NCBI GenBank assembly: GCA_009937445.1
Contig: JAACFM010000008.1
Span: forward strand, 1-48,781
Source: Gammaproteobacteria bacterium
Lineage (GTDB): Bacteria; Pseudomonadota; Gammaproteobacteria; Steroidobacterales; Woeseiaceae
Length of the DNA stretch: 48,781 nt
Direction: 5' to 3'
In this document: piece after piece, positions 1 through 48,781 of the stretch
Position numbering within the stretch: the stretch's first letter is position 1
Layout: each line of letters begins with the position of its first letter
Notes under the pieces: generated by a model
What the model saw: only the letters and a program-made list of their open reading frames with translations
The model's database searches: none
Told to the model about the DNA's origin: nothing
Made by a program: the position numbers and the translations under genes

Positions 1-619
1 CTGAGCCTTCCAGTACGGTATCGACATTGAGCTGTTGGCCGATATTCGTTATGTCCTGGTTTTGCCCCTTAAACGCGAAGGACGACGTTCGTGCCGCGAC
101 TTGCAGGTTTTTCAGTTTTGCGAGGGTATTCAGAAGCTCTTCAGATATTCCATCCGAAAAATACTCCTGGCTCGGATCATCGCTCATGTTGACGAAGGGC
201 AATACGCCGATCGAGTTGTAAACCCCGTCAGTGTCCTCGGGCTCAACGCTGTCGGCGACGGGTTGAGGATCGTCGGTCAGTACATAGTTTTGGACAACCA
301 GGAAAACGACGGCGATGACGAGCAAACCGACAACGACGTGATTAATCTTTTGGCCGGTCGATTCCGTAATCGACTGAGAGTGATCAACGTCCTTATCGCG
401 AACAATTCCATCCGGCGTCAGCTCGAAGGCCCATGCGAAGAGCAAGGCGACCGGAAAACCGATAATAGTGAACCAGGTTACGAGGGCCAAAGTCCATTCG
501 GGCAGGCGCATTACAGGAGCAACCGTATCGGTGACCTGGATGATCACCCAGGCAAACAGCAGATATGCGATGCCCACTCTGAATACATTGCGGCGTTTGA
601 GTTCTTGAAATATATTCAT
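1..619 (-). CDS. Membrane-anchored FlgO/TolB-like TPR protein, 5' part (C-terminus beyond window edge)
   Basis: This is the N-terminal 206 codons of a gene that runs off the left edge. The ATG at 617-619 opens MNIFQELKRRNVFRVGIAYL. Two hydrophobic segments follow at about residues 15-35 and 42-65, then the conserved stretch AWAFELTPDG, another membrane segment at about 95-112, and a periplasmic FlgO/TolB-like domain beginning IGVLPFVNMS, with YFSDGISEELLNTLAKL and AARTSSFAFKG. The same order of motifs is found in the complete gene at 45957-47819, so the missing part is probably the rest of the TolB-like domain plus TPR-type helices. The family is widespread in marine gammaproteobacteria and is often fused to signalling domains; its biochemical role is not settled. 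A TATACT box on the minus strand at 687-692 may be its -10 element. Confidence 0.85.
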   Translation of the reverse strand, partial: MNIFQELKRRNVFRVGIAYLLFAWVIIQVTDTVAPVMRLPEWTLALVTWFTIIGFPVALLFAWAFELTPDGIVRDKDVDHSQSITESTGQKINHVVVGLLVIAVVFLVVQNYVLTDDPQPVADSVEPEDTDGVYNSIGVLPFVNMSDDPSQEYFSDGISEELLNTLAKLKNLQVAARTSSFAFKGQNQDITNIGQQLNVDTVLEGS

Positions 620-711
620 TGAGCGCCTTTCATTAGTCCGACTTGAACCGGTCCGACATCATGTCCCCGGACTCAATTTACGGCTAAGTATATGATAGTT
701 TTGAGTTTGCT

Positions 712-1149
712 TCAGCGACTGAAACCGTCTAAGAGTTCGGGCAAGTCTTCAATTCTCTCGGTCAATTCTGGCGAGCGTTTCAGGATTGTCTTCATTGTAT
801 CGTCGACAACACTCGATGCATCGTCGAGGAGTTCCCGTCCGGCGGGGGTCAGTGCGGCGATTGCAAGTCGGGCATCGCGTTTGCTTTTGACCGTTGAAAC
901 GATGCTCAGCTTCTCCATGGGACGCAGTGCACGCGTAACGCCTGAGGGAGTCAGGCCTACTGCCTGTGCAAGGTCCACCCGGCTGGCCTGTGAGTCCGGC
1001 GCGTCGCCAAGGGCCCTCAAGAGCCGATATTCGGCGAGGCTGATGCCGCGAATCGCGCCGAGGCTGCTATCGAGGCGCCGTTCGAGTCGATTCCAGGCGG
1101 CGGCAAACGCCAGCGCCAATGTCTGTTCTGCTGTGGCTTCCTTATGCAT
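712..1149 (-). CDS. MarR-family transcriptional regulator
   Basis: A 145-residue protein of typical MarR length. The winged helix-turn-helix is clear: LAEYRLLRALGD leads in, SRVDLAQAVGLTPSGVTRAL is the recognition region at about residues 57-76, and the wing holds KSKRDARLAIAALTPAGREL, with the conserved Asp-Ala-Arg of the family. Terminal helices form the dimer interface. MarR proteins usually repress their own gene and a neighbour and release DNA when a small, often phenolic or lipophilic, ligand binds. A palindrome candidate lies 20-44 bases upstream of the start (1169-1193), in the gap shared with the divergent ATPase gene. The target genes and ligand are not shown by the sequence. Confidence 0.88.
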   Translation of the reverse strand: MHKEATAEQTLALAFAAAWNRLERRLDSSLGAIRGISLAEYRLLRALGDAPDSQASRVDLAQAVGLTPSGVTRALRPMEKLSIVSTVKSKRDARLAIAALTPAGRELLDDASSVVDDTMKTILKRSPELTERIEDLPELLDGFSR

Positions 1150-1168
1150 GCGTAAAGCATAACAGGTA

Positions 1169-1193
1169 CGTGATCAATCACGCAATGATCAAT
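1169..1193. promoter_or_regulatory. Candidate MarR operator
   Basis: CGTGAT-CA-ATCACG at 1169-1182 is a perfect inverted repeat with 6-base arms. The octamer TGATCAAT occurs at 1171-1178 and again at 1186-1193. The site lies in the 141-base gap between the divergent MarR and ATPase-FHA genes, just upstream of the MarR start, where an autoregulating MarR dimer would be expected. Binding is inferred only from position and symmetry. Confidence 0.45.
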
Positions 1194-1290
1194 TAAAAGA
1201 CCAAGAAATTTGGACATTATGGAATCTCATCTACGCTTTCGCTTGCGTTAGAGCAATAATAAGGAAAACAACAAGAAACGTAGAAAAACT

Positions 1291-2460
1291 ATGCCACAAC
1301 ACAACTTATCTATTGCCAGCAAAGCATTCGGTAAACACGCGGATCCCGGCCTTATCATCGCCTGCCAGTCGCATCAGGACGCGTTGCGCTTCCTGTCAGC
1401 CGAACTCAACCGGGAAAACGGCATAGCTCTGCTGCAGGGCCCCAAGGGCGCGGGCAAGACAACAATCGTCAATGAGCAGTTGAGTTGGTCGTCGCGAGAC
1501 GCAGCTGTCGCCATGCTTGATGGCACCCACCTGACGCCGCGCAAGCTGTCTGCCGGAATGTTGGCGCAATTCGATGTACAGGCGGCCTCACAACAGGATG
1601 AACATTTGCTGCAGGCGCTGAACGGTTTTCTGACCGAGCAAACGCGTAACGGGCGACCACCGATCCTCATTCTGGATAACGCGGATCGAGCCACGCTCAG
1701 CGCGCTGCGACTGTTGAATTGGCTCGCGGACCTGGACGTGCGCGGAAAATTTGCGTTGCGCATTATTCTCACCGGCAAGGAAATGTTGTCGACGTTATTG
1801 AACCAGGACGCCATGCGCAGCCTTTATCGACGCAATCCGACTGCGTTCTCCCTGAATCCAATGACATCGCAGGAAACGATGATCTATTTGAGAACGCGAC
1901 TCATCGCAGCGGGAGGTGAGCGCAGCGAAAAAGTTTTTCCAATCGACGTCTGCGAGAAATTACGTTCGTTGTCACACGGCTGGCCCGGTCCGCTGAATGA
2001 TCTGGCTTATGAAGCCATGCAGCGTATGACGGACTTGCAAAAGGCGCGGCGTGTACCGCTGCTCACGGTGAGCCGCGACGGCGTCACGGTTGCAGAGTAC
2101 CAACTCACCGAGCGCCAATACGTCATCGGCAGAGCCGAATTGGCGGATATCGTCATAGAGGACGGCTATGCGAGCAAGATGCATGCGATGTTGCAGGTGT
2201 ACGCGAACGCGGTCGTGTTGGTTGATCTCAACAGCACCAATGGAACGACCGTGAATTCCATCGTGACTCAGAAGACGATTCTGCGGAACAACGACATCAT
2301 TTCACTGGGTCATTTCAGGCTCAAGATCGAGAACGTACCGGCGATCAGCCCGGACATGGAAGAACGCATAAAAGCATCCGATACTTTGACGATGCAACAT
2401 CTCGGGGACATGCGTCGCACGCGCGCCAAGCGTAATATAAAGGCATTGAAGAACAAATAG
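1291..2460 (+). CDS. ExeA/GspA-like AAA ATPase with C-terminal FHA domain
   Basis: A 389-residue fusion. The N-terminal part is an AAA ATPase of the ExeA/GspA (AAA_22) type: Walker A GPKGAGKT at about residues 50-57 and Walker B PILILDNAD at about 127-135, followed by the helical lid. The C-terminal 120 residues form a forkhead-associated domain: YVIGRAELADIVI (Gly-Arg of the phosphothreonine site) and LVDLNSTNGTTVN (the Asn-Ser-Thr-Asn-Gly signature). FHA domains bind phosphothreonine peptides, so ATPase activity or assembly may be controlled by a Ser/Thr kinase. ExeA homologues usually help assemble secretin pores, but no secretion gene is visible here. The gene is 18 bases upstream of the CoA-transferase gene and may be its first operon member. 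The upstream gap is AT-rich and contains AAGGAAAA. Confidence 0.85.
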   Translation: MPQHNLSIASKAFGKHADPGLIIACQSHQDALRFLSAELNRENGIALLQGPKGAGKTTIVNEQLSWSSRDAAVAMLDGTHLTPRKLSAGMLAQFDVQAASQQDEHLLQALNGFLTEQTRNGRPPILILDNADRATLSALRLLNWLADLDVRGKFALRIILTGKEMLSTLLNQDAMRSLYRRNPTAFSLNPMTSQETMIYLRTRLIAAGGERSEKVFPIDVCEKLRSLSHGWPGPLNDLAYEAMQRMTDLQKARRVPLLTVSRDGVTVAEYQLTERQYVIGRAELADIVIEDGYASKMHAMLQVYANAVVLVDLNSTNGTTVNSIVTQKTILRNNDIISLGHFRLKIENVPAISPDMEERIKASDTLTMQHLGDMRRTRAKRNIKALKNK

Positions 2461-2478
2461 CCCAAACCCCGGGGAACC

Positions 2479-4179
2479 GTGAATTTACTCGAACGAGCAG
2501 GATTGCTTCTGCACATACTTCGTTGGCGCCTGACCTGGAACCGGCGCGATACGGCGTACCTGTCGCCAGAAGCTTTGCCAGACAAGTTCAAGTCCGCGCG
2601 TGCCGCCGTGGAGTTGATTCCGGATAAGGCTTGCGCCATCTCTTGCGGAATTGCCGGCAATGCGCGCTGCTCGATTTTCTTCTGGGCCCTGCGCGAGCGA
2701 TTCCAGAAGACCGCTTCACCGCAGGGCTTGACGTGGATCTCTGTGGGCGGCCAGGGCGGCCGGGGTCGCGTTCCCGGTACTGTGGAAGAAGTTGGGCTGG
2801 ACGGTCTGGTGAGCCGGTATATCTCCGGGCATACAGAAACTGCCAAGTCTTTCTTGCGCCTCGCTGACGCGGATCGTCTGGAATTACACACTTTGCCGCA
2901 GGGGGAAATGGCCCACGTCATCGAGGCTCAGGCGCGAGGCGAGCGTGAAGTGCGCAGTCACACCGGTGTTGGCTCTTTTCTCGATACACGAGTGGGTCGA
3001 GGTTCGCCGGTAACGCCCAATGCGACAGCACAATACGCACATGCAGACGGTGATGAGATCGTTTACAGCTTGCCCCTGATTGATATTGCGCTAATTAACG
3101 CGCCGTACGCGGATCGCGAGGGCAATATCTACTTTCGGAACGCGGCGACAATCACTGAGAATATCGAAGCGGCACGTGCCGCAAAGAAAAACGGCGGCCT
3201 TGCGATGGTGTCCGTGTCTGCTCTGATTGATCGTGACGAGGAATCAATCGGACTGACCGCGGACGAGGTGGATGTAGTGGTTATTGATCCGCGTAACGAG
3301 CAAGTCGGGTCCGTACTGCAGCACAGGCATTGGCACATGCTGACCGCAGGCGCCGATGTCGATGAAAACAAAGCGATGGCACGGCTTCGTTTTATCAACA
3401 AGGTACTTGGCATAACGCCTCGCCGCAGCGGACTCGACCTTGCCTTGGCACGGCTGGGTGCGAAGACGTTTGTTGACAACGTCGCGGCAGGATCGACTGT
3501 GAATATCGGCGTGGGCATGGCTGAGGAGGTCTGCCGCGAGCTTTGTGCCAATCCAACGCGCCAGCGCATTACTTTCACGACCGAGTCGGGTCCATACGGT
3601 GGCCTGCCAACGCCAGGTATTTTCTTCGGCGCGGCCATCAATCCACTAAGACTCGAATCGTCGGCATGGATGTTCCATCATTATCGCGAGCACCTGGACG
3701 CGACCATGCTGGGTTTTTTGCAGCTGGACTCAGACGGCAATATCAACCTCTCTAATCGCGGTCCTCGCATGCTGGACTATGTCGGGCCCGGCGGTGCACC
3801 AAGCATTATCGAATCCGCCAACACCGTACTGTTCATCGGCAAATGGATGCTGGGGGCCGGGATCAGCATTCAAGACGGGCAGTTGCGTCTGGACAAGCCG
3901 GGCAAACCGAAAATCGTTGAGCGAGTCGATGAAGTGACCTTCAACGGCAAGGTCGGTCTCGCGGACGGCAAGAAGATCTTCTACGTCACTGATCTCGCTG
4001 TATTACAACTTACTGAGGCCGGGCTGGTCTTACGGGCCGTTATGCCGGGCATTGATATCGAGCGCGATCTGCTTGCTAATACGAACGCGCGTATCATTGT
4101 GCCAACCGCGCCCGAGACGGTGTCGGCATCGATTGTAACGGGCAAAGAATTTGAGCTCAGCTGGGCGGAGAGTAGTTAA
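2479..4179 (+). CDS. Class I (propionate/acetate-type) CoA-transferase
   Basis: A 566-residue protein with fused alpha and beta halves, as in Pct-type class I CoA-transferases. The GTG start follows GGGGAA at 2471-2476. The second half holds TTESGPYGGLPTPG, which aligns with the family motif carrying the catalytic glutamate that forms the glutamyl-CoA thioester; I place it at Glu369. The alpha half contains GIAGNARCSIFFWA and the Gly-rich VGGQGGRGR. The reaction expected is transfer of CoA from a donor acyl-CoA to a free carboxylic acid in the cytoplasm. The stop shares its final A with the ATG of the next gene (position 4179), so the two are probably made together. That gene encodes a 2-hydroxyacyl-CoA lyase-like enzyme, suggesting 2-hydroxy acids as acceptors. 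Subfamily assignment is by motif only. Confidence 0.82.
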   Translation: MNLLERAGLLLHILRWRLTWNRRDTAYLSPEALPDKFKSARAAVELIPDKACAISCGIAGNARCSIFFWALRERFQKTASPQGLTWISVGGQGGRGRVPGTVEEVGLDGLVSRYISGHTETAKSFLRLADADRLELHTLPQGEMAHVIEAQARGEREVRSHTGVGSFLDTRVGRGSPVTPNATAQYAHADGDEIVYSLPLIDIALINAPYADREGNIYFRNAATITENIEAARAAKKNGGLAMVSVSALIDRDEESIGLTADEVDVVVIDPRNEQVGSVLQHRHWHMLTAGADVDENKAMARLRFINKVLGITPRRSGLDLALARLGAKTFVDNVAAGSTVNIGVGMAEEVCRELCANPTRQRITFTTESGPYGGLPTPGIFFGAAINPLRLESSAWMFHHYREHLDATMLGFLQLDSDGNINLSNRGPRMLDYVGPGGAPSIIESANTVLFIGKWMLGAGISIQDGQLRLDKPGKPKIVERVDEVTFNGKVGLADGKKIFYVTDLAVLQLTEAGLVLRAVMPGIDIERDLLANTNARIIVPTAPETVSASIVTGKEFELSWAESS

Positions 4180-5912
4180 TGAACGGTGGTCAAAGTATTG
4201 CGAGGGTGCTGCAGTCCCACGGAGTGAAGTTTCTGTTCACGCTGTGCGGTGGACATATTTCACCCATTCTCAAAAGCGCCAAGGATCTGGGTATCCGCAT
4301 CGTTGACGTACGCCACGAAGCGACCGCTGTTTTTGCCGCAGATGCTGTTGCGCGTATCAGCGGTGTTCCCGGCGTTGCTGCCGTCACGGCGGGGCCGGGT
4401 GCGACCAACACGATAACGGCGGTGAAGAACGCGCAGCTCGCGCAATCGCCCGTGGTATTACTCGGTGGCGCCGCTGCGACCGTACTCAAGGGCCGCGGCG
4501 CGCTGCAGGATATTGATCAACTGGCATTGTTCAAACCGCACGTTAAGTGGGCGACCGCAGTGTCGAGAGTGCGTGATCTTGCTCCAGCGCTCGCAAAGGC
4601 TTTTCGGATTGCGCAAAGTGGTGTGCCCGGGCCAGTGTTTGTCGAATGCCCCGTCGATTTACTCTACGACGAATCGCTTATCCGTGAATGGTATGCCGCG
4701 AGCACACCCAAAGGTAACGGGCTGCAGGATCGCGCCGTGCGGGCTTACCTGAACTATCGGACCAAGCGGCTGTTCGCCGGCGTTGACGATACCGGCGAAG
4801 TTACCGTCAGCGAGGTGGCGCAACTAACGCCTGCGACTCGCGATATCGATCGCGCGGTGGCAAGCATCGCCAAGGCCGAACGGCCGGTTCTCGTTGTCGG
4901 CAGTCAGGCGCTGGTTGATTCAAGTCAGGCAGCGGCCGTGGCGACAGCCATTGAGTCCCTCGGCATACCCGTTTATTTGTCGGGGATGGCCCGCGGTCTC
5001 ATGGGGGCGGCGCATCCATTGCACCGTCGTCATCAACGACGCAAAGCATTGCGTGAGGCAGATCTTGTCATACTGGCCGGAGTACCGTCCGACTTCAGGC
5101 TGGACTACGGTCGCAACGTTCGCCGCAGCGCCTGTCTCATTTCGGCGAACCGGAGTCGAGTCGATCTGAATCGCAACCGCCGTCCCGATATCGGTGCCAG
5201 CGCGGACGCAGGGCTATTTCTGCGTGGCTTGGCCAATAAGCTCGAAGCAGGGGTCAGTTCCCGGTGGCAAGCGTGGCAAGCACAGTTGCTCTCGCGTGAT
5301 GCGGACAGAGAACGCGAAATCGATACCAATGCCGGTCGATCCGCAGAGTTTCTTAACCCGGTTTCACTCTGCAGAAGCATCGACGCAGGTCTGCCCGACA
5401 ACAGTGTACTCATCGCCGATGGTGGAGATTTCGTCGGCACGGCTTCCTACATCGTCAAACCCAGAAAGCCTCTGACCTGGCTTGATCCGGGTGTATTCGG
5501 AACACTCGGTTGCGGTGCCGGCTTCGCGCTCGGGGCGAGCATGTGTTACCCCGACCATGCAATATGGATCTTATTCGGTGATGGTTCCGTCGGTTATGCG
5601 CTGGCTGAGTTCGATACTTTCGCGAGGCACAACATCCCCGTGATCGCAGTCGTCGGCAACGATGCAGGCTGGACACAAATCGCGCGGGAGCAAGTCAAGA
5701 TACTCGACGACGATGTCGGCACGGTGCTTGAGCGCAGCGACTACCATGAAGTTGCCGCAGCGCTGGGTGGAAAAGGCATACTGTTGAAACACGCCGATCA
5801 AACGGCCAGCTGTTTGCAGGAGGCGAGGGACGCCGCTGCGAAGAACGTGCCGGTATTATTGAACAGTTGGTTGGATAAAACGGATTTTCGGGAAGGTTCG
5901 CTGTCGATGTAG
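4179..5912 (+). CDS. Thiamine-diphosphate 2-hydroxyacyl-CoA lyase, ILVBL/HACL2-like
   Basis: A 577-residue ThDP enzyme with the three usual domains. The cofactor-activating glutamate is Glu47 in [13 protein letters not shown]; the diphosphate/Mg motif starts at GDG 467-469 and ends at the Asn-Asp of VVGND near 494-495. From memory it resembles human ILVBL (HACL2) much more than acetolactate synthase: shared stretches include [34 protein letters not shown] and the C-terminal DFR.GS. HACL2 cleaves 2-hydroxyacyl-CoA to formyl-CoA and an aldehyde one carbon shorter (alpha-oxidation). No regulatory subunit or other branched-chain amino-acid gene is nearby. Its partners, a CoA-transferase before and a GMC oxidoreductase after, fit that role. 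Annotation pipelines would likely call it acetolactate synthase large subunit, which I consider wrong. Confidence 0.85.
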
Positions 5913-5918
5913 AGGCCT

Positions 5919-7508
5919 ATGGATTACGACTGGCTCATAATTGGTTCTGGATTTGGTGGCAGCGTCTCGGCGCTGCGCCTGGCTGAAAAAGGGTATGCGG
6001 TCGGAGTCATCGAAGCGGGGCAACGCTTTGAAGACAGCGAGTTTGCAGAATCCACCTGGCAATTGAGCCGCTATCTTTGGGCGCCGTTCCTCGGCTTTCG
6101 CGGCATCATGCGATTTACTCCGTTCAAGGATGTTTTCGCGGTGAGTGGCGCTGGTGTCGGCGGTGGCAGCGTGGTTTACGCAAATACTCTGTACCGCGCC
6201 AAAAAGGCATTCTTCAAGAACCCGCAATGGGCAGAACTCGGCGATTGGGAGCAGGAACTCGCGCAATCCTATGAGACAGCCGAGCGCATGCTGGGTGTCA
6301 ATGAAGTTCCGTTTGCAAGCCCCGGAGACAAATTGCTACAGGACTACGCGGCCAGCATCGGCGTTGCAGAAACCTTTCGCCGCACCCCGGTTGCCGTATT
6401 TTTCGGTGAGCCCGGTAAGACCGTCTCTGATCCGTTCTTCGATGGAGAGGGCCCGGACCGTACGGGTTGCATCCGCTGTGGAGCGTGCATGGTGGGTTGC
6501 CGTGTCGGCGCCAAGAACACCTTGCTAAAGAACTATCTCTGGTTCGCAGAGAAGCTGGGGGTTGCGATTCTACCGAATCGCAAAGTCGTCGACATTCGGC
6601 CGTTGGGGAGCGGCGATGGCAGCGACGGCTACGAGATTCGGACCCGGTCACCTGGTTTGTTCGGCGGCAGAGAAAAGGTTTTGACAGCGCAGGGTGTTGT
6701 CGTTTCAGCCGGTGCGCTGGGTACCAACCACTTGTTGGCAAACTGTAAGCACAGTGGATCATTGCCAAACATCAGTGACCGGCTTGGCAAGCTGGTCCGA
6801 ACCAATAGCGAATCGATTTTGGGTGTCACCATGCCCGACGATTCTCTCGAGCTGTGGAATAGCGTTGCAATCAGCTCGAGTATTCACACCGATGCAGATA
6901 CCCATATCGAAGTTGTCACCTACGGTGAAAGGGGTGATCTCCTGAGCATGATTATGACGTTGATAACGGGTGATGGCACACGCTACACACGCGTATTCGC
7001 CTTGCTCCGAAATGCCATACGTCATCCGCTCGACTTTCTTAAAACCTGCTGGCCATTTGGCTGGTCAAGACGGTCGATCGCTTTACTCGTGATGCAGAGT
7101 CTCGATAACGCGATCTCTTTTCGTGCGAAGAAGCGCTGGTTTGGAAAAGGCGTACGCTTGAGTACCGAGCAGGATCCCGAGAGACCAAACCCTACCTACA
7201 TCGATGCCGGCAACAAAGCGGCGGCCTGGATTGCAGAGCAAACGGGCGGGGTTGCCCAGATCGGCTTGCTGGAAGCTGTTGCAAATATTCCTACCACAGC
7301 GCACATACTTGGCGGCGCTGCGATTGGAGCGGATGCGGAGCACGGTGTCATTGATGTCCAACAGCGAGTTTTTGGCTACGAGAACTTGATGATCTGTGAC
7401 GGCTCTGCGGTACCGGCTAACCCGGGCGTCAATCCGTCGCTCACGATCACCGCGATGACGGAACGTGCGATGTCGAAAGTACCGGCAAAATCGCAACGCA
7501 GCGACTAG
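5919..7508 (+). CDS. GMC-family FAD oxidoreductase with four-Cys motif (cholesterol-oxidase-like)
   Basis: A 529-residue flavoenzyme. The N-terminus has the dinucleotide-binding motif IIGSGFGGSVSALRLAEKG with the following acidic residue in GVIEAG. The GMC C-terminus carries AHILGGAAIG and NPGVNPSLTITAMTERAM. Residues 184, 187, 190 and 194 form CxxCxxCxxxC (CIRCGACMVGC), a ferredoxin-like spacing known in the cholesterol-oxidase-like branch and consistent with an iron-sulfur cluster. Such enzymes oxidise alcohols, including sterols; the natural electron acceptor is uncertain. It starts 6 bases after the ILVBL-like gene, so it is third in the operon and may act on the aldehyde or alcohol made there. 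Its TAG stop overlaps the stop of the opposing MFS gene within one CTAG. Confidence 0.83.
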   Translation: MDYDWLIIGSGFGGSVSALRLAEKGYAVGVIEAGQRFEDSEFAESTWQLSRYLWAPFLGFRGIMRFTPFKDVFAVSGAGVGGGSVVYANTLYRAKKAFFKNPQWAELGDWEQELAQSYETAERMLGVNEVPFASPGDKLLQDYAASIGVAETFRRTPVAVFFGEPGKTVSDPFFDGEGPDRTGCIRCGACMVGCRVGAKNTLLKNYLWFAEKLGVAILPNRKVVDIRPLGSGDGSDGYEIRTRSPGLFGGREKVLTAQGVVVSAGALGTNHLLANCKHSGSLPNISDRLGKLVRTNSESILGVTMPDDSLELWNSVAISSSIHTDADTHIEVVTYGERGDLLSMIMTLITGDGTRYTRVFALLRNAIRHPLDFLKTCWPFGWSRRSIALLVMQSLDNAISFRAKKRWFGKGVRLSTEQDPERPNPTYIDAGNKAAAWIAEQTGGVAQIGLLEAVANIPTTAHILGGAAIGADAEHGVIDVQQRVFGYENLMICDGSAVPANPGVNPSLTITAMTERAMSKVPAKSQRSD

Positions 7509-8755
7509 GTGACTTCCTCGTCTTCCTGGAGTATCTCTTCCTCATAAATGTGCGATGCGGTTTGGGTAGCAGCGAGTGCGTCGCTGAATGAGATCGGGTG
7601 GTCGATATCGGTGACTTCGCTTTGCGTCGTTCGGAACAGGATGTAAAGCGCTGCCACGCCGTGCGTGATGGCGGCATAGACAAACAGGTAACCGTCGTTG
7701 CGGAAGGTCATCAAAGCCGACGCGATGAACGGTCCGATTGTCGCGCCAACCCCATACATCAGTAACAAGCCGCTCGATACCGTAACGTACTCGTGTGATT
7801 CCGCATGATCGTTCGCATACGCGACCGAGACCGTATACAGCGGGAAGGCGAGTGCTCCCCACGCTGCGCCGAGGATATTCACCGTCAGAAATGACATTTC
7901 GCCAGGGTACAGACCGAGAGCCAGGCCGACGGCGCAACCAGCGATCGTGACGGCGATAAGGGTTCCGCGACGACTGTATTTGTCTGACAGCAGGCCAATA
8001 GGCCATTGTAAAACGGCACCGCCGACAACCGCTGAGGTCATAAACCAGGCGGCGAGTGAGGTGCCTTCGGATATGCTGCCTGTGAAGACCGGCGCCAGCG
8101 ACCAGAACGCGCCGTTCGCGAGTCCGGCGAACAGGCAACCGATGGATCCCGACGGCGACACTTTGAAGAGTCTTGGGATATCGATCGATGCGGACTGCGG
8201 CAGCTCTGGTGAAGGAGCTTTTGATAGTGCTATCGGCACCGCTCCGATCGAAACCAGCACAGAGGCGATCAGGAACAACTCGAAATCAGCTGGGTCGTAC
8301 AGCAAGGTCAGCATCTGTCCGATCGCGAAAACCGTTAGCGTAATCATCGCGTAGGTGGAAAACACGATGCCGCGTGTTTGGTTACTGGAGCGTTCGTTAA
8401 GCCAGCTTTCGATTACAACGTATAGCACCGCAAAACAGAACCCGGTAACCAGCCGCAGCAATCCCCAGGCAACCGGTTGAACGACCAGAGCATGTACTAA
8501 CGGCGACGCTGACGCGAGTGCACTCATCGCGAGGAACACACGCACGTGCCCGACCCGACGTACCAAATCGCCGCCTTTCAGGCAGCCGAGCGTGAAGCCA
8601 ACGAAATAGGCCGCACCCATGGCGGCAATCGCAAAAGTTGGAAAGGCCTCGAGAGACGCTCGCACTGGCAGCAAGGTGCCCTGCAGGCCCTGACCGGTCA
8701 GCAAAATGGACGCGCTGATCAGTAGAGCGGCGACGGGTGCGAGCGTATTTTTCAT
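7505..8755 (-). CDS. MFS transporter, YcaD-like
   Basis: A 416-residue inner-membrane protein with about twelve hydrophobic segments. The loop after the second helix reads GGDLVRRVGHVR, the usual MFS signature position, and the middle part carries VIESWLNERSSNQTRG, which recalls the YcaD family of major facilitator transporters. The C-terminal 40 residues are acidic and cytoplasmic. The substrate cannot be read from the sequence. It is 7 bases downstream of the DMT transporter gene on the same strand, so the two are probably co-transcribed, and it converges with the GMC oxidoreductase gene with no room for a terminator. Confidence 0.82.
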   Translation of the reverse strand: MKNTLAPVAALLISASILLTGQGLQGTLLPVRASLEAFPTFAIAAMGAAYFVGFTLGCLKGGDLVRRVGHVRVFLAMSALASASPLVHALVVQPVAWGLLRLVTGFCFAVLYVVIESWLNERSSNQTRGIVFSTYAMITLTVFAIGQMLTLLYDPADFELFLIASVLVSIGAVPIALSKAPSPELPQSASIDIPRLFKVSPSGSIGCLFAGLANGAFWSLAPVFTGSISEGTSLAAWFMTSAVVGGAVLQWPIGLLSDKYSRRGTLIAVTIAGCAVGLALGLYPGEMSFLTVNILGAAWGALAFPLYTVSVAYANDHAESHEYVTVSSGLLLMYGVGATIGPFIASALMTFRNDGYLFVYAAITHGVAALYILFRTTQSEVTDIDHPISFSDALAATQTASHIYEEEILQEDEEVT

Positions 8756-8762
8756 CGCCGGA

Positions 8763-9641
8763 TTATACAGGTAGTTTCGACCGGCTTTCGCGCCAAATGA
8801 TTAATAGATTTGAGGCAATAACCACGGCGGCACCGGTCAGCACGGCGGGCAGGGGCAACTCGTTCCAGATCATCCAGCCAAACAAGGTTGCCCAGATGAT
8901 GCCGGTGTAATTAAAAACGCTGACGACGGCAGCCGGGGCATGCCGGTAGGCCACTGATAGCATCCATTGTGCGGCAGCGCCCGAAAAGCCGACACCGATA
9001 AGAAGTGGAACCTCGCCCATTGTCGGGGTAACAGCAACAAAGGGCATTGCTACCGCTGTTAGCAGCGTGCCAACCATGAAGAAATACAGGCTGATGGTCT
9101 CCGGGCTTTCGTAGCGGCCGAGATAGCGCAAGATGATCTGCAGCGTTGCGTGCAGCAGGGCAGCGCAGAGCGCGACCAGGATTCCGAGTGTGTAAACGTC
9201 GCCGGTTGGACGCACCATGATGATGACACCCACGAAACCGATGGCAACCGCAGACCAGCGGTACGGGCCAACGGTTTCTTTGAGAATAATGACCGCCAGG
9301 ATGGGAATGAAAAGCGACGAAGTAAACAGCAGCGCTGTGGTGTCGGCCAACGGCATCAACGAGTAAGCAAGAAACGTGACGGTGAGGCTGATGGCGCCGA
9401 GCACCGCACGAAAACCGACCAGGGCGGGTTTGGTGTTCAATTTCAGGATTTCACGGCGGCCAAGCGCAAACACGACGAAGAGAAACGGCAGGCTGCCCAA
9501 CAGGTTTCGATAGAACGCTATTTCAATAACGGAATGATTCGCGCTCAATAGTTTGGCGAGCAGCACCATAATCGAAAACATGAAGTGCGCGCCGACCGCC
9601 GCGGCCATGCCAAGGATGACGTTCTCGCGTTCCCGCGTCAC
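8763..9641 (-). CDS. DMT-superfamily transporter (EamA family)
   Basis: A 292-residue membrane protein of the usual EamA length, with ten hydrophobic helices arranged as two repeats of about 140 residues. Characteristic pieces are EIAFYRNLLGSLPF after the first helices, ADTTALLFTSSLFIPILAVIILKE at the end of the first repeat, and FNYTGIIWATLFGWMIWNE in the second. Members export or import metabolites such as amino acids or nucleotide sugars across the inner membrane. It is the first gene of a two-gene transcript with the MFS gene. Nothing in the sequence indicates its substrate. Confidence 0.83.
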   Translation of the reverse strand: MTRERENVILGMAAAVGAHFMFSIMVLLAKLLSANHSVIEIAFYRNLLGSLPFLFVVFALGRREILKLNTKPALVGFRAVLGAISLTVTFLAYSLMPLADTTALLFTSSLFIPILAVIILKETVGPYRWSAVAIGFVGVIIMVRPTGDVYTLGILVALCAALLHATLQIILRYLGRYESPETISLYFFMVGTLLTAVAMPFVAVTPTMGEVPLLIGVGFSGAAAQWMLSVAYRHAPAAVVSVFNYTGIIWATLFGWMIWNELPLPAVLTGAAVVIASNLLIIWRESRSKLPV

Positions 9642-9896
9642 GCGTTATGCGACGCTGTACAAAACGTTCGTTCAGGTGCCTTCATCAGTGGTGAACTCAA
9701 GCGTCGATGTTGGGCGCAGTTTATCCAAAAGAGACCGTCGGTGCGCGCTGTTGCGTAATAAGCTGGGGTATTCAGTATGAGTCTTGATCGTAATTCCGGA
9801 GTCACAGCCGATTCGAACCCCGAAGAGAGTTTTTCAGGTTAGGCAAGACCTTCACGGTCGGGTAGGATGAACGTCTCATCCAATGGGTAGAACGAA
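9642..9896. other. Intergenic region between divergent DMT transporter and radical SAM operon
   Basis: This 255-base gap must contain promoters for both directions, but no convincing -35/-10 pair stands out by eye. TAGGAT near 9865 could be a -10 for the radical SAM operon. No open reading frame, hairpin or tRNA was found that I would defend. Confidence 0.4.
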
Positions 9897-11252
9897 ATGC
9901 TGAAGATCTGTTTGCTTTCGCCCAAAGGTCCGCTCTACCGTCATCGGGGCGGCATCTTTCGCAAATCATTGCGCTACTCGCCGTTAACGCTGCCGACTCT
10001 TGCGGCGCTCATTCCCACAGATATTGAACACGAGTTAACGTTATTCGACGAAGGTATTGAGGAGATACCCGCCGACCTTGATGCCGACATAATTGGCATT
10101 ACTGTGATCACCGGCACGGCGAAAAGATCATACGAAATCGCCGCACAGTTTCGGGCACGTGGCATTACGGTTGTGCTTGGCGGCCCGCACATCACCCTGG
10201 TGCCTGATGATGCGAAACCTCATGCAGATGCCATCGTCGTCGGCTACGCAGAAGATACCTGGCCACAGTTATTGCGCGATTTTCAAAAAGGTGCATTGCA
10301 GCCGCGGTATACGCAATCTCCGGATCTAAGCCTTGCCGGCCGACCTCGTGCGCGGCGTGATCTGATCCAGAGTAACCGCTACGCCAAGACGCACGTTTTT
10401 GAGGCCACTCGCGGCTGTGTGCATCGATGCGATTTTTGTGTCGTGCCCTTCGCCTGGGGACGCAAGCCATACCAAAAACCGGTCGCTGAGGTTATCGATG
10501 AGATTCGCTCTACCGGAGCAAGAAGGGCAATTTTTGTCGATCTGAACCTGGTCGCGGACAAGGACTATGCGACTGAACTCTTTGAGGCCCTTATTCCCCT
10601 GAAGCTCATATGGGCCGGCCTGGCCACTAATTTGCTCGCCCGCGACGAGCAACTTCTTGATCTTTGTGCCCGGTCTGGCTGCAAAGGAATATTGGTAGGC
10701 CTTGAGTCGATCTCCCAGCAAGGGCTTAAAGACATACACAAAGGCTTCAACACGCCGGAGTTGTACGCTGAATGGATCGAGAATTTTCACGCTCACGGAA
10801 TCGCGGTCAACGGCACCTTCGTTTTTGGCCTTGATGACGATACGCCTGAGGTATTTGAGCGCACCGCTGAATTTGTCATTGATACCGGCATAGACCTGCC
10901 GCGATTCGCCATCCTCACGCCGTTTCCGGGCACGGCTCTTTACAAGCGGCTAGAGAATGAAGGTCGCATTACGACCCGGGATTGGGAGCTTTATGATGGC
11001 CAGCACGTGGTATTCAAGCCTGCACAAATGAGCGCCGACGCTCTGCAAAAGGGCAACATGGCCACCTGGCGAAAGGTCTATGGATACCGTTCGATAGCAC
11101 AACGAATGCGTCATACACCTGTCTCCAAACTGATGTTTCTTGGCGCAAATATGGGCTATCGTTTTTACGCCAATCGACTCGACCAGTTTTACAATTGCGA
11201 CTGGCGTTTGATGGCCTCGCCGGTAGCATTGCGCTCTCAGGAGAGTCGTTGA
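9897..11252 (+). CDS. Cobalamin-binding-type radical SAM protein (rSAM1)
   Basis: A 451-residue protein. Residues 1-130 form a Rossmann-like domain of the B12-binding type (DIIGITVITGTAKRSYEIA, then VVLGGPHITLVPDDA), without the cobalamin His motif DxHxxG. The radical SAM core starts with CVHRCDFC; Cys174, Cys178 and Cys181 should hold the [4Fe-4S] cluster that cleaves S-adenosylmethionine. The region IFVDLNL replaces the FFVDDNI seen in the other three paralogues of this window, so it is the most divergent of the four. A C-terminal domain follows LTPFPGTALYKRLE, as in HpnP-like proteins. Known relatives methylate unactivated carbons (hopanoid C2/C3) or build rings. It is first in a five-gene operon; rSAM2 begins 2 bases later. 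Confidence 0.88.
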   Translation: MLKICLLSPKGPLYRHRGGIFRKSLRYSPLTLPTLAALIPTDIEHELTLFDEGIEEIPADLDADIIGITVITGTAKRSYEIAAQFRARGITVVLGGPHITLVPDDAKPHADAIVVGYAEDTWPQLLRDFQKGALQPRYTQSPDLSLAGRPRARRDLIQSNRYAKTHVFEATRGCVHRCDFCVVPFAWGRKPYQKPVAEVIDEIRSTGARRAIFVDLNLVADKDYATELFEALIPLKLIWAGLATNLLARDEQLLDLCARSGCKGILVGLESISQQGLKDIHKGFNTPELYAEWIENFHAHGIAVNGTFVFGLDDDTPEVFERTAEFVIDTGIDLPRFAILTPFPGTALYKRLENEGRITTRDWELYDGQHVVFKPAQMSADALQKGNMATWRKVYGYRSIAQRMRHTPVSKLMFLGANMGYRFYANRLDQFYNCDWRLMASPVALRSQESR

Positions 11253-11254
11253 TC

Positions 11255-12637
11255 ATGCCCGGAACGGAATTCAGGCTGACGTTGATCCATCCCTGCGTTG
11301 GGCGCTGGGCCGGCGACAAGAAATACATCCGCAGTTGGCAGATGGAACCGCTGGCACCGGCAGTACTCGCCGGCTTGACGCCGCCTGATATCGATATCCA
11401 GTTTTATGACGACCGGCTTGAGGCAATACCGTTTGATGAATCGACAAACCTCGTCGCGATCAGTATCGAAACCTATACCGCGCGCCGAGCCTACCAAATT
11501 GCAAGCGAATACCGGAGCAGGGGCGTCCGTGTTGTTCTCGGCGGCTTCCACGCAACGCTCTGCCCTGAGGAAGCGGCCCTGTATGCCGATGCTGTTGTTA
11601 TCGGTGAAGCTGAAGCCCAATGGGCCGCGCTAATAGACGATGCCCGTCACGGCACGTTGAAGCAGTTTTACCGGCAGCCAGAACGGCCACCGCTGGATAA
11701 GACCCGTCTGGACAGAAGTATCTTCCTTGGCAAACGCTACTTGCCGATTACACTTATTGAAGCCGGACGCGGCTGCCACTTTCGCTGTGAGTTTTGTGCG
11801 GTGCAGTCCTATTTCAACGCAACCCAGGTGCGTCGACCCATCGACCACATACTCGAGGAAGTGCACAACACCCGGAAACGGGGCGGGTTTTATTTCTTTG
11901 TCGATGACAACATCACGTCGAATTTTGACGAAGGTAAGGAATTGTATCGGCAACTGGCCAAGTACAAGATTCGCTGGGTTTCCCAGGCAAGCATCAACGC
12001 GGCCCACGACGAGGAGTTTTTGCAACTCATTTCCAGGAGTGGCTGCGAAGGCTTACTGGTTGGTTTCGAGAGTCTGAATCGCGAAACACTCCGGCAAATG
12101 AAAAAGAAGTTCAACACGATGGGTGGTGGATATGAAAAAGCTTTAAACAATCTGAATAAATACAACATCCGGCTTTATGCGACGTTCGTATTTGGCTACG
12201 ACCAGGACACCGCCGAAACCTTTGCTGCGACTTTGGAGTTCGCAAACAGACACAAATTCTTTATGGCCGCGTTCAACCACCTCACCCCGTTTCCCGGTAC
12301 GCCACTTTACAAACGCCTGGAGGAACAAGGGCAGCTACTTTACGACGCATGGTGGATGGACCCGGCGTATTCCTATAACAAAATGCCGTTCAAACCTGCT
12401 TTGCTCGAGCCGGAGGAACTGCAACAACTTTGCATCGAAGTTCGAGCTCAATTTTACTCCACGAGGAATATCTTGCGGCGTTTCACTAACCCGGTAAATC
12501 GCTCGAACTTCTTTATGGCGCGTCAATACCCGCTTATTAATTTCATGATGCGGCGTGAAGTACACCAGCGCAACGATTTGCCACTCGGCGACGAGGGATG
12601 GAATGGCTCGCTGGTGCCGCAGCGGGAGTGTGCGTGA
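11255..12637 (+). CDS. Cobalamin-binding-type radical SAM protein (rSAM2)
   Basis: A 460-residue paralogue of rSAM1. I chose the ATG at 11255, preceded by AGGAGAG and 2 bases after the rSAM1 stop, over a possible upstream start inside rSAM1. The N-terminal B12-type domain shows FYDDRLEAIPFDE, ISIETYTARRAYQIA and VVLGGFHATL. The cluster motif is CHFRCEFC (Cys174, 178, 181), followed by YFFVDDNIT and LTPFPGTPLYKRLEEQG. The C-terminal domain contains DAWWMDP and FKPALLEPEELQQLC, motifs shared with the paralogues at 19055-20368 and 22642-23973 and recalling HpnP-like enzymes. The substrate is unknown, and I infer a lipid or acyl chain from the desaturase, GH3 and PAP2 neighbours. Confidence 0.88.
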   Translation: MPGTEFRLTLIHPCVGRWAGDKKYIRSWQMEPLAPAVLAGLTPPDIDIQFYDDRLEAIPFDESTNLVAISIETYTARRAYQIASEYRSRGVRVVLGGFHATLCPEEAALYADAVVIGEAEAQWAALIDDARHGTLKQFYRQPERPPLDKTRLDRSIFLGKRYLPITLIEAGRGCHFRCEFCAVQSYFNATQVRRPIDHILEEVHNTRKRGGFYFFVDDNITSNFDEGKELYRQLAKYKIRWVSQASINAAHDEEFLQLISRSGCEGLLVGFESLNRETLRQMKKKFNTMGGGYEKALNNLNKYNIRLYATFVFGYDQDTAETFAATLEFANRHKFFMAAFNHLTPFPGTPLYKRLEEQGQLLYDAWWMDPAYSYNKMPFKPALLEPEELQQLCIEVRAQFYSTRNILRRFTNPVNRSNFFMARQYPLINFMMRREVHQRNDLPLGDEGWNGSLVPQRECA

Positions 12638-12650
12638 CGAGGGCTGTGTG

Positions 12651-13766
12651 ATGTCGGCTAATCTGGAGTTCGAATTAGCGACAGCCAGTACTGAGGGCGA
12701 TTTTCGCCAGCTGCTCAGAGAAAATGCCCTCGCTGGCAATATCAATCTTTTACTCACAAGAGAACCGGACGCATTTCATGCGGCGGCGATTTCAGGTGAC
12801 CACTACGAGCTGATGCTCGCTTACCGGCAGAACCCTCGGCAACTCGTCGGTGGCGGCGCACGATTCGAACTTGATGCTTACGTCAATGGAGACATCACAC
12901 GCATCGGTTATCTCGGCGAGCTGCGTGTGCACGGCGGATTTCAAAAGCGCAGGACCTTGCTGCTGGAAGCGTATCGCGCAATGCGCAAACGTCATGAGGC
13001 TGGCAATGCCGCCGCCTACATAACCACGATTATTTCGGACAATAAATCGACTCGCCGTCTACTCGAAGCGGGCCTCTCCGACATGCCGACCTACCAGCCG
13101 CTGGAGGAAATGGTGACGTTGACGATTCCTGCACGTCAGGCGGCGAAAGCCCGTACTCCGTCCATTCAGGTTGAACAGGACCCTGCTATACGGATCGACG
13201 AACTTGCTGAACGGCTAAGCGCAAGCGGCCGCGACTACCAGTTTCACCCGGTTTGGACTACCGAGACCTTGCTATCTCCTGAGCGTTGTCGCGGTATTTC
13301 CCCCTCGGATTTCTTTGTCGTTAGGGATGGCGACCGCATACAAGGTGCGCTGTGTTTGTGGGATCAGCGCGCGTTCAAACAGTCCGTTGTGGCTGCCTAT
13401 TCAAGGCAATTGGCACGGGCACGACCATTTTTTAATCTCGTCGCACCGCTACTGCGACAACCACGCTTGCCGCCGCCGGGGCAGCAGCTGGAAAGTGCTT
13501 TCCTGTCACACCTGTCAGTGGACCCCGATGACGAAGCGACACTGCTCGCACTCGTGCGGAAAGCTGGCGAAAGCGCAGTCAGTCGTGGAATCAACTACAT
13601 CATGCTCGGTCTCGCTGGCAGAAGTCGATTTTGCGAGATGTTGCAGAAGCGGTTTTCCTGCCACCGCTATGCAAGCATGATCTATCTCGTTTACTGGCAA
13701 GATGGCCGTGAATTCGCGTGTAAGATAGATGACCGCATACCGCATCCGGAGATGGCTATTCTGTGA
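12651..13766 (+). CDS. GNAT-like acyltransferase
   Basis: A 371-residue cytoplasmic protein. The ATG at 12651, 13 bases after the rSAM2 stop, is preferred over upstream starts that lie inside rSAM2. The first half reads as a GNAT fold: YELMLAYRQNPR, IGYLGELRVHGGFQKRRTLLLEAYRAM (a beta strand then the acyl-CoA-binding loop region) and YITTIISDNKSTRRLLEAG, a typical GNAT ending. The second half has a second, weaker GNAT-like pattern (SDFFVVRDGDRIQGALCLWDQ ... LSHLSVDPDDEATLLALVRKAGESA), so it may be a tandem GNAT. Such enzymes move acyl groups from acyl-CoA or acyl carrier protein to amines. Its stop overlaps the GTG start of the next gene as GTGA (13763-13766). Confidence 0.7.
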   Translation: MSANLEFELATASTEGDFRQLLRENALAGNINLLLTREPDAFHAAAISGDHYELMLAYRQNPRQLVGGGARFELDAYVNGDITRIGYLGELRVHGGFQKRRTLLLEAYRAMRKRHEAGNAAAYITTIISDNKSTRRLLEAGLSDMPTYQPLEEMVTLTIPARQAAKARTPSIQVEQDPAIRIDELAERLSASGRDYQFHPVWTTETLLSPERCRGISPSDFFVVRDGDRIQGALCLWDQRAFKQSVVAAYSRQLARARPFFNLVAPLLRQPRLPPPGQQLESAFLSHLSVDPDDEATLLALVRKAGESAVSRGINYIMLGLAGRSRFCEMLQKRFSCHRYASMIYLVYWQDGREFACKIDDRIPHPEMAIL

Positions 13767-14488
13767 AGGGACAATTTCTTAAGCGCAGCGTCATAAGCGA
13801 TGCGACGAAAGCGCAAATGTACCGGTTGTTCTGTTCGCAGTTCGAAAATGTGTCGATGCAGCAGTTCGTCGCCGACCTTGACGAGAAGAACTGGGTATTG
13901 CTCCTGCACAACAAGTCGGGCGACCTGATCGCTTTCTCCAGCATGCATGTCTATGAGACACAGATCGGCGACCGCAACGTAACGCTCGTGTATTCCGGTG
14001 ACACCACCGTTGACAGCAGCACCTGGAGCGACTCGGCTCTCAGCTACAACATCATGGGCGCATTTTCCTGGTTGCAGCGCCACTACAATACCGATCACCT
14101 TTACTGGTTTTTGCTCGTATCCGGTTATCGAACGTATCGGCTTTTGCCAGTATTCAGTGAGTATTTTTATCCGCGATTCGACGCACCAACACCACAGTCG
14201 ATCCAGGTCATGATGAATGCGATGGCAAGCGAACGCTTCGGCAGTAATTACGACGCCGAGTCGGGTATCGTTCGTCTTGATGTTCCATCAGTACTTAAAG
14301 ACGGGTATATCGACATTCCTGAAAATCGACTGGCTGATCCGAACGTCGCTTTTTTTGCCGAACGCAATCCGGGACATCTGCAAGGCGACGAATTACTTTG
14401 CTTTGCTGAGCTTGCGGAGAGCAAGCTCACGCGACTTGGCAAACGAATGTGGCAAAAAGGTCAGAAGCTGTTTCCGGATGACGCATGA
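13763..14488 (+). CDS. Uncharacterised protein of radical SAM/GH3 operon
   Basis: I do not recognise this 241-residue protein. It starts with GTG inside the stop of the GNAT-like gene (GTGA overlap), which implies translational coupling. It has no signal peptide or membrane segment. The N-terminal half (VLLLHNKSGDLIAFSSMHV, NVTLVYSGDTTVDSSTW, HLYWFLLVSGYRTYRLLPVF) has the alternating strand pattern of a GNAT or acyl-carrier-linked acyltransferase without an obvious acyl-CoA loop; the C-terminal half is rich in charged residues. Its stop overlaps the ATG of the GH3 gene (ATGA, 14485-14488). The tight overlap on both sides suggests that it works with the GNAT-like and GH3 proteins, perhaps as a second transferase or a subunit. 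Confidence 0.7.
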   Translation: MKGQFLKRSVISDATKAQMYRLFCSQFENVSMQQFVADLDEKNWVLLLHNKSGDLIAFSSMHVYETQIGDRNVTLVYSGDTTVDSSTWSDSALSYNIMGAFSWLQRHYNTDHLYWFLLVSGYRTYRLLPVFSEYFYPRFDAPTPQSIQVMMNAMASERFGSNYDAESGIVRLDVPSVLKDGYIDIPENRLADPNVAFFAERNPGHLQGDELLCFAELAESKLTRLGKRMWQKGQKLFPDDA

Positions 14489-16077
14489 AGTTTTCTGCCA
14501 CACTCGGAAACGTCAGTTGGCTGGCAGCCAGTCTTCCCGAGTACCGGCGATTCAAGCGCGACAGTCTGAATCTCGAGAGAACCCAACGACGTCGACTTAA
14601 TGAATACCTGCGGCGCAATGCGGATACTGCCTTCGGCTTGCAGCACAATTTCGCGGGCATCGGCAGCTGGGAAGAATATACAGAGCAGGTGCCGATTCGC
14701 AGTTACGATGACTTTGAGCCGTGGATTTCGCGAATTGCAGCAGGCGAACAACAGGTCTTGACGCAAGACCCTGTGCGGCTATTCGAGCCTTCCAGTGGCT
14801 CATCCGGCCCGGCGAAACTAATACCCTACACGCAGTCGTTGCAGAACGAGATCCGGCGGGGCGTCGCAGCGTGGTCGGCGAACAATTTTCTTTCTCAACC
14901 AGAATTGCTGACCGGACGATCCTACTGGTCGTTAACACCGCAAATGGACGCTATTGAGAATAGTGACTCATCCATACCTGTCGGCTTTGACGAAGACAGC
15001 GCCTACCTCGGTGGGGTAACGCGACATCTGATCAATCGCACTCTGGCGACAAAATCAGCATTGCGGCTGGTGAGTGATATGGATGTGTTTTGGCACTTGA
15101 CGCTGCTGATGCTGCTGCAATGCCCGGATCTGCGATTTATTTCGGTTTGGCACCCCTCATATTTCGGCCTTCTCATTGAGCGCATGCGAACGAGCTGGCC
15201 CCGCTTGCTGCAGGACCTTGAAGCCGGTTATGAGATCACAAATCCCGCTGTGCGGATTCCCCGGGACCCGGCGCGTGGGCGCGACCTGCGGTCAATCGGA
15301 TGCGACAATCTGCACCTGATTTGGCCCAGGCTGAGCACGATAAGTTGCTGGACCGACGGCCACGCGGCAACTTATATACCGCAGCTGCGCGAACTCCTGC
15401 CCAATGTGACTCTTCAGGCTAAAGGGCTTGTGGCGACGGAAGGATTCATTAGCCTTCCATTCGATAACTTGCGGCCCCTGGCCGCGCGCAGTCATGTCTT
15501 CGAGTTTCTGGACAGTAGCGACAAACTATTCGCACCCTGGCAACTCGAGAAAGGCAAGGAATATTCGGTGGTCATCACTACCGGTGGCGGTCTCTATCGC
15601 TACCGCCTGGGCGATCGCATCCTGGTTGATGATTTCTTCGGTGAGTTGCCATGCTTCTGCTTCGTGGGCAAAGAAGATCAGGTGGTCGATTTCTATGGCG
15701 AGAAGCTGAATGAGAATTTCGTTGCCACTGTGCTCTCTGAGGTACTTGGAAAAAGCGATCTTGAGCCGCGTTTTTCCCTGCTCGCTCTCGAGGACACACT
15801 CACGCCTCCGGCCTATGTAGCCTATCTGGAACTCGACGGTGATATACCCGACTCACTGGCAGCGCAAATTGATCAGGCGCTGCGCGATAATCCACACTAC
15901 GATCTTTGTATCCGGCTCGGCCAGCTCGCAAATGCAGAGGTCAGGCGAGTCCGGAGCGACGCCTTTAAGCGTTACTCACAACGACTCTCGAAGATGGGAA
16001 TGCGCTTGGGCGACATCAAACCAACACCGCTCAGCAAGCATAGTGGATGGCACCAGTGGTTTGGCATAGAGAACTAA
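14485..16077 (+). CDS. GH3-family acyl-adenylating/acyl-amide synthetase
   Basis: A 530-residue member of the GH3 (auxin-responsive promoter) family. SSGSSGPAKLIPYT at about residues 109-122 is the ATP-binding loop of the ANL superfamily; ATEGFISLP is the second nucleotide motif, and VITTGGGLYRYRLGD the third. GH3 proteins adenylate a carboxylic acid and pass the acyl group to an amine, usually an amino acid. In bacteria they are poorly studied and appear in natural-product and lipid clusters. It is last in the five-gene operon that starts with rSAM1, so its substrate may be the acid modified by the radical SAM enzymes. Its TAA stop overlaps the stop of the opposing exporter gene. Confidence 0.85.
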   Translation: MKFSATLGNVSWLAASLPEYRRFKRDSLNLERTQRRRLNEYLRRNADTAFGLQHNFAGIGSWEEYTEQVPIRSYDDFEPWISRIAAGEQQVLTQDPVRLFEPSSGSSGPAKLIPYTQSLQNEIRRGVAAWSANNFLSQPELLTGRSYWSLTPQMDAIENSDSSIPVGFDEDSAYLGGVTRHLINRTLATKSALRLVSDMDVFWHLTLLMLLQCPDLRFISVWHPSYFGLLIERMRTSWPRLLQDLEAGYEITNPAVRIPRDPARGRDLRSIGCDNLHLIWPRLSTISCWTDGHAATYIPQLRELLPNVTLQAKGLVATEGFISLPFDNLRPLAARSHVFEFLDSSDKLFAPWQLEKGKEYSVVITTGGGLYRYRLGDRILVDDFFGELPCFCFVGKEDQVVDFYGEKLNENFVATVLSEVLGKSDLEPRFSLLALEDTLTPPAYVAYLELDGDIPDSLAAQIDQALRDNPHYDLCIRLGQLANAEVRRVRSDAFKRYSQRLSKMGMRLGDIKPTPLSKHSGWHQWFGIEN

Positions 16078-18338
16078 GCGGCTCGACCGGTCAACAGTCG
16101 TGTCGGCAATAGTCGCAGCGCAGCAGGAACTAACAAAAGATCCGCCACCAGTGCAACGACAATGATCAGCGCGGTTATTCCGCCGATTTGGCGGCTCGGC
16201 ATGAAACTACCAAGCAGTAATACGGAAAAGCCAACCGTCAGTAACAATGAAGTTACGACAATTGGACGGCCGATGTCAGCCACGGCGCGATTAATAGCGA
16301 CCGCAATATCCGATGTATTACAAAGCTCGCGACTAATAGCGGTCATGAAGTGCACCGTATCGTCGACGACAATGCCCAGCGCGACCGCCGTAACCATGAC
16401 AGTGCCGGGATTCAGGGCGACACCGAAATACGCCATTGCGCCAAGCCCAACAAGCAGCGGAATCAGATTGGGGATCAACGACAGCAGACCGAGTGCCGCA
16501 GAGCGCATTAGCAGAAACATGAGAATTCCGATGACGAGCAGTGCAACGGAAAAGCTCTCAATCTGGCTGCGGATCACATAGTCCTGCATTTTTCCGACGA
16601 GCACCGCGTACCCGGTCATCCGTATCTGCAGCTCATCGTCAGCAAACTTATCTTGCAGCAGAGTTCGTATGGCGGGTGTCTGCTGGACGACATTTTGTGC
16701 TCGATCGACGGGAATGCGGGCAGAAATTCTTGCGCTTGAAAAATCTCCCTGAACCCAGTCATCCAGCTGTCCCTCCCTCTGAATGCTTTCGAGCATTGCA
16801 TCAGTCAAGAATTGCGATTGCGGCAGTGAGTATCCGTCGGCGCCCGCGTCACGGGCGATGCGTGTGGTCTCCTTTACTACACCGACTATCGAAATAGTCC
16901 GGGTAATGTCGGTGTTTTGCACAAGCCAGGTCTCGAAATCATCCAACCTCCTCAGCATGGCCGGTGAGTTCAGATTCCCCCTTGGCGCCGAAACCAAAAA
17001 CTCCATAGACAGGCTGCCACCGAAGGCTTTATCCACCTTTGCAGTCGCCGCACGATACGGGTCGTCCGCAGGAAACCAGGTGAGCGGATCAACCCCGACC
17101 GTGATTCGGGTTGCTGACCAGCTACAGGCTACGACCAGTAGTAGCGACACGGCTACAATCGTCTTTGGCCGCTGCGCTGACCACCCGGTTACGCGTATCA
17201 GCAGCGCCGTCAGTACACTGCTTGTGCTACCAGCCCTGTCCCGGTCTGCTGTTGGAATGATCAAAAGCAAGGTCGGGACCAATGTGAAGCTGATAACAAA
17301 CGCGGCGAAAACACCGATGGCTGCTACGACGCCGAACTGCCGTACCGGTGCAATATCACTGACCAAGAGTGCCAGCAAGCCGATCACGGTGGTTACCGTG
17401 GTAAAGAAACAAGGCCGTAACAATCGCAGCAGACTGTTGCGTACTGCACCGCGGCGATCTTGTCCCGCAGCAATTTGCTGGCGAAAACAGATAACCACAT
17501 GAATGGTATCTGCGACCCCCACAGCCAGAATTAATGGCATCAACATTGCCGACAGCATCGTCATTTGCCAATCCGCTACGCCCATAAAAGCGAAGCTCCA
17601 GACTACGGCTATGGTGACAACGGTGAGCGGTAGCAATGACAACCAGATACTACGCAACACAGCAAAGGTGAGCGCCAGGATAATAAGAACCATAACAGGT
17701 ACGAGAACACGCATATCCCTTTGGTTCTTGGCTTGTCCGGCCTTGCCGATTACCGGCGCGCCACTCAGGACAAAACTAACGCTTGTGTTGTCAGTTTCCC
17801 GTTCGGCAATGTCGTTGAGCGCTGCAACGAAGCGGCCCTTCACCTCAGCACTTTCACCAGTGCGGGCAAGATGGACAACAATAGCGGCACCGGTGCCATC
17901 CGATGAAACCAGCGTTCCGTTAAGAACCGGGCTGGCCATGACTGTTTCGCGAAACTGCGGGTCGAGAAAACCGTGTTCCAGTCGCGCTGCCAGCGCGGAG
18001 CGAGTGATTGAATTGACTCGATAGGTGTGTTCAAGCTCTGCTGCGGCGGTCGAAATTCGATCGACAACGGACAAACTGACTTTGTCGAATATGTCCTCGT
18101 GAAAGACACCGACAACCACAATCTGATCAGCCTGAAATTGTTGCGAAAACTGCTCATAAATAATGAGCTCCGGATCATCATCGGAAAACCACAGTTCGAG
18201 AGCATTGTCGAAGTGGACCTGTGAAACCGGCAATACGGCGGCGACGGTGAGCAGGCCTACGACCGCGGCCAAATAACGGCGCCGTTCAAGAATGAATGTG
18301 GTGATGTAGTCAGTCACCAGACACTGCGTTCCACACAT
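16074..18338 (-). CDS. MMPL/RND-superfamily exporter
   Basis: A 754-residue inner-membrane protein with the RND plan: one N-terminal helix, a large periplasmic loop, five to six helices, then the same again. The two helix blocks carry ILAVGVADTIHVVICFRQ and ALGIVVDDTVHFMTAISREL, the matching positions of the two repeats. The size and motifs fit the MMPL/HpnN-type branch, which moves lipids or hydrophobic molecules to the outer leaflet using the proton gradient, rather than the larger AcrB type. It is third in the minus-strand operon rSAM3-membrane protein-exporter (39-base gap upstream). I infer that it exports the product made by the surrounding enzymes. Confidence 0.85.
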   Translation of the reverse strand: MCGTQCLVTDYITTFILERRRYLAAVVGLLTVAAVLPVSQVHFDNALELWFSDDDPELIIYEQFSQQFQADQIVVVGVFHEDIFDKVSLSVVDRISTAAAELEHTYRVNSITRSALAARLEHGFLDPQFRETVMASPVLNGTLVSSDGTGAAIVVHLARTGESAEVKGRFVAALNDIAERETDNTSVSFVLSGAPVIGKAGQAKNQRDMRVLVPVMVLIILALTFAVLRSIWLSLLPLTVVTIAVVWSFAFMGVADWQMTMLSAMLMPLILAVGVADTIHVVICFRQQIAAGQDRRGAVRNSLLRLLRPCFFTTVTTVIGLLALLVSDIAPVRQFGVVAAIGVFAAFVISFTLVPTLLLIIPTADRDRAGSTSSVLTALLIRVTGWSAQRPKTIVAVSLLLVVACSWSATRITVGVDPLTWFPADDPYRAATAKVDKAFGGSLSMEFLVSAPRGNLNSPAMLRRLDDFETWLVQNTDITRTISIVGVVKETTRIARDAGADGYSLPQSQFLTDAMLESIQREGQLDDWVQGDFSSARISARIPVDRAQNVVQQTPAIRTLLQDKFADDELQIRMTGYAVLVGKMQDYVIRSQIESFSVALLVIGILMFLLMRSAALGLLSLIPNLIPLLVGLGAMAYFGVALNPGTVMVTAVALGIVVDDTVHFMTAISRELCNTSDIAVAINRAVADIGRPIVVTSLLLTVGFSVLLLGSFMPSRQIGGITALIIVVALVADLLLVPAALRLLPTRLLTGRAA

Positions 18339-18377
18339 CGTCCACCATCATCATTATTCCTCGGGCTCGACTATCCT

Positions 18378-19058
18378 CTATTTCCGCTTGATTTCATGTT
18401 TGTATGACGTGAGCCCCGACTCGCCATAGCGAATCCGGTGCACGGCAAGATATAGAATTGTTGGCACGGCGATGAGGGCGACACCGCCGGTCAGGCCAAT
18501 GCCCCAGTACAGTGCTGAACTGTGCTCCGTCAACAAAAGACTCTCTGCCGTCTTTACCATGGCGCCATGCACCGCACCCATACTGCCAAACAGGACAGGC
18601 GCATAATCAGTTACTGCCTCCTCGGCAGATGCGCCGTCCGCGATTCGCTTTGTGTAAATCGAAATAAAGCCCGATTTGATCGCGTAGGTTTCGTACCACC
18701 AGTTCCAGAAACCGAATACCGATCCGACAATAAAGGCGGCTGTCAGAACACTTCCGACACCGGTTTGATCGACCGGTATCAGGCGTAATGACAGATAGGC
18801 AAAAAGCCCTGTCGCCGTGCCAATTACAAAGCCATGATGCGGCCGTAGCCCCCTAATGGTCGGCCAGGTGTTCATTTCCCATAGCTGCAATCGCACAATG
18901 CCGATAATCACGAAAATGTAATAGGCAATGACCGGGACGAAGATCACCAATGCTGTAACTGCATGATCGCCGCCCAGGCGGCCTAACCACAGCCAATAGA
19001 CGAATGGAAAAACGAGCACAGGTACGACAAATTGATAAATCTGGTAGAAGCGATTCAT
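18378..19058 (-). CDS. Uncharacterised polytopic membrane protein
   Basis: A 226-residue protein with about six hydrophobic segments (for example VPVLVFPFVYWLWLG, ALVIFVPVIAYYIFVIIGI, GIGLTGGVALIAVPTILYLAV). I do not recognise the family. Its ATG overlaps the stop of rSAM3 (ATGA on the minus strand, 19055-19058), so it is translationally coupled to that radical SAM protein, and the exporter follows 39 bases downstream. A loop between helices has FGFWNWWYETYAIKSGF, rich in aromatic residues and suited to a membrane interface. It may be an accessory part of the exporter or an integral-membrane lipid enzyme; no catalytic motif is evident. Confidence 0.75.
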   Translation of the reverse strand: MNRFYQIYQFVVPVLVFPFVYWLWLGRLGGDHAVTALVIFVPVIAYYIFVIIGIVRLQLWEMNTWPTIRGLRPHHGFVIGTATGLFAYLSLRLIPVDQTGVGSVLTAAFIVGSVFGFWNWWYETYAIKSGFISIYTKRIADGASAEEAVTDYAPVLFGSMGAVHGAMVKTAESLLLTEHSSALYWGIGLTGGVALIAVPTILYLAVHRIRYGESGLTSYKHEIKRK

Positions 19059-20368
19059 TCTCCTGACCCGCCGAGCGCTCGTTTTTGTTTTCGATAGATT
19101 TCGCGGCGTGACACGAAATTGGAAAGCAAATACACGCCTGCGCGAAACGGTGTCCGGCTGTTGGTGCGGCGGTCACCGAGACGGATGCATATCGACTTGA
19201 ATGTGTTGAACTTTTCGCGAGCGGAAAAACATCCTTTGGTCAGCTCATCGGCCGTCATATTCAAGGGCTGCATCGTCGCATCGCCGTACTTGAAATCAGG
19301 ATCCAGCCACCAGCGATCATGCAACAGACGGCCCTCGCGCTGCATCTGATCGAATAATGGTGCGCCTGGAGTCGGTGTCAATGGATTGAAGTTGGCGAGT
19401 ATGAATTTGTGTCTGATCGCAAAATCAACAGCGGCGTCAAAACTCTCAACCGTGTCGTTGTCACAACCGAAAACAAATGTGCCATACAGCATTATTCCCG
19501 CGTTCTGAAAGACTTCGATTGCATCATCATAAGACTGCCACTTGACGTTCCAGCCCTTTTTGATTTCCTTAAGGCTGGCAGGGTCAAGAGACTCGATGCC
19601 TATCAACGCGCTGATACACCCGCTCTTTGCCATTAACTGAACCAGATCAGCGTCTCTTGCGACATCAATCGAAACCTGACAGGACCATTTTATATTCAGG
19701 GGGATCAGTGCCTCGAATAACGCTCTGGCCTTTTCAACATTAACAAAAATATTGTCGTCGACGAGAAAGATATGCTTGCGTCCGGACCGTCTAATGTCCT
19801 CAACGACATCCGCTACCGGGCGTTGCCGCAGGTTGTTTCCGTAGAACGCGCGGATCGAACAAAAAGAACAGTTAAATTTGCAACCCCGGCCGTATTGGAC
19901 CAAAGCCATTGGGGCGTATTTTTTTCCTTTGAAAATCGATCTGTCCGGAATGACGTTCGCAAGGTCCGGGAATTCGGCACTCTGATAAACCTTCGCCAAA
20001 CAATTGTTCTTCGCGTCTTCGAGGATTTGGCCCCAGACTCCTTCAGCATCGCCTTGTACTACTGCGTCCGCATGCTGCAAAGCTTCATCCGGCAAAAATG
20101 TCGGATGATAGCCACCAAACACGACCGGGATTCCGAGTTCGCGATACTGTGCCGCTATCTGATAGGCCCGCCGAGCGGTATAGGTCTCGACAGTCATTGC
20201 TACGAGGTCAGTTTCTGCGTCGATCGGTATTGGTTCCAGACGTTCGTCGTAAAAACTTGTTTCGACATTGTCAGGTGTCAGCGACTTTAGAATCGCAAAA
20301 CACAGCGGTTCCATCGCATCAGACGAACGGTCGTCGTACAAGTTTGGGCGGATGAACCTAACCTTCAT
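19055..20368 (-). CDS. Cobalamin-binding-type radical SAM protein (rSAM3)
   Basis: A 437-residue paralogue of rSAM2 and rSAM4. I chose the ATG at 20368, which opens MKVRFIRPN like the paralogues and has GGAG upstream, over a TTG start 39 bases earlier. The N-terminal B12-type domain has YDERLEPIPID, VETYTARRAYQIA and VVFGGYHPTF. The cluster motif is CKFNCSFC (Cys163, 167, 170); then come IFLVDDNIF, LTPTPGAPLFDQMQREG and the C-terminal WWLDPDFKYGDATM ... ADELTKGCFSAREKF. It is first of the three-gene minus-strand operon and is divergent from the PAP2 gene across a 113-base gap. A carbon-modifying reaction on a lipid is inferred from context. Confidence 0.87.
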   Translation of the reverse strand: MKVRFIRPNLYDDRSSDAMEPLCFAILKSLTPDNVETSFYDERLEPIPIDAETDLVAMTVETYTARRAYQIAAQYRELGIPVVFGGYHPTFLPDEALQHADAVVQGDAEGVWGQILEDAKNNCLAKVYQSAEFPDLANVIPDRSIFKGKKYAPMALVQYGRGCKFNCSFCSIRAFYGNNLRQRPVADVVEDIRRSGRKHIFLVDDNIFVNVEKARALFEALIPLNIKWSCQVSIDVARDADLVQLMAKSGCISALIGIESLDPASLKEIKKGWNVKWQSYDDAIEVFQNAGIMLYGTFVFGCDNDTVESFDAAVDFAIRHKFILANFNPLTPTPGAPLFDQMQREGRLLHDRWWLDPDFKYGDATMQPLNMTADELTKGCFSAREKFNTFKSICIRLGDRRTNSRTPFRAGVYLLSNFVSRREIYRKQKRALGGSGE

Positions 20369-20481
20369 GGGTATTGCGAGCTCCAGCGAATATGCCCCTC
20401 TCGACAAGCAGTTTAGCAGGCCATGATCGTTGATCAGGTAATCCTTGCAAATTCTTTAATGCTAGAGGCACTATCAAAAGC

Positions 20482-21111
20482 ATGCCGAAGCCATCCCCAT
20501 CTGCAATAAGCAGCAAGTGGAAAACCTATTTTTACTGGGTTTTCTGGATCAGCATTGCTTTTTTCACGGTTTATCCGCTGTGTAACTGGCTAACGTCAAA
20601 ACGTGACAGCACCTTTGACCTTTACCTTAGCTTTGAACTGCATGCTCCGTTTGTGCCCGAATTCATCTGGGCTTACTTGTCGTTGTACGTGTTGTTCATT
20701 ATTCCGCCGTTCTTTCTGGGCCGTTTACAACTGGAGATTCTTGGCAAACAGTTGCTTGCGGCAACGATATTGTCGGGAGTCGTTTTTCTGTTGTTTCCGG
20801 CGACCCTTGGCTTCGAGCGCAGCAGTCCATTAGACCCATTCTATAGTGCGCTTTTTGACAATCTTTTCGCGGTGGATTTGCCACACAATATGGTGCCCTC
20901 GCTCCACGTCGCCTTCAGTGCCTTGATTCTGCTCACTCTGGCAAAATACGTCGAGCACATTTCTGCCAAGGCCATTTTTCGGATATGGCTTGTGATAATC
21001 TGCGTGTCAACAATTCTCGTACATCAGCATCACATGCTCGACGTGGCCACGGGATTGTTAGTGGCCATACTTTTCAATCGTACTATCGGGAAAGGTGGAC
21101 ATCATGTGTAA
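20482..21111 (+). CDS. PAP2-superfamily membrane phosphatase
   Basis: A 209-residue inner-membrane protein with about six helices. The phosphatase motifs are NMVPSLHVAFS (PSxHxxF-type motif 2, proton-donor His) and HQHHMLDVATG (motif 3, nucleophile His with its Asp). A weak motif 1 may lie before them. The motif spacing recalls PAP2_3 and inositol-phosphorylceramide-synthase-like proteins, which remove phosphate from lipid phosphates or transfer head groups. The gene appears richer in A and T than its neighbours. It overlaps the next gene by 8 bases and is divergent from rSAM3. A role in removing a phosphate from a lipid intermediate of the cluster is inferred. Confidence 0.82.
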   Translation: MPKPSPSAISSKWKTYFYWVFWISIAFFTVYPLCNWLTSKRDSTFDLYLSFELHAPFVPEFIWAYLSLYVLFIIPPFFLGRLQLEILGKQLLAATILSGVVFLLFPATLGFERSSPLDPFYSALFDNLFAVDLPHNMVPSLHVAFSALILLTLAKYVEHISAKAIFRIWLVIICVSTILVHQHHMLDVATGLLVAILFNRTIGKGGHHV

Positions 21112-21700
21112 ACGTCTTTTCGCTATTTTGTTACTCATCAGCAGTCCTGTGCTCGCGGCACAAGAAGCCAATCACGCAATTCACGAAGAGTTACGCGGCG
21201 TGTTAAGTGGCATACAGGATGCGGTCAATGCTCAGGATTACGGCAGCATCGCGCCGTACTTTCATGAGAACCTCAGCATCACAACAATTAATCAGGAAGT
21301 CATTTCTACGCGCGCCGAGATAGAACCTTATTTCGACAAGTGGTTTGGCGAAGGCGGGTATCTGAAGACGCTCAGGATGTCACTTGATGCCGATGACCTC
21401 ACAGAATTTTACGCCGATACGACATTTGGCATCGTGCGCGGCTCTGGTGAGGAAGATTACGTGCTGTCTGACAGTCGTTCCTTCCCCATGAAGACTCGCT
21501 GGACCGCGACCGTCATCAAGGATACTGACGGGAAGTGGCGAATTTTGACGCTGCATATAGGCACCGATTTTCTTGACAATCCAATCCTGGCAGTCGCTGA
21601 AAACTCTACAAAATACTTCGCGATGGCCGGTGGCGCCGCGGGACTCGTGCTCGGACTACTGATTATGTTTTTGTGGGGTCGCAGCAGAAAGGCCGCGTAA
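21104..21700 (+). CDS. NTF2/SnoaL-like protein with signal peptide and C-terminal membrane anchor
   Basis: A 198-residue exported protein. The ATG at 21104 follows AAGGTGG and gives MCKRLFAILLLISSPVLAAQ, a clear signal peptide; an in-frame GTG nine bases earlier is less likely. The mature part looks like the NTF2-like cone fold: IQDAVNAQDYGSIAPYFHENLSITT, then ISTRAEIEPYFDKWF and KTRWTATVIKDTDGKWRILTLHIG. It ends with a glycine-rich membrane helix (AGGAAGLVLGLLIMFLWG) and RSRKAA. NTF2-like domains bind hydrophobic molecules or act as simple isomerases. An anchored periplasmic version fits lipid transfer or final processing. It starts inside the PAP2 gene and its stop abuts that of the opposing desaturase. 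Confidence 0.75.
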   Translation: MCKRLFAILLLISSPVLAAQEANHAIHEELRGVLSGIQDAVNAQDYGSIAPYFHENLSITTINQEVISTRAEIEPYFDKWFGEGGYLKTLRMSLDADDLTEFYADTTFGIVRGSGEEDYVLSDSRSFPMKTRWTATVIKDTDGKWRILTLHIGTDFLDNPILAVAENSTKYFAMAGGAAGLVLGLLIMFLWGRSRKAA

Positions 21701-22645
21701 TCAGGGGAATTTCAACGTAGCTGGCGCCCCCATGGGTGGCGCCGGTCGCGCACCGCCCCAAAGTCGAAAATAAATGCGCCAGAACGTTGGTTGAGGTTGC
21801 TCCGGGTCCACCAATTCGGGCAAATACACCCACGGTGCGCGTGGGTGGCAGTGGTGCGCCAGATGATAGTGGTAGTTCAGCGCCAGACCGCGCGTGAGCG
21901 GCAGCGCTTTGAGATTCCATGCACCGTGAATCACGTCGCGAGGACTCCAGGCATGGTCGACATATTGCAGCGCCGACCAATGCAGGGCAAAGGCCCAGTA
22001 GCATAAGAGCCAGCCCTGCCACGTCAGATCCAGAAGCAACCACAGGGCAACGTGATAGCTAAAGGCGTAAAGGCATTCAAACCAGATCTTCAATCCTGAA
22101 TGCTGTGCAATGTCGCGTATGTAGGGTTCGAAGCCCAGCTGGCGCGCAGGCCCCTCGATGAAGGCGCGTGAGGTATACAGCCAGGGCGCCACAAGATAGA
22201 TAAGGTTGCTTACAGGAATGCTGAACCAGTAAAAACCCAGAAGATTGCCGGCGTAGACCTGGAAATTACGCTGCGCCTTGGATTGGTTCGGCAAGTAGTA
22301 GTCGTATAGCTCTTCGTCGGTGCGATTTCGCCGATGATGTCCAAGATGTGCAATTTTCTGCAGCGTGAATGAGGTAGGCAATGCCGGTGAGCACAAGGTA
22401 CCGAAAATGTCATTGCGCGTGCGGTTGCTGGAGAAGACACCGTGAACGGCTTCGTGCATTAGCGAAAACGGCGTGTGATTGACCAGCGAAAATGCCCAGG
22501 CTGCTAACAATGCCCAGCCAATCGAACTGTGAGATGCAATCCACAAGAGTCCCCATGTCGCGGGAAGTGCGAGCATAAATATTGCGATATTGCGTTTCTC
22601 AGGTATCTCGTATGTTGCGTTGTCGGGCATAGCAAGCGCGCTCAT
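21701..22645 (-). CDS. Membrane fatty-acid desaturase/hydroxylase
   Basis: A 314-residue di-iron membrane enzyme. The three histidine boxes are present: MHEAVHG, HLGHHRRN and HYHLAHHCHP, separated by two pairs of hydrophobic helices. These ligate the two irons that activate oxygen for desaturation or hydroxylation of acyl chains. The ATG overlaps the stop of rSAM4 as ATGA on the minus strand (22642-22645), so it is coupled to the radical SAM gene; an internal ATG five codons later is less likely. The pairing suggests that the two enzymes act on the same acyl chain. Which bond or lipid is attacked cannot be read from the sequence. Confidence 0.87.
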   Translation of the reverse strand: MSALAMPDNATYEIPEKRNIAIFMLALPATWGLLWIASHSSIGWALLAAWAFSLVNHTPFSLMHEAVHGVFSSNRTRNDIFGTLCSPALPTSFTLQKIAHLGHHRRNRTDEELYDYYLPNQSKAQRNFQVYAGNLLGFYWFSIPVSNLIYLVAPWLYTSRAFIEGPARQLGFEPYIRDIAQHSGLKIWFECLYAFSYHVALWLLLDLTWQGWLLCYWAFALHWSALQYVDHAWSPRDVIHGAWNLKALPLTRGLALNYHYHLAHHCHPRAPWVYLPELVDPEQPQPTFWRIYFRLWGGARPAPPMGAPATLKFP

Positions 22646-23973
22646 TTCAGACCGAATCGCATACCGTGTTTTTGATACACCTCACTGCGGAAAATTGAGC
22701 TGTATTTCCAGTAAACGGCAACACGTTGCAGCGTACGCAAGTTCGTCTTGAGGTCGGAGAAGCGATGAAACATTGACGGAATGCTGTTGAATTTCTGGCG
22801 GGCAGCGTGACAGGCGTTTGTTAACTCATCCGGCGTCATATTCTTTGGCACAAAGGCCGCGTCATTAAAACGATAGTCGGGATGCAACCACCACTTGTCG
22901 TCGTATAGCAGTCTTCCTTGCTGGCGCAATTCCTCGTAATGCGGTGTTCCCGGATACGGCATGAGGATATTGAACGCGGCCAAGGTAAAACGATTCTCAA
23001 GAGCAAAATCGAGCGTTGCCATAATGGAATCATAGGTATCATTATCGTAGCCCAGCGTAAACGCGGCCCAGGTCTGCATACCGTTCGCTCGCAGCACTTT
23101 TATCTCGTGCTCGTAATTCGAGAACGCTGATATATTTGGCGACTTCTTCGTTTCCTTCAGGCTATCGAGCGTGATCGATTCAAATCCGGTGACATTGCCA
23201 AGACATCCGCTGTCGGCCATCAGCTTCATGAGGCCTTCATCTTTTGTTACGTCAAGACTTGCCTGACTGACCCAGCTTATGCGCATTGGAATCAATGCGT
23301 GACACAGTTCTTTCAGCGCCTTTGGGTGTGACGCAATATTATCGTCAACAAAAAAGAACAGTCGTCGGTCCTGTGCTTCAATCTCACGTAACACTTCATC
23401 TATCTGGCGAACATAATGGGTGCGGTCGAAATATTGAGTAACAGCGCAAAACTGGCAGGTAAATCGGCAACCACGAATATATTGCAGCAGGGTTACCGGC
23501 AAATAGCCTTTTCCCTTAAACAGATCTCTCCGTGGCAACACGCCACCAATTTGACCGATGCCCGGTGGACCGCGATAGACTTTTTGTAATTTGCGGCGAC
23601 GAGCATCCTCTACTACCTGTGCCCAGACAGTTTCTGCATCGCCAATGAAGATGCTGTCCGCATGCTCTTGGGCTTCTTCCGGAATGAGCGTCGGGTGCAT
23701 TCCGCCGAGAATGACCTGCACACCACGTTGGCGGTATTCCTCGGAAATTTCGTAGGAGCGGCGGGCGGTGTAACTCTCTACGGATATCGCAACCAGATCG
23801 GTCGGCTCGTCGAAAGGGATGGTTTCCATTCGATCGTCAAATAACTCGCATTCCACGTCCGGCGGCGTCATGCCAGCCAACACCGCGAGCATCAGCGGCT
23901 CCATGCGACCGTGATCAATGTATAGGCTATGTTCGCGCCGGCCTATATTTGGCTTGATGAAGGTGATCTTCAC
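22642..23973 (-). CDS. Cobalamin-binding-type radical SAM protein (rSAM4)
   Basis: A 443-residue paralogue of rSAM2 and rSAM3, opening MKITFIKPNIGRREH. The N-terminal B12-type domain shows FDDRMETIPFDE, ISVESYTARRSYEIS and VILGGMHPTL. The cluster motif is CRFTCQFC (Cys169, 173, 176), followed by FFFVDDNIA, LMPYPGTPHYEELRQQG and the C-terminal WWLHPDYRFNDAAF ... TPDELTNACHAARQKF. It is first of a two-gene operon with the desaturase, whose start overlaps its stop. As in the other three, DxHxxG is absent, as is usual for HpnP/BchE-type proteins, which can still use cobalamin. Confidence 0.88.
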   Translation of the reverse strand: MKITFIKPNIGRREHSLYIDHGRMEPLMLAVLAGMTPPDVECELFDDRMETIPFDEPTDLVAISVESYTARRSYEISEEYRQRGVQVILGGMHPTLIPEEAQEHADSIFIGDAETVWAQVVEDARRRKLQKVYRGPPGIGQIGGVLPRRDLFKGKGYLPVTLLQYIRGCRFTCQFCAVTQYFDRTHYVRQIDEVLREIEAQDRRLFFFVDDNIASHPKALKELCHALIPMRISWVSQASLDVTKDEGLMKLMADSGCLGNVTGFESITLDSLKETKKSPNISAFSNYEHEIKVLRANGMQTWAAFTLGYDNDTYDSIMATLDFALENRFTLAAFNILMPYPGTPHYEELRQQGRLLYDDKWWLHPDYRFNDAAFVPKNMTPDELTNACHAARQKFNSIPSMFHRFSDLKTNLRTLQRVAVYWKYSSIFRSEVYQKHGMRFGLK

Positions 23974-24140
23974 GTCGTTGCCCTCGGTACAAGGCGTAGG
24001 GCCCCACCCTAGCGTGCATCATGGACAGACATCAAGTCGTATCAGTCGGATTATCCATCCGCGAAATCCAGACCGCCCAGGCGTTCGCCCAGAACGAACT
24101 TTTGCGATGCTCTGAAGTCTCATATTCGGGACTCCAATTG

Positions 24141-24169
24141 TTTCAGTCGCGCGATTATGGCTTTACAAT
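24141..24169 (+). promoter_or_regulatory. Possible sigma-70 promoter for S41 peptidase gene
   Basis: TTTCAG (24141-24146) and TACAAT (24164-24169) are 17 bases apart, 40 bases before the ATG of the S41 peptidase gene. The -10 matches well and the -35 poorly. Confidence 0.35.
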
Positions 24170-24208
24170 AGGAGCTTGATTAAACGCACACATGGAAGTT
24201 GAGAAATC

Positions 24209-25849
24209 ATGAAATTTGGTCTTCTTGCAGCCCAATCCCTCCTCGGAACTGTACGGTTGGCGATAAAAGGGACAATCCTGGCCTCAATGTTGTCGCTCGC
24301 TGCGTGCGGCGGTGGCGGTGGCGTGTCCATACCCATACCCGATGGCGGTGGGTCTGGATTCCAGCCCGGCGTTTTTCTGGACTCCGATACGTATGCCGCG
24401 CAGTGCCAGGCGCCCCGCAGTGGTATCAATCCGGCGACAAACCAGTCGTATCCGGATATACAGGGAACAACGACTGACGAAAATAACTACCTGCGTTCGT
24501 ACAGCAACGAAACCTACCTCTGGTACGACGAGATTACAGACCAGGATCCTTCGGCGTACGACGACACGCTGGAATATTTCGATCTGCTGGTGACCGAGGA
24601 ATTGACGCCGTCGAATCAGCCAAAAGACAAGTTCCATTTCACCTACGATTCGGAAGTCTGGTACCAGTTGTCGCAGGGCGGCGTATCAGCGGGTTACGGC
24701 GCACAATGGGCTGTATTGTCACCCACGGTGCCGCGCGACATTCGCGTTGCTTATACGGAGGCCAATTCGCCAGCGACTAATCTTCCGCAGCCACTGGCGC
24801 GAGGCGCGATAGTGACTTCCGTCGATGGCTTCGACATAAACACTGATACCCAGGAAGGCATCGACGCGTTGAACGCGGCCCTGTTTCCGTCCGGCGTTGG
24901 TGAGGAACACACCTTCGGCATCCTCGACCTTGGTGCGGCCAACGAACGACTGGTAACGATGACCACGGCAAGCATTACGTCCGCGCCTGTGCAAAATGTC
25001 GATGTCATCAATACACAAACCGGTGTCGTTGGTTACATGTCGTTTAATGATCATATCGCCACCGCTGAGCAGGCGTTGATTAATGCTGTGAACTTTTTCA
25101 ATGCCTCAAATAACGGCCAGGGCATTGATGACCTGGTGCTCGATCTTCGCTACAACGGCGGCGGCTATCTGGCAATCGCGAGCGAGTTTGCCTACATGAT
25201 TGCCGGAGCAGCAGCGACCGCTGGGCAGACCTTCGAAGAAATTCAGTTTAATGATAAGCACCCGGTAACCAATCCAATTACAGGCCGGGCGCTCTCGCCG
25301 ACGCCGTTTTACAGCCAGACCCTCGGACCACCGTTTAACGCGATACCCGGTCAGGCGTTGCCGACCCTGGACCTGCCGCGTGTGTATGTTATTACGGGCG
25401 GAGGTACCTGTTCCGCCAGCGAAGCTATCATGAACGGTCTTCGCGGAATCGATGTAGAGGTTATTCAGATCGGATCGACAACTTGCGGTAAACCCTACGG
25501 TTTCTATGCTGAAGACAACTGTGGCACGACTTACTTTACGATCCAGTTCCGCGGCGTGAATGCCAAGAACTTTGGTGACTACACCGACGGGTTTTCGCCG
25601 GCCAATACACCGGCCGGTGAAGCGGGTACGGTGATACCCGGTTGCTCCGTAGCCGATGATTTTAACGAGCAGCTCGGTTCGGTACAGGAAGATCGTCTGG
25701 CAATGGCGCTCGCTTACCGCGACGGTCAAAGCTGTACGGCGCCTAGCGGCCTGGCATCTGGAGCAGTTCAATTCGCACAGCCGCTGAGGAATGCCAATGT
25801 CGTTGTGCCCAAATCGCCGTGGCTCACCAATCGGATATTGCTGCCATGA
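24209..25849 (+). CDS. S41-family (C-terminal processing) peptidase, lipoprotein
   Basis: A 546-residue exported lipoprotein. The signal sequence ends in the lipobox LSLAAC, followed by a glycine-rich linker (GGGGGVSIPIPDGGGSG). An N-terminal S41 helper domain and a PDZ-like segment (GAIVTSVDGFDIN) precede the catalytic domain. GGTCSASEAIMNGL aligns with the TASASEI motif of D1 processing proteases, placing the nucleophile at Ser402, and CGKPYG supplies Lys428, 26 residues later, completing the Ser-Lys dyad. Such lipoproteins degrade peptides in the periplasm or at the outer membrane. Its TGA overlaps the ATG of the next small lipoprotein gene (25846-25849). Confidence 0.87.
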   Translation: MKFGLLAAQSLLGTVRLAIKGTILASMLSLAACGGGGGVSIPIPDGGGSGFQPGVFLDSDTYAAQCQAPRSGINPATNQSYPDIQGTTTDENNYLRSYSNETYLWYDEITDQDPSAYDDTLEYFDLLVTEELTPSNQPKDKFHFTYDSEVWYQLSQGGVSAGYGAQWAVLSPTVPRDIRVAYTEANSPATNLPQPLARGAIVTSVDGFDINTDTQEGIDALNAALFPSGVGEEHTFGILDLGAANERLVTMTTASITSAPVQNVDVINTQTGVVGYMSFNDHIATAEQALINAVNFFNASNNGQGIDDLVLDLRYNGGGYLAIASEFAYMIAGAAATAGQTFEEIQFNDKHPVTNPITGRALSPTPFYSQTLGPPFNAIPGQALPTLDLPRVYVITGGGTCSASEAIMNGLRGIDVEVIQIGSTTCGKPYGFYAEDNCGTTYFTIQFRGVNAKNFGDYTDGFSPANTPAGEAGTVIPGCSVADDFNEQLGSVQEDRLAMALAYRDGQSCTAPSGLASGAVQFAQPLRNANVVVPKSPWLTNRILLP

Positions 25850-26232
25850 GTGCTTCAACCATGAAATCCTTGAGTGGCCTGCTGGCGGTGTTCATCGGTT
25901 TGGCAGCCTGTCAGACGGTAGCGACGGAATACGATAAACCGGCACGCATTAGCAATCCGGATGAGAGCAGCCGTGCGGCACTGCAAAAAACGGTCAATGC
26001 GGCGTTGAATACTGAAGTTGTCCTGGCCAGTGACGCGCTGACCAACAGCAGCCAGCTGTTCATTGAGCGGGTCATGCCGAAGTCCATGGAAGGATCTTTA
26101 GCGGGCGGCAGAACGATGGAGATGCCGTTCGAGTTTCGGCTCGTTATCAACGGCGACGACTGCGTTCTTATAGACAAGCGTGATGACTCGCGTCATGTGC
26201 TTCAGGACACGAGCTGTAACGCTGAGGACTAG
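25846..26232 (+). CDS. Small uncharacterised lipoprotein
   Basis: A 128-residue protein starting at the ATG that overlaps the peptidase stop. A second ATG 15 bases downstream would give a tidier signal sequence, MKSLSGLLAVFIGLAACQ; in both cases GLAAC is the lipobox. The mature part has a Cys in NGDDCVLID and another in DTSCNAED, which could form a disulfide. I do not recognise the fold; QTVATEYDKPARI and ALTNSSQLFIERV give no family. It is probably translated with the S41 peptidase and may be a partner or regulator. The TAG stop overlaps that of the opposing cupin gene. Confidence 0.7.
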   Translation: MSASTMKSLSGLLAVFIGLAACQTVATEYDKPARISNPDESSRAALQKTVNAALNTEVVLASDALTNSSQLFIERVMPKSMEGSLAGGRTMEMPFEFRLVINGDDCVLIDKRDDSRHVLQDTSCNAED

Positions 26233-26903
26233 CCGTCGTCCTTAGCCGGCAAATGCCCCGCCTTCAGAAACAACACAGCACCTTCGTCGCGCGTAACCGC
26301 ATTGTGCCTGCTCTGGTCCGGGTAACGCACCCAGGTGCCGGCCGGGTAGTCACCGTTCTCGTCTGAAAAACTGCCGGCTATGACGAAGACTTCCTCGCCG
26401 CCGTGATGCGTGTGTTCCTTGAAAGGAGTATTCGGCTGCCAGCGAATCAGCATCGTGCGTTCTTCCTCAAACTGATGCAGAAGCGTCGCATTGAGACCGG
26501 TCACCGTCTCTGACGGTAGGTCGGTGTCGTGTGTATCCAAAACAACCGGCGTTGTGTCTTTCTTATCAAACTGATGCAGTTTGACTAGAATGGTGCAGCC
26601 CTGGTCCCCCACTCGCGGCGAGTGTGATGTGCCGATCGGGTTGCGCACGTAAGTGCCGGCAGGGTAGGTCTGATGCTCATCACCGAACTCGCCCTCAAGT
26701 ACCAGGAACTCTTCGCCGCCACTGTGAACGTGCGGCGAGAATGTGGTGTTGGGCGCATACCGGACCAGCGACGTTGCACGCGCAACTTCATCGCCAATCC
26801 GATCGAGCATCATGCGTTCGACGCCCGGCATCGGTGAGTCAACCCAATCATAGTCCTCGGGCCGGATAACAACTCGTTGCGAAAAATCGGCGTTTATTCG
26901 CAC
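26229..26903 (-). CDS. ChrR-like double-cupin protein
   Basis: A 224-residue protein with two cupin domains. Each has the metal-binding pattern: FSPHVHSGGEEFLVLEGEF with a later His in GTSHSP, and FKEHTHHGGEEVFVIAGSF with QSRHNA. The arrangement is that of the ChrR cupin domain found in anti-sigma factors, but without the N-terminal zinc-binding anti-sigma part; such stand-alone proteins are often oxygenases or sensors. It is the last gene of the rpiR-pcaIJF-aminotransferase operon, 2 bases after the aminotransferase. A housekeeping or regulatory role in that pathway is inferred only from position. Confidence 0.78.
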   Translation of the reverse strand: MRINADFSQRVVIRPEDYDWVDSPMPGVERMMLDRIGDEVARATSLVRYAPNTTFSPHVHSGGEEFLVLEGEFGDEHQTYPAGTYVRNPIGTSHSPRVGDQGCTILVKLHQFDKKDTTPVVLDTHDTDLPSETVTGLNATLLHQFEEERTMLIRWQPNTPFKEHTHHGGEEVFVIAGSFSDENGDYPAGTWVRYPDQSRHNAVTRDEGAVLFLKAGHLPAKDDG

Positions 26904-26905
26904 GG

Positions 26906-28213
26906 CTACGCCTGCAGAATCTGCTCGATCAGCGGCTTGTAACGATCGATGAATTTCTCCAGGGCATCACGCGCTTTCGACAAGTGTCTCTCATCCATCG
27001 GTAGCGACAGGAACATATCGCCCCGGCCGCAAACTGATACACCTTCAAGAAGCATTTCCATATGGAGTAACGGGCGCAGTGCACGACATCCGGTAGTGAT
27101 GTCAGATGGCGTCTTCGTCACCTCGCGAGAAAAATGCAGCGCAATCATGGAACCCAGTCCGTTGGCATACATTGCTACGTCTTTCGCGACAAACAGGTCG
27201 TTGAGCGAATGACGAAACACCTCGGACTGATCGAAAAAGTCGGCGGCGCGCTGCGGCGTGTAGATCTGGCCCATAGCCGCACTGCCCGCAGCCATGGAGC
27301 AGACGTTGTTGTTGAATGTGCCAGGATGGGCGAGGGCGCCTTTCAGTCTCGGGTTAAACCGGTCCATGATCTCGGCACTGCCACCAAAAGCGCCCGTAGG
27401 CAGACCGCCCGCGATGAATTTCCCCAGTGTCGTCATGTCAGGTTCGATGCCCGCCATCCCCTGAACACCGGCGGCGCCGAGACGCGCCGTTTTGACCTCG
27501 TCAAAGATAAGCAACGCACCGACATCCGTCGTTTTTTGGCGGAGCATTTCCAGAAATGCCTTGTCAGCGAGTATGTTGCCACCCGCACCCAGAACCGGTT
27601 CGATAATAACCGCTGCGAGTTCGTCTCCAATCTGGTCGATCAGTTCGGCAGTGCCATCGGTATCATTGTAGTTCGCCAGAACGAAGTCGAAGGGCACATT
27701 GAACGCAGAGGGACCACCGAGAAACTTGATGACGCCGCCGTGGTAGGCGTCGTTGAAGGCGAGCACTTTGTCGCGGCCGGTCACAATGCGCGACGTGGTC
27801 AATGCCATCAAATTGGCTTCAGTACCGGAGTTACAAAACCGGATCTTGTCAATTGAGGCGAAACGATCGCAGAGCAAACCGGCCAGTTCTCGTTCGTACT
27901 TGGTTGGCGCACCCATAACGAACCCGTCATTCAGGGCTGTGTTTATCGCCGACTTGATGATCTCGTTCGAATGACCAAAAAGGCCCGCCGAAAATTCACC
28001 GACAAAGTCCACATATCGATGGCCGTCGAGATCGTCTATCTCAGCGCCTTCGCCGCCAACCATGGTCAGTGGGAAAGGATCATAATGCAGCACAGTGCGT
28101 GTGTTACCACCGGGGAAGTAACGTTCCGCATCCTTGTCTGCAGCCTGACTTAGAGGATTGAGCGCCGTGTAGCGTGAGCGGGCATCCAAAATGGCTTGAT
28201 TCAGTGCTTCCAT
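26906..28213 (-). CDS. Beta-amino-acid aminotransferase, VpAT-like (class III PLP enzyme)
   Basis: A 435-residue class III aminotransferase. The ATG at 28213 lies 8 bases after the thiolase stop; an upstream start inside the thiolase is unlikely. Motifs: FPGGNTRTVL near the N-terminus, SGTEANLMAL and NDAYHGG (PLP ring), IFDEVKTARL (Asp238 to the pyridine N) and TTLGKFIAGG with the Schiff-base Lys265. Pipelines will name it glutamate-1-semialdehyde aminomutase. From memory it matches beta-phenylalanine aminotransferase of Variovorax far better, including PGGNTR at the substrate site, AHxGTFNNNV and Lys at the same position in a protein of nearly the same length. It would convert a beta-amino acid to a beta-keto acid, the substrate type needed by the CoA-transferase encoded two genes upstream. 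Confidence 0.83.
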   Translation of the reverse strand: MEALNQAILDARSRYTALNPLSQAADKDAERYFPGGNTRTVLHYDPFPLTMVGGEGAEIDDLDGHRYVDFVGEFSAGLFGHSNEIIKSAINTALNDGFVMGAPTKYERELAGLLCDRFASIDKIRFCNSGTEANLMALTTSRIVTGRDKVLAFNDAYHGGVIKFLGGPSAFNVPFDFVLANYNDTDGTAELIDQIGDELAAVIIEPVLGAGGNILADKAFLEMLRQKTTDVGALLIFDEVKTARLGAAGVQGMAGIEPDMTTLGKFIAGGLPTGAFGGSAEIMDRFNPRLKGALAHPGTFNNNVCSMAAGSAAMGQIYTPQRAADFFDQSEVFRHSLNDLFVAKDVAMYANGLGSMIALHFSREVTKTPSDITTGCRALRPLLHMEMLLEGVSVCGRGDMFLSLPMDERHLSKARDALEKFIDRYKPLIEQILQA

Positions 28214-28221
28214 GTCGTTGC

Positions 28222-29424
28222 CTACCTGAGTGACTCGATGGCGATTGCGATACCTTGTCCGACACCGATGCACATGGTGCAAAGTGCCAGCTTCTTATCT
28301 TCACGCTGCAGTTGATCCATGGCGGTAATAGCCAGGCGTGCGCCGCTCATCCCGAGCGGATGCCCCAGTGCGATCGCGCCGCCCCGGGTATTAATTCTCG
28401 GATCATCATCAGCGAGCCCCAACTGCCTCGTGCACGCGAGAGCCTGCGCGGAAAACGCTTCGTTGATTTCCAATACATCAAAGTCATCGAGGCTCATACC
28501 AAGACGCTGCAACAGTTTATTGGTGGCCGGAACCGGACCAATTCCCATGGTCCTCGGCGGTACACCGGCGACTGCCATGCCGAGAATTCGAGCTTTCGGT
28601 TGCAGATTGTGGCGTTTGACGCCTGCAGCCGACGCCAGCAACAGAGCGGCGGCACCATCATTGATACCGGAAGCGTTGCCTGCGGTGATAGTACCGTCGG
28701 GAAACAATGGCCTTAGCTGTGCCAGCTTCTCCAGCGACGTTGCACGCGGATGCTCATCGGTGTCGACCAGAATCGGATCTTTCTTGCGTTGCGGCACGCT
28801 GACCGGCGTGATCTCGCCGGCGAGACGCCCGTCCTTCTGTGCGGCGGCCGCTTTTTCCTGGCTCCAGAGCGCGAACCGGTCCTGATCCTCGCGACTGATG
28901 GAATGCTCACTGGCCAGGTTTTCCGCCGTCTTCGGCATCATGTCCGTGCCGTATTGCTCATCCATCTTGCGATTGATGAATCGCCAGCCCATTGTGGTGT
29001 CGTACATTGTTGGTGAGCGGTCAAACGCGCTGCCCGCCTTGCCAACGACAAACGGAGATCGCGACATGCTCTCGACCCCGCCAGCGATCATCAGGTCGCC
29101 TTCCCCTGTTTTGATCGCGTTTGCACAAATTCCGATGGCGTTCAGCCCGGAACCACAAAGCCGATTAATCGTCGCGGCAGGCACGTCCAGCGGCAGACCG
29201 GCCAGCAGACCACTCATACGAGCGACGTTGCGATTGTCTTCACCGGCCTGATTGGCACAGCCAAACACCAGGTCATCAACAGCTGTCCAGTCGACGCCGG
29301 CATTTCTTTGCATTAGCGCCGCTATCGGAATGGCGGCGAGATCATCTGTTCTAACGGCAGACAGACTGCCGCCGTAGCGACCCACAGGCGTCCTGATACC
29401 ATCACACAAAAATACGTCGTTCAT
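28222..29424 (-). CDS. pcaF: 3-oxoadipyl-CoA/acetyl-CoA thiolase (PcaF-like)
   Basis: A 400-residue degradative thiolase. The acylated cysteine is Cys90 in NRLCGSGLNAIG, the His is in GGAIALGHPLGMSGARLA, and the second Cys in CTMCIGVGQG. The pattern RTPVGRYGGSL and the overall sequence fit beta-ketoadipyl-CoA thiolase, which splits 3-oxoadipyl-CoA with CoA to succinyl-CoA and acetyl-CoA. Related thiolases accept other 3-oxoacyl-CoAs. Its ATG directly abuts the pcaJ stop, and the aminotransferase starts 8 bases downstream. No other pca genes for protocatechuate or catechol are visible, so the 3-oxoacyl substrate may come from the aminotransferase instead. Confidence 0.85.
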   Translation of the reverse strand: MNDVFLCDGIRTPVGRYGGSLSAVRTDDLAAIPIAALMQRNAGVDWTAVDDLVFGCANQAGEDNRNVARMSGLLAGLPLDVPAATINRLCGSGLNAIGICANAIKTGEGDLMIAGGVESMSRSPFVVGKAGSAFDRSPTMYDTTMGWRFINRKMDEQYGTDMMPKTAENLASEHSISREDQDRFALWSQEKAAAAQKDGRLAGEITPVSVPQRKKDPILVDTDEHPRATSLEKLAQLRPLFPDGTITAGNASGINDGAAALLLASAAGVKRHNLQPKARILGMAVAGVPPRTMGIGPVPATNKLLQRLGMSLDDFDVLEINEAFSAQALACTRQLGLADDDPRINTRGGAIALGHPLGMSGARLAITAMDQLQREDKKLALCTMCIGVGQGIAIAIESLR

Positions 29425-30072
29425 TTATTCAGTCCTTGGCAGAATGGGTGCACCGGTTGCTTGTTCAACCTCTTCGAACGTAACGCCTGGCGCGAGTTCG
29501 ACGACCTGGAATCCATCCGGCGTAACATCAACTACGGCAAGATTCGTAAAAATACGAGACACAACACCGGGACCGGTCAACGGATAGCTGCATTTGTCGA
29601 CCAGCTTCGGGTCGCCTGTCTTGGTTGTGTGCTGCGTAACCACGAAAATTCGCTTAACGCCCTGCACGAGATCCATCGCGCCACCCACCGCTGGAATTGC
29701 GTCCGGCGCACCTGTGGACCAGTTGGCAATGTCGCCATTGGCGGCCACCTGCATGGTGCCAAGCACGCACACATCGATGTGGCCACCACGAATCATGCTG
29801 AAGCTGTCGGCGTGGTGGAAATAGGCGGCACCGGGCAGCGCCGTCACATATTTTTTCCCGGCGTTCATCAGGTCCAGATCACGTTCATCGTCCGCAGGAG
29901 GTGGCCCCATACCGAGCAAGCCATTCTCTGTGTGATAAATGAACTCGCGTCCTTCCGGTACAAACTGTGTGATGAGTTCGGGAATACCGATACCCAGATT
30001 CACGTAGGAACCGTCCGGAATATCCTGCGCGGCTCTAGCCGCCATTTCTTCTCTTGTCCAACCGGCGCTCAT
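29425..30072 (-). CDS. pcaJ: 3-oxoadipate CoA-transferase subunit B
   Basis: A 215-residue beta subunit of a class I CoA-transferase. The catalytic glutamate is Glu49 in HTENGLLGMG. YVNLGIGIPELI, YFHHADSFSMIRGGH and NGDIANWSTGA fit the PcaJ branch of the succinyl-CoA:3-ketoacid transferases. It pairs with the alpha subunit encoded immediately upstream; the ATG overlaps the pcaI stop (ATGA, 30069-30072), as expected for subunits needed in equal amounts. The pair would move CoA from succinyl-CoA to 3-oxoadipate or a similar 3-oxo acid. AtoA/ScoB is the alternative name if the substrate is a short 3-oxo acid. Confidence 0.87.
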   Translation of the reverse strand: MSAGWTREEMAARAAQDIPDGSYVNLGIGIPELITQFVPEGREFIYHTENGLLGMGPPPADDERDLDLMNAGKKYVTALPGAAYFHHADSFSMIRGGHIDVCVLGTMQVAANGDIANWSTGAPDAIPAVGGAMDLVQGVKRIFVVTQHTTKTGDPKLVDKCSYPLTGPGVVSRIFTNLAVVDVTPDGFQVVELAPGVTFEEVEQATGAPILPRTE

Positions 30073-30779
30073 GGGTAGCTCCTCCCGGCGGCGATCAACG
30101 TGTCTTCATGAACGGGGGAGGGAACGTCGACAATCCGGTTTACAAATATACCCGGCGTGACGACATGCTCGGGGTCGATGTCTCCCGCCGCGACCAGCTT
30201 CCTCGTTTGCACGACGGTGGTTGTTGCGGCCATGCACATGATCGGGCTGAAGTTTCGCGCTGTCTTGTTAAAGGTCAGGTTGCCCAGCGGATCGGCGACT
30301 TCACACTTGATCAATGCAAAATCAGCCTTCAGCCAGGGCTCCATCACGTATGTGCGTCCGTCGAACTCACGCGTCTCTTTACCTTCAGCAAGGACGGTGC
30401 CCACCGTTGTCGGTGTGTAGAAGGCGGGAATCCCGGCGCCGGCTGCTCGAATGCGCTCGGCCAGCGTGCCCTGGGGCACCAGTTCGAGCTCGATCTTGCC
30501 GGCCCGGTATAACGCCGGGAACACTTTTGACTGGCTGGAACGTGGGAACGAGCAAATCATCTTGCTCACCTGGCCGTTGGCGATCAGAGCAGCCAGTCCC
30601 ACCTCTCCATTGCCGGTGTTGTTGTTGATCAGGGTGAGGTCTTTAGCGCCCTGGTCGATCAATGCGTGGATGAGCTCTATCGGGCTGCCAGAGGCACCAA
30701 ACCCGCCCACCATGACGACCGCTCCGTCCGGTACATCGGCTACAGCTTCCGCTGCAGACGGACACTTCTTGTTAATCAA
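30069..30779 (-). CDS. pcaI: 3-oxoadipate CoA-transferase subunit A
   Basis: A 236-residue alpha subunit. The family usually begins MINK; here INKKCPSAAEAV follows a TTG at 30777-30779 with GGGAG about 7 bases upstream, so I take this rare TTG as the start. Another TTG at 30806 would add nine residues not typical of the family. MVGGFGASGSPIELI is the glycine-rich CoA loop; SFPRSSQSKVF, ELVPQGTLAERIRAAGAGIPAFYTP and TPGIFVNRIVDV are family signatures. The gene follows the RpiR regulator by 34 bases and overlaps pcaJ. The inefficient start may keep the enzyme level low. Confidence 0.85.
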   Translation of the reverse strand: MINKKCPSAAEAVADVPDGAVVMVGGFGASGSPIELIHALIDQGAKDLTLINNNTGNGEVGLAALIANGQVSKMICSFPRSSQSKVFPALYRAGKIELELVPQGTLAERIRAAGAGIPAFYTPTTVGTVLAEGKETREFDGRTYVMEPWLKADFALIKCEVADPLGNLTFNKTARNFSPIMCMAATTTVVQTRKLVAAGDIDPEHVVTPGIFVNRIVDVPSPVHEDTLIAAGRSYP

Positions 30780-30813
30780 CGTCCACTCCCAAGTAGGTCT
30801 CGACAATAATCAA

Positions 30814-31680
30814 TCACGACATTTCCACAAACGTTTCTGTTTCTTCCCACAGTGTTTCGATCCGGTCGATACGATCCGTTGCATCGTCCTGAAGCTGTTG
30901 CGCAACCCGCGCAACGAGTAATTCGCACATGAAAACGACGGGTGTTGAACTGTCAAACGGGCCGATCGCCGGCACTTCTATCTGGCACCAGGAATCGGCC
31001 AACTCTGCGAGGGGCGAAAGCGGACTGTCTGTGAATGCGACGATAGTGACGCCTGCTTTGGCAAAGGTTTGGGCAGCGGTGACGACCTGGGTCCGATAGC
31101 GGAAGAAGTCGAACACAACAGCAACATCCTCGGGACCGGCATCACTGAGATCGGTGCCGAACGTGTGTTCTTCGAGTGCTCTTACGCCGGGTCGAACCAT
31201 AGACAGGCCGCTGTGCAGTGCATGCGCGCCTGCCTGGGATGTTTCGCCGGACAGGATCCATACGTTTTTGGCCCTAACGATGGCATCTGCCAGTTCGGCT
31301 ACCTGGCCGGCCGCAAGCGCATCCAGCACAGACGATATGGCGCCGTTGATGATGTCGCTTACGGGGGGAACCGATTTGTCATCCCGCCTGATTCGCTCGC
31401 TCGGGCGCGAAAGGCGATGGGAAAGACCACTTCTCACGTGTTCTTGCAGCGGCGTGTAGCCGTCGAAACCGAGTTTATTGGCGAACCGTACAATAGAGGG
31501 GCGGCTGGTACCGACGCGGTCTGCCAGGTCAGAGACGGTGCCGAAGGCAAGCAGGGTGGGCTCTGCAAGAACGGCCTCGGCGATACGCCGCTCCGTTGGC
31601 GTGAGTTCGCTACTGACGGCGGCGACCAGATCCAGCGTGGATGTGTCCTGTGCCGCCACATTCGTACCACCAATGTTCAT
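30814..31680 (-). CDS. RpiR/MurR-family transcriptional regulator
   Basis: A 288-residue regulator. The ATG at 31680 opens MNIGGTNVAAQD; a start six codons earlier is possible. The N-terminal helix-turn-helix reads VSDLADRVGTSRPSIVRFANKLGFDGY. The C-terminal SIS domain (VWILSGETSQAGAHALHSGL, GPEDVAVVFDFFRYRTQ, IVAFTDSPLSPLA) binds a phosphosugar or similar ligand in known members; here the ligand may be a pathway intermediate. It heads the operon with pcaIJF, the aminotransferase and the cupin, and is divergent from the kamA-like gene across 75 bases, which makes it the likely regulator of both units. Confidence 0.85.
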   Translation of the reverse strand: MNIGGTNVAAQDTSTLDLVAAVSSELTPTERRIAEAVLAEPTLLAFGTVSDLADRVGTSRPSIVRFANKLGFDGYTPLQEHVRSGLSHRLSRPSERIRRDDKSVPPVSDIINGAISSVLDALAAGQVAELADAIVRAKNVWILSGETSQAGAHALHSGLSMVRPGVRALEEHTFGTDLSDAGPEDVAVVFDFFRYRTQVVTAAQTFAKAGVTIVAFTDSPLSPLAELADSWCQIEVPAIGPFDSSTPVVFMCELLVARVAQQLQDDATDRIDRIETLWEETETFVEMS

Positions 31681-31741
31681 ATCGTTACAGTAGCACACTT
31701 ATATCGTTCAATGTGTTACATTACGCGCAGTTTACAACACA
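31679..31741. promoter_or_regulatory. Candidate operator region between rpiR and kamA-like genes
   Basis: The 75-base divergent gap and the end of rpiR hold a direct repeat ATATCGTT at 31679-31686 and 31701-31708, 22 bases (about two helix turns) apart, and an inverted pair TGTGTT (31712-31717) and AACACA (31736-31741). Both are plausible RpiR contacts; no clear sigma-70 promoter is visible. Confidence 0.35.
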
Positions 31742-31755
31742 AACAGAGGTGCGAC

Positions 31756-33201
31756 GTGGCGGCATACGTTCCGACGGAAAGAGAGCAGGCGTTCAGGGAT
31801 ACGATTGAGAATCCGAAGTACGAGCGCGAGATAATCAATGGTCTGAAGCCCTTCTTTGATGACAAGGCACCCGATGCGATCAAGGGTTTCTACTCGAAAA
31901 ACGAGCTTGCCGCATTGCTCGCGCTGAAGGGCACGGACCGCGATGTCGAAAATCGCATGCCCGTGAAAATGACACGTCATTTCTACGAATTGGCCCAGCA
32001 CAGCATTCCGATGCAACAACTGGTCAAGGCCAATCCTGATGAGACGCTGAATCTCGCCGGCTCGGAAGATCCGGGACATCAGATGGACTTCGCTCCGGTT
32101 GAAGGACTGCTGCACAAATACGAAATGGGTTTGTTGTACGCGGTGTCCACCTGTTCGGCGCATTGTCGCTTCTGTTACCGCGAAGAGCTGATCAGCCAGA
32201 AGGAAGTTGAACGCCAGGACGGCACGGTTGCCAAGAAAGGGCTGGCGAAGATTCCCGAAGTCACCGACTACATCAAAGCGCACAACAAGATCGTCGCTGC
32301 GAACGGTGGACGGCACCCGGACACCGGTCGCGAAAAACTGCGCGAAGTGTTGCTGTCGGGTGGTGATCCCATGGCGTTGCCGAACCGCAAAATTGGCGCC
32401 TGGATGGCGGCACTTGCAGAGGCGGGCGTCGAATCCATTCGACTCGGCACAAAAGAAATGTCATTCCATCCGAAGCGTTTCGATGCAGCGTTCCTCGCGA
32501 TGATGGATAACTTCCATGCGGCGTATCCGGACATTGGTTTCCGCTTGATGATCCACTTCAATCACCCGGACGAGTTCCTGCTTAAGGGTGACGATGGCGA
32601 GTACCAGCAGAACCCGAACGGCTCACTCATGTGGCACCCGGACACCAAAGAGGCCATCGAAGGCGTTACGTCGCGTGGCTGGATCAATGTCGAGAATCAG
32701 GCGCCCATCATCAAGGGCATCAACGACGACGCTGATGCGCTTCGGGTAATGCAACGTGCCCTGTATCGTGCGGGCGTTAACAACCATTACTTCTTCTGCG
32801 GTCGCGACATTGTTGCTTACCGGCACTTCAATGTGCCCATCGAAACCGTGTGGAACCTGCTCAACGAATCTCAGAAAGGTTTGTCGGGTGTTGAGGCGCA
32901 TGCGCGTCTGTCGATTACTCATTACAAAGGTAAGACTGAAGTTGCAGCTGTCACCAGCGAACCCATACCCGGCGTACCGGGAACAGAGAACGGTGTTTTG
33001 ATCTTCAAGATTCTGCGTAACGCACTTGATGCGCCGGATCGCGGCAAGACGTGTATCGTTGGACGTAACCCGGATGCTATCTGGTTCGACGACTACGAAG
33101 ATCGCGTCATCTACGACGAGGCCGGTTTGTTTGACTACGCCCGTGTCGATAAAAAGACCGTCGAGATCGAAGCAGCAGCAGAACTAGCCGCCTCCGCCTG
33201 A
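31756..33201 (+). CDS. KamA-family radical SAM protein (2,3-aminomutase-like)
   Basis: A 481-residue protein. I chose the GTG at 31756, preceded by GAGGTG six bases upstream; longer readings run through the divergent rpiR gene. The radical SAM cluster motif is CSAHCRFC (Cys133, 137, 140), followed by VLLSGGDPMAL and IRLGTKEMSFHPKRF, as in lysine 2,3-aminomutases. Compared from memory with clostridial and Bacillus KamA, two sites differ: the VDAPGGGGK segment with the lysine-binding Asp reads SITHYKGK, and the PLP lysine in PDKVILRNFEG aligns with Ala in PDAIWFDDYED. It may act on another substrate or in another way. Pipelines will call it lysine 2,3-aminomutase. It is divergent from the rpiR-pcaIJF-aminotransferase operon, whose aminotransferase would use a beta-amino acid. 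Confidence 0.8.
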   Translation: MAAYVPTEREQAFRDTIENPKYEREIINGLKPFFDDKAPDAIKGFYSKNELAALLALKGTDRDVENRMPVKMTRHFYELAQHSIPMQQLVKANPDETLNLAGSEDPGHQMDFAPVEGLLHKYEMGLLYAVSTCSAHCRFCYREELISQKEVERQDGTVAKKGLAKIPEVTDYIKAHNKIVAANGGRHPDTGREKLREVLLSGGDPMALPNRKIGAWMAALAEAGVESIRLGTKEMSFHPKRFDAAFLAMMDNFHAAYPDIGFRLMIHFNHPDEFLLKGDDGEYQQNPNGSLMWHPDTKEAIEGVTSRGWINVENQAPIIKGINDDADALRVMQRALYRAGVNNHYFFCGRDIVAYRHFNVPIETVWNLLNESQKGLSGVEAHARLSITHYKGKTEVAAVTSEPIPGVPGTENGVLIFKILRNALDAPDRGKTCIVGRNPDAIWFDDYEDRVIYDEAGLFDYARVDKKTVEIEAAAELAASA

Positions 33202-33203
33202 CC

Positions 33204-33227
33204 TGTAGGAGCGGGCCCAGCCCGCGA
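33204..33227. repeat. REP-like palindromic element
   Basis: GTAGGAGCGGGC-CCA-GCCCGCGAC starts 3 bases after the KamA-like stop. The 6-base GC stem (33211-33216 with 33220-33225) preceded by GTAGGA has the form of the REP elements found in hundreds of copies in Pseudomonas and related genomes. I saw one copy in this window. It could also attenuate transcription, although no U-tract follows. Confidence 0.55.
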
Positions 33228-33310
33228 CATAGAGTACGAGGGCGCGATTTTGCTGATCCTGACAACTCGGGCACACTGACGAACAGATTATAAGCTTCGC
33301 CGGGGCGCTC

Positions 33311-34396
33311 ATGGTATCCATGTTCAAACGCTTGTTTCTGCCAGGTCTGGTGTTTCAGTCCATTTGTATCGCTGGTGGTTACGGCACCGGGCGCGAGCTG
33401 GTTGAATTCTTTTTACAATTTGGTCCCGTCGGTGGATTGCTCGGGTTGCTCATACCGGCCACGCTTGTGATCAGCATTGGCAGCATGATTGCCTACGAAA
33501 TGGCACGCATGGCCCAGAGCTATGACTATCGCAAATTCTTAAAACTCCTGATGGGCCGTGGCTGGTTCCTGTACGAGATAAGCTATTTCTTCACCGTCAT
33601 ACTGGTATTGGCCGTCGTAACGGCGGCGATTGGTTCTCTGATGTCAGAGACATTCGGCATTCCCGCTACTCTCGGTTCGATAACATTGCTTCTCGCCATC
33701 GCGTTTTTAGTGTTCAAGGGCACGGAGCTTATCGAAGGCGTGATGTCGATCTGGTCTTCCGTTCTTTACTTCGTCTATGTCTCCATTTTCGTCGCCAGCA
33801 TGTTTGCGTTCGGCGATAGGCTCAGTGATGGTTTTGCGATGACGGCGGACAGCAAGGGCTGGTTCTTTTCGGGCTTTCGCTATGGATCGTTGTCATTGTC
33901 CCTGGTGCCCGCCATCTTGTTTGCAACGACCCACATCGAAACGCGCCGGGACGCCATGCTCGCCGGATTCCTGACAGGACCGATATTTATCGTGCCGGCC
34001 GTACTGTTCTTTATCGCGATGGTGCCACACTATCCGGCGATCCTGGATCGCCCGGTGCCGATCAACTATGTCCTCGAGATACTCGATCTTCGGTGGCTGC
34101 AGCTTGCATTCGTCGTCATGCTCGTCGGGACATTCATTGAAACGGGCAGCGGCATGATTCACGCCATTAACGAACGCATTGCTGGCGCTATGGAGGCCGC
34201 CGGAAAAAGCCTTTCAGGCCGAAATCGGGCGTTGATTGCGATTGGCTTGTTGACGCTGGCGTGGCTCATGTCGCGCTATGGCATGATCGATCTGATCGCA
34301 GTGGGTTACGGTGCGCTGGCATGGTCTTACATGATCATTCTCGTGCTACCACTATTCACGATTGGCATCTGGAAAGTGATGCAGCGTGATGCATGA
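33311..34396 (+). CDS. YkvI-like membrane protein (APC-type transporter)
   Basis: A 361-residue inner-membrane protein with about ten hydrophobic segments. The opening FKRLFLPGLVFQSICIAGGYGTGRELVEFFLQFGP resembles the YkvI family, whose fold is of the APC/LeuT type with an unwound first helix at GGYGTGRE. ATG codons at 33311 and 33320 are both possible starts; I kept the first. Substrates of YkvI proteins are unknown; amino acids are the likely class. The gene lies 109 bases after the KamA-like gene on the same strand and may import its substrate. Confidence 0.78.
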   Translation: MVSMFKRLFLPGLVFQSICIAGGYGTGRELVEFFLQFGPVGGLLGLLIPATLVISIGSMIAYEMARMAQSYDYRKFLKLLMGRGWFLYEISYFFTVILVLAVVTAAIGSLMSETFGIPATLGSITLLLAIAFLVFKGTELIEGVMSIWSSVLYFVYVSIFVASMFAFGDRLSDGFAMTADSKGWFFSGFRYGSLSLSLVPAILFATTHIETRRDAMLAGFLTGPIFIVPAVLFFIAMVPHYPAILDRPVPINYVLEILDLRWLQLAFVVMLVGTFIETGSGMIHAINERIAGAMEAAGKSLSGRNRALIAIGLLTLAWLMSRYGMIDLIAVGYGALAWSYMIILVLPLFTIGIWKVMQRDA

Positions 34397-34439
34397 TTTA
34401 GAGTGGCCAAAAGGCTCGTGATGGAGGATGATTAACGCC

Positions 34440-35153
34440 ATGGCTAATACCGCAAATGACAATCTCGCTGTCCTCATCGACGCGGACAACGCACAAGCAT
34501 CAATCATTCATGAACTGCTCGCGGAGGTTTCGCGCTACGGCACCGCAAGCGTTAAACGCGCCTACGGCGACTGGACGACGACCAGCCTCAAAAAGTGGAA
34601 GAACGTGTTGCACGAGATGGCGATCCAGCCGATACAGCAGTTCAGCTACACGACTGGCAAAAACTCGACGGATTCAGCGCTGATTATTGACGCCATGGAT
34701 TTGTTGCACGCCGGTGGCCTGAACGGATTTTGCCTGGTGTCTTCGGACAGTGATTTCACGCGCCTGGCGACGCGTATCCGCGAGAGCGGATTGTCGGTTT
34801 ACGGATTCGGCGAAAGGAAAACGCCGCAGCCGTTCGTGGCGGCATGTGACAAGTTCATTTATTCTGATATTTTGCGGCCGCCGAAACCGACTGACACGCA
34901 AGCGAAGCCGAAAGCCGAGCCACTGACGCCAATGATTCGTGCGGCTGTCACCGCGGCTGCGCAAGACGATGGCTGGGCGCAGCTTTCGGTTGTTGGTAAG
35001 TTCCTGGTGAAAAACAGCCCCTCGTTTGATCCACGCAACTACGGTTATCAGAAGCTGGGCGAACTCGTTCGCAAGCAAAAATATTTAACCATCAAGGAGA
35101 TCCCCAATTCATCGGGCTCCGGTGGTGTGAATATCCTGATTCGATTGAAGTAG
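34440..35153 (+). CDS. NYN-domain (LabA/DUF88-like) protein with LOTUS/OST-HTH domain
   Basis: A 237-residue protein. The first 140 residues form a PIN-like NYN nuclease domain: the acidic residues lie in AVLIDADNAQAS, DSALIIDAMDLLH and LVSSDSDFTRLA, placed to bind the metal of a nuclease site. The C-terminal 75 residues (LTPMIRAAVTAAAQDDGWAQLSVVGKFL ... FDPRNYGYQKLGELVR) form an OST-HTH/LOTUS RNA-binding domain. The ATG at 34440 lies 12 bases after GGAGG; the in-frame ATG at 34428 abuts it and is too close. Such proteins are thought to act in RNA metabolism. A strong terminator follows the stop. Confidence 0.86.
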   Translation: MANTANDNLAVLIDADNAQASIIHELLAEVSRYGTASVKRAYGDWTTTSLKKWKNVLHEMAIQPIQQFSYTTGKNSTDSALIIDAMDLLHAGGLNGFCLVSSDSDFTRLATRIRESGLSVYGFGERKTPQPFVAACDKFIYSDILRPPKPTDTQAKPKAEPLTPMIRAAVTAAAQDDGWAQLSVVGKFLVKNSPSFDPRNYGYQKLGELVRKQKYLTIKEIPNSSGSGGVNILIRLK

Positions 35154-35160
35154 GGAAGAC

Positions 35161-35192
35161 AAAAAAAAGCGGCCATCGGGCCGCTTTTTTTT
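35161..35192. terminator. Bidirectional intrinsic terminator
   Basis: Eight A, stem GCGGCC (35169-35174), loop ATCG, GGCCGC (35179-35184), eight T. The symmetrical A- and T-tracts let it work on both strands. It lies 8 bases after the NYN gene stop. Confidence 0.9.
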
Positions 35193-35657
35193 GAGAAGGA
35201 CGCTAGGGCAGGTCTGCTGGTCCCATTTTTCTAAACTTTTTCCCGGTTCACTTGCCTCTCAGCTCGTTTCCCAAGTCCAAGCCCGAACCTGTTCTTGATA
35301 TCGGGCTGCCCAAGGTATATCGCTTCGATTCTTCCGAGTTCTCAAAAGCGTTCCGTAAGATTCACCGTTTCGTTTTCACGCTGCGGTTTCTCCTCGGTCA
35401 ATACCTTCCGCGTCCACCGTCCCCGACACTGGCAGAGGCTCGGACCTCTTTCAGCAGGGCGGTGCTAACAACCGAAGTCACTAGCATTAAGGCCGAAGCC
35501 TCATGCTGAATACTACATAAGTGGCAAAAGTGGACAATCGTGATTATTACTTATTGTCCGTTTTTTTACTGAGCGCGGAAGTGCCAGATGCTAATTCAGG
35601 TATCATTACACGATCAAAAAAAGCATGAAATGGCCCGCAGAGCAGGAATAAAAAATC
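35193..35657. other. Long intergenic region, possible small-RNA gene
   Basis: This is the longest gene-free stretch in the window (465 bases after the terminator). A TTG-started frame at 35252-35509 would encode an 85-residue peptide, rich in Pro, Ser and Arg, that resembles nothing I know and has no clear ribosome-binding site; I do not call it a gene. A second terminator-like hairpin lies at 35532-35567, so a transcript of up to about 350 bases between the two terminators is possible. No tRNA, riboswitch, tmRNA or 6S RNA pattern was recognised. The segment just before dapB contains TATCAT (35601-35606), a possible -10 box. Confidence 0.4.
35532..35567 (+). terminator. Terminator-like hairpin in dapB upstream region
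   Basis: GGACAAT (35532-35538) pairs with ATTGTCC (35553-35559) around a 14-base loop, followed by G and seven T (35561-35567). The form is that of a rho-independent terminator for plus-strand RNA, yet no recognised gene precedes it after the terminator at 35161-35192. It could end a small RNA or a leader before dapB. Confidence 0.6.
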
Positions 35658-36431
35658 ATGAGTACGTCACCCGTCAAAGTGGGAATCTCCGGCGCCAACG
35701 GCAAAATGGGCCGCTTGGCAATCAATGCGATTGAGGCTGTTGATGACCTGAGCGTTGGGGGTCTCTATGCCCCGGGGCGTGATGGCCATGACGTCCTGGG
35801 ATACACCGCGAGCGATAACACAGCAGCATTGTCCGAGTGCGATGTTGTCATCGAACTAAGCAACCCGGAAGCCTCCGACGAAAACGTGCTGCGTTGGCGA
35901 GACATGGGGAAGAACGTTGTGATCGGTACGTCCGGTTACACCGTGGCGCGCGTAGATGCGTTGCGCGAAGCGTGGTCCGGACTGCCGTCTCACTGCCTGG
36001 TGGCGCCAAATTTCTCGATCGGTGCGGTTTTGATGATGCGCTTTGCCGAAATGGCTGCGCCTCACTTCGAATCTGCGGAGATCGTTGAGATGCACCGTCA
36101 GGACAAACCCGACGCACCGTCCGGAACCGCATTGAATACTGCCGCGCGAATGGCGGCAGCGCGTAAACACAACGCCCACAGTCGCGGTTCCGAGATTGTA
36201 ACGGGAGCGTTAGGTGCCGATGTGGAAGGTATCCCCGTGCATTCCTTGCGCCTGCACGGTGCCGTCGCACACCAGGAAGTGATTCTCGGCAGCGTTGGCC
36301 AGTACCTCACCGTGCGGCACGATTCGACGGACTACCAATGCTTCGCGCCCGGCATCCTTTTGGCACTGCGTGAGATTGGTTCACTGGATGCCGGTGTCAC
36401 TGTCGGCCTGGAAGAATTGCTGGGAGTTTGA
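35658..36431 (+). CDS. dapB: 4-hydroxy-tetrahydrodipicolinate reductase
   Basis: A 257-residue enzyme of lysine and diaminopimelate synthesis, reducing the dihydrodipicolinate intermediate with NAD(P)H. The N-terminal nucleotide motif is VGISGANGKMGR, and the middle NADH/substrate junction is VVIGTSGYTV with APNFSIGAVLMM. The catalytic motif reads EMHRQDKPDAPSGTA: His146 and Lys150 match E. coli His159 and Lys163, but the following His160, a substrate contact, is Arg147. The C-terminus has VHSLRLHGAVAHQEVILG, the family's RxGxxxGxHxV-type region in altered form. No other dap gene is nearby. The substitutions and the FSIGAV motif recall a divergent branch, so specificity may differ. Confidence 0.87.
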   Translation: MSTSPVKVGISGANGKMGRLAINAIEAVDDLSVGGLYAPGRDGHDVLGYTASDNTAALSECDVVIELSNPEASDENVLRWRDMGKNVVIGTSGYTVARVDALREAWSGLPSHCLVAPNFSIGAVLMMRFAEMAAPHFESAEIVEMHRQDKPDAPSGTALNTAARMAAARKHNAHSRGSEIVTGALGADVEGIPVHSLRLHGAVAHQEVILGSVGQYLTVRHDSTDYQCFAPGILLALREIGSLDAGVTVGLEELLGV

Positions 36432-36543
36432 CCGCGCACCAATCGGCAGACCAAATTATCGCCTGTATGAACCAAAATTGCCGTTCGTGCATCCAATATC
36501 CATACTCTTCTATAAAGCTGATCTTCCAACAGGACCAAAACCA

Positions 36544-39270
36544 ATGAATGACAGTAAAACGCTGCTGAATATCGTCTGTGTGCTTCTATTAACAGCTGTT
36601 CTGACTGCCTGTTCGGGCCGCGACGATGCTCCGCCAGAGCCGGCCGCGCCACTGGCAAATACAGATACGCGTGCAATGGAAGCCCCAGTAGGCAGGCTTG
36701 GCGATAACGTTGTGCCGACGAAGTACGATATTGAGCTGGCAGTGGATCCGTCAAAAGAGACGTATTCCGGCAATGTATCCATAGACGTTGAAATCAAAAG
36801 TCCGACAAACAGCATATGGCTGCACGGCAAGGATTTGCAGGTGACCGAGGTCTACGTGACCGACAGCGAATCCAGGCGGATCGAGGCAGCGTACGAACAA
36901 AAGCTCGACTCCGGCGTGGCGCTCCTGACTCTCGAGCAAACGGTCGCCGCCGGTGCGGCAAGTATCCACTTTGCCTATACCGCCGTTTTTAATAGCTCCG
37001 CAAATGCCTTGTTCAAGGTGGAGCGCGACGGCAGACATTACGCGGTGACGCAGTTCGAACCCATTGGCGCCCGCAAAGTATTTCCAGGCTTCGATGAGCC
37101 GGGATTCAAAGTGCCATTCGATTTGTCGCTCATAACGCGTGCTACTGATGTTGCGATCACCACAACTCCCGAGGCCACTGTTGAGGCGCTCGGAAATGAC
37201 ACTGTGAAACACGTTTTCGAAACCACGCGACCGTTGCCGACCTATCTAATTGCCATCGTCGTTGGTGCGTACGATGTTGTTGACTACGGGACGATTCCAG
37301 CAAACTCCGTGCGACATCGCGAGCTGCCCTTGCGGGGCATGGCGGCGCATGGCCAGGGTAAAAACCTGCCTTATGCATTGAATAATACTGACGGCATTCT
37401 GTCGGTGCTCGAAGAGTATTTCGGCACACCGTATCCGTACAAGAAACTGGATTTGATTGCGATGCCGCAAAGTTTCGGTGGCGCCATGGAAAACGTCGGC
37501 GCTATTACCTATGACGAGTATCTCCTGCTGATGGATGAGAACTCACCATTGAACCAGCGTCGTTCGTACACAGCGGTTCACGCCCATGAAATCGGGCACA
37601 TGTGGTTCGGCAACCTAGTAACCCCTGAGTGGTGGAATGACATTTGGCTGAACGAGTCGTTCGCAAGCTGGATCATGTTCAAGGCCGCCGCTCGGTATTG
37701 GCCGGAAGGCGAGTTTGACCGCGAGACGCTGAAGCGTGGGCTTGACGCGATGTCCGGTGATTCACTGGCTGCCGCCAGGCAGATTCGCGAACCCGTTGAG
37801 CGTAACGAAGAGATAGGCGACGCATTCGATGGTATTACGTACCAGAAAGGCGCTGGCGTGCTCGCGATGCTTGAGCGGTATGTGGGCGAGGATCAGTTTC
37901 AAGCGGGAATTCGTCTGCACATGCAGCGTCATAAGGACGGAACAGCAACGGCGGAGGATTTTATTGCGTCCTTAGCCGAAGGTTCGGATCGCTCCGAAAT
38001 AGAGGCAGCCTTCAAATCCTACATCGAACAACCGGGTGTGCCGCTCATGTCGGTCAGCACGAACTGTGACGACGCCGCAAATCCCAAACTTGAGGTTCGT
38101 CAGGCACGTTATGCGCCGCTTGGATCAAGCATAGAGCCGGGCACGGGTAAGTGGCAGGTACCGTTTTGTGTCGCATACGACGACGGTACTGATCGCAAGA
38201 GTAGTTGTACGTTGATCACTGAAAGTGTGCAGACCATTGAGCTGGACGCGAACAGTTGCCCGAGCGGGGTAATGCCGAATGCCGATGGAGCGGGGTACTA
38301 CCGCTTCGCCATGGACGAAGCCGGGTGGCAGGCGCTGATTGCAAATGCAGCGGATCTGGCAGCGGCGGAGGCACTGGTTCTGGCCGACAGCCTCGATGCC
38401 GCATTCCGGGCGGATCATGTTTCTGCGGGGACCTATTTGTCGGGCTTGGTAGCGCTGGTCAATCACGACACCTGGGATGTATCTGCCGCGGCCATGACAC
38501 ACCTTGAAAATATTGTGGGCATCATTGATAGTGATAGTATGCCCGCCGTTGAACAGGCGTTGCAGAAAATAGCAAAACCCCGTTTCGAGAGGCTGGCAGG
38601 CGCCAGCGGTTCCGGAAATGAATTGCTACGAACGCAAATGCAACGGTTCTTGATTGTTATCGCCAGGGATCAGGGGATGCGCGAACCGCTCGCTCGAAAA
38701 GCGGCACTGCGACTGGGCCTCAATGGTGAACCTGATCCTGCAGCCGCTGCGGCGAGTGAGCTTGAAACTATTTTCAGTATTGGCGTGCAGGATATTGGTC
38801 AGCCATTTTTCGATTTACTGCTAAAAGCGGCCATTGACAGTGATGATTCTGCTTTCCGCGTTTATGCACTCGGCGCGCTTGCGCGGGTTGATGACCCTGT
38901 GCTGGTTGAGAAACTGCAGGCGACACTGCTCGCTGGCAATTTTAAGGGTACTGAAATGATGCGGGTCATTTCTCGACAAATGGTTCGTGCGAAGACCACT
39001 GAGCTTACCTATGCCTGGATCAGGAAGAACTACGCAGTCCTGATTGAGCGGATCCCCGAGACGTTCCGCTCAACCAACGTGCCGTCATTAGGCGGTGCGT
39101 TTTGTAGCACCGCTCAAGCGGATGAGTGGCAGGACTTTGTCGTCTCTAACGCGGACAGCCTGCCCGGGTACGAGCGATCTTTGGCACAGGCGACCGAGAG
39201 TGTTCGATTGTGCGCAGCACTGCGCGATGAAAGTGCGGACGAGTTAGTGGTGGCTTTTGAGGCATACTAG
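36544..39270 (+). CDS. M1-family aminopeptidase, lipoprotein
   Basis: A 908-residue exported zinc peptidase. I chose the ATG at 36544, which begins a lipoprotein signal (MNDSKTLLNIVCVLLLTAVL, then TACSG with the lipidated Cys); earlier frames run into dapB. The substrate-anchoring motif GGAMENVGAITYDE comes first, then the zinc site HEIGHMWFGN ... WLNESFASW: His348, Glu349, His352 and Glu371 in the HEXXH-18-E spacing. The C-terminal half is the ERAP/PepN-like helical domain. It removes N-terminal amino acids from peptides, probably in the periplasm or at the outer membrane. The S9 peptidase follows 28 bases later, and both probably feed on peptides. Confidence 0.9.
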   Translation: MNDSKTLLNIVCVLLLTAVLTACSGRDDAPPEPAAPLANTDTRAMEAPVGRLGDNVVPTKYDIELAVDPSKETYSGNVSIDVEIKSPTNSIWLHGKDLQVTEVYVTDSESRRIEAAYEQKLDSGVALLTLEQTVAAGAASIHFAYTAVFNSSANALFKVERDGRHYAVTQFEPIGARKVFPGFDEPGFKVPFDLSLITRATDVAITTTPEATVEALGNDTVKHVFETTRPLPTYLIAIVVGAYDVVDYGTIPANSVRHRELPLRGMAAHGQGKNLPYALNNTDGILSVLEEYFGTPYPYKKLDLIAMPQSFGGAMENVGAITYDEYLLLMDENSPLNQRRSYTAVHAHEIGHMWFGNLVTPEWWNDIWLNESFASWIMFKAAARYWPEGEFDRETLKRGLDAMSGDSLAAARQIREPVERNEEIGDAFDGITYQKGAGVLAMLERYVGEDQFQAGIRLHMQRHKDGTATAEDFIASLAEGSDRSEIEAAFKSYIEQPGVPLMSVSTNCDDAANPKLEVRQARYAPLGSSIEPGTGKWQVPFCVAYDDGTDRKSSCTLITESVQTIELDANSCPSGVMPNADGAGYYRFAMDEAGWQALIANAADLAAAEALVLADSLDAAFRADHVSAGTYLSGLVALVNHDTWDVSAAAMTHLENIVGIIDSDSMPAVEQALQKIAKPRFERLAGASGSGNELLRTQMQRFLIVIARDQGMREPLARKAALRLGLNGEPDPAAAAASELETIFSIGVQDIGQPFFDLLLKAAIDSDDSAFRVYALGALARVDDPVLVEKLQATLLAGNFKGTEMMRVISRQMVRAKTTELTYAWIRKNYAVLIERIPETFRSTNVPSLGGAFCSTAQADEWQDFVVSNADSLPGYERSLAQATESVRLCAALRDESADELVVAFEAY

Positions 39271-39298
39271 GTCCCTGATGAAAAAAGGTTGAGTAATA

Positions 39299-41332
39299 AT
39301 GAAGACATTCGCCGCCGTATTATTTTTATTTGTCATTTCGGGATTTACCTCAGCAGAGGTGACATCGCTGACGCTTGAAGACGTCAACGCCCTGAAGCAG
39401 GTTACGACCGCAAGGATGAATCCAGGCGGAGACCGGATCGCGTACTTGCTGCAGGTTCCACGTAAAATCTACGTGGATGACGATGGCAAGCCCTATCACG
39501 AGTTGCATGTCACCGACCTGAGTGGCAATTCGGTGCCTTTCGTCACCGGTGATGTCGATATCACAGACATCGCGTGGGCGGCCGACGGCAAGTCGATTTA
39601 TTTTCTCTCGCAGCGCGATGAGGAAGCCGAGTTTAATTCGTTGTACCGCATCGCTTTGAGAGGCGGCGAAGCAGAACAGTTGTTTACGCATGTCAATTCC
39701 ATCGGCCGGGTCTATCCATCGCCGAGTGGTGACACGTTGGCGTTCACAGCGACGGACGCACCGGCTGAGAAATCCACTGAACTGCAGGCGAAGGGCTTCA
39801 AGGCCGTCGTGTACGAGGAGTCGGTGCTGTCCACGAAGGTCTGGATGCTCGATCTCGAAACGCTGGAGTCCAAGGCCCACGATCTGCCGGGCTCGGCTTC
39901 TGACTTCACCTGGTCGTCGGACGGCAGTCGATACGCGGTCGCCCTGGCACCTACACCACTTATCGATGATTCTTATACATCGAGCGATATTCATGTGGTC
40001 GACACTGCCAGCGCAAAAGTACAGAGCAAGATGGGTTCGGTGGGCAAACTGGGCCCGTTCGCATTTTCGCCGGACGCAGAGCGAGTCGCGTACGTTGGCA
40101 GCGTGGACATCAATGATCCGAGCCCGGGCCGCTTGTATGTGACTTCATCGGCCGGCGGTGAGCGGCGAGAACTTGTTCCCGAGTATCTCGGGCATGTCAG
40201 CAGTTTTGTCTGGGGCGACGACGACAACGTTCGCTGGCTGGGTAGTCGGGGCACGTATGCCGATTGGGCACTGACGTCTGTCTACGAGGCGCAACCGCCA
40301 GGGCCGGCTCCGCAATCGGGACCCATTATTCGCAGGGTCTATGGCAATCCCGGTCAGGATGCTGTTGCGGCAATCGCGGACACACCGGAGCATCCGTCGG
40401 AACTCTACCTGTTACGCGATGGTGCAGAGCCGCTCAGGTTGACCCATTCGAACCCCTTCCTCAATGAGCGCGAGTTGGCGCGGCAGGAAGTCATTACCTA
40501 CAAGGCTCGAGATGGTCTGGAACTGCAAGCAATTCTGATCCATCCGGCAACGCGTGAGCGCGGCGGCAATCCGCTGGTGGTGATGGCACACGGCGGACCC
40601 GAAGCCCATTATTCGAACGGATGGATGACCAGATACGGTGGGCCCGGGCAAGTATTTGCCGCTAACGGTTATGCTGTTGTGTACCCGAACTACCGTGGCA
40701 GCACAGGGCGCGGCGTCGAATTTTCCAAACTTGATCAACACGACTACGCCGAGGAAGAATTCAACGATCTCGTCGATGCCAAACGACACCTCGTTGAGCA
40801 AGGTCTTGTTGATCCCGACCGAGTGGGTATCACCGGCGGTTCGTATGGCGGCTATGCGAGCATGTGGAGCGCCAGCGCCCTGACGGACGAGTACGCGGCG
40901 TCAGTGGCCTTCGTCGGCATCTCCGATCAGATCTCGAAGTTCGGTACGGGCGACATACCCTACGAAATGTACAACGTGCATTCGCTGGCATGGCCCTGGG
41001 ACGACTGGATGTGGCTACTCGAACGCAGCCCGATCTATCATGCCGGCAAGACCAAGACGCCTTTGCTGATCATGGGTGGTGACAAGGATCCGCGGGTGCA
41101 CCCGGGTCAGTCGCTGGAAATGTACCGATTCGTCAAGATCCGCACCGAAACGCCAGTGCGACTCGTGATTTATCCGGGTGAGGTCCACGGCAATCGCAAC
41201 ACGGCCGCGCAGTACGACTACTCGCTGCGTTTGATGCGCTGGATGGATCATTACCTCAAAGGCCCAGGTGGAGAGCCTCCGCCTTATGCGCTTGATCATG
41301 CTGAGAGGTTGAAGGCGGTCAGCGAAAAATAA
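39299..41332 (+). CDS. S9-family prolyl oligopeptidase-type peptidase, exported
   Basis: A 677-residue enzyme with the signal peptide MKTFAAVLFLFVISGFTSA. The N-terminal part is a beta-propeller of WD40/PD40-like repeats (for example ITDIAWAADGKSIYFLSQRD and GPFAFSPDAERVAYVGS). The C-terminal alpha/beta-hydrolase domain carries GITGGSYGGYASM with Ser515, GGDKDPRVH with Asp597, and GEVHGNRNT with His630 as the triad. HGGPEAHYSNGW supplies the oxyanion region. It should cleave short peptides or acyl-peptides in the periplasm. It is in tandem with the M1 aminopeptidase and followed by a TonB-dependent receptor that has its own promoter candidate. Confidence 0.9.
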   Translation: MKTFAAVLFLFVISGFTSAEVTSLTLEDVNALKQVTTARMNPGGDRIAYLLQVPRKIYVDDDGKPYHELHVTDLSGNSVPFVTGDVDITDIAWAADGKSIYFLSQRDEEAEFNSLYRIALRGGEAEQLFTHVNSIGRVYPSPSGDTLAFTATDAPAEKSTELQAKGFKAVVYEESVLSTKVWMLDLETLESKAHDLPGSASDFTWSSDGSRYAVALAPTPLIDDSYTSSDIHVVDTASAKVQSKMGSVGKLGPFAFSPDAERVAYVGSVDINDPSPGRLYVTSSAGGERRELVPEYLGHVSSFVWGDDDNVRWLGSRGTYADWALTSVYEAQPPGPAPQSGPIIRRVYGNPGQDAVAAIADTPEHPSELYLLRDGAEPLRLTHSNPFLNERELARQEVITYKARDGLELQAILIHPATRERGGNPLVVMAHGGPEAHYSNGWMTRYGGPGQVFAANGYAVVYPNYRGSTGRGVEFSKLDQHDYAEEEFNDLVDAKRHLVEQGLVDPDRVGITGGSYGGYASMWSASALTDEYAASVAFVGISDQISKFGTGDIPYEMYNVHSLAWPWDDWMWLLERSPIYHAGKTKTPLLIMGGDKDPRVHPGQSLEMYRFVKIRTETPVRLVIYPGEVHGNRNTAAQYDYSLRLMRWMDHYLKGPGGEPPPYALDHAERLKAVSEK

Positions 41333-41366
41333 TATTATGATCGCGGATTTTCTACGAAATTGGGTG

Positions 41367-41395
41367 TTCGCGCTTAAGGAAAGACATACTATACT
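41367..41395 (+). promoter_or_regulatory. Possible promoter of TonB-dependent receptor gene
   Basis: TTCGCG (41367-41372) and TATACT (41390-41395) are 17 bases apart, 44 bases before the ATG. The -10 box is close to consensus. The combination recurs upstream of the gene at 45957. Confidence 0.45.
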
Positions 41396-41439
41396 TATTA
41401 CATAAACACTTTTTAGCCAAGGCTCACGAGGGGGAGTTC

Positions 41440-44028
41440 ATGAAGAGATCAACACATCAGGGGCGATATCGCTTCTTTGCAGTAGTTGCTGCTGCACTTG
41501 CAGTTGGCAGTCCTGTGGCGTATTCACAGACTGACAACAGTGACAGTGAAATGCTCGACGAGGTCGTCACGACCGGCACACGTAAACAAGGGCAGTCGCC
41601 CACTGAAACCTTGTCACCCATTGATGTAATCGGCGGCGACATCTTAACGAATCAAGCGACTTTCGATCTGACCGATAGCATTACCAAAGTTGCGCCGTCA
41701 CTCAATACGCAACGTTTTCCGATCGCGGACGGTACGGCTGTTATTCGTCCTGTGACGCTGCGAAATTTATCACCGGACCATACCCTGGTGCTCGTTAATG
41801 GCTCGCGCCGACATCGATCGGCGTTGGTTAATTTACAGGCGTCGCCACTCGGTACCATAAACGCCGGTGCGCAAGCGGTCGATTTCGGCGTCATCCCGTC
41901 GGGTGCTGTGCAACGCATTGAAATACTACGCGATGGTGCCTCGGCACAATACGGCTCGGATGCGATTGCTGGTGTCGTCAATGTCATTCTGAAAGACGCC
42001 AGTGAGGGTTTTTCCGTGTCAGCACAAACTGGTGAATACTTTGAAGGCGATGGCGCACGCACCACGATCTCAGCCAACGGTGGCTTCAGTCTTGGTGATG
42101 GTGGATTCCTCAATGCAACTATCGAACACTCAACTGCGGACAAAACATCGCGCGGTACTGTGCGGTTCGATTGCCCGGCTGTCATCGATGAAGTGGGTGC
42201 GGAGAACACGCCGTTTAATGGATTGTGCCAGCGTTGGGGTGATCCCGACGTTGAGACACTGAAGATCTTCGTGAACGCCGGTATAGACCTCACTGATGCC
42301 GTCGAACTATTTGGTAATCTCAGCTATAGCGAAAACGAATTCCGTTCTGACTTTTTCTACCGTCCTGGCGTCGTTCCAGGCGTCGGCGGAAGTGGATCGT
42401 TGATAGTCGACGACGGCAACGGGTTCGCGGCTGACGCCTCGCAATCGCTGGTGGATCAGATAGAAGCGGATGGACTCAATCCGAGCGATTATCTGACCGC
42501 GGATGCGGGCAGCCCCAGTGGTTTCGTTCTATTAAATCCGATTTCCTCACAGTTCCCGGGTGGCTTTAATCCTGACTTCGGTGCTGATATCACCGATTTC
42601 GCGGCGTTGGTTGGATTACGTGGCGAGATGGCAGGTGGAATGAGCTGGGATGCACGTTTCAGAACAGCAGAAAACGAAGCGGATTACCTGCTTGGTAATA
42701 CCATTAACCCAAGTCTCGGCCGTCTGTCTCCGACAAACTTTAAGCCGGGCAGGCTGACGCAGGAAGAAACTGCGTTTACCGTGGATTTCGTCAAGGATCT
42801 GGACTTCGGTAATTTTGCTTCACCGCTAACGTTTGCGTTTGGTGCGGAATGGCGGGAAGAGACGTATACGATAGCGGCTGGTGATCCGGCTTCTGTTGAG
42901 ATTGGTCCGACGTTCATCGAGTTCGGCTTCGGCTCCGAAAGCTTTCAGGGCTACGACCCGGTGTCGGCTGGTACTTTTGAAAGTTCGAACATTGCGGCCT
43001 ACGTCGATTTCGAAGCGGACATCACAGATCGATTCTCAGCGGGTCTTGCAATACGCTTTGAAGACTACGATGAGTTTGGCAACACGTCTGACTTCAAGTT
43101 ATCTGGACGATTCGAGGTTACGGAAACGTTCGCAATACGCGGCACGGTGAATACTGGTTTCCGGGCGCCGACAGCAGGGCAGGTGAATACTCTGAACGGA
43201 ACGACGTCGGCAGATGCCTCCGGAACTCTGGTGCCGAATTTCACGTATCCGGTCGCGAATCCGGTGGCACTGGCACTCGGTTCGCAACCGCTGGTTCCTG
43301 AGGAGTCAACCAGTTTCACGATTGGTGCGGTATTCCAGCCTTTCGACAATACGAGCGTGACGATCGACTATTACGACATCACGATCGAGGATCGGCTGAC
43401 ACTGTTTGCGATCGAAAGTCTCACGCAAGATGATGTTGATGAACTGACGGATGCCGGCATACCCAACGCAGGCATTTTCCTCGGATCTCGCGTTGCGTAC
43501 TTCGCCAATGGTTTCGAATCAGGCATCACCGGTATTGATCTGTCTATCGTGTCTGACTTTGAGCTGAGCAGCGGTAATTTGATGGTCGATTTTCGCGCTA
43601 ATTTCAACGACTCGGATGTCAGCAAGGTGGCTCCGATGACGTTGAACACGTCGGAGATTTACGACTTCGAAAATCAGGTTCCCGATAACCGCATGTCGCT
43701 TACGTTTAACTACGACACGGGCAATATGCTGAGCGGTCTGGTGCGGCTGAACAACTATGGCGGCTGGGGTGATTCGGGTGGCCAGGTTGCCGCACCGGAT
43801 GCATCGGAAGTCGTTGAGTACGGCTCAGAAATACTGGTCGACGTTGAGGCGACTTTCCGCTTCGGTGATAACTTCCGCGTGGCCGTCGGCGGCGAGAACA
43901 TTTTTGACGCCTTACCGGACGACGATGGTCATTTCGTATCGGAAATTCTCGGTGTCGACAAAGCGCTAACTTCGCCGTTCGGCTTTAACGGTGGCTTTTG
44001 GTACGTAAGACTGGCTGCCGATTTCTAG
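41440..44028 (+). CDS. TonB-dependent outer-membrane receptor
   Basis: An 862-residue protein with a signal peptide ending near AYSQ and a TonB-box-like EVVTTGTRK. The plug domain spans about residues 50-170 (IRPVTLRNLSPDHTLVLVNGSRRHR, IEILRDGASAQYGSDAIAGVVNVILK). The rest is the 22-strand barrel, ending in the aromatic outer-membrane signal WYVRLAADF. No STN domain precedes the plug, so it does not signal through a FecR partner. The ligand is unknown. The SusC-like and iron-siderophore branches can look alike, and the neighbouring M1, S9 and M28 peptidases suggest peptides. RBS GAGGGGG lies just before the start. Confidence 0.9.
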   Translation: MKRSTHQGRYRFFAVVAAALAVGSPVAYSQTDNSDSEMLDEVVTTGTRKQGQSPTETLSPIDVIGGDILTNQATFDLTDSITKVAPSLNTQRFPIADGTAVIRPVTLRNLSPDHTLVLVNGSRRHRSALVNLQASPLGTINAGAQAVDFGVIPSGAVQRIEILRDGASAQYGSDAIAGVVNVILKDASEGFSVSAQTGEYFEGDGARTTISANGGFSLGDGGFLNATIEHSTADKTSRGTVRFDCPAVIDEVGAENTPFNGLCQRWGDPDVETLKIFVNAGIDLTDAVELFGNLSYSENEFRSDFFYRPGVVPGVGGSGSLIVDDGNGFAADASQSLVDQIEADGLNPSDYLTADAGSPSGFVLLNPISSQFPGGFNPDFGADITDFAALVGLRGEMAGGMSWDARFRTAENEADYLLGNTINPSLGRLSPTNFKPGRLTQEETAFTVDFVKDLDFGNFASPLTFAFGAEWREETYTIAAGDPASVEIGPTFIEFGFGSESFQGYDPVSAGTFESSNIAAYVDFEADITDRFSAGLAIRFEDYDEFGNTSDFKLSGRFEVTETFAIRGTVNTGFRAPTAGQVNTLNGTTSADASGTLVPNFTYPVANPVALALGSQPLVPEESTSFTIGAVFQPFDNTSVTIDYYDITIEDRLTLFAIESLTQDDVDELTDAGIPNAGIFLGSRVAYFANGFESGITGIDLSIVSDFELSSGNLMVDFRANFNDSDVSKVAPMTLNTSEIYDFENQVPDNRMSLTFNYDTGNMLSGLVRLNNYGGWGDSGGQVAAPDASEVVEYGSEILVDVEATFRFGDNFRVAVGGENIFDALPDDDGHFVSEILGVDKALTSPFGFNGGFWYVRLAADF

Positions 44029-44034
44029 TGATGG

Positions 44035-44064
44035 GCGTCCGGCATACCGGACGCTATCGCTTTT
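44035..44064 (+). terminator. Hairpin downstream of TonB-dependent receptor gene
   Basis: GCGTCCGG (44035-44042) pairs perfectly with CCGGACGC (44047-44054) around CATA, starting 7 bases after the receptor stop, with a short TTTT at 44061-44064. The stem is strong but the T-run is short and delayed. Confidence 0.5.
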
Positions 44065-44071
44065 GGACTTG

Positions 44072-44115
44072 CAGCAGTCACGCTGGCGGGCTTTTGCCTA
44101 CCGGCGTGACTGCTG
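44072..44115. terminator. Long hairpin between convergent genes
   Basis: CAGCAGTCACGC (44072-44083) and GCGTGACTGCTG (44104-44115) are perfect 12-base arms; inside, TGG/CCG and GGC/GCC continue the pairing around TTTT. It lies between the receptor gene and the opposing acyl-CoA synthetase gene, so it may end transcription from both sides, though without a U-tract on either. It could also be a mobile palindrome. Confidence 0.5.
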
Positions 44116-44161
44116 ACGTTCAGCTGGCAGGAAATGCTTGATCTGAAGCGCGGCTGCTAGT

Positions 44162-45802
44162 TCATTCTTCCCAAGCGATCTTGTCGCTAAATCCCTGGCT
44201 TATCGCTGACAGATAGCGCGCTTCGATTTCGTCCCGCTTCACCTTCAACGTCGGTGTCAGTAGTCCATTCTCCGTGGTCCATTCTTCTTTGGCGATAAAG
44301 AAGTTCGAGATTCGCTCGTGAGATTCCAGGTGAGCGTTGGTGTCGACCAGCGTTGCCAAGAAGCTTTCTTCCACGCTGGATTTCGGCAGATGTTGGGCCG
44401 CGTCCGAGAGCACAACGACGGCGATCGGTGCCGGCAGACCGGAACCAATGACACAAACCTGCTCGAACAGTGGATTGGACGACAATCGCGATTCAATCGG
44501 CAAGGGTGCGATGTATTTCCCCTTGGCAGACTTGAAGATGTCCTTGACCCGCCCGGTAATTTTGTAGGCCTTGCTCTTTTCATCCCAATTGGCTTTGTCG
44601 CCGGTGCGAAAGAAGCCGTCGTCGGTGAAGGCTTCCTGCGTGAGTTCCGGCTGTTTGTAGTACGCGGTAAACAGGCCCGGGCTGCGAATGAGCAATTCGC
44701 CTTCTTCGGAAATCTGCAACTCCGTGCCTTCCAGCGGTACTCCGATCGTCCCCAGGCGATTCGACTGAAACGGAAAATTGCCGCAGGACAGTCCACTGGT
44801 CTCTGACATTCCCCAGCCCTCGCCAATATCAACGCCGATTTTGTGATACCACTGCAACGTGTGCGGCGATATGGGCGCGCTCCCTGATGAGCACACGTCG
44901 CAATATTTCAGGCCAAGATTGTTGCGAATCTTGCGTGCGACGAGTCGACCGACGATCGGAATCGCCAGAAGTATGCGAAGTTTCCTCGGTGGGATTTGCG
45001 AGTGCACGCTGCTCTGAAATTTGACCCACAGTCTGGGTACCGATACGAACCCGGTCGGCCGCGCCGTCTTCATGTCATGCTGAAACGACTTGAGCGACTC
45101 GTTGAAGTAGATTCTGGTCCCTGCAAAAATTGATGGCCCGACGACACAACCCCGCTCGACGATATGCGCCAGCGGGAGATAGGAGAATGTTCGGCCTTGT
45201 TCTTCAAAGCCAATGGTTTTGCGAGTGGCGTTGCAGCTGTAAACAAAGGCACGGTAGCTGATTACGACGCCTTTTGGCCGGCCTGTACTGCCCGAGGTAT
45301 AGAGGATCGTCATGACATCCTCTTCCTGAGGTTCGTTAGGCGCGGCAATCGCTTCGGCATTGTTGATCAAATCCTGCCATTGATACTGGCATTCTGCGGT
45401 CGGGTAGGGGAACGCAATGGATGGCAATGTCTGTGGTATTGCTTTGCCGACAGTGTCAGGGTCATCGAGCTTGCCGACGAAGACAGCGCTCGCTTCACTG
45501 TGGCCGAGAATGTAGGAAACGGTGTCTGCGTTCGCCGTCGGGTAGATGGGTACGGAAACCATACCTGCCATCGCGATGGCCAGGTCGGCCAGTACCCATT
45601 CGGCGCTGTTCTTGCCGAGTATCGCGACCTTGTCGCCGGGCGCAAGCCCGAGTCCGAAAAGCGCCGCCGCCATGCGACGAACCTGATCTTCAGCCTCTCT
45701 GTACGTAATGACATTGAATACGCCTTGCACAGGCTGCAGTAGAAACTCACGATCCGGATTCTTCCCGGACCAATTAAGAAATGCCTGGTGTGTGGTTAAC
45801 AT
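44162..45802 (-). CDS. Long-chain acyl-CoA synthetase (AMP-binding)
   Basis: A 546-residue adenylating enzyme. The ATG at 45802 opens MLTTHQAFLNWSGKNPD; the longer reading is unlikely because it adds residues before the conserved start. The P-loop-like ATP motif is ILYTSGSTGRPKG, the second motif GWGMSETSG, and the third FFRTGDKANWDEKSKAYKITGRVKDIFKSAKGKYI, which includes the hinge and catalytic-Lys loop. The first two-thirds include YLPLAHIVERG, typical of long-chain synthetases. It would activate fatty acids to acyl-CoA at the inner membrane. It is divergent from the TolB-like/TPR gene. A link with the lipid cluster 20 kb away is possible but not shown. Confidence 0.88.
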   Translation of the reverse strand: MLTTHQAFLNWSGKNPDREFLLQPVQGVFNVITYREAEDQVRRMAAALFGLGLAPGDKVAILGKNSAEWVLADLAIAMAGMVSVPIYPTANADTVSYILGHSEASAVFVGKLDDPDTVGKAIPQTLPSIAFPYPTAECQYQWQDLINNAEAIAAPNEPQEEDVMTILYTSGSTGRPKGVVISYRAFVYSCNATRKTIGFEEQGRTFSYLPLAHIVERGCVVGPSIFAGTRIYFNESLKSFQHDMKTARPTGFVSVPRLWVKFQSSVHSQIPPRKLRILLAIPIVGRLVARKIRNNLGLKYCDVCSSGSAPISPHTLQWYHKIGVDIGEGWGMSETSGLSCGNFPFQSNRLGTIGVPLEGTELQISEEGELLIRSPGLFTAYYKQPELTQEAFTDDGFFRTGDKANWDEKSKAYKITGRVKDIFKSAKGKYIAPLPIESRLSSNPLFEQVCVIGSGLPAPIAVVVLSDAAQHLPKSSVEESFLATLVDTNAHLESHERISNFFIAKEEWTTENGLLTPTLKVKRDEIEARYLSAISQGFSDKIAWEE

Positions 45803-45894
45803 CGTGTTAGCTCCGGGTCCGTCCTTCGATTTGTACAGCAACAAAGAATATCATCTGAGACGCGCGAGTCGAGCCTGTCGTCGGGCCGCGAGTG

Positions 45895-45922
45895 TTCGCA
45901 GCGCGAATATTATCGGTATACT
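45895..45922 (+). promoter_or_regulatory. Possible promoter of TolB-like/TPR protein gene
   Basis: TTCGCA (45895-45900) and TATACT (45917-45922) are 16 bases apart, 34 bases before the ATG at 45957. The -35/-10 pair is close in sequence and spacing to that at 41367-41395. Confidence 0.45.
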
Positions 45923-45956
45923 GTGCCGGACTTCCCACGAGACCTAATAACTCCAG

Positions 45957-47819
45957 ATGTCCTTTTTCGAAGAGCTCAAACGACGGAATGTAGTCCGTGT
46001 AGGCGTTGCCTATGTCGTCATTGGCTGGGTTACCGCACAGATCGCCGAATTCGCTTTCGAGAATTTCGGTGCGCCCGACTGGGTGCTGAAGACTATTGTC
46101 GTTATCTTGCTGCTTGGCCTGCCGATCGCGTTGTTCTTCGCCTGGGCTTTTGAGATGACACCTGATGGCGTCAAACGCGAAAAGGATGTTGACCGGTCAG
46201 AATCGATTACCAGCATGACCGGTCGTAAGCTGGACAGGCTCATTATTGCTGCACTGGTACTAGCCGTCGCATACTTTTTGTGGGACAGACAGACCGGGGT
46301 CGAGCAGCTCGAATCCATCGCGCCGCCGGCCGCCGCAGAAACAGCGGAGGTTGAGCAACCGCCTGTTGCGGGTACTGACCCTCGTTCTATCGCCGTACTG
46401 CCTTTCGTCAATATGTCGTCGGACCAAGAGCAGGAATGGTTTTCGGATGGGTTGACTGAAGAAATTCTAAACTCGCTCGCGCGTACGCCGGATCTGCTGG
46501 TCGCGGCTCGTACGTCGTCATTCAAGTTCAAAGGCTCACCTGAAGACATACCGACGATCGCCGCGTCCCTGGGCGTTGCGCACATTCTCGAAGGCTCTGT
46601 GCGCAGCAGCGGTGATCAACTTCGCGTCACGGCGCAGCTGATTCGAGCCAGCGATGGCTTTCACCTCTGGTCGCAAACCTATGATCGAAATCCCGAAGAG
46701 GTTATAGCCATCCAGGAAGAGATCGCCATCGAGATCGCTATAGCGCTCGAGACGGCGATGGACCCTGAGGCTCTGGCGCATATGGTCTCTTCCGGCACCA
46801 ACTCAGTTGCCGCGTTCAATGCGTATCTGCAGGGCATGGCTTACGGCGCGAGCACCCTGTCCACCGGTGATGTTTATTCGTTCCTGGGTGCACGCGATAA
46901 TTATGAGCGGGCTGTCGAATTCGACCCCAATTTTTCGTTGGCTTACTGGCGACTGGCGACGTTTTGGGAGTCGCAAATGTCATCCACCAACATGGTTGCC
47001 GGGATTGTCGAAATACCTGTCGAAGAGATGAGCGCTCGATTTCACGCAGCGATTGACAAAGCAATTGCCACTGAGCGGGACCCGGTCAACAAACTCAGGT
47101 TCAGGGCATGGAAAGCATCCAAGAGCATGCGCCTGGCGCTGGCTCGGCGTCTTATCACCGAGTATCTGGAAAAACGGCCGAATGATCAGGATGCTCAAAA
47201 TAGCAATCTGAGCCTGCTTGCCACCCTTAGCATGGATGAGGAGCTGCTCGCAGCGATCAAGGACTATCAGGAGCGAGACGGCTATAACGCTCTTGTCACT
47301 CAAGCCTCTCTTACGCACATTCTCACAAGCAACGATAGCGAACTCATACGGGCTTATGCGAAAACAGCCGTGGAGCGCATTGGAGATAATACTTTCTTCA
47401 ACTATCAGGCGCACCGGGCACTGTTGTGGGCTGGCGATATTGACGGCGCAACCAGGATGCAACGCTTGGTTATTTCCAGTGACCTGTCCGATCAGTACTT
47501 GCAAATGGTGGCGCTGCGACAAGCCTGCGCAGAGGGCCGAGTGTCTGATGCGACCCGGATCTTCGAGCGTTTCAAAAAGAACTACGCTAACGAACTTTCG
47601 ACTCTGTGGCTTAGTAGCATGCTCATGAGTCAAACAGAACGGGCACATGAGATCTTGTTGGAATTGGACGACGCGGACGACCTTAACCCGCTGATCGACT
47701 TCATGAGCTACGCACAGTTTGACGCCAGGTATTTTCCAAACCTGATGGCTCTTCTGGACTCTCAGGGCATCACGCCACGCGAACCCTTACCCGTCCCGTA
47801 CCGATGTAAGATCGAATGA
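45957..47819 (+). CDS. Membrane-anchored FlgO/TolB-like TPR protein
   Basis: A 620-residue protein. MSFFEELKRRNVVRVGVAYV opens two membrane segments at about residues 15-35 and 42-65, then AWAFEMTPDG, a third segment near 92-108, a Pro/Ala/Glu-rich linker, and a periplasmic FlgO/TolB-like domain (IAVLPFVNMS, WFSDGLTEEILNSLA, AARTSSFKFKG, ILEGSVRSSGDQLRVTAQLI). The last 350 residues are helical TPR-like repeats (for example NYERAVEFDPNFSLAYWRLA). The N-terminal 200 residues match the gene at 1-619 closely. The family often carries a sensor or cyclase; here no enzymatic domain is visible. Its stop overlaps the ATG of the M28 peptidase gene (47816-47819). Confidence 0.87.
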   Translation: MSFFEELKRRNVVRVGVAYVVIGWVTAQIAEFAFENFGAPDWVLKTIVVILLLGLPIALFFAWAFEMTPDGVKREKDVDRSESITSMTGRKLDRLIIAALVLAVAYFLWDRQTGVEQLESIAPPAAAETAEVEQPPVAGTDPRSIAVLPFVNMSSDQEQEWFSDGLTEEILNSLARTPDLLVAARTSSFKFKGSPEDIPTIAASLGVAHILEGSVRSSGDQLRVTAQLIRASDGFHLWSQTYDRNPEEVIAIQEEIAIEIAIALETAMDPEALAHMVSSGTNSVAAFNAYLQGMAYGASTLSTGDVYSFLGARDNYERAVEFDPNFSLAYWRLATFWESQMSSTNMVAGIVEIPVEEMSARFHAAIDKAIATERDPVNKLRFRAWKASKSMRLALARRLITEYLEKRPNDQDAQNSNLSLLATLSMDEELLAAIKDYQERDGYNALVTQASLTHILTSNDSELIRAYAKTAVERIGDNTFFNYQAHRALLWAGDIDGATRMQRLVISSDLSDQYLQMVALRQACAEGRVSDATRIFERFKKNYANELSTLWLSSMLMSQTERAHEILLELDDADDLNPLIDFMSYAQFDARYFPNLMALLDSQGITPREPLPVPYRCKIE

Positions 47820-48781
47820 GGTTCTTTGTCTGGGTCCTGTTGGCTGCGGCGCAATATTCGCTGGCGGCCGACGACAGGGTACTGGGTTTTGATGAAGCGT
47901 CGAGCAACGCACAGCGCACTATCGAGGCGCGCCTCGATGCAAGTATCGACAAGAATGAGATGGATCAGTGGTTACGCCGAATGTCCGCGAAACCGCATCA
48001 CGTCGGATCGCCAGGCAGTAAAGAAAACGCTGAATTCATGGCCAGCCTTCTTGAGTCGTGGGGCTATGCGGTCGAGATAGCGGAATACGAGATTCTGTTG
48101 CCAACACCGAAGGTCAGAGAGGTCGAACTTGTTGCGCCGACAGAATTTACAGCATCGCTGACCGAAGATTCGCTTGCCGGGGATCCGAGCACCTTTATTC
48201 GTGAAGATCTTTTGCCACCCTATAACGCATTTTCCGTCGATGGAGAGGTCGAGGCCGAATTGGTCTTCGTGAACTACGGTAGACCGGAAGATTACGAAAT
48301 CCTCGACCGCTATGGCATCGATGTCAAAGGCAAAATCGCGATCGCCAAATACGGCAGATCCTGGCGAGGTATCAAACCGAAACTGGCGGGCGAAAAGGGC
48401 GCCATCGGAACGCTCATCTACTCGGATCCTGCCGACGACGGATACGGTGCCGGTGACGTTTATCCCAAGGGACCGTTTAAGCACGAGTCCGGTGTTCAAA
48501 GAGGCTCGGTCATGGACATGCCGACCTACCCCGGCGACGTACTGACTCCCGGCCGCGGCGCCACACGCAACGCGAAAAGACTGCAGCAGAAAGACGCGTC
48601 AACGATAACCAAGATCCCTGTTCTACCGATTTCCTACAAAGATGCGTTGCCGTTACTCAGTGCAATGGACGGCGAGGTTGTGCCGAAGGACTGGCGTGGC
48701 GCGCTGCCGATCACCTATCACCTCGGGCCGGGTCCAGCTCGTGTACGCATGAAGGCGGAATTCAACTGGGACATGGTGACT
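47816..48781 (+). CDS. M28-family glutamate carboxypeptidase-like peptidase, 5' part
   Basis: The first 322 codons of a gene cut by the right edge. MRFFVWVLLAAAQYSLAAD is a signal peptide; RRMSAKPHHVGSPGSKENAEFM and LLESWGYAVEIAEYEILLP are the usual opening of glutamate carboxypeptidase II/NAALADase-like enzymes. A PA domain follows (FVNYGRPEDYEIL, DVKGKIAIAKYGRSWRGIK, IYSDPADDGYG), then YPKGPFKHESGVQRGSV and the start of the peptidase domain (IPVLPISYKDALPLL). The zinc ligands lie beyond the window. It should release C-terminal residues from peptides in the periplasm. Its ATG overlaps the upstream stop, so it is translated with the TolB-like/TPR protein. Confidence 0.87.
   Translation, partial: MRFFVWVLLAAAQYSLAADDRVLGFDEASSNAQRTIEARLDASIDKNEMDQWLRRMSAKPHHVGSPGSKENAEFMASLLESWGYAVEIAEYEILLPTPKVREVELVAPTEFTASLTEDSLAGDPSTFIREDLLPPYNAFSVDGEVEAELVFVNYGRPEDYEILDRYGIDVKGKIAIAKYGRSWRGIKPKLAGEKGAIGTLIYSDPADDGYGAGDVYPKGPFKHESGVQRGSVMDMPTYPGDVLTPGRGATRNAKRLQQKDASTITKIPVLPISYKDALPLLSAMDGEVVPKDWRGALPITYHLGPGPARVRMKAEFNWDMVT

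Follow-up and report, generated by a model that had tools for sequence, protein, structure and literature searches.

A radical SAM, GNAT and GH3 gene set recurring across bacterial phyla, with a proposed role in the biosynthesis of a modified acyl-amide

Four radical SAM genes stand close together in the window analyzed here, a 48,781-nucleotide stretch of a gammaproteobacterial genome, among genes for a GH3-family enzyme, GNAT-like proteins and several membrane proteins. The question is whether these genes belong together and, if so, what they make. The first-pass annotation had read them as a tightly packed set that builds, modifies and exports an unusual lipid or acyl-amide. Open frames for every gene that it named were located between positions 9897 and 23973 (Table 1). 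Neighbors overlap or are separated by -8 to +39 bp, the exception being a 113-bp divergent gap between r3 and the PAP2 gene, and the packing is thus as tight as described. The region also holds g7, a membrane-protein gene that had not been named.

Table 1. Genes of the cluster, with positions in the window and the basis of each assignment
Gene and product	Positions	Strand	Basis
r1: B12-binding-type radical SAM protein, core, own clade	9897..11252	+	Pfam; ortholog clade across phyla
r2: B12-binding-type radical SAM protein, core	11255..12637 (refined start 11255)	+	Pfam; in 52/52 long r1 loci
g3: GNAT-type acyltransferase, probable tandem GNAT, core	12651..13766 (refined start 12651)	+	In 49/52 loci; Acetyltransf_1 in relatives; AlphaFold2 pLDDT 95
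g4: predicted GNAT-fold acyltransferase, core	13763..14488	+	In 49/52 loci; AlphaFold2 and Foldseek; Acetyltransf_9 in relatives
Putative GH3-family acyl acid-amido synthetase, core	14485..16077	+	Pfam; in 47/52 loci; profile matches plant GH3 structures
MMPL/RND-type exporter, lineage-specific	16074..18338	-	Pfam; in 3/52 long loci
g7: membrane protein, family unassigned, travels with r3-r4	18378..19058	-	No Pfam match; co-occurrence
r3: B12-binding-type radical SAM protein, accessory, paired with r4	19055..20368 (refined start 20368)	-	Pfam; clade and co-occurrence
PAP2-superfamily membrane phosphatase or phosphotransferase	20482..21111	+	Pfam; conserved motifs
NTF2-like (DUF4440) protein, apparent signal and C-terminal membrane segment	21104..21700 (refined start 21104)	+	Pfam below cut-off; segments from sequence reading
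Membrane fatty-acid-desaturase-type enzyme	21701..22645	-	Pfam; histidine boxes
r4: B12-binding-type radical SAM protein, accessory, paired with r3	22642..23973	-	Pfam; clade and co-occurrence

We took the best 80 of 135 r1 relatives; 52 of their loci span 15 kb or more. In these long loci r2 is always present (52/52), g3 and g4 are each found in 49 and GH3 in 47; five loci show no GH3 and three no g3. The association seen in the window thus extends beyond this genome, and its conserved core is r1-r2-g3-g4-GH3. The long loci spread over at least seven phyla, by the taxa stated in the sequence records, and a set that recurs in this way is beyond chance association. The core genes are co-inherited, their distances correlating in all ten pairs with Mantel r of 0.68 to 0.86, host relatedness still included (p 0.0005, the minimum attainable with 2000 permutations). 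That these are separate genes with unrelated roles that merely happen to be neighbors is therefore very improbable, even though neither MMPL nor g7 is a general member and one locus (L221) pairs r1 (54%) with a weakly matching r2 (43%) while showing neither g3 nor GH3 in the 20 kb read.

The cluster is rare and patchy. Among 296 genomes of the host's order, 12 carry an r1 ortholog (at least 57% identity), all of them together with GH3, and GH3 occurs in 17; in the host's class the cluster was found in 4 of 369 genomes. One copy lies on a Citrobacter IncF plasmid.

The cluster is also modular. Among the same best 80 loci, r3 and r4 occur together in 28 and one of them alone in 1, making them an accessory pair beside the two-gene radical SAM core r1-r2. 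This pair tends to exclude a Rieske oxygenase gene and a hydrolase-like gene. As the Citrobacter cluster has a fifth radical SAM gene, the presence of four, initially taken as the defining trait, gives way to a core of two plus an optional pair, with a range of two to five. Within the 52 long loci, g7 accompanies r3-r4 in 12 of 23 cases, versus 2 of the 29 loci that lack the pair; it matched no Pfam family. The hydrolase-like gene, present in 14/52 long loci, had no Pfam or NCBIfam match, and its sequence reads as that of an alpha/beta hydrolase. Tailoring genes differ from cluster to cluster: variants carry oxidative enzymes of the Rieske, P450 and JmjC-type cupin families, plus a weak AurF match (27.8 versus 29.6 bits). 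Without r1 to r4, g4-GH3-g3 recurs beside other tailoring oxidases, and in an Acinetobacter record this trio adjoins genes that read as MFP/MFS/TolC-like export genes. A DUF3419 gene adjoins one cluster (L083). A recurrent frame group (median 512 aa, 10 loci, no match in the window) was taken for antisense frames and set aside.

The radical SAM proteins themselves are well defined as to family and distant from anything curated. All four have a Radical_SAM domain above the Pfam cut-off, and CxxxCxxC is present in every alignment row (72/72 for r1, 64/64 for r2, 25/25 for r3 and 26/26 for r4). The B12-binding domain scores 45.8, 38.2 and 34.4 bits in r1 to r3, above the cut-off of 32.1, and 29.9 bits in r4, below it; with this reservation for r4, four B12-type radical SAM genes do lie within about 14 kb. 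The domain order and the cysteine motif are shared with the BchE, HpnJ, HpnR, PhpK and ladderane-associated NCBIfam families, but r1 to r4 score far under every curated cut-off. None was reached among the curated radical SAM families, including HpnJ, HpnR, BchE and TIGR04072, the best score being 107.7 of 481.35 bits (BchE to r3). In the tree each of the four forms a separate ortholog clade spanning phyla, and r4 is closer to another cluster lineage than the window's r1 to r3 are. A joint clade unites r2 to r4 and r1 sits in another, a placement among radical SAM families that is provisional because the outgroups were few and in part selected crudely, as the longest frame containing the cysteine motif; several of them have very long branches (as much as 10) and could be wrong frames.

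Of the four proteins, r1 was compared with solved structures; the nearest by sequence, with E-values from the r1 profile, are AprD4 (6fd2, E 1.6e-15), an unnamed radical SAM protein (9ccb, E 1e-09) and TsrM (6wte, E 3.6e-07), all distant; their substrates are presumably unrelated to this cluster. Some radical SAM proteins with a B12 domain, such as AprD4, are reported not to bind or use cobalamin, so methylation by r1 to r4 is putative. Wider r1 relatives (31 to 38% identity) lie on plasmids of Synechocystis, Aureibacter, Treponema, Vibrio and Rhodobacteraceae. The four annotated records show unrelated gene settings, the Rhodobacteraceae gene adjoining acyl-AMP ligase, P450 and ACP genes, and the Vibrio record is unannotated there.

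The first-pass annotation had drawn an analogy with HpnP and HpnR, which, like HpnJ, act on hopanoids; carried over to the substrate, it would have the radical SAM set modify a hopanoid, or by extension a sterol or carotenoid. The NCBIfam HpnJ and HpnR models do match all of r1 to r4, though distantly and far under their curated cut-offs (best HpnJ 95.1 versus 577.6 bits). PF13243, the squalene-hopene cyclase family, which we take to cover sterol cyclases too, was found in 0 of the 12 carriers in the host's order, of which 9 have a completeness of 90% or more; the same model was positive in 2 of 14 named control genomes. The analogy thus fails as to substrate, a hopanoid or sterol being unlikely given the missing cyclase family. 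Carotenoids and other triterpenoids are also unlikely: the squalene/phytoene synthase family left no trace in the window's genome and is absent from 7/12 carriers, although present in 5/12. Taken together, this whole group of substrates is scarcely credible.

GH3 offers a better lead to the product. Its N-terminal, middle and C-terminal domains score 157.5, 54.6 and 45.8 bits against a Pfam cut-off of 23.6, placing it in the superfamily, and a profile search matched plant GH3 structures. The conserved residues of the family, which we assume to be the catalytic ones, are retained in the window's protein and its relatives, supporting the earlier assignment to the adenylating, amide-forming type as a putative activity. 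More distant GH3 genes (26 to 29% identity; G104 and G110) stand without other cluster genes, and a Burkholderia GH3 (L127) had no g3 or g4 match nearby, where other frames are poorly called.

OlsH of Singulisphaera acidiphila is a bacterial GH3 enzyme that forms N-acyl-ornithine from a fatty acid, ATP and ornithine, and OlsI is the alpha/beta-hydrolase-type O-acyltransferase of the same ornithine-lipid pathway (PMC12493201). There, as in the window, a GH3-family enzyme is encoded in a small operon, but here GH3 is accompanied by a pair of GNAT-type proteins and by two to five radical SAM proteins; the terms "radical SAM" and "GNAT" have 0 occurrences in the main text of that paper (PMC12493201). 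The window's GH3 reaches 41.5 bits against the OlsH-type model NF052613 (lyso-ornithine lipid synthetase; cut-off 620), and it is by analogy that we propose a fatty acid or an amino acid as its substrate.

The GNAT-like proteins are also real. Neither g3 nor g4 has a Pfam match of its own, and in each family 10 of 42 alignment members match a GNAT model, Acetyltransf_1 for g3 and Acetyltransf_9 for g4 (E up to 0.01). The g4 AlphaFold2 model (pLDDT 95) has solved GNATs as its top Foldseek matches (E 1e-06), with a modest TM-score of about 0.4 by query length, and is predicted to adopt the GNAT fold. The order of helices and strands in the g3 model (pLDDT 95), together with the Pfam matches of its relatives, points to a probable tandem GNAT. 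When g3 was searched singly against the PDB, Protein A-type chains and an epitope scaffold appeared with weak E-values and were taken as noise.

The membrane-associated genes are less uniform. The MMPL, PAP2 and FA_desaturase domains each exceed their Pfam cut-offs, and the PAP2 motifs PSLH and HQHxxxD (18 rows) and the desaturase histidine-box residues (29 rows) are conserved in at least 90% of rows. The NTF2-like gene was likewise seen, with an apparent signal and a C-terminal membrane segment read from its sequence, whereas its DUF4440 score (23.8 bits) falls below the cut-off of 25.2. The desaturase-type gene recurs in 30/52 and PAP2 in 20/52 long loci. The MMPL gene is genuine but is neither of HpnN type (111.8 versus 751.85 bits for TIGR03480, 60.5 versus 1100 for NF052374) nor a core member, the window type being found in only 3/52 long loci and also at G153 and G289; it shares its family with the HpnN hopanoid transporter, in a genome where no cyclase-family gene was found. 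Export by the cluster in general is therefore putative.

We favor, with a probability of roughly 0.5, a biosynthetic gene cluster that has spread horizontally and makes a modified, amino-lipid-like acyl-amide as a specialized metabolite. GH3 would use ATP to adenylate a carboxylic acid, with a fatty acid the likeliest candidate, and couple it to an amine, for example an amino acid; g4 and g3 would attach more acyl groups, taken from thioesters of CoA or of carrier proteins. The core pair r1-r2, here with r3-r4, would then abstract hydrogen at unactivated carbons, leading to methylation, joining or ring closure. The desaturase-type enzyme could introduce a double bond or hydroxyl, PAP2 could remove or exchange a phosphate at the membrane, and MMPL may export the product in the window's lineage. 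What stands of the original proposal is a single conserved set with GH3 and GNATs, but MMPL drops out of it. The product is probably unusual and lipid-like, which is plausible since OlsH, one characterized bacterial GH3, joins fatty acids to ornithine (PMC12493201).

Kinship to OlsH, though distant, would also suit a structural membrane lipid, ornithine-lipid-like with methylated or cross-linked chains, as would the membrane-lipid-type PAP2, desaturase and MMPL proteins; by our sequence reading, the hydrolase-like gene recalls OlsI (PMC12493201). We consider such a lipid rather unlikely, as the cluster is confined to few genomes (12/296 and 4/369), varies in its tailoring genes and has a plasmid copy. 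Somewhat less likely still is a small non-lipid molecule, such as an amino-acid-derived amide that radical SAM enzymes and oxygenases modify extensively, with PAP2 and the desaturase acting on it or being accessory. The oxidative enzymes of the variants would fit such a product, as would the small acids, e.g., jasmonate or auxin, used by plant GH3 enzymes according to the names of the matched structures. Against it, membrane proteins of the desaturase and PAP2 types recur, and OlsH uses fatty acids (PMC12493201).

A broader reading, at slightly less than even odds, is a new natural-product class shared by phyla, in which GH3 and two GNATs would build acyl-amides without polyketide or peptide synthases, a dedicated family of radical SAM pairs, r1-r2 and r3-r4, would modify unactivated carbons, and the Rieske/hydrolase-like set would serve as an oxygen-dependent alternative to r3-r4. 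No description of the gene set or product was found among the openly accessible journal articles searched. Such compounds, built without the usual assembly lines, may have been overlooked by genome mining for them. The four radical SAM groups lie outside the curated families, and their partner genes allow guesses about substrates to be put to the test. At least two of the carriers scanned, Neoroseomonas oryzicola KCTC 22478 and Zhengella mangrovi X9-2-2, are named strains and not MAGs, which opens the product to direct search.

The twelve genes of the cluster are separated by gaps of -8 to +39 bp, with the single exception of a 113-bp divergent gap. They lie on contig C21 of a 3.29-Mb genome (175 contigs, 90% complete), and the nearest named relatives by r1, the first of the four B12-binding-type radical SAM genes (r1 to r4), are mostly Woeseiaceae MAGs among the best 80 of 135 r1 relatives.

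Analyses of 296 genomes of the order revealed an r1 match (E 1e-60 or better) in 24, of which 12 carry orthologs by identity (57 to 100%), the remaining 12 reaching 35 to 39% at best. A GH3 (acyl acid-amido synthetase-family) gene was present in 12/12 ortholog carriers, 7 of which belong to the window's genus and are thus non-independent, versus 17/296 genomes overall (E 1e-40 or better). Five order genomes have GH3 without r1 (G048, G063, G064, G242, and G276). There, GH3 occurs together with the GNAT-type g3 and g4 in G048, G063, and G276 and with g3 in G242, and Rieske genes are found nearby, by Pfam in G048 and G063 and as read from sequence in G242 and G276. A protein fusing an NQR2/RnfD-like membrane part to FG-GAP and ASPIC/UnbV repeats is encoded next to g3-GH3 in three genomes from the window's own family.

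The set was then followed across phyla by searching genome contigs with an r1 alignment. The best 80 of 135 relatives were retained, a sample that leans to close r1 relatives, includes at least 7 genomes already in other samples (the order set among them), and consists mostly of MAGs, whose taxon labels and binning may be wrong. Among the 52 loci of at least 15 kb in these best 80, r2 was found in 52, g3 and g4 in 49 each, and GH3 in 47, followed by desaturase (30), r3 (24), r4 (23), NTF2-like (22), PAP2 (20), and the membrane protein g7 (14). Window-type MMPL occurred in just 3. Two genes absent from the window recurred: one for a Rieske oxygenase, in 17 loci, and a hydrolase-like gene, named from its sequence and having no Pfam match, in 14. 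In similarity-unranked samples (E 1e-120 or better), r1 was present in 4/369 class genomes, the window's own included, and in 6/288 genomes of the phylum of locus L067, its own included. The 8 other r1 loci of these samples, of which L218 and L220 are truncated by contig ends and L219 is probably the same record as L107, have GH3 nearby in 6 and g3 in 6; L221, with r1 and a weak r2 alone, is a counter-example. Co-occurrence of the genes, the check proposed by the first-pass annotation, is borne out. Its reading is broadly right, with a misplaced emphasis: the signature is r1-r2-g3-g4-GH3 rather than four radical SAM genes with MMPL. We place at about 0.9 the probability that this is a conserved biosynthetic cluster, of which we found no description in the literature.

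In a 206-row tree, built by a quick method and with long outgroups, some perhaps in wrong frames, r1 forms one clade, and r2, r3, and r4 are sister clades under one branch (98% SH-aLRT). Each clade spans phyla, with one row, L086_r3, outside its own group. Distances correlate for all ten core-gene pairs (Mantel r 0.68 to 0.86, p 0.0005 each), host shared ancestry not being removed.

The r3-r4 pair behaves as an accessory module: both genes are present in 28 of the best 80 loci (of 135), one alone in 1, and neither in 51, some loci being short. When 26 of the 51 genomes without the pair at the locus were searched with r4, 24 had nothing above 48% identity and 2 had a 60 to 61% match on another contig. 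Among the long loci, both the Rieske gene (2/23 with r3-r4 vs 15/29 without) and the hydrolase-like gene (1/23 vs 13/29) tend to be missing where the pair is present (Fisher p 0.001 each), and g7 tends to accompany it (12/23 vs 2/29; p 0.0004), the p-values being uncorrected for relatedness or number of tests. Under the stricter requirement of 7 kb on either side (37 loci), the three comparisons gave p-values of 0.024, 0.012, and 0.017, respectively. Among the 52 long loci, no link was seen for desaturase (p 1.0), PAP2 (p 1.0), or NTF2-like (p 0.16).

Proteins with the B12-binding and radical SAM domain order are known to catalyze methylation, C-C joining, ring closure, dehydrogenation, or dehydration. 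None of the four reaches a curated NCBIfam family, so any of these chemistries may apply to them. Hopanoid, sterol, and mostly carotenoid substrates were set aside after searches of carrier genomes (squalene-hopene cyclase-family gene in 0/12). GH3 has all three domains, its profile matches plant GH3 structures, and its conserved residues, presumably involved in nucleotide binding, are retained by 90% or more of the 58 aligned rows. It is only distant kin of the GH3-like OlsH of Singulisphaera acidiphila, which has been shown to produce N-acyl-ornithine from fatty acids (PMC12493201). A structural model and Foldseek predict a GNAT fold for g4, and g3 is probably a GNAT (10/42 alignment members match, with a confident model).

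A plasmid-borne copy, on the IncFIB/IncFII replicon NZ_CP134684.1 of Citrobacter portucalensis, comprises g4, GH3, r1, r2, g3, r3, r4, PAP2, NTF2-like, and desaturase, plus a fifth radical SAM gene 43% identical to r1; this cluster had no megablast match, which needs roughly 85% identity, in an E. coli collection. A second r1-like gene, 42% identical to r1, is also present in L222 and L223; over the clusters with such an extra gene, the identity to r1 is 42 to 43%. The chances are about even that the product is an acyl-amide with radical SAM-modified carbons. From the rarity, variable tailoring, and plasmid copy, we infer that a specialized exported metabolite is likelier than a structural membrane lipid.

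The window's r1, r2, and r3 are 75 to 82%, 78 to 83%, and 69 to 80% identical to those of six clusters (G006, G023, G030, G031, G058, and G068); its r4 is 55 to 57% identical to five of these six, whose r1 to r3 are the nearest to the window's, and 71 to 72% identical to G043, G102, L109, L121, and G216. Among the contigs compared, the latter also give the best matches for desaturase (54 to 68%), NTF2-like (50 to 63%), and PAP2 (46 to 56%). In the tree, r4 groups with the L114 (G043) type, and G031 has part of the same block (r4 81%, NTF2-like 60%). The r4, desaturase, PAP2, and NTF2-like genes look to be of a different cluster lineage than the window's r1 to r3, which we read as one block probably replaced by recombination.

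Coordinates of the cluster genes, neighboring genes, and related loci
Feature	Record	Position	Strand	Basis
r1, r2, g3, g4, GH3 (in this order)	window	within 9897-23973	+	
MMPL, g7, r3 (in this order)	window	after GH3	-	
PAP2, NTF2-like	window	after r3	+	
Desaturase, r4	window	after NTF2-like	-	
r4	window	22642-23973		
Putative replaced block	window	20482-23973		
CoA-transferase, TPP enzyme, GMC oxidoreductase	window	2479-7508		
S41 peptidase	window	24209-25849		
Cupin, class III aminotransferase, thiolase, CoA-transferase	window	26229-30072		
NQR2/RnfD-like-FG-GAP-ASPIC/UnbV protein	L034	5993-8710		Pfam
NQR2/RnfD-like-FG-GAP-ASPIC/UnbV protein	L170	5843-8566		by sequence
NQR2/RnfD-like-FG-GAP-ASPIC/UnbV protein	L171	7413-10169		by sequence
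Fifth radical SAM gene	L126	23112-24425		
Fifth radical SAM gene	L222	6210		
Fifth radical SAM gene	L223	7858		
g4-GH3-g3	L128	11114-15996		
DUF3419 gene	L083	17499-18695		

An S41 peptidase gene adjoins the cluster, with no counterpart seen in the gene maps of the compared clusters, and both flanks hold CoA-transferase genes among others. In an Acinetobacter record (L128), g4-GH3-g3 without radical SAM genes adjoins MFP, MFS, and TolC-like export genes, identified by sequence; the record is labelled a 4.09-Mb plasmid and, from its size, is perhaps a chromosome. One cluster lies beside a DUF3419 gene (362.9 bits), a family that we take to be the BtaA betaine-lipid family.
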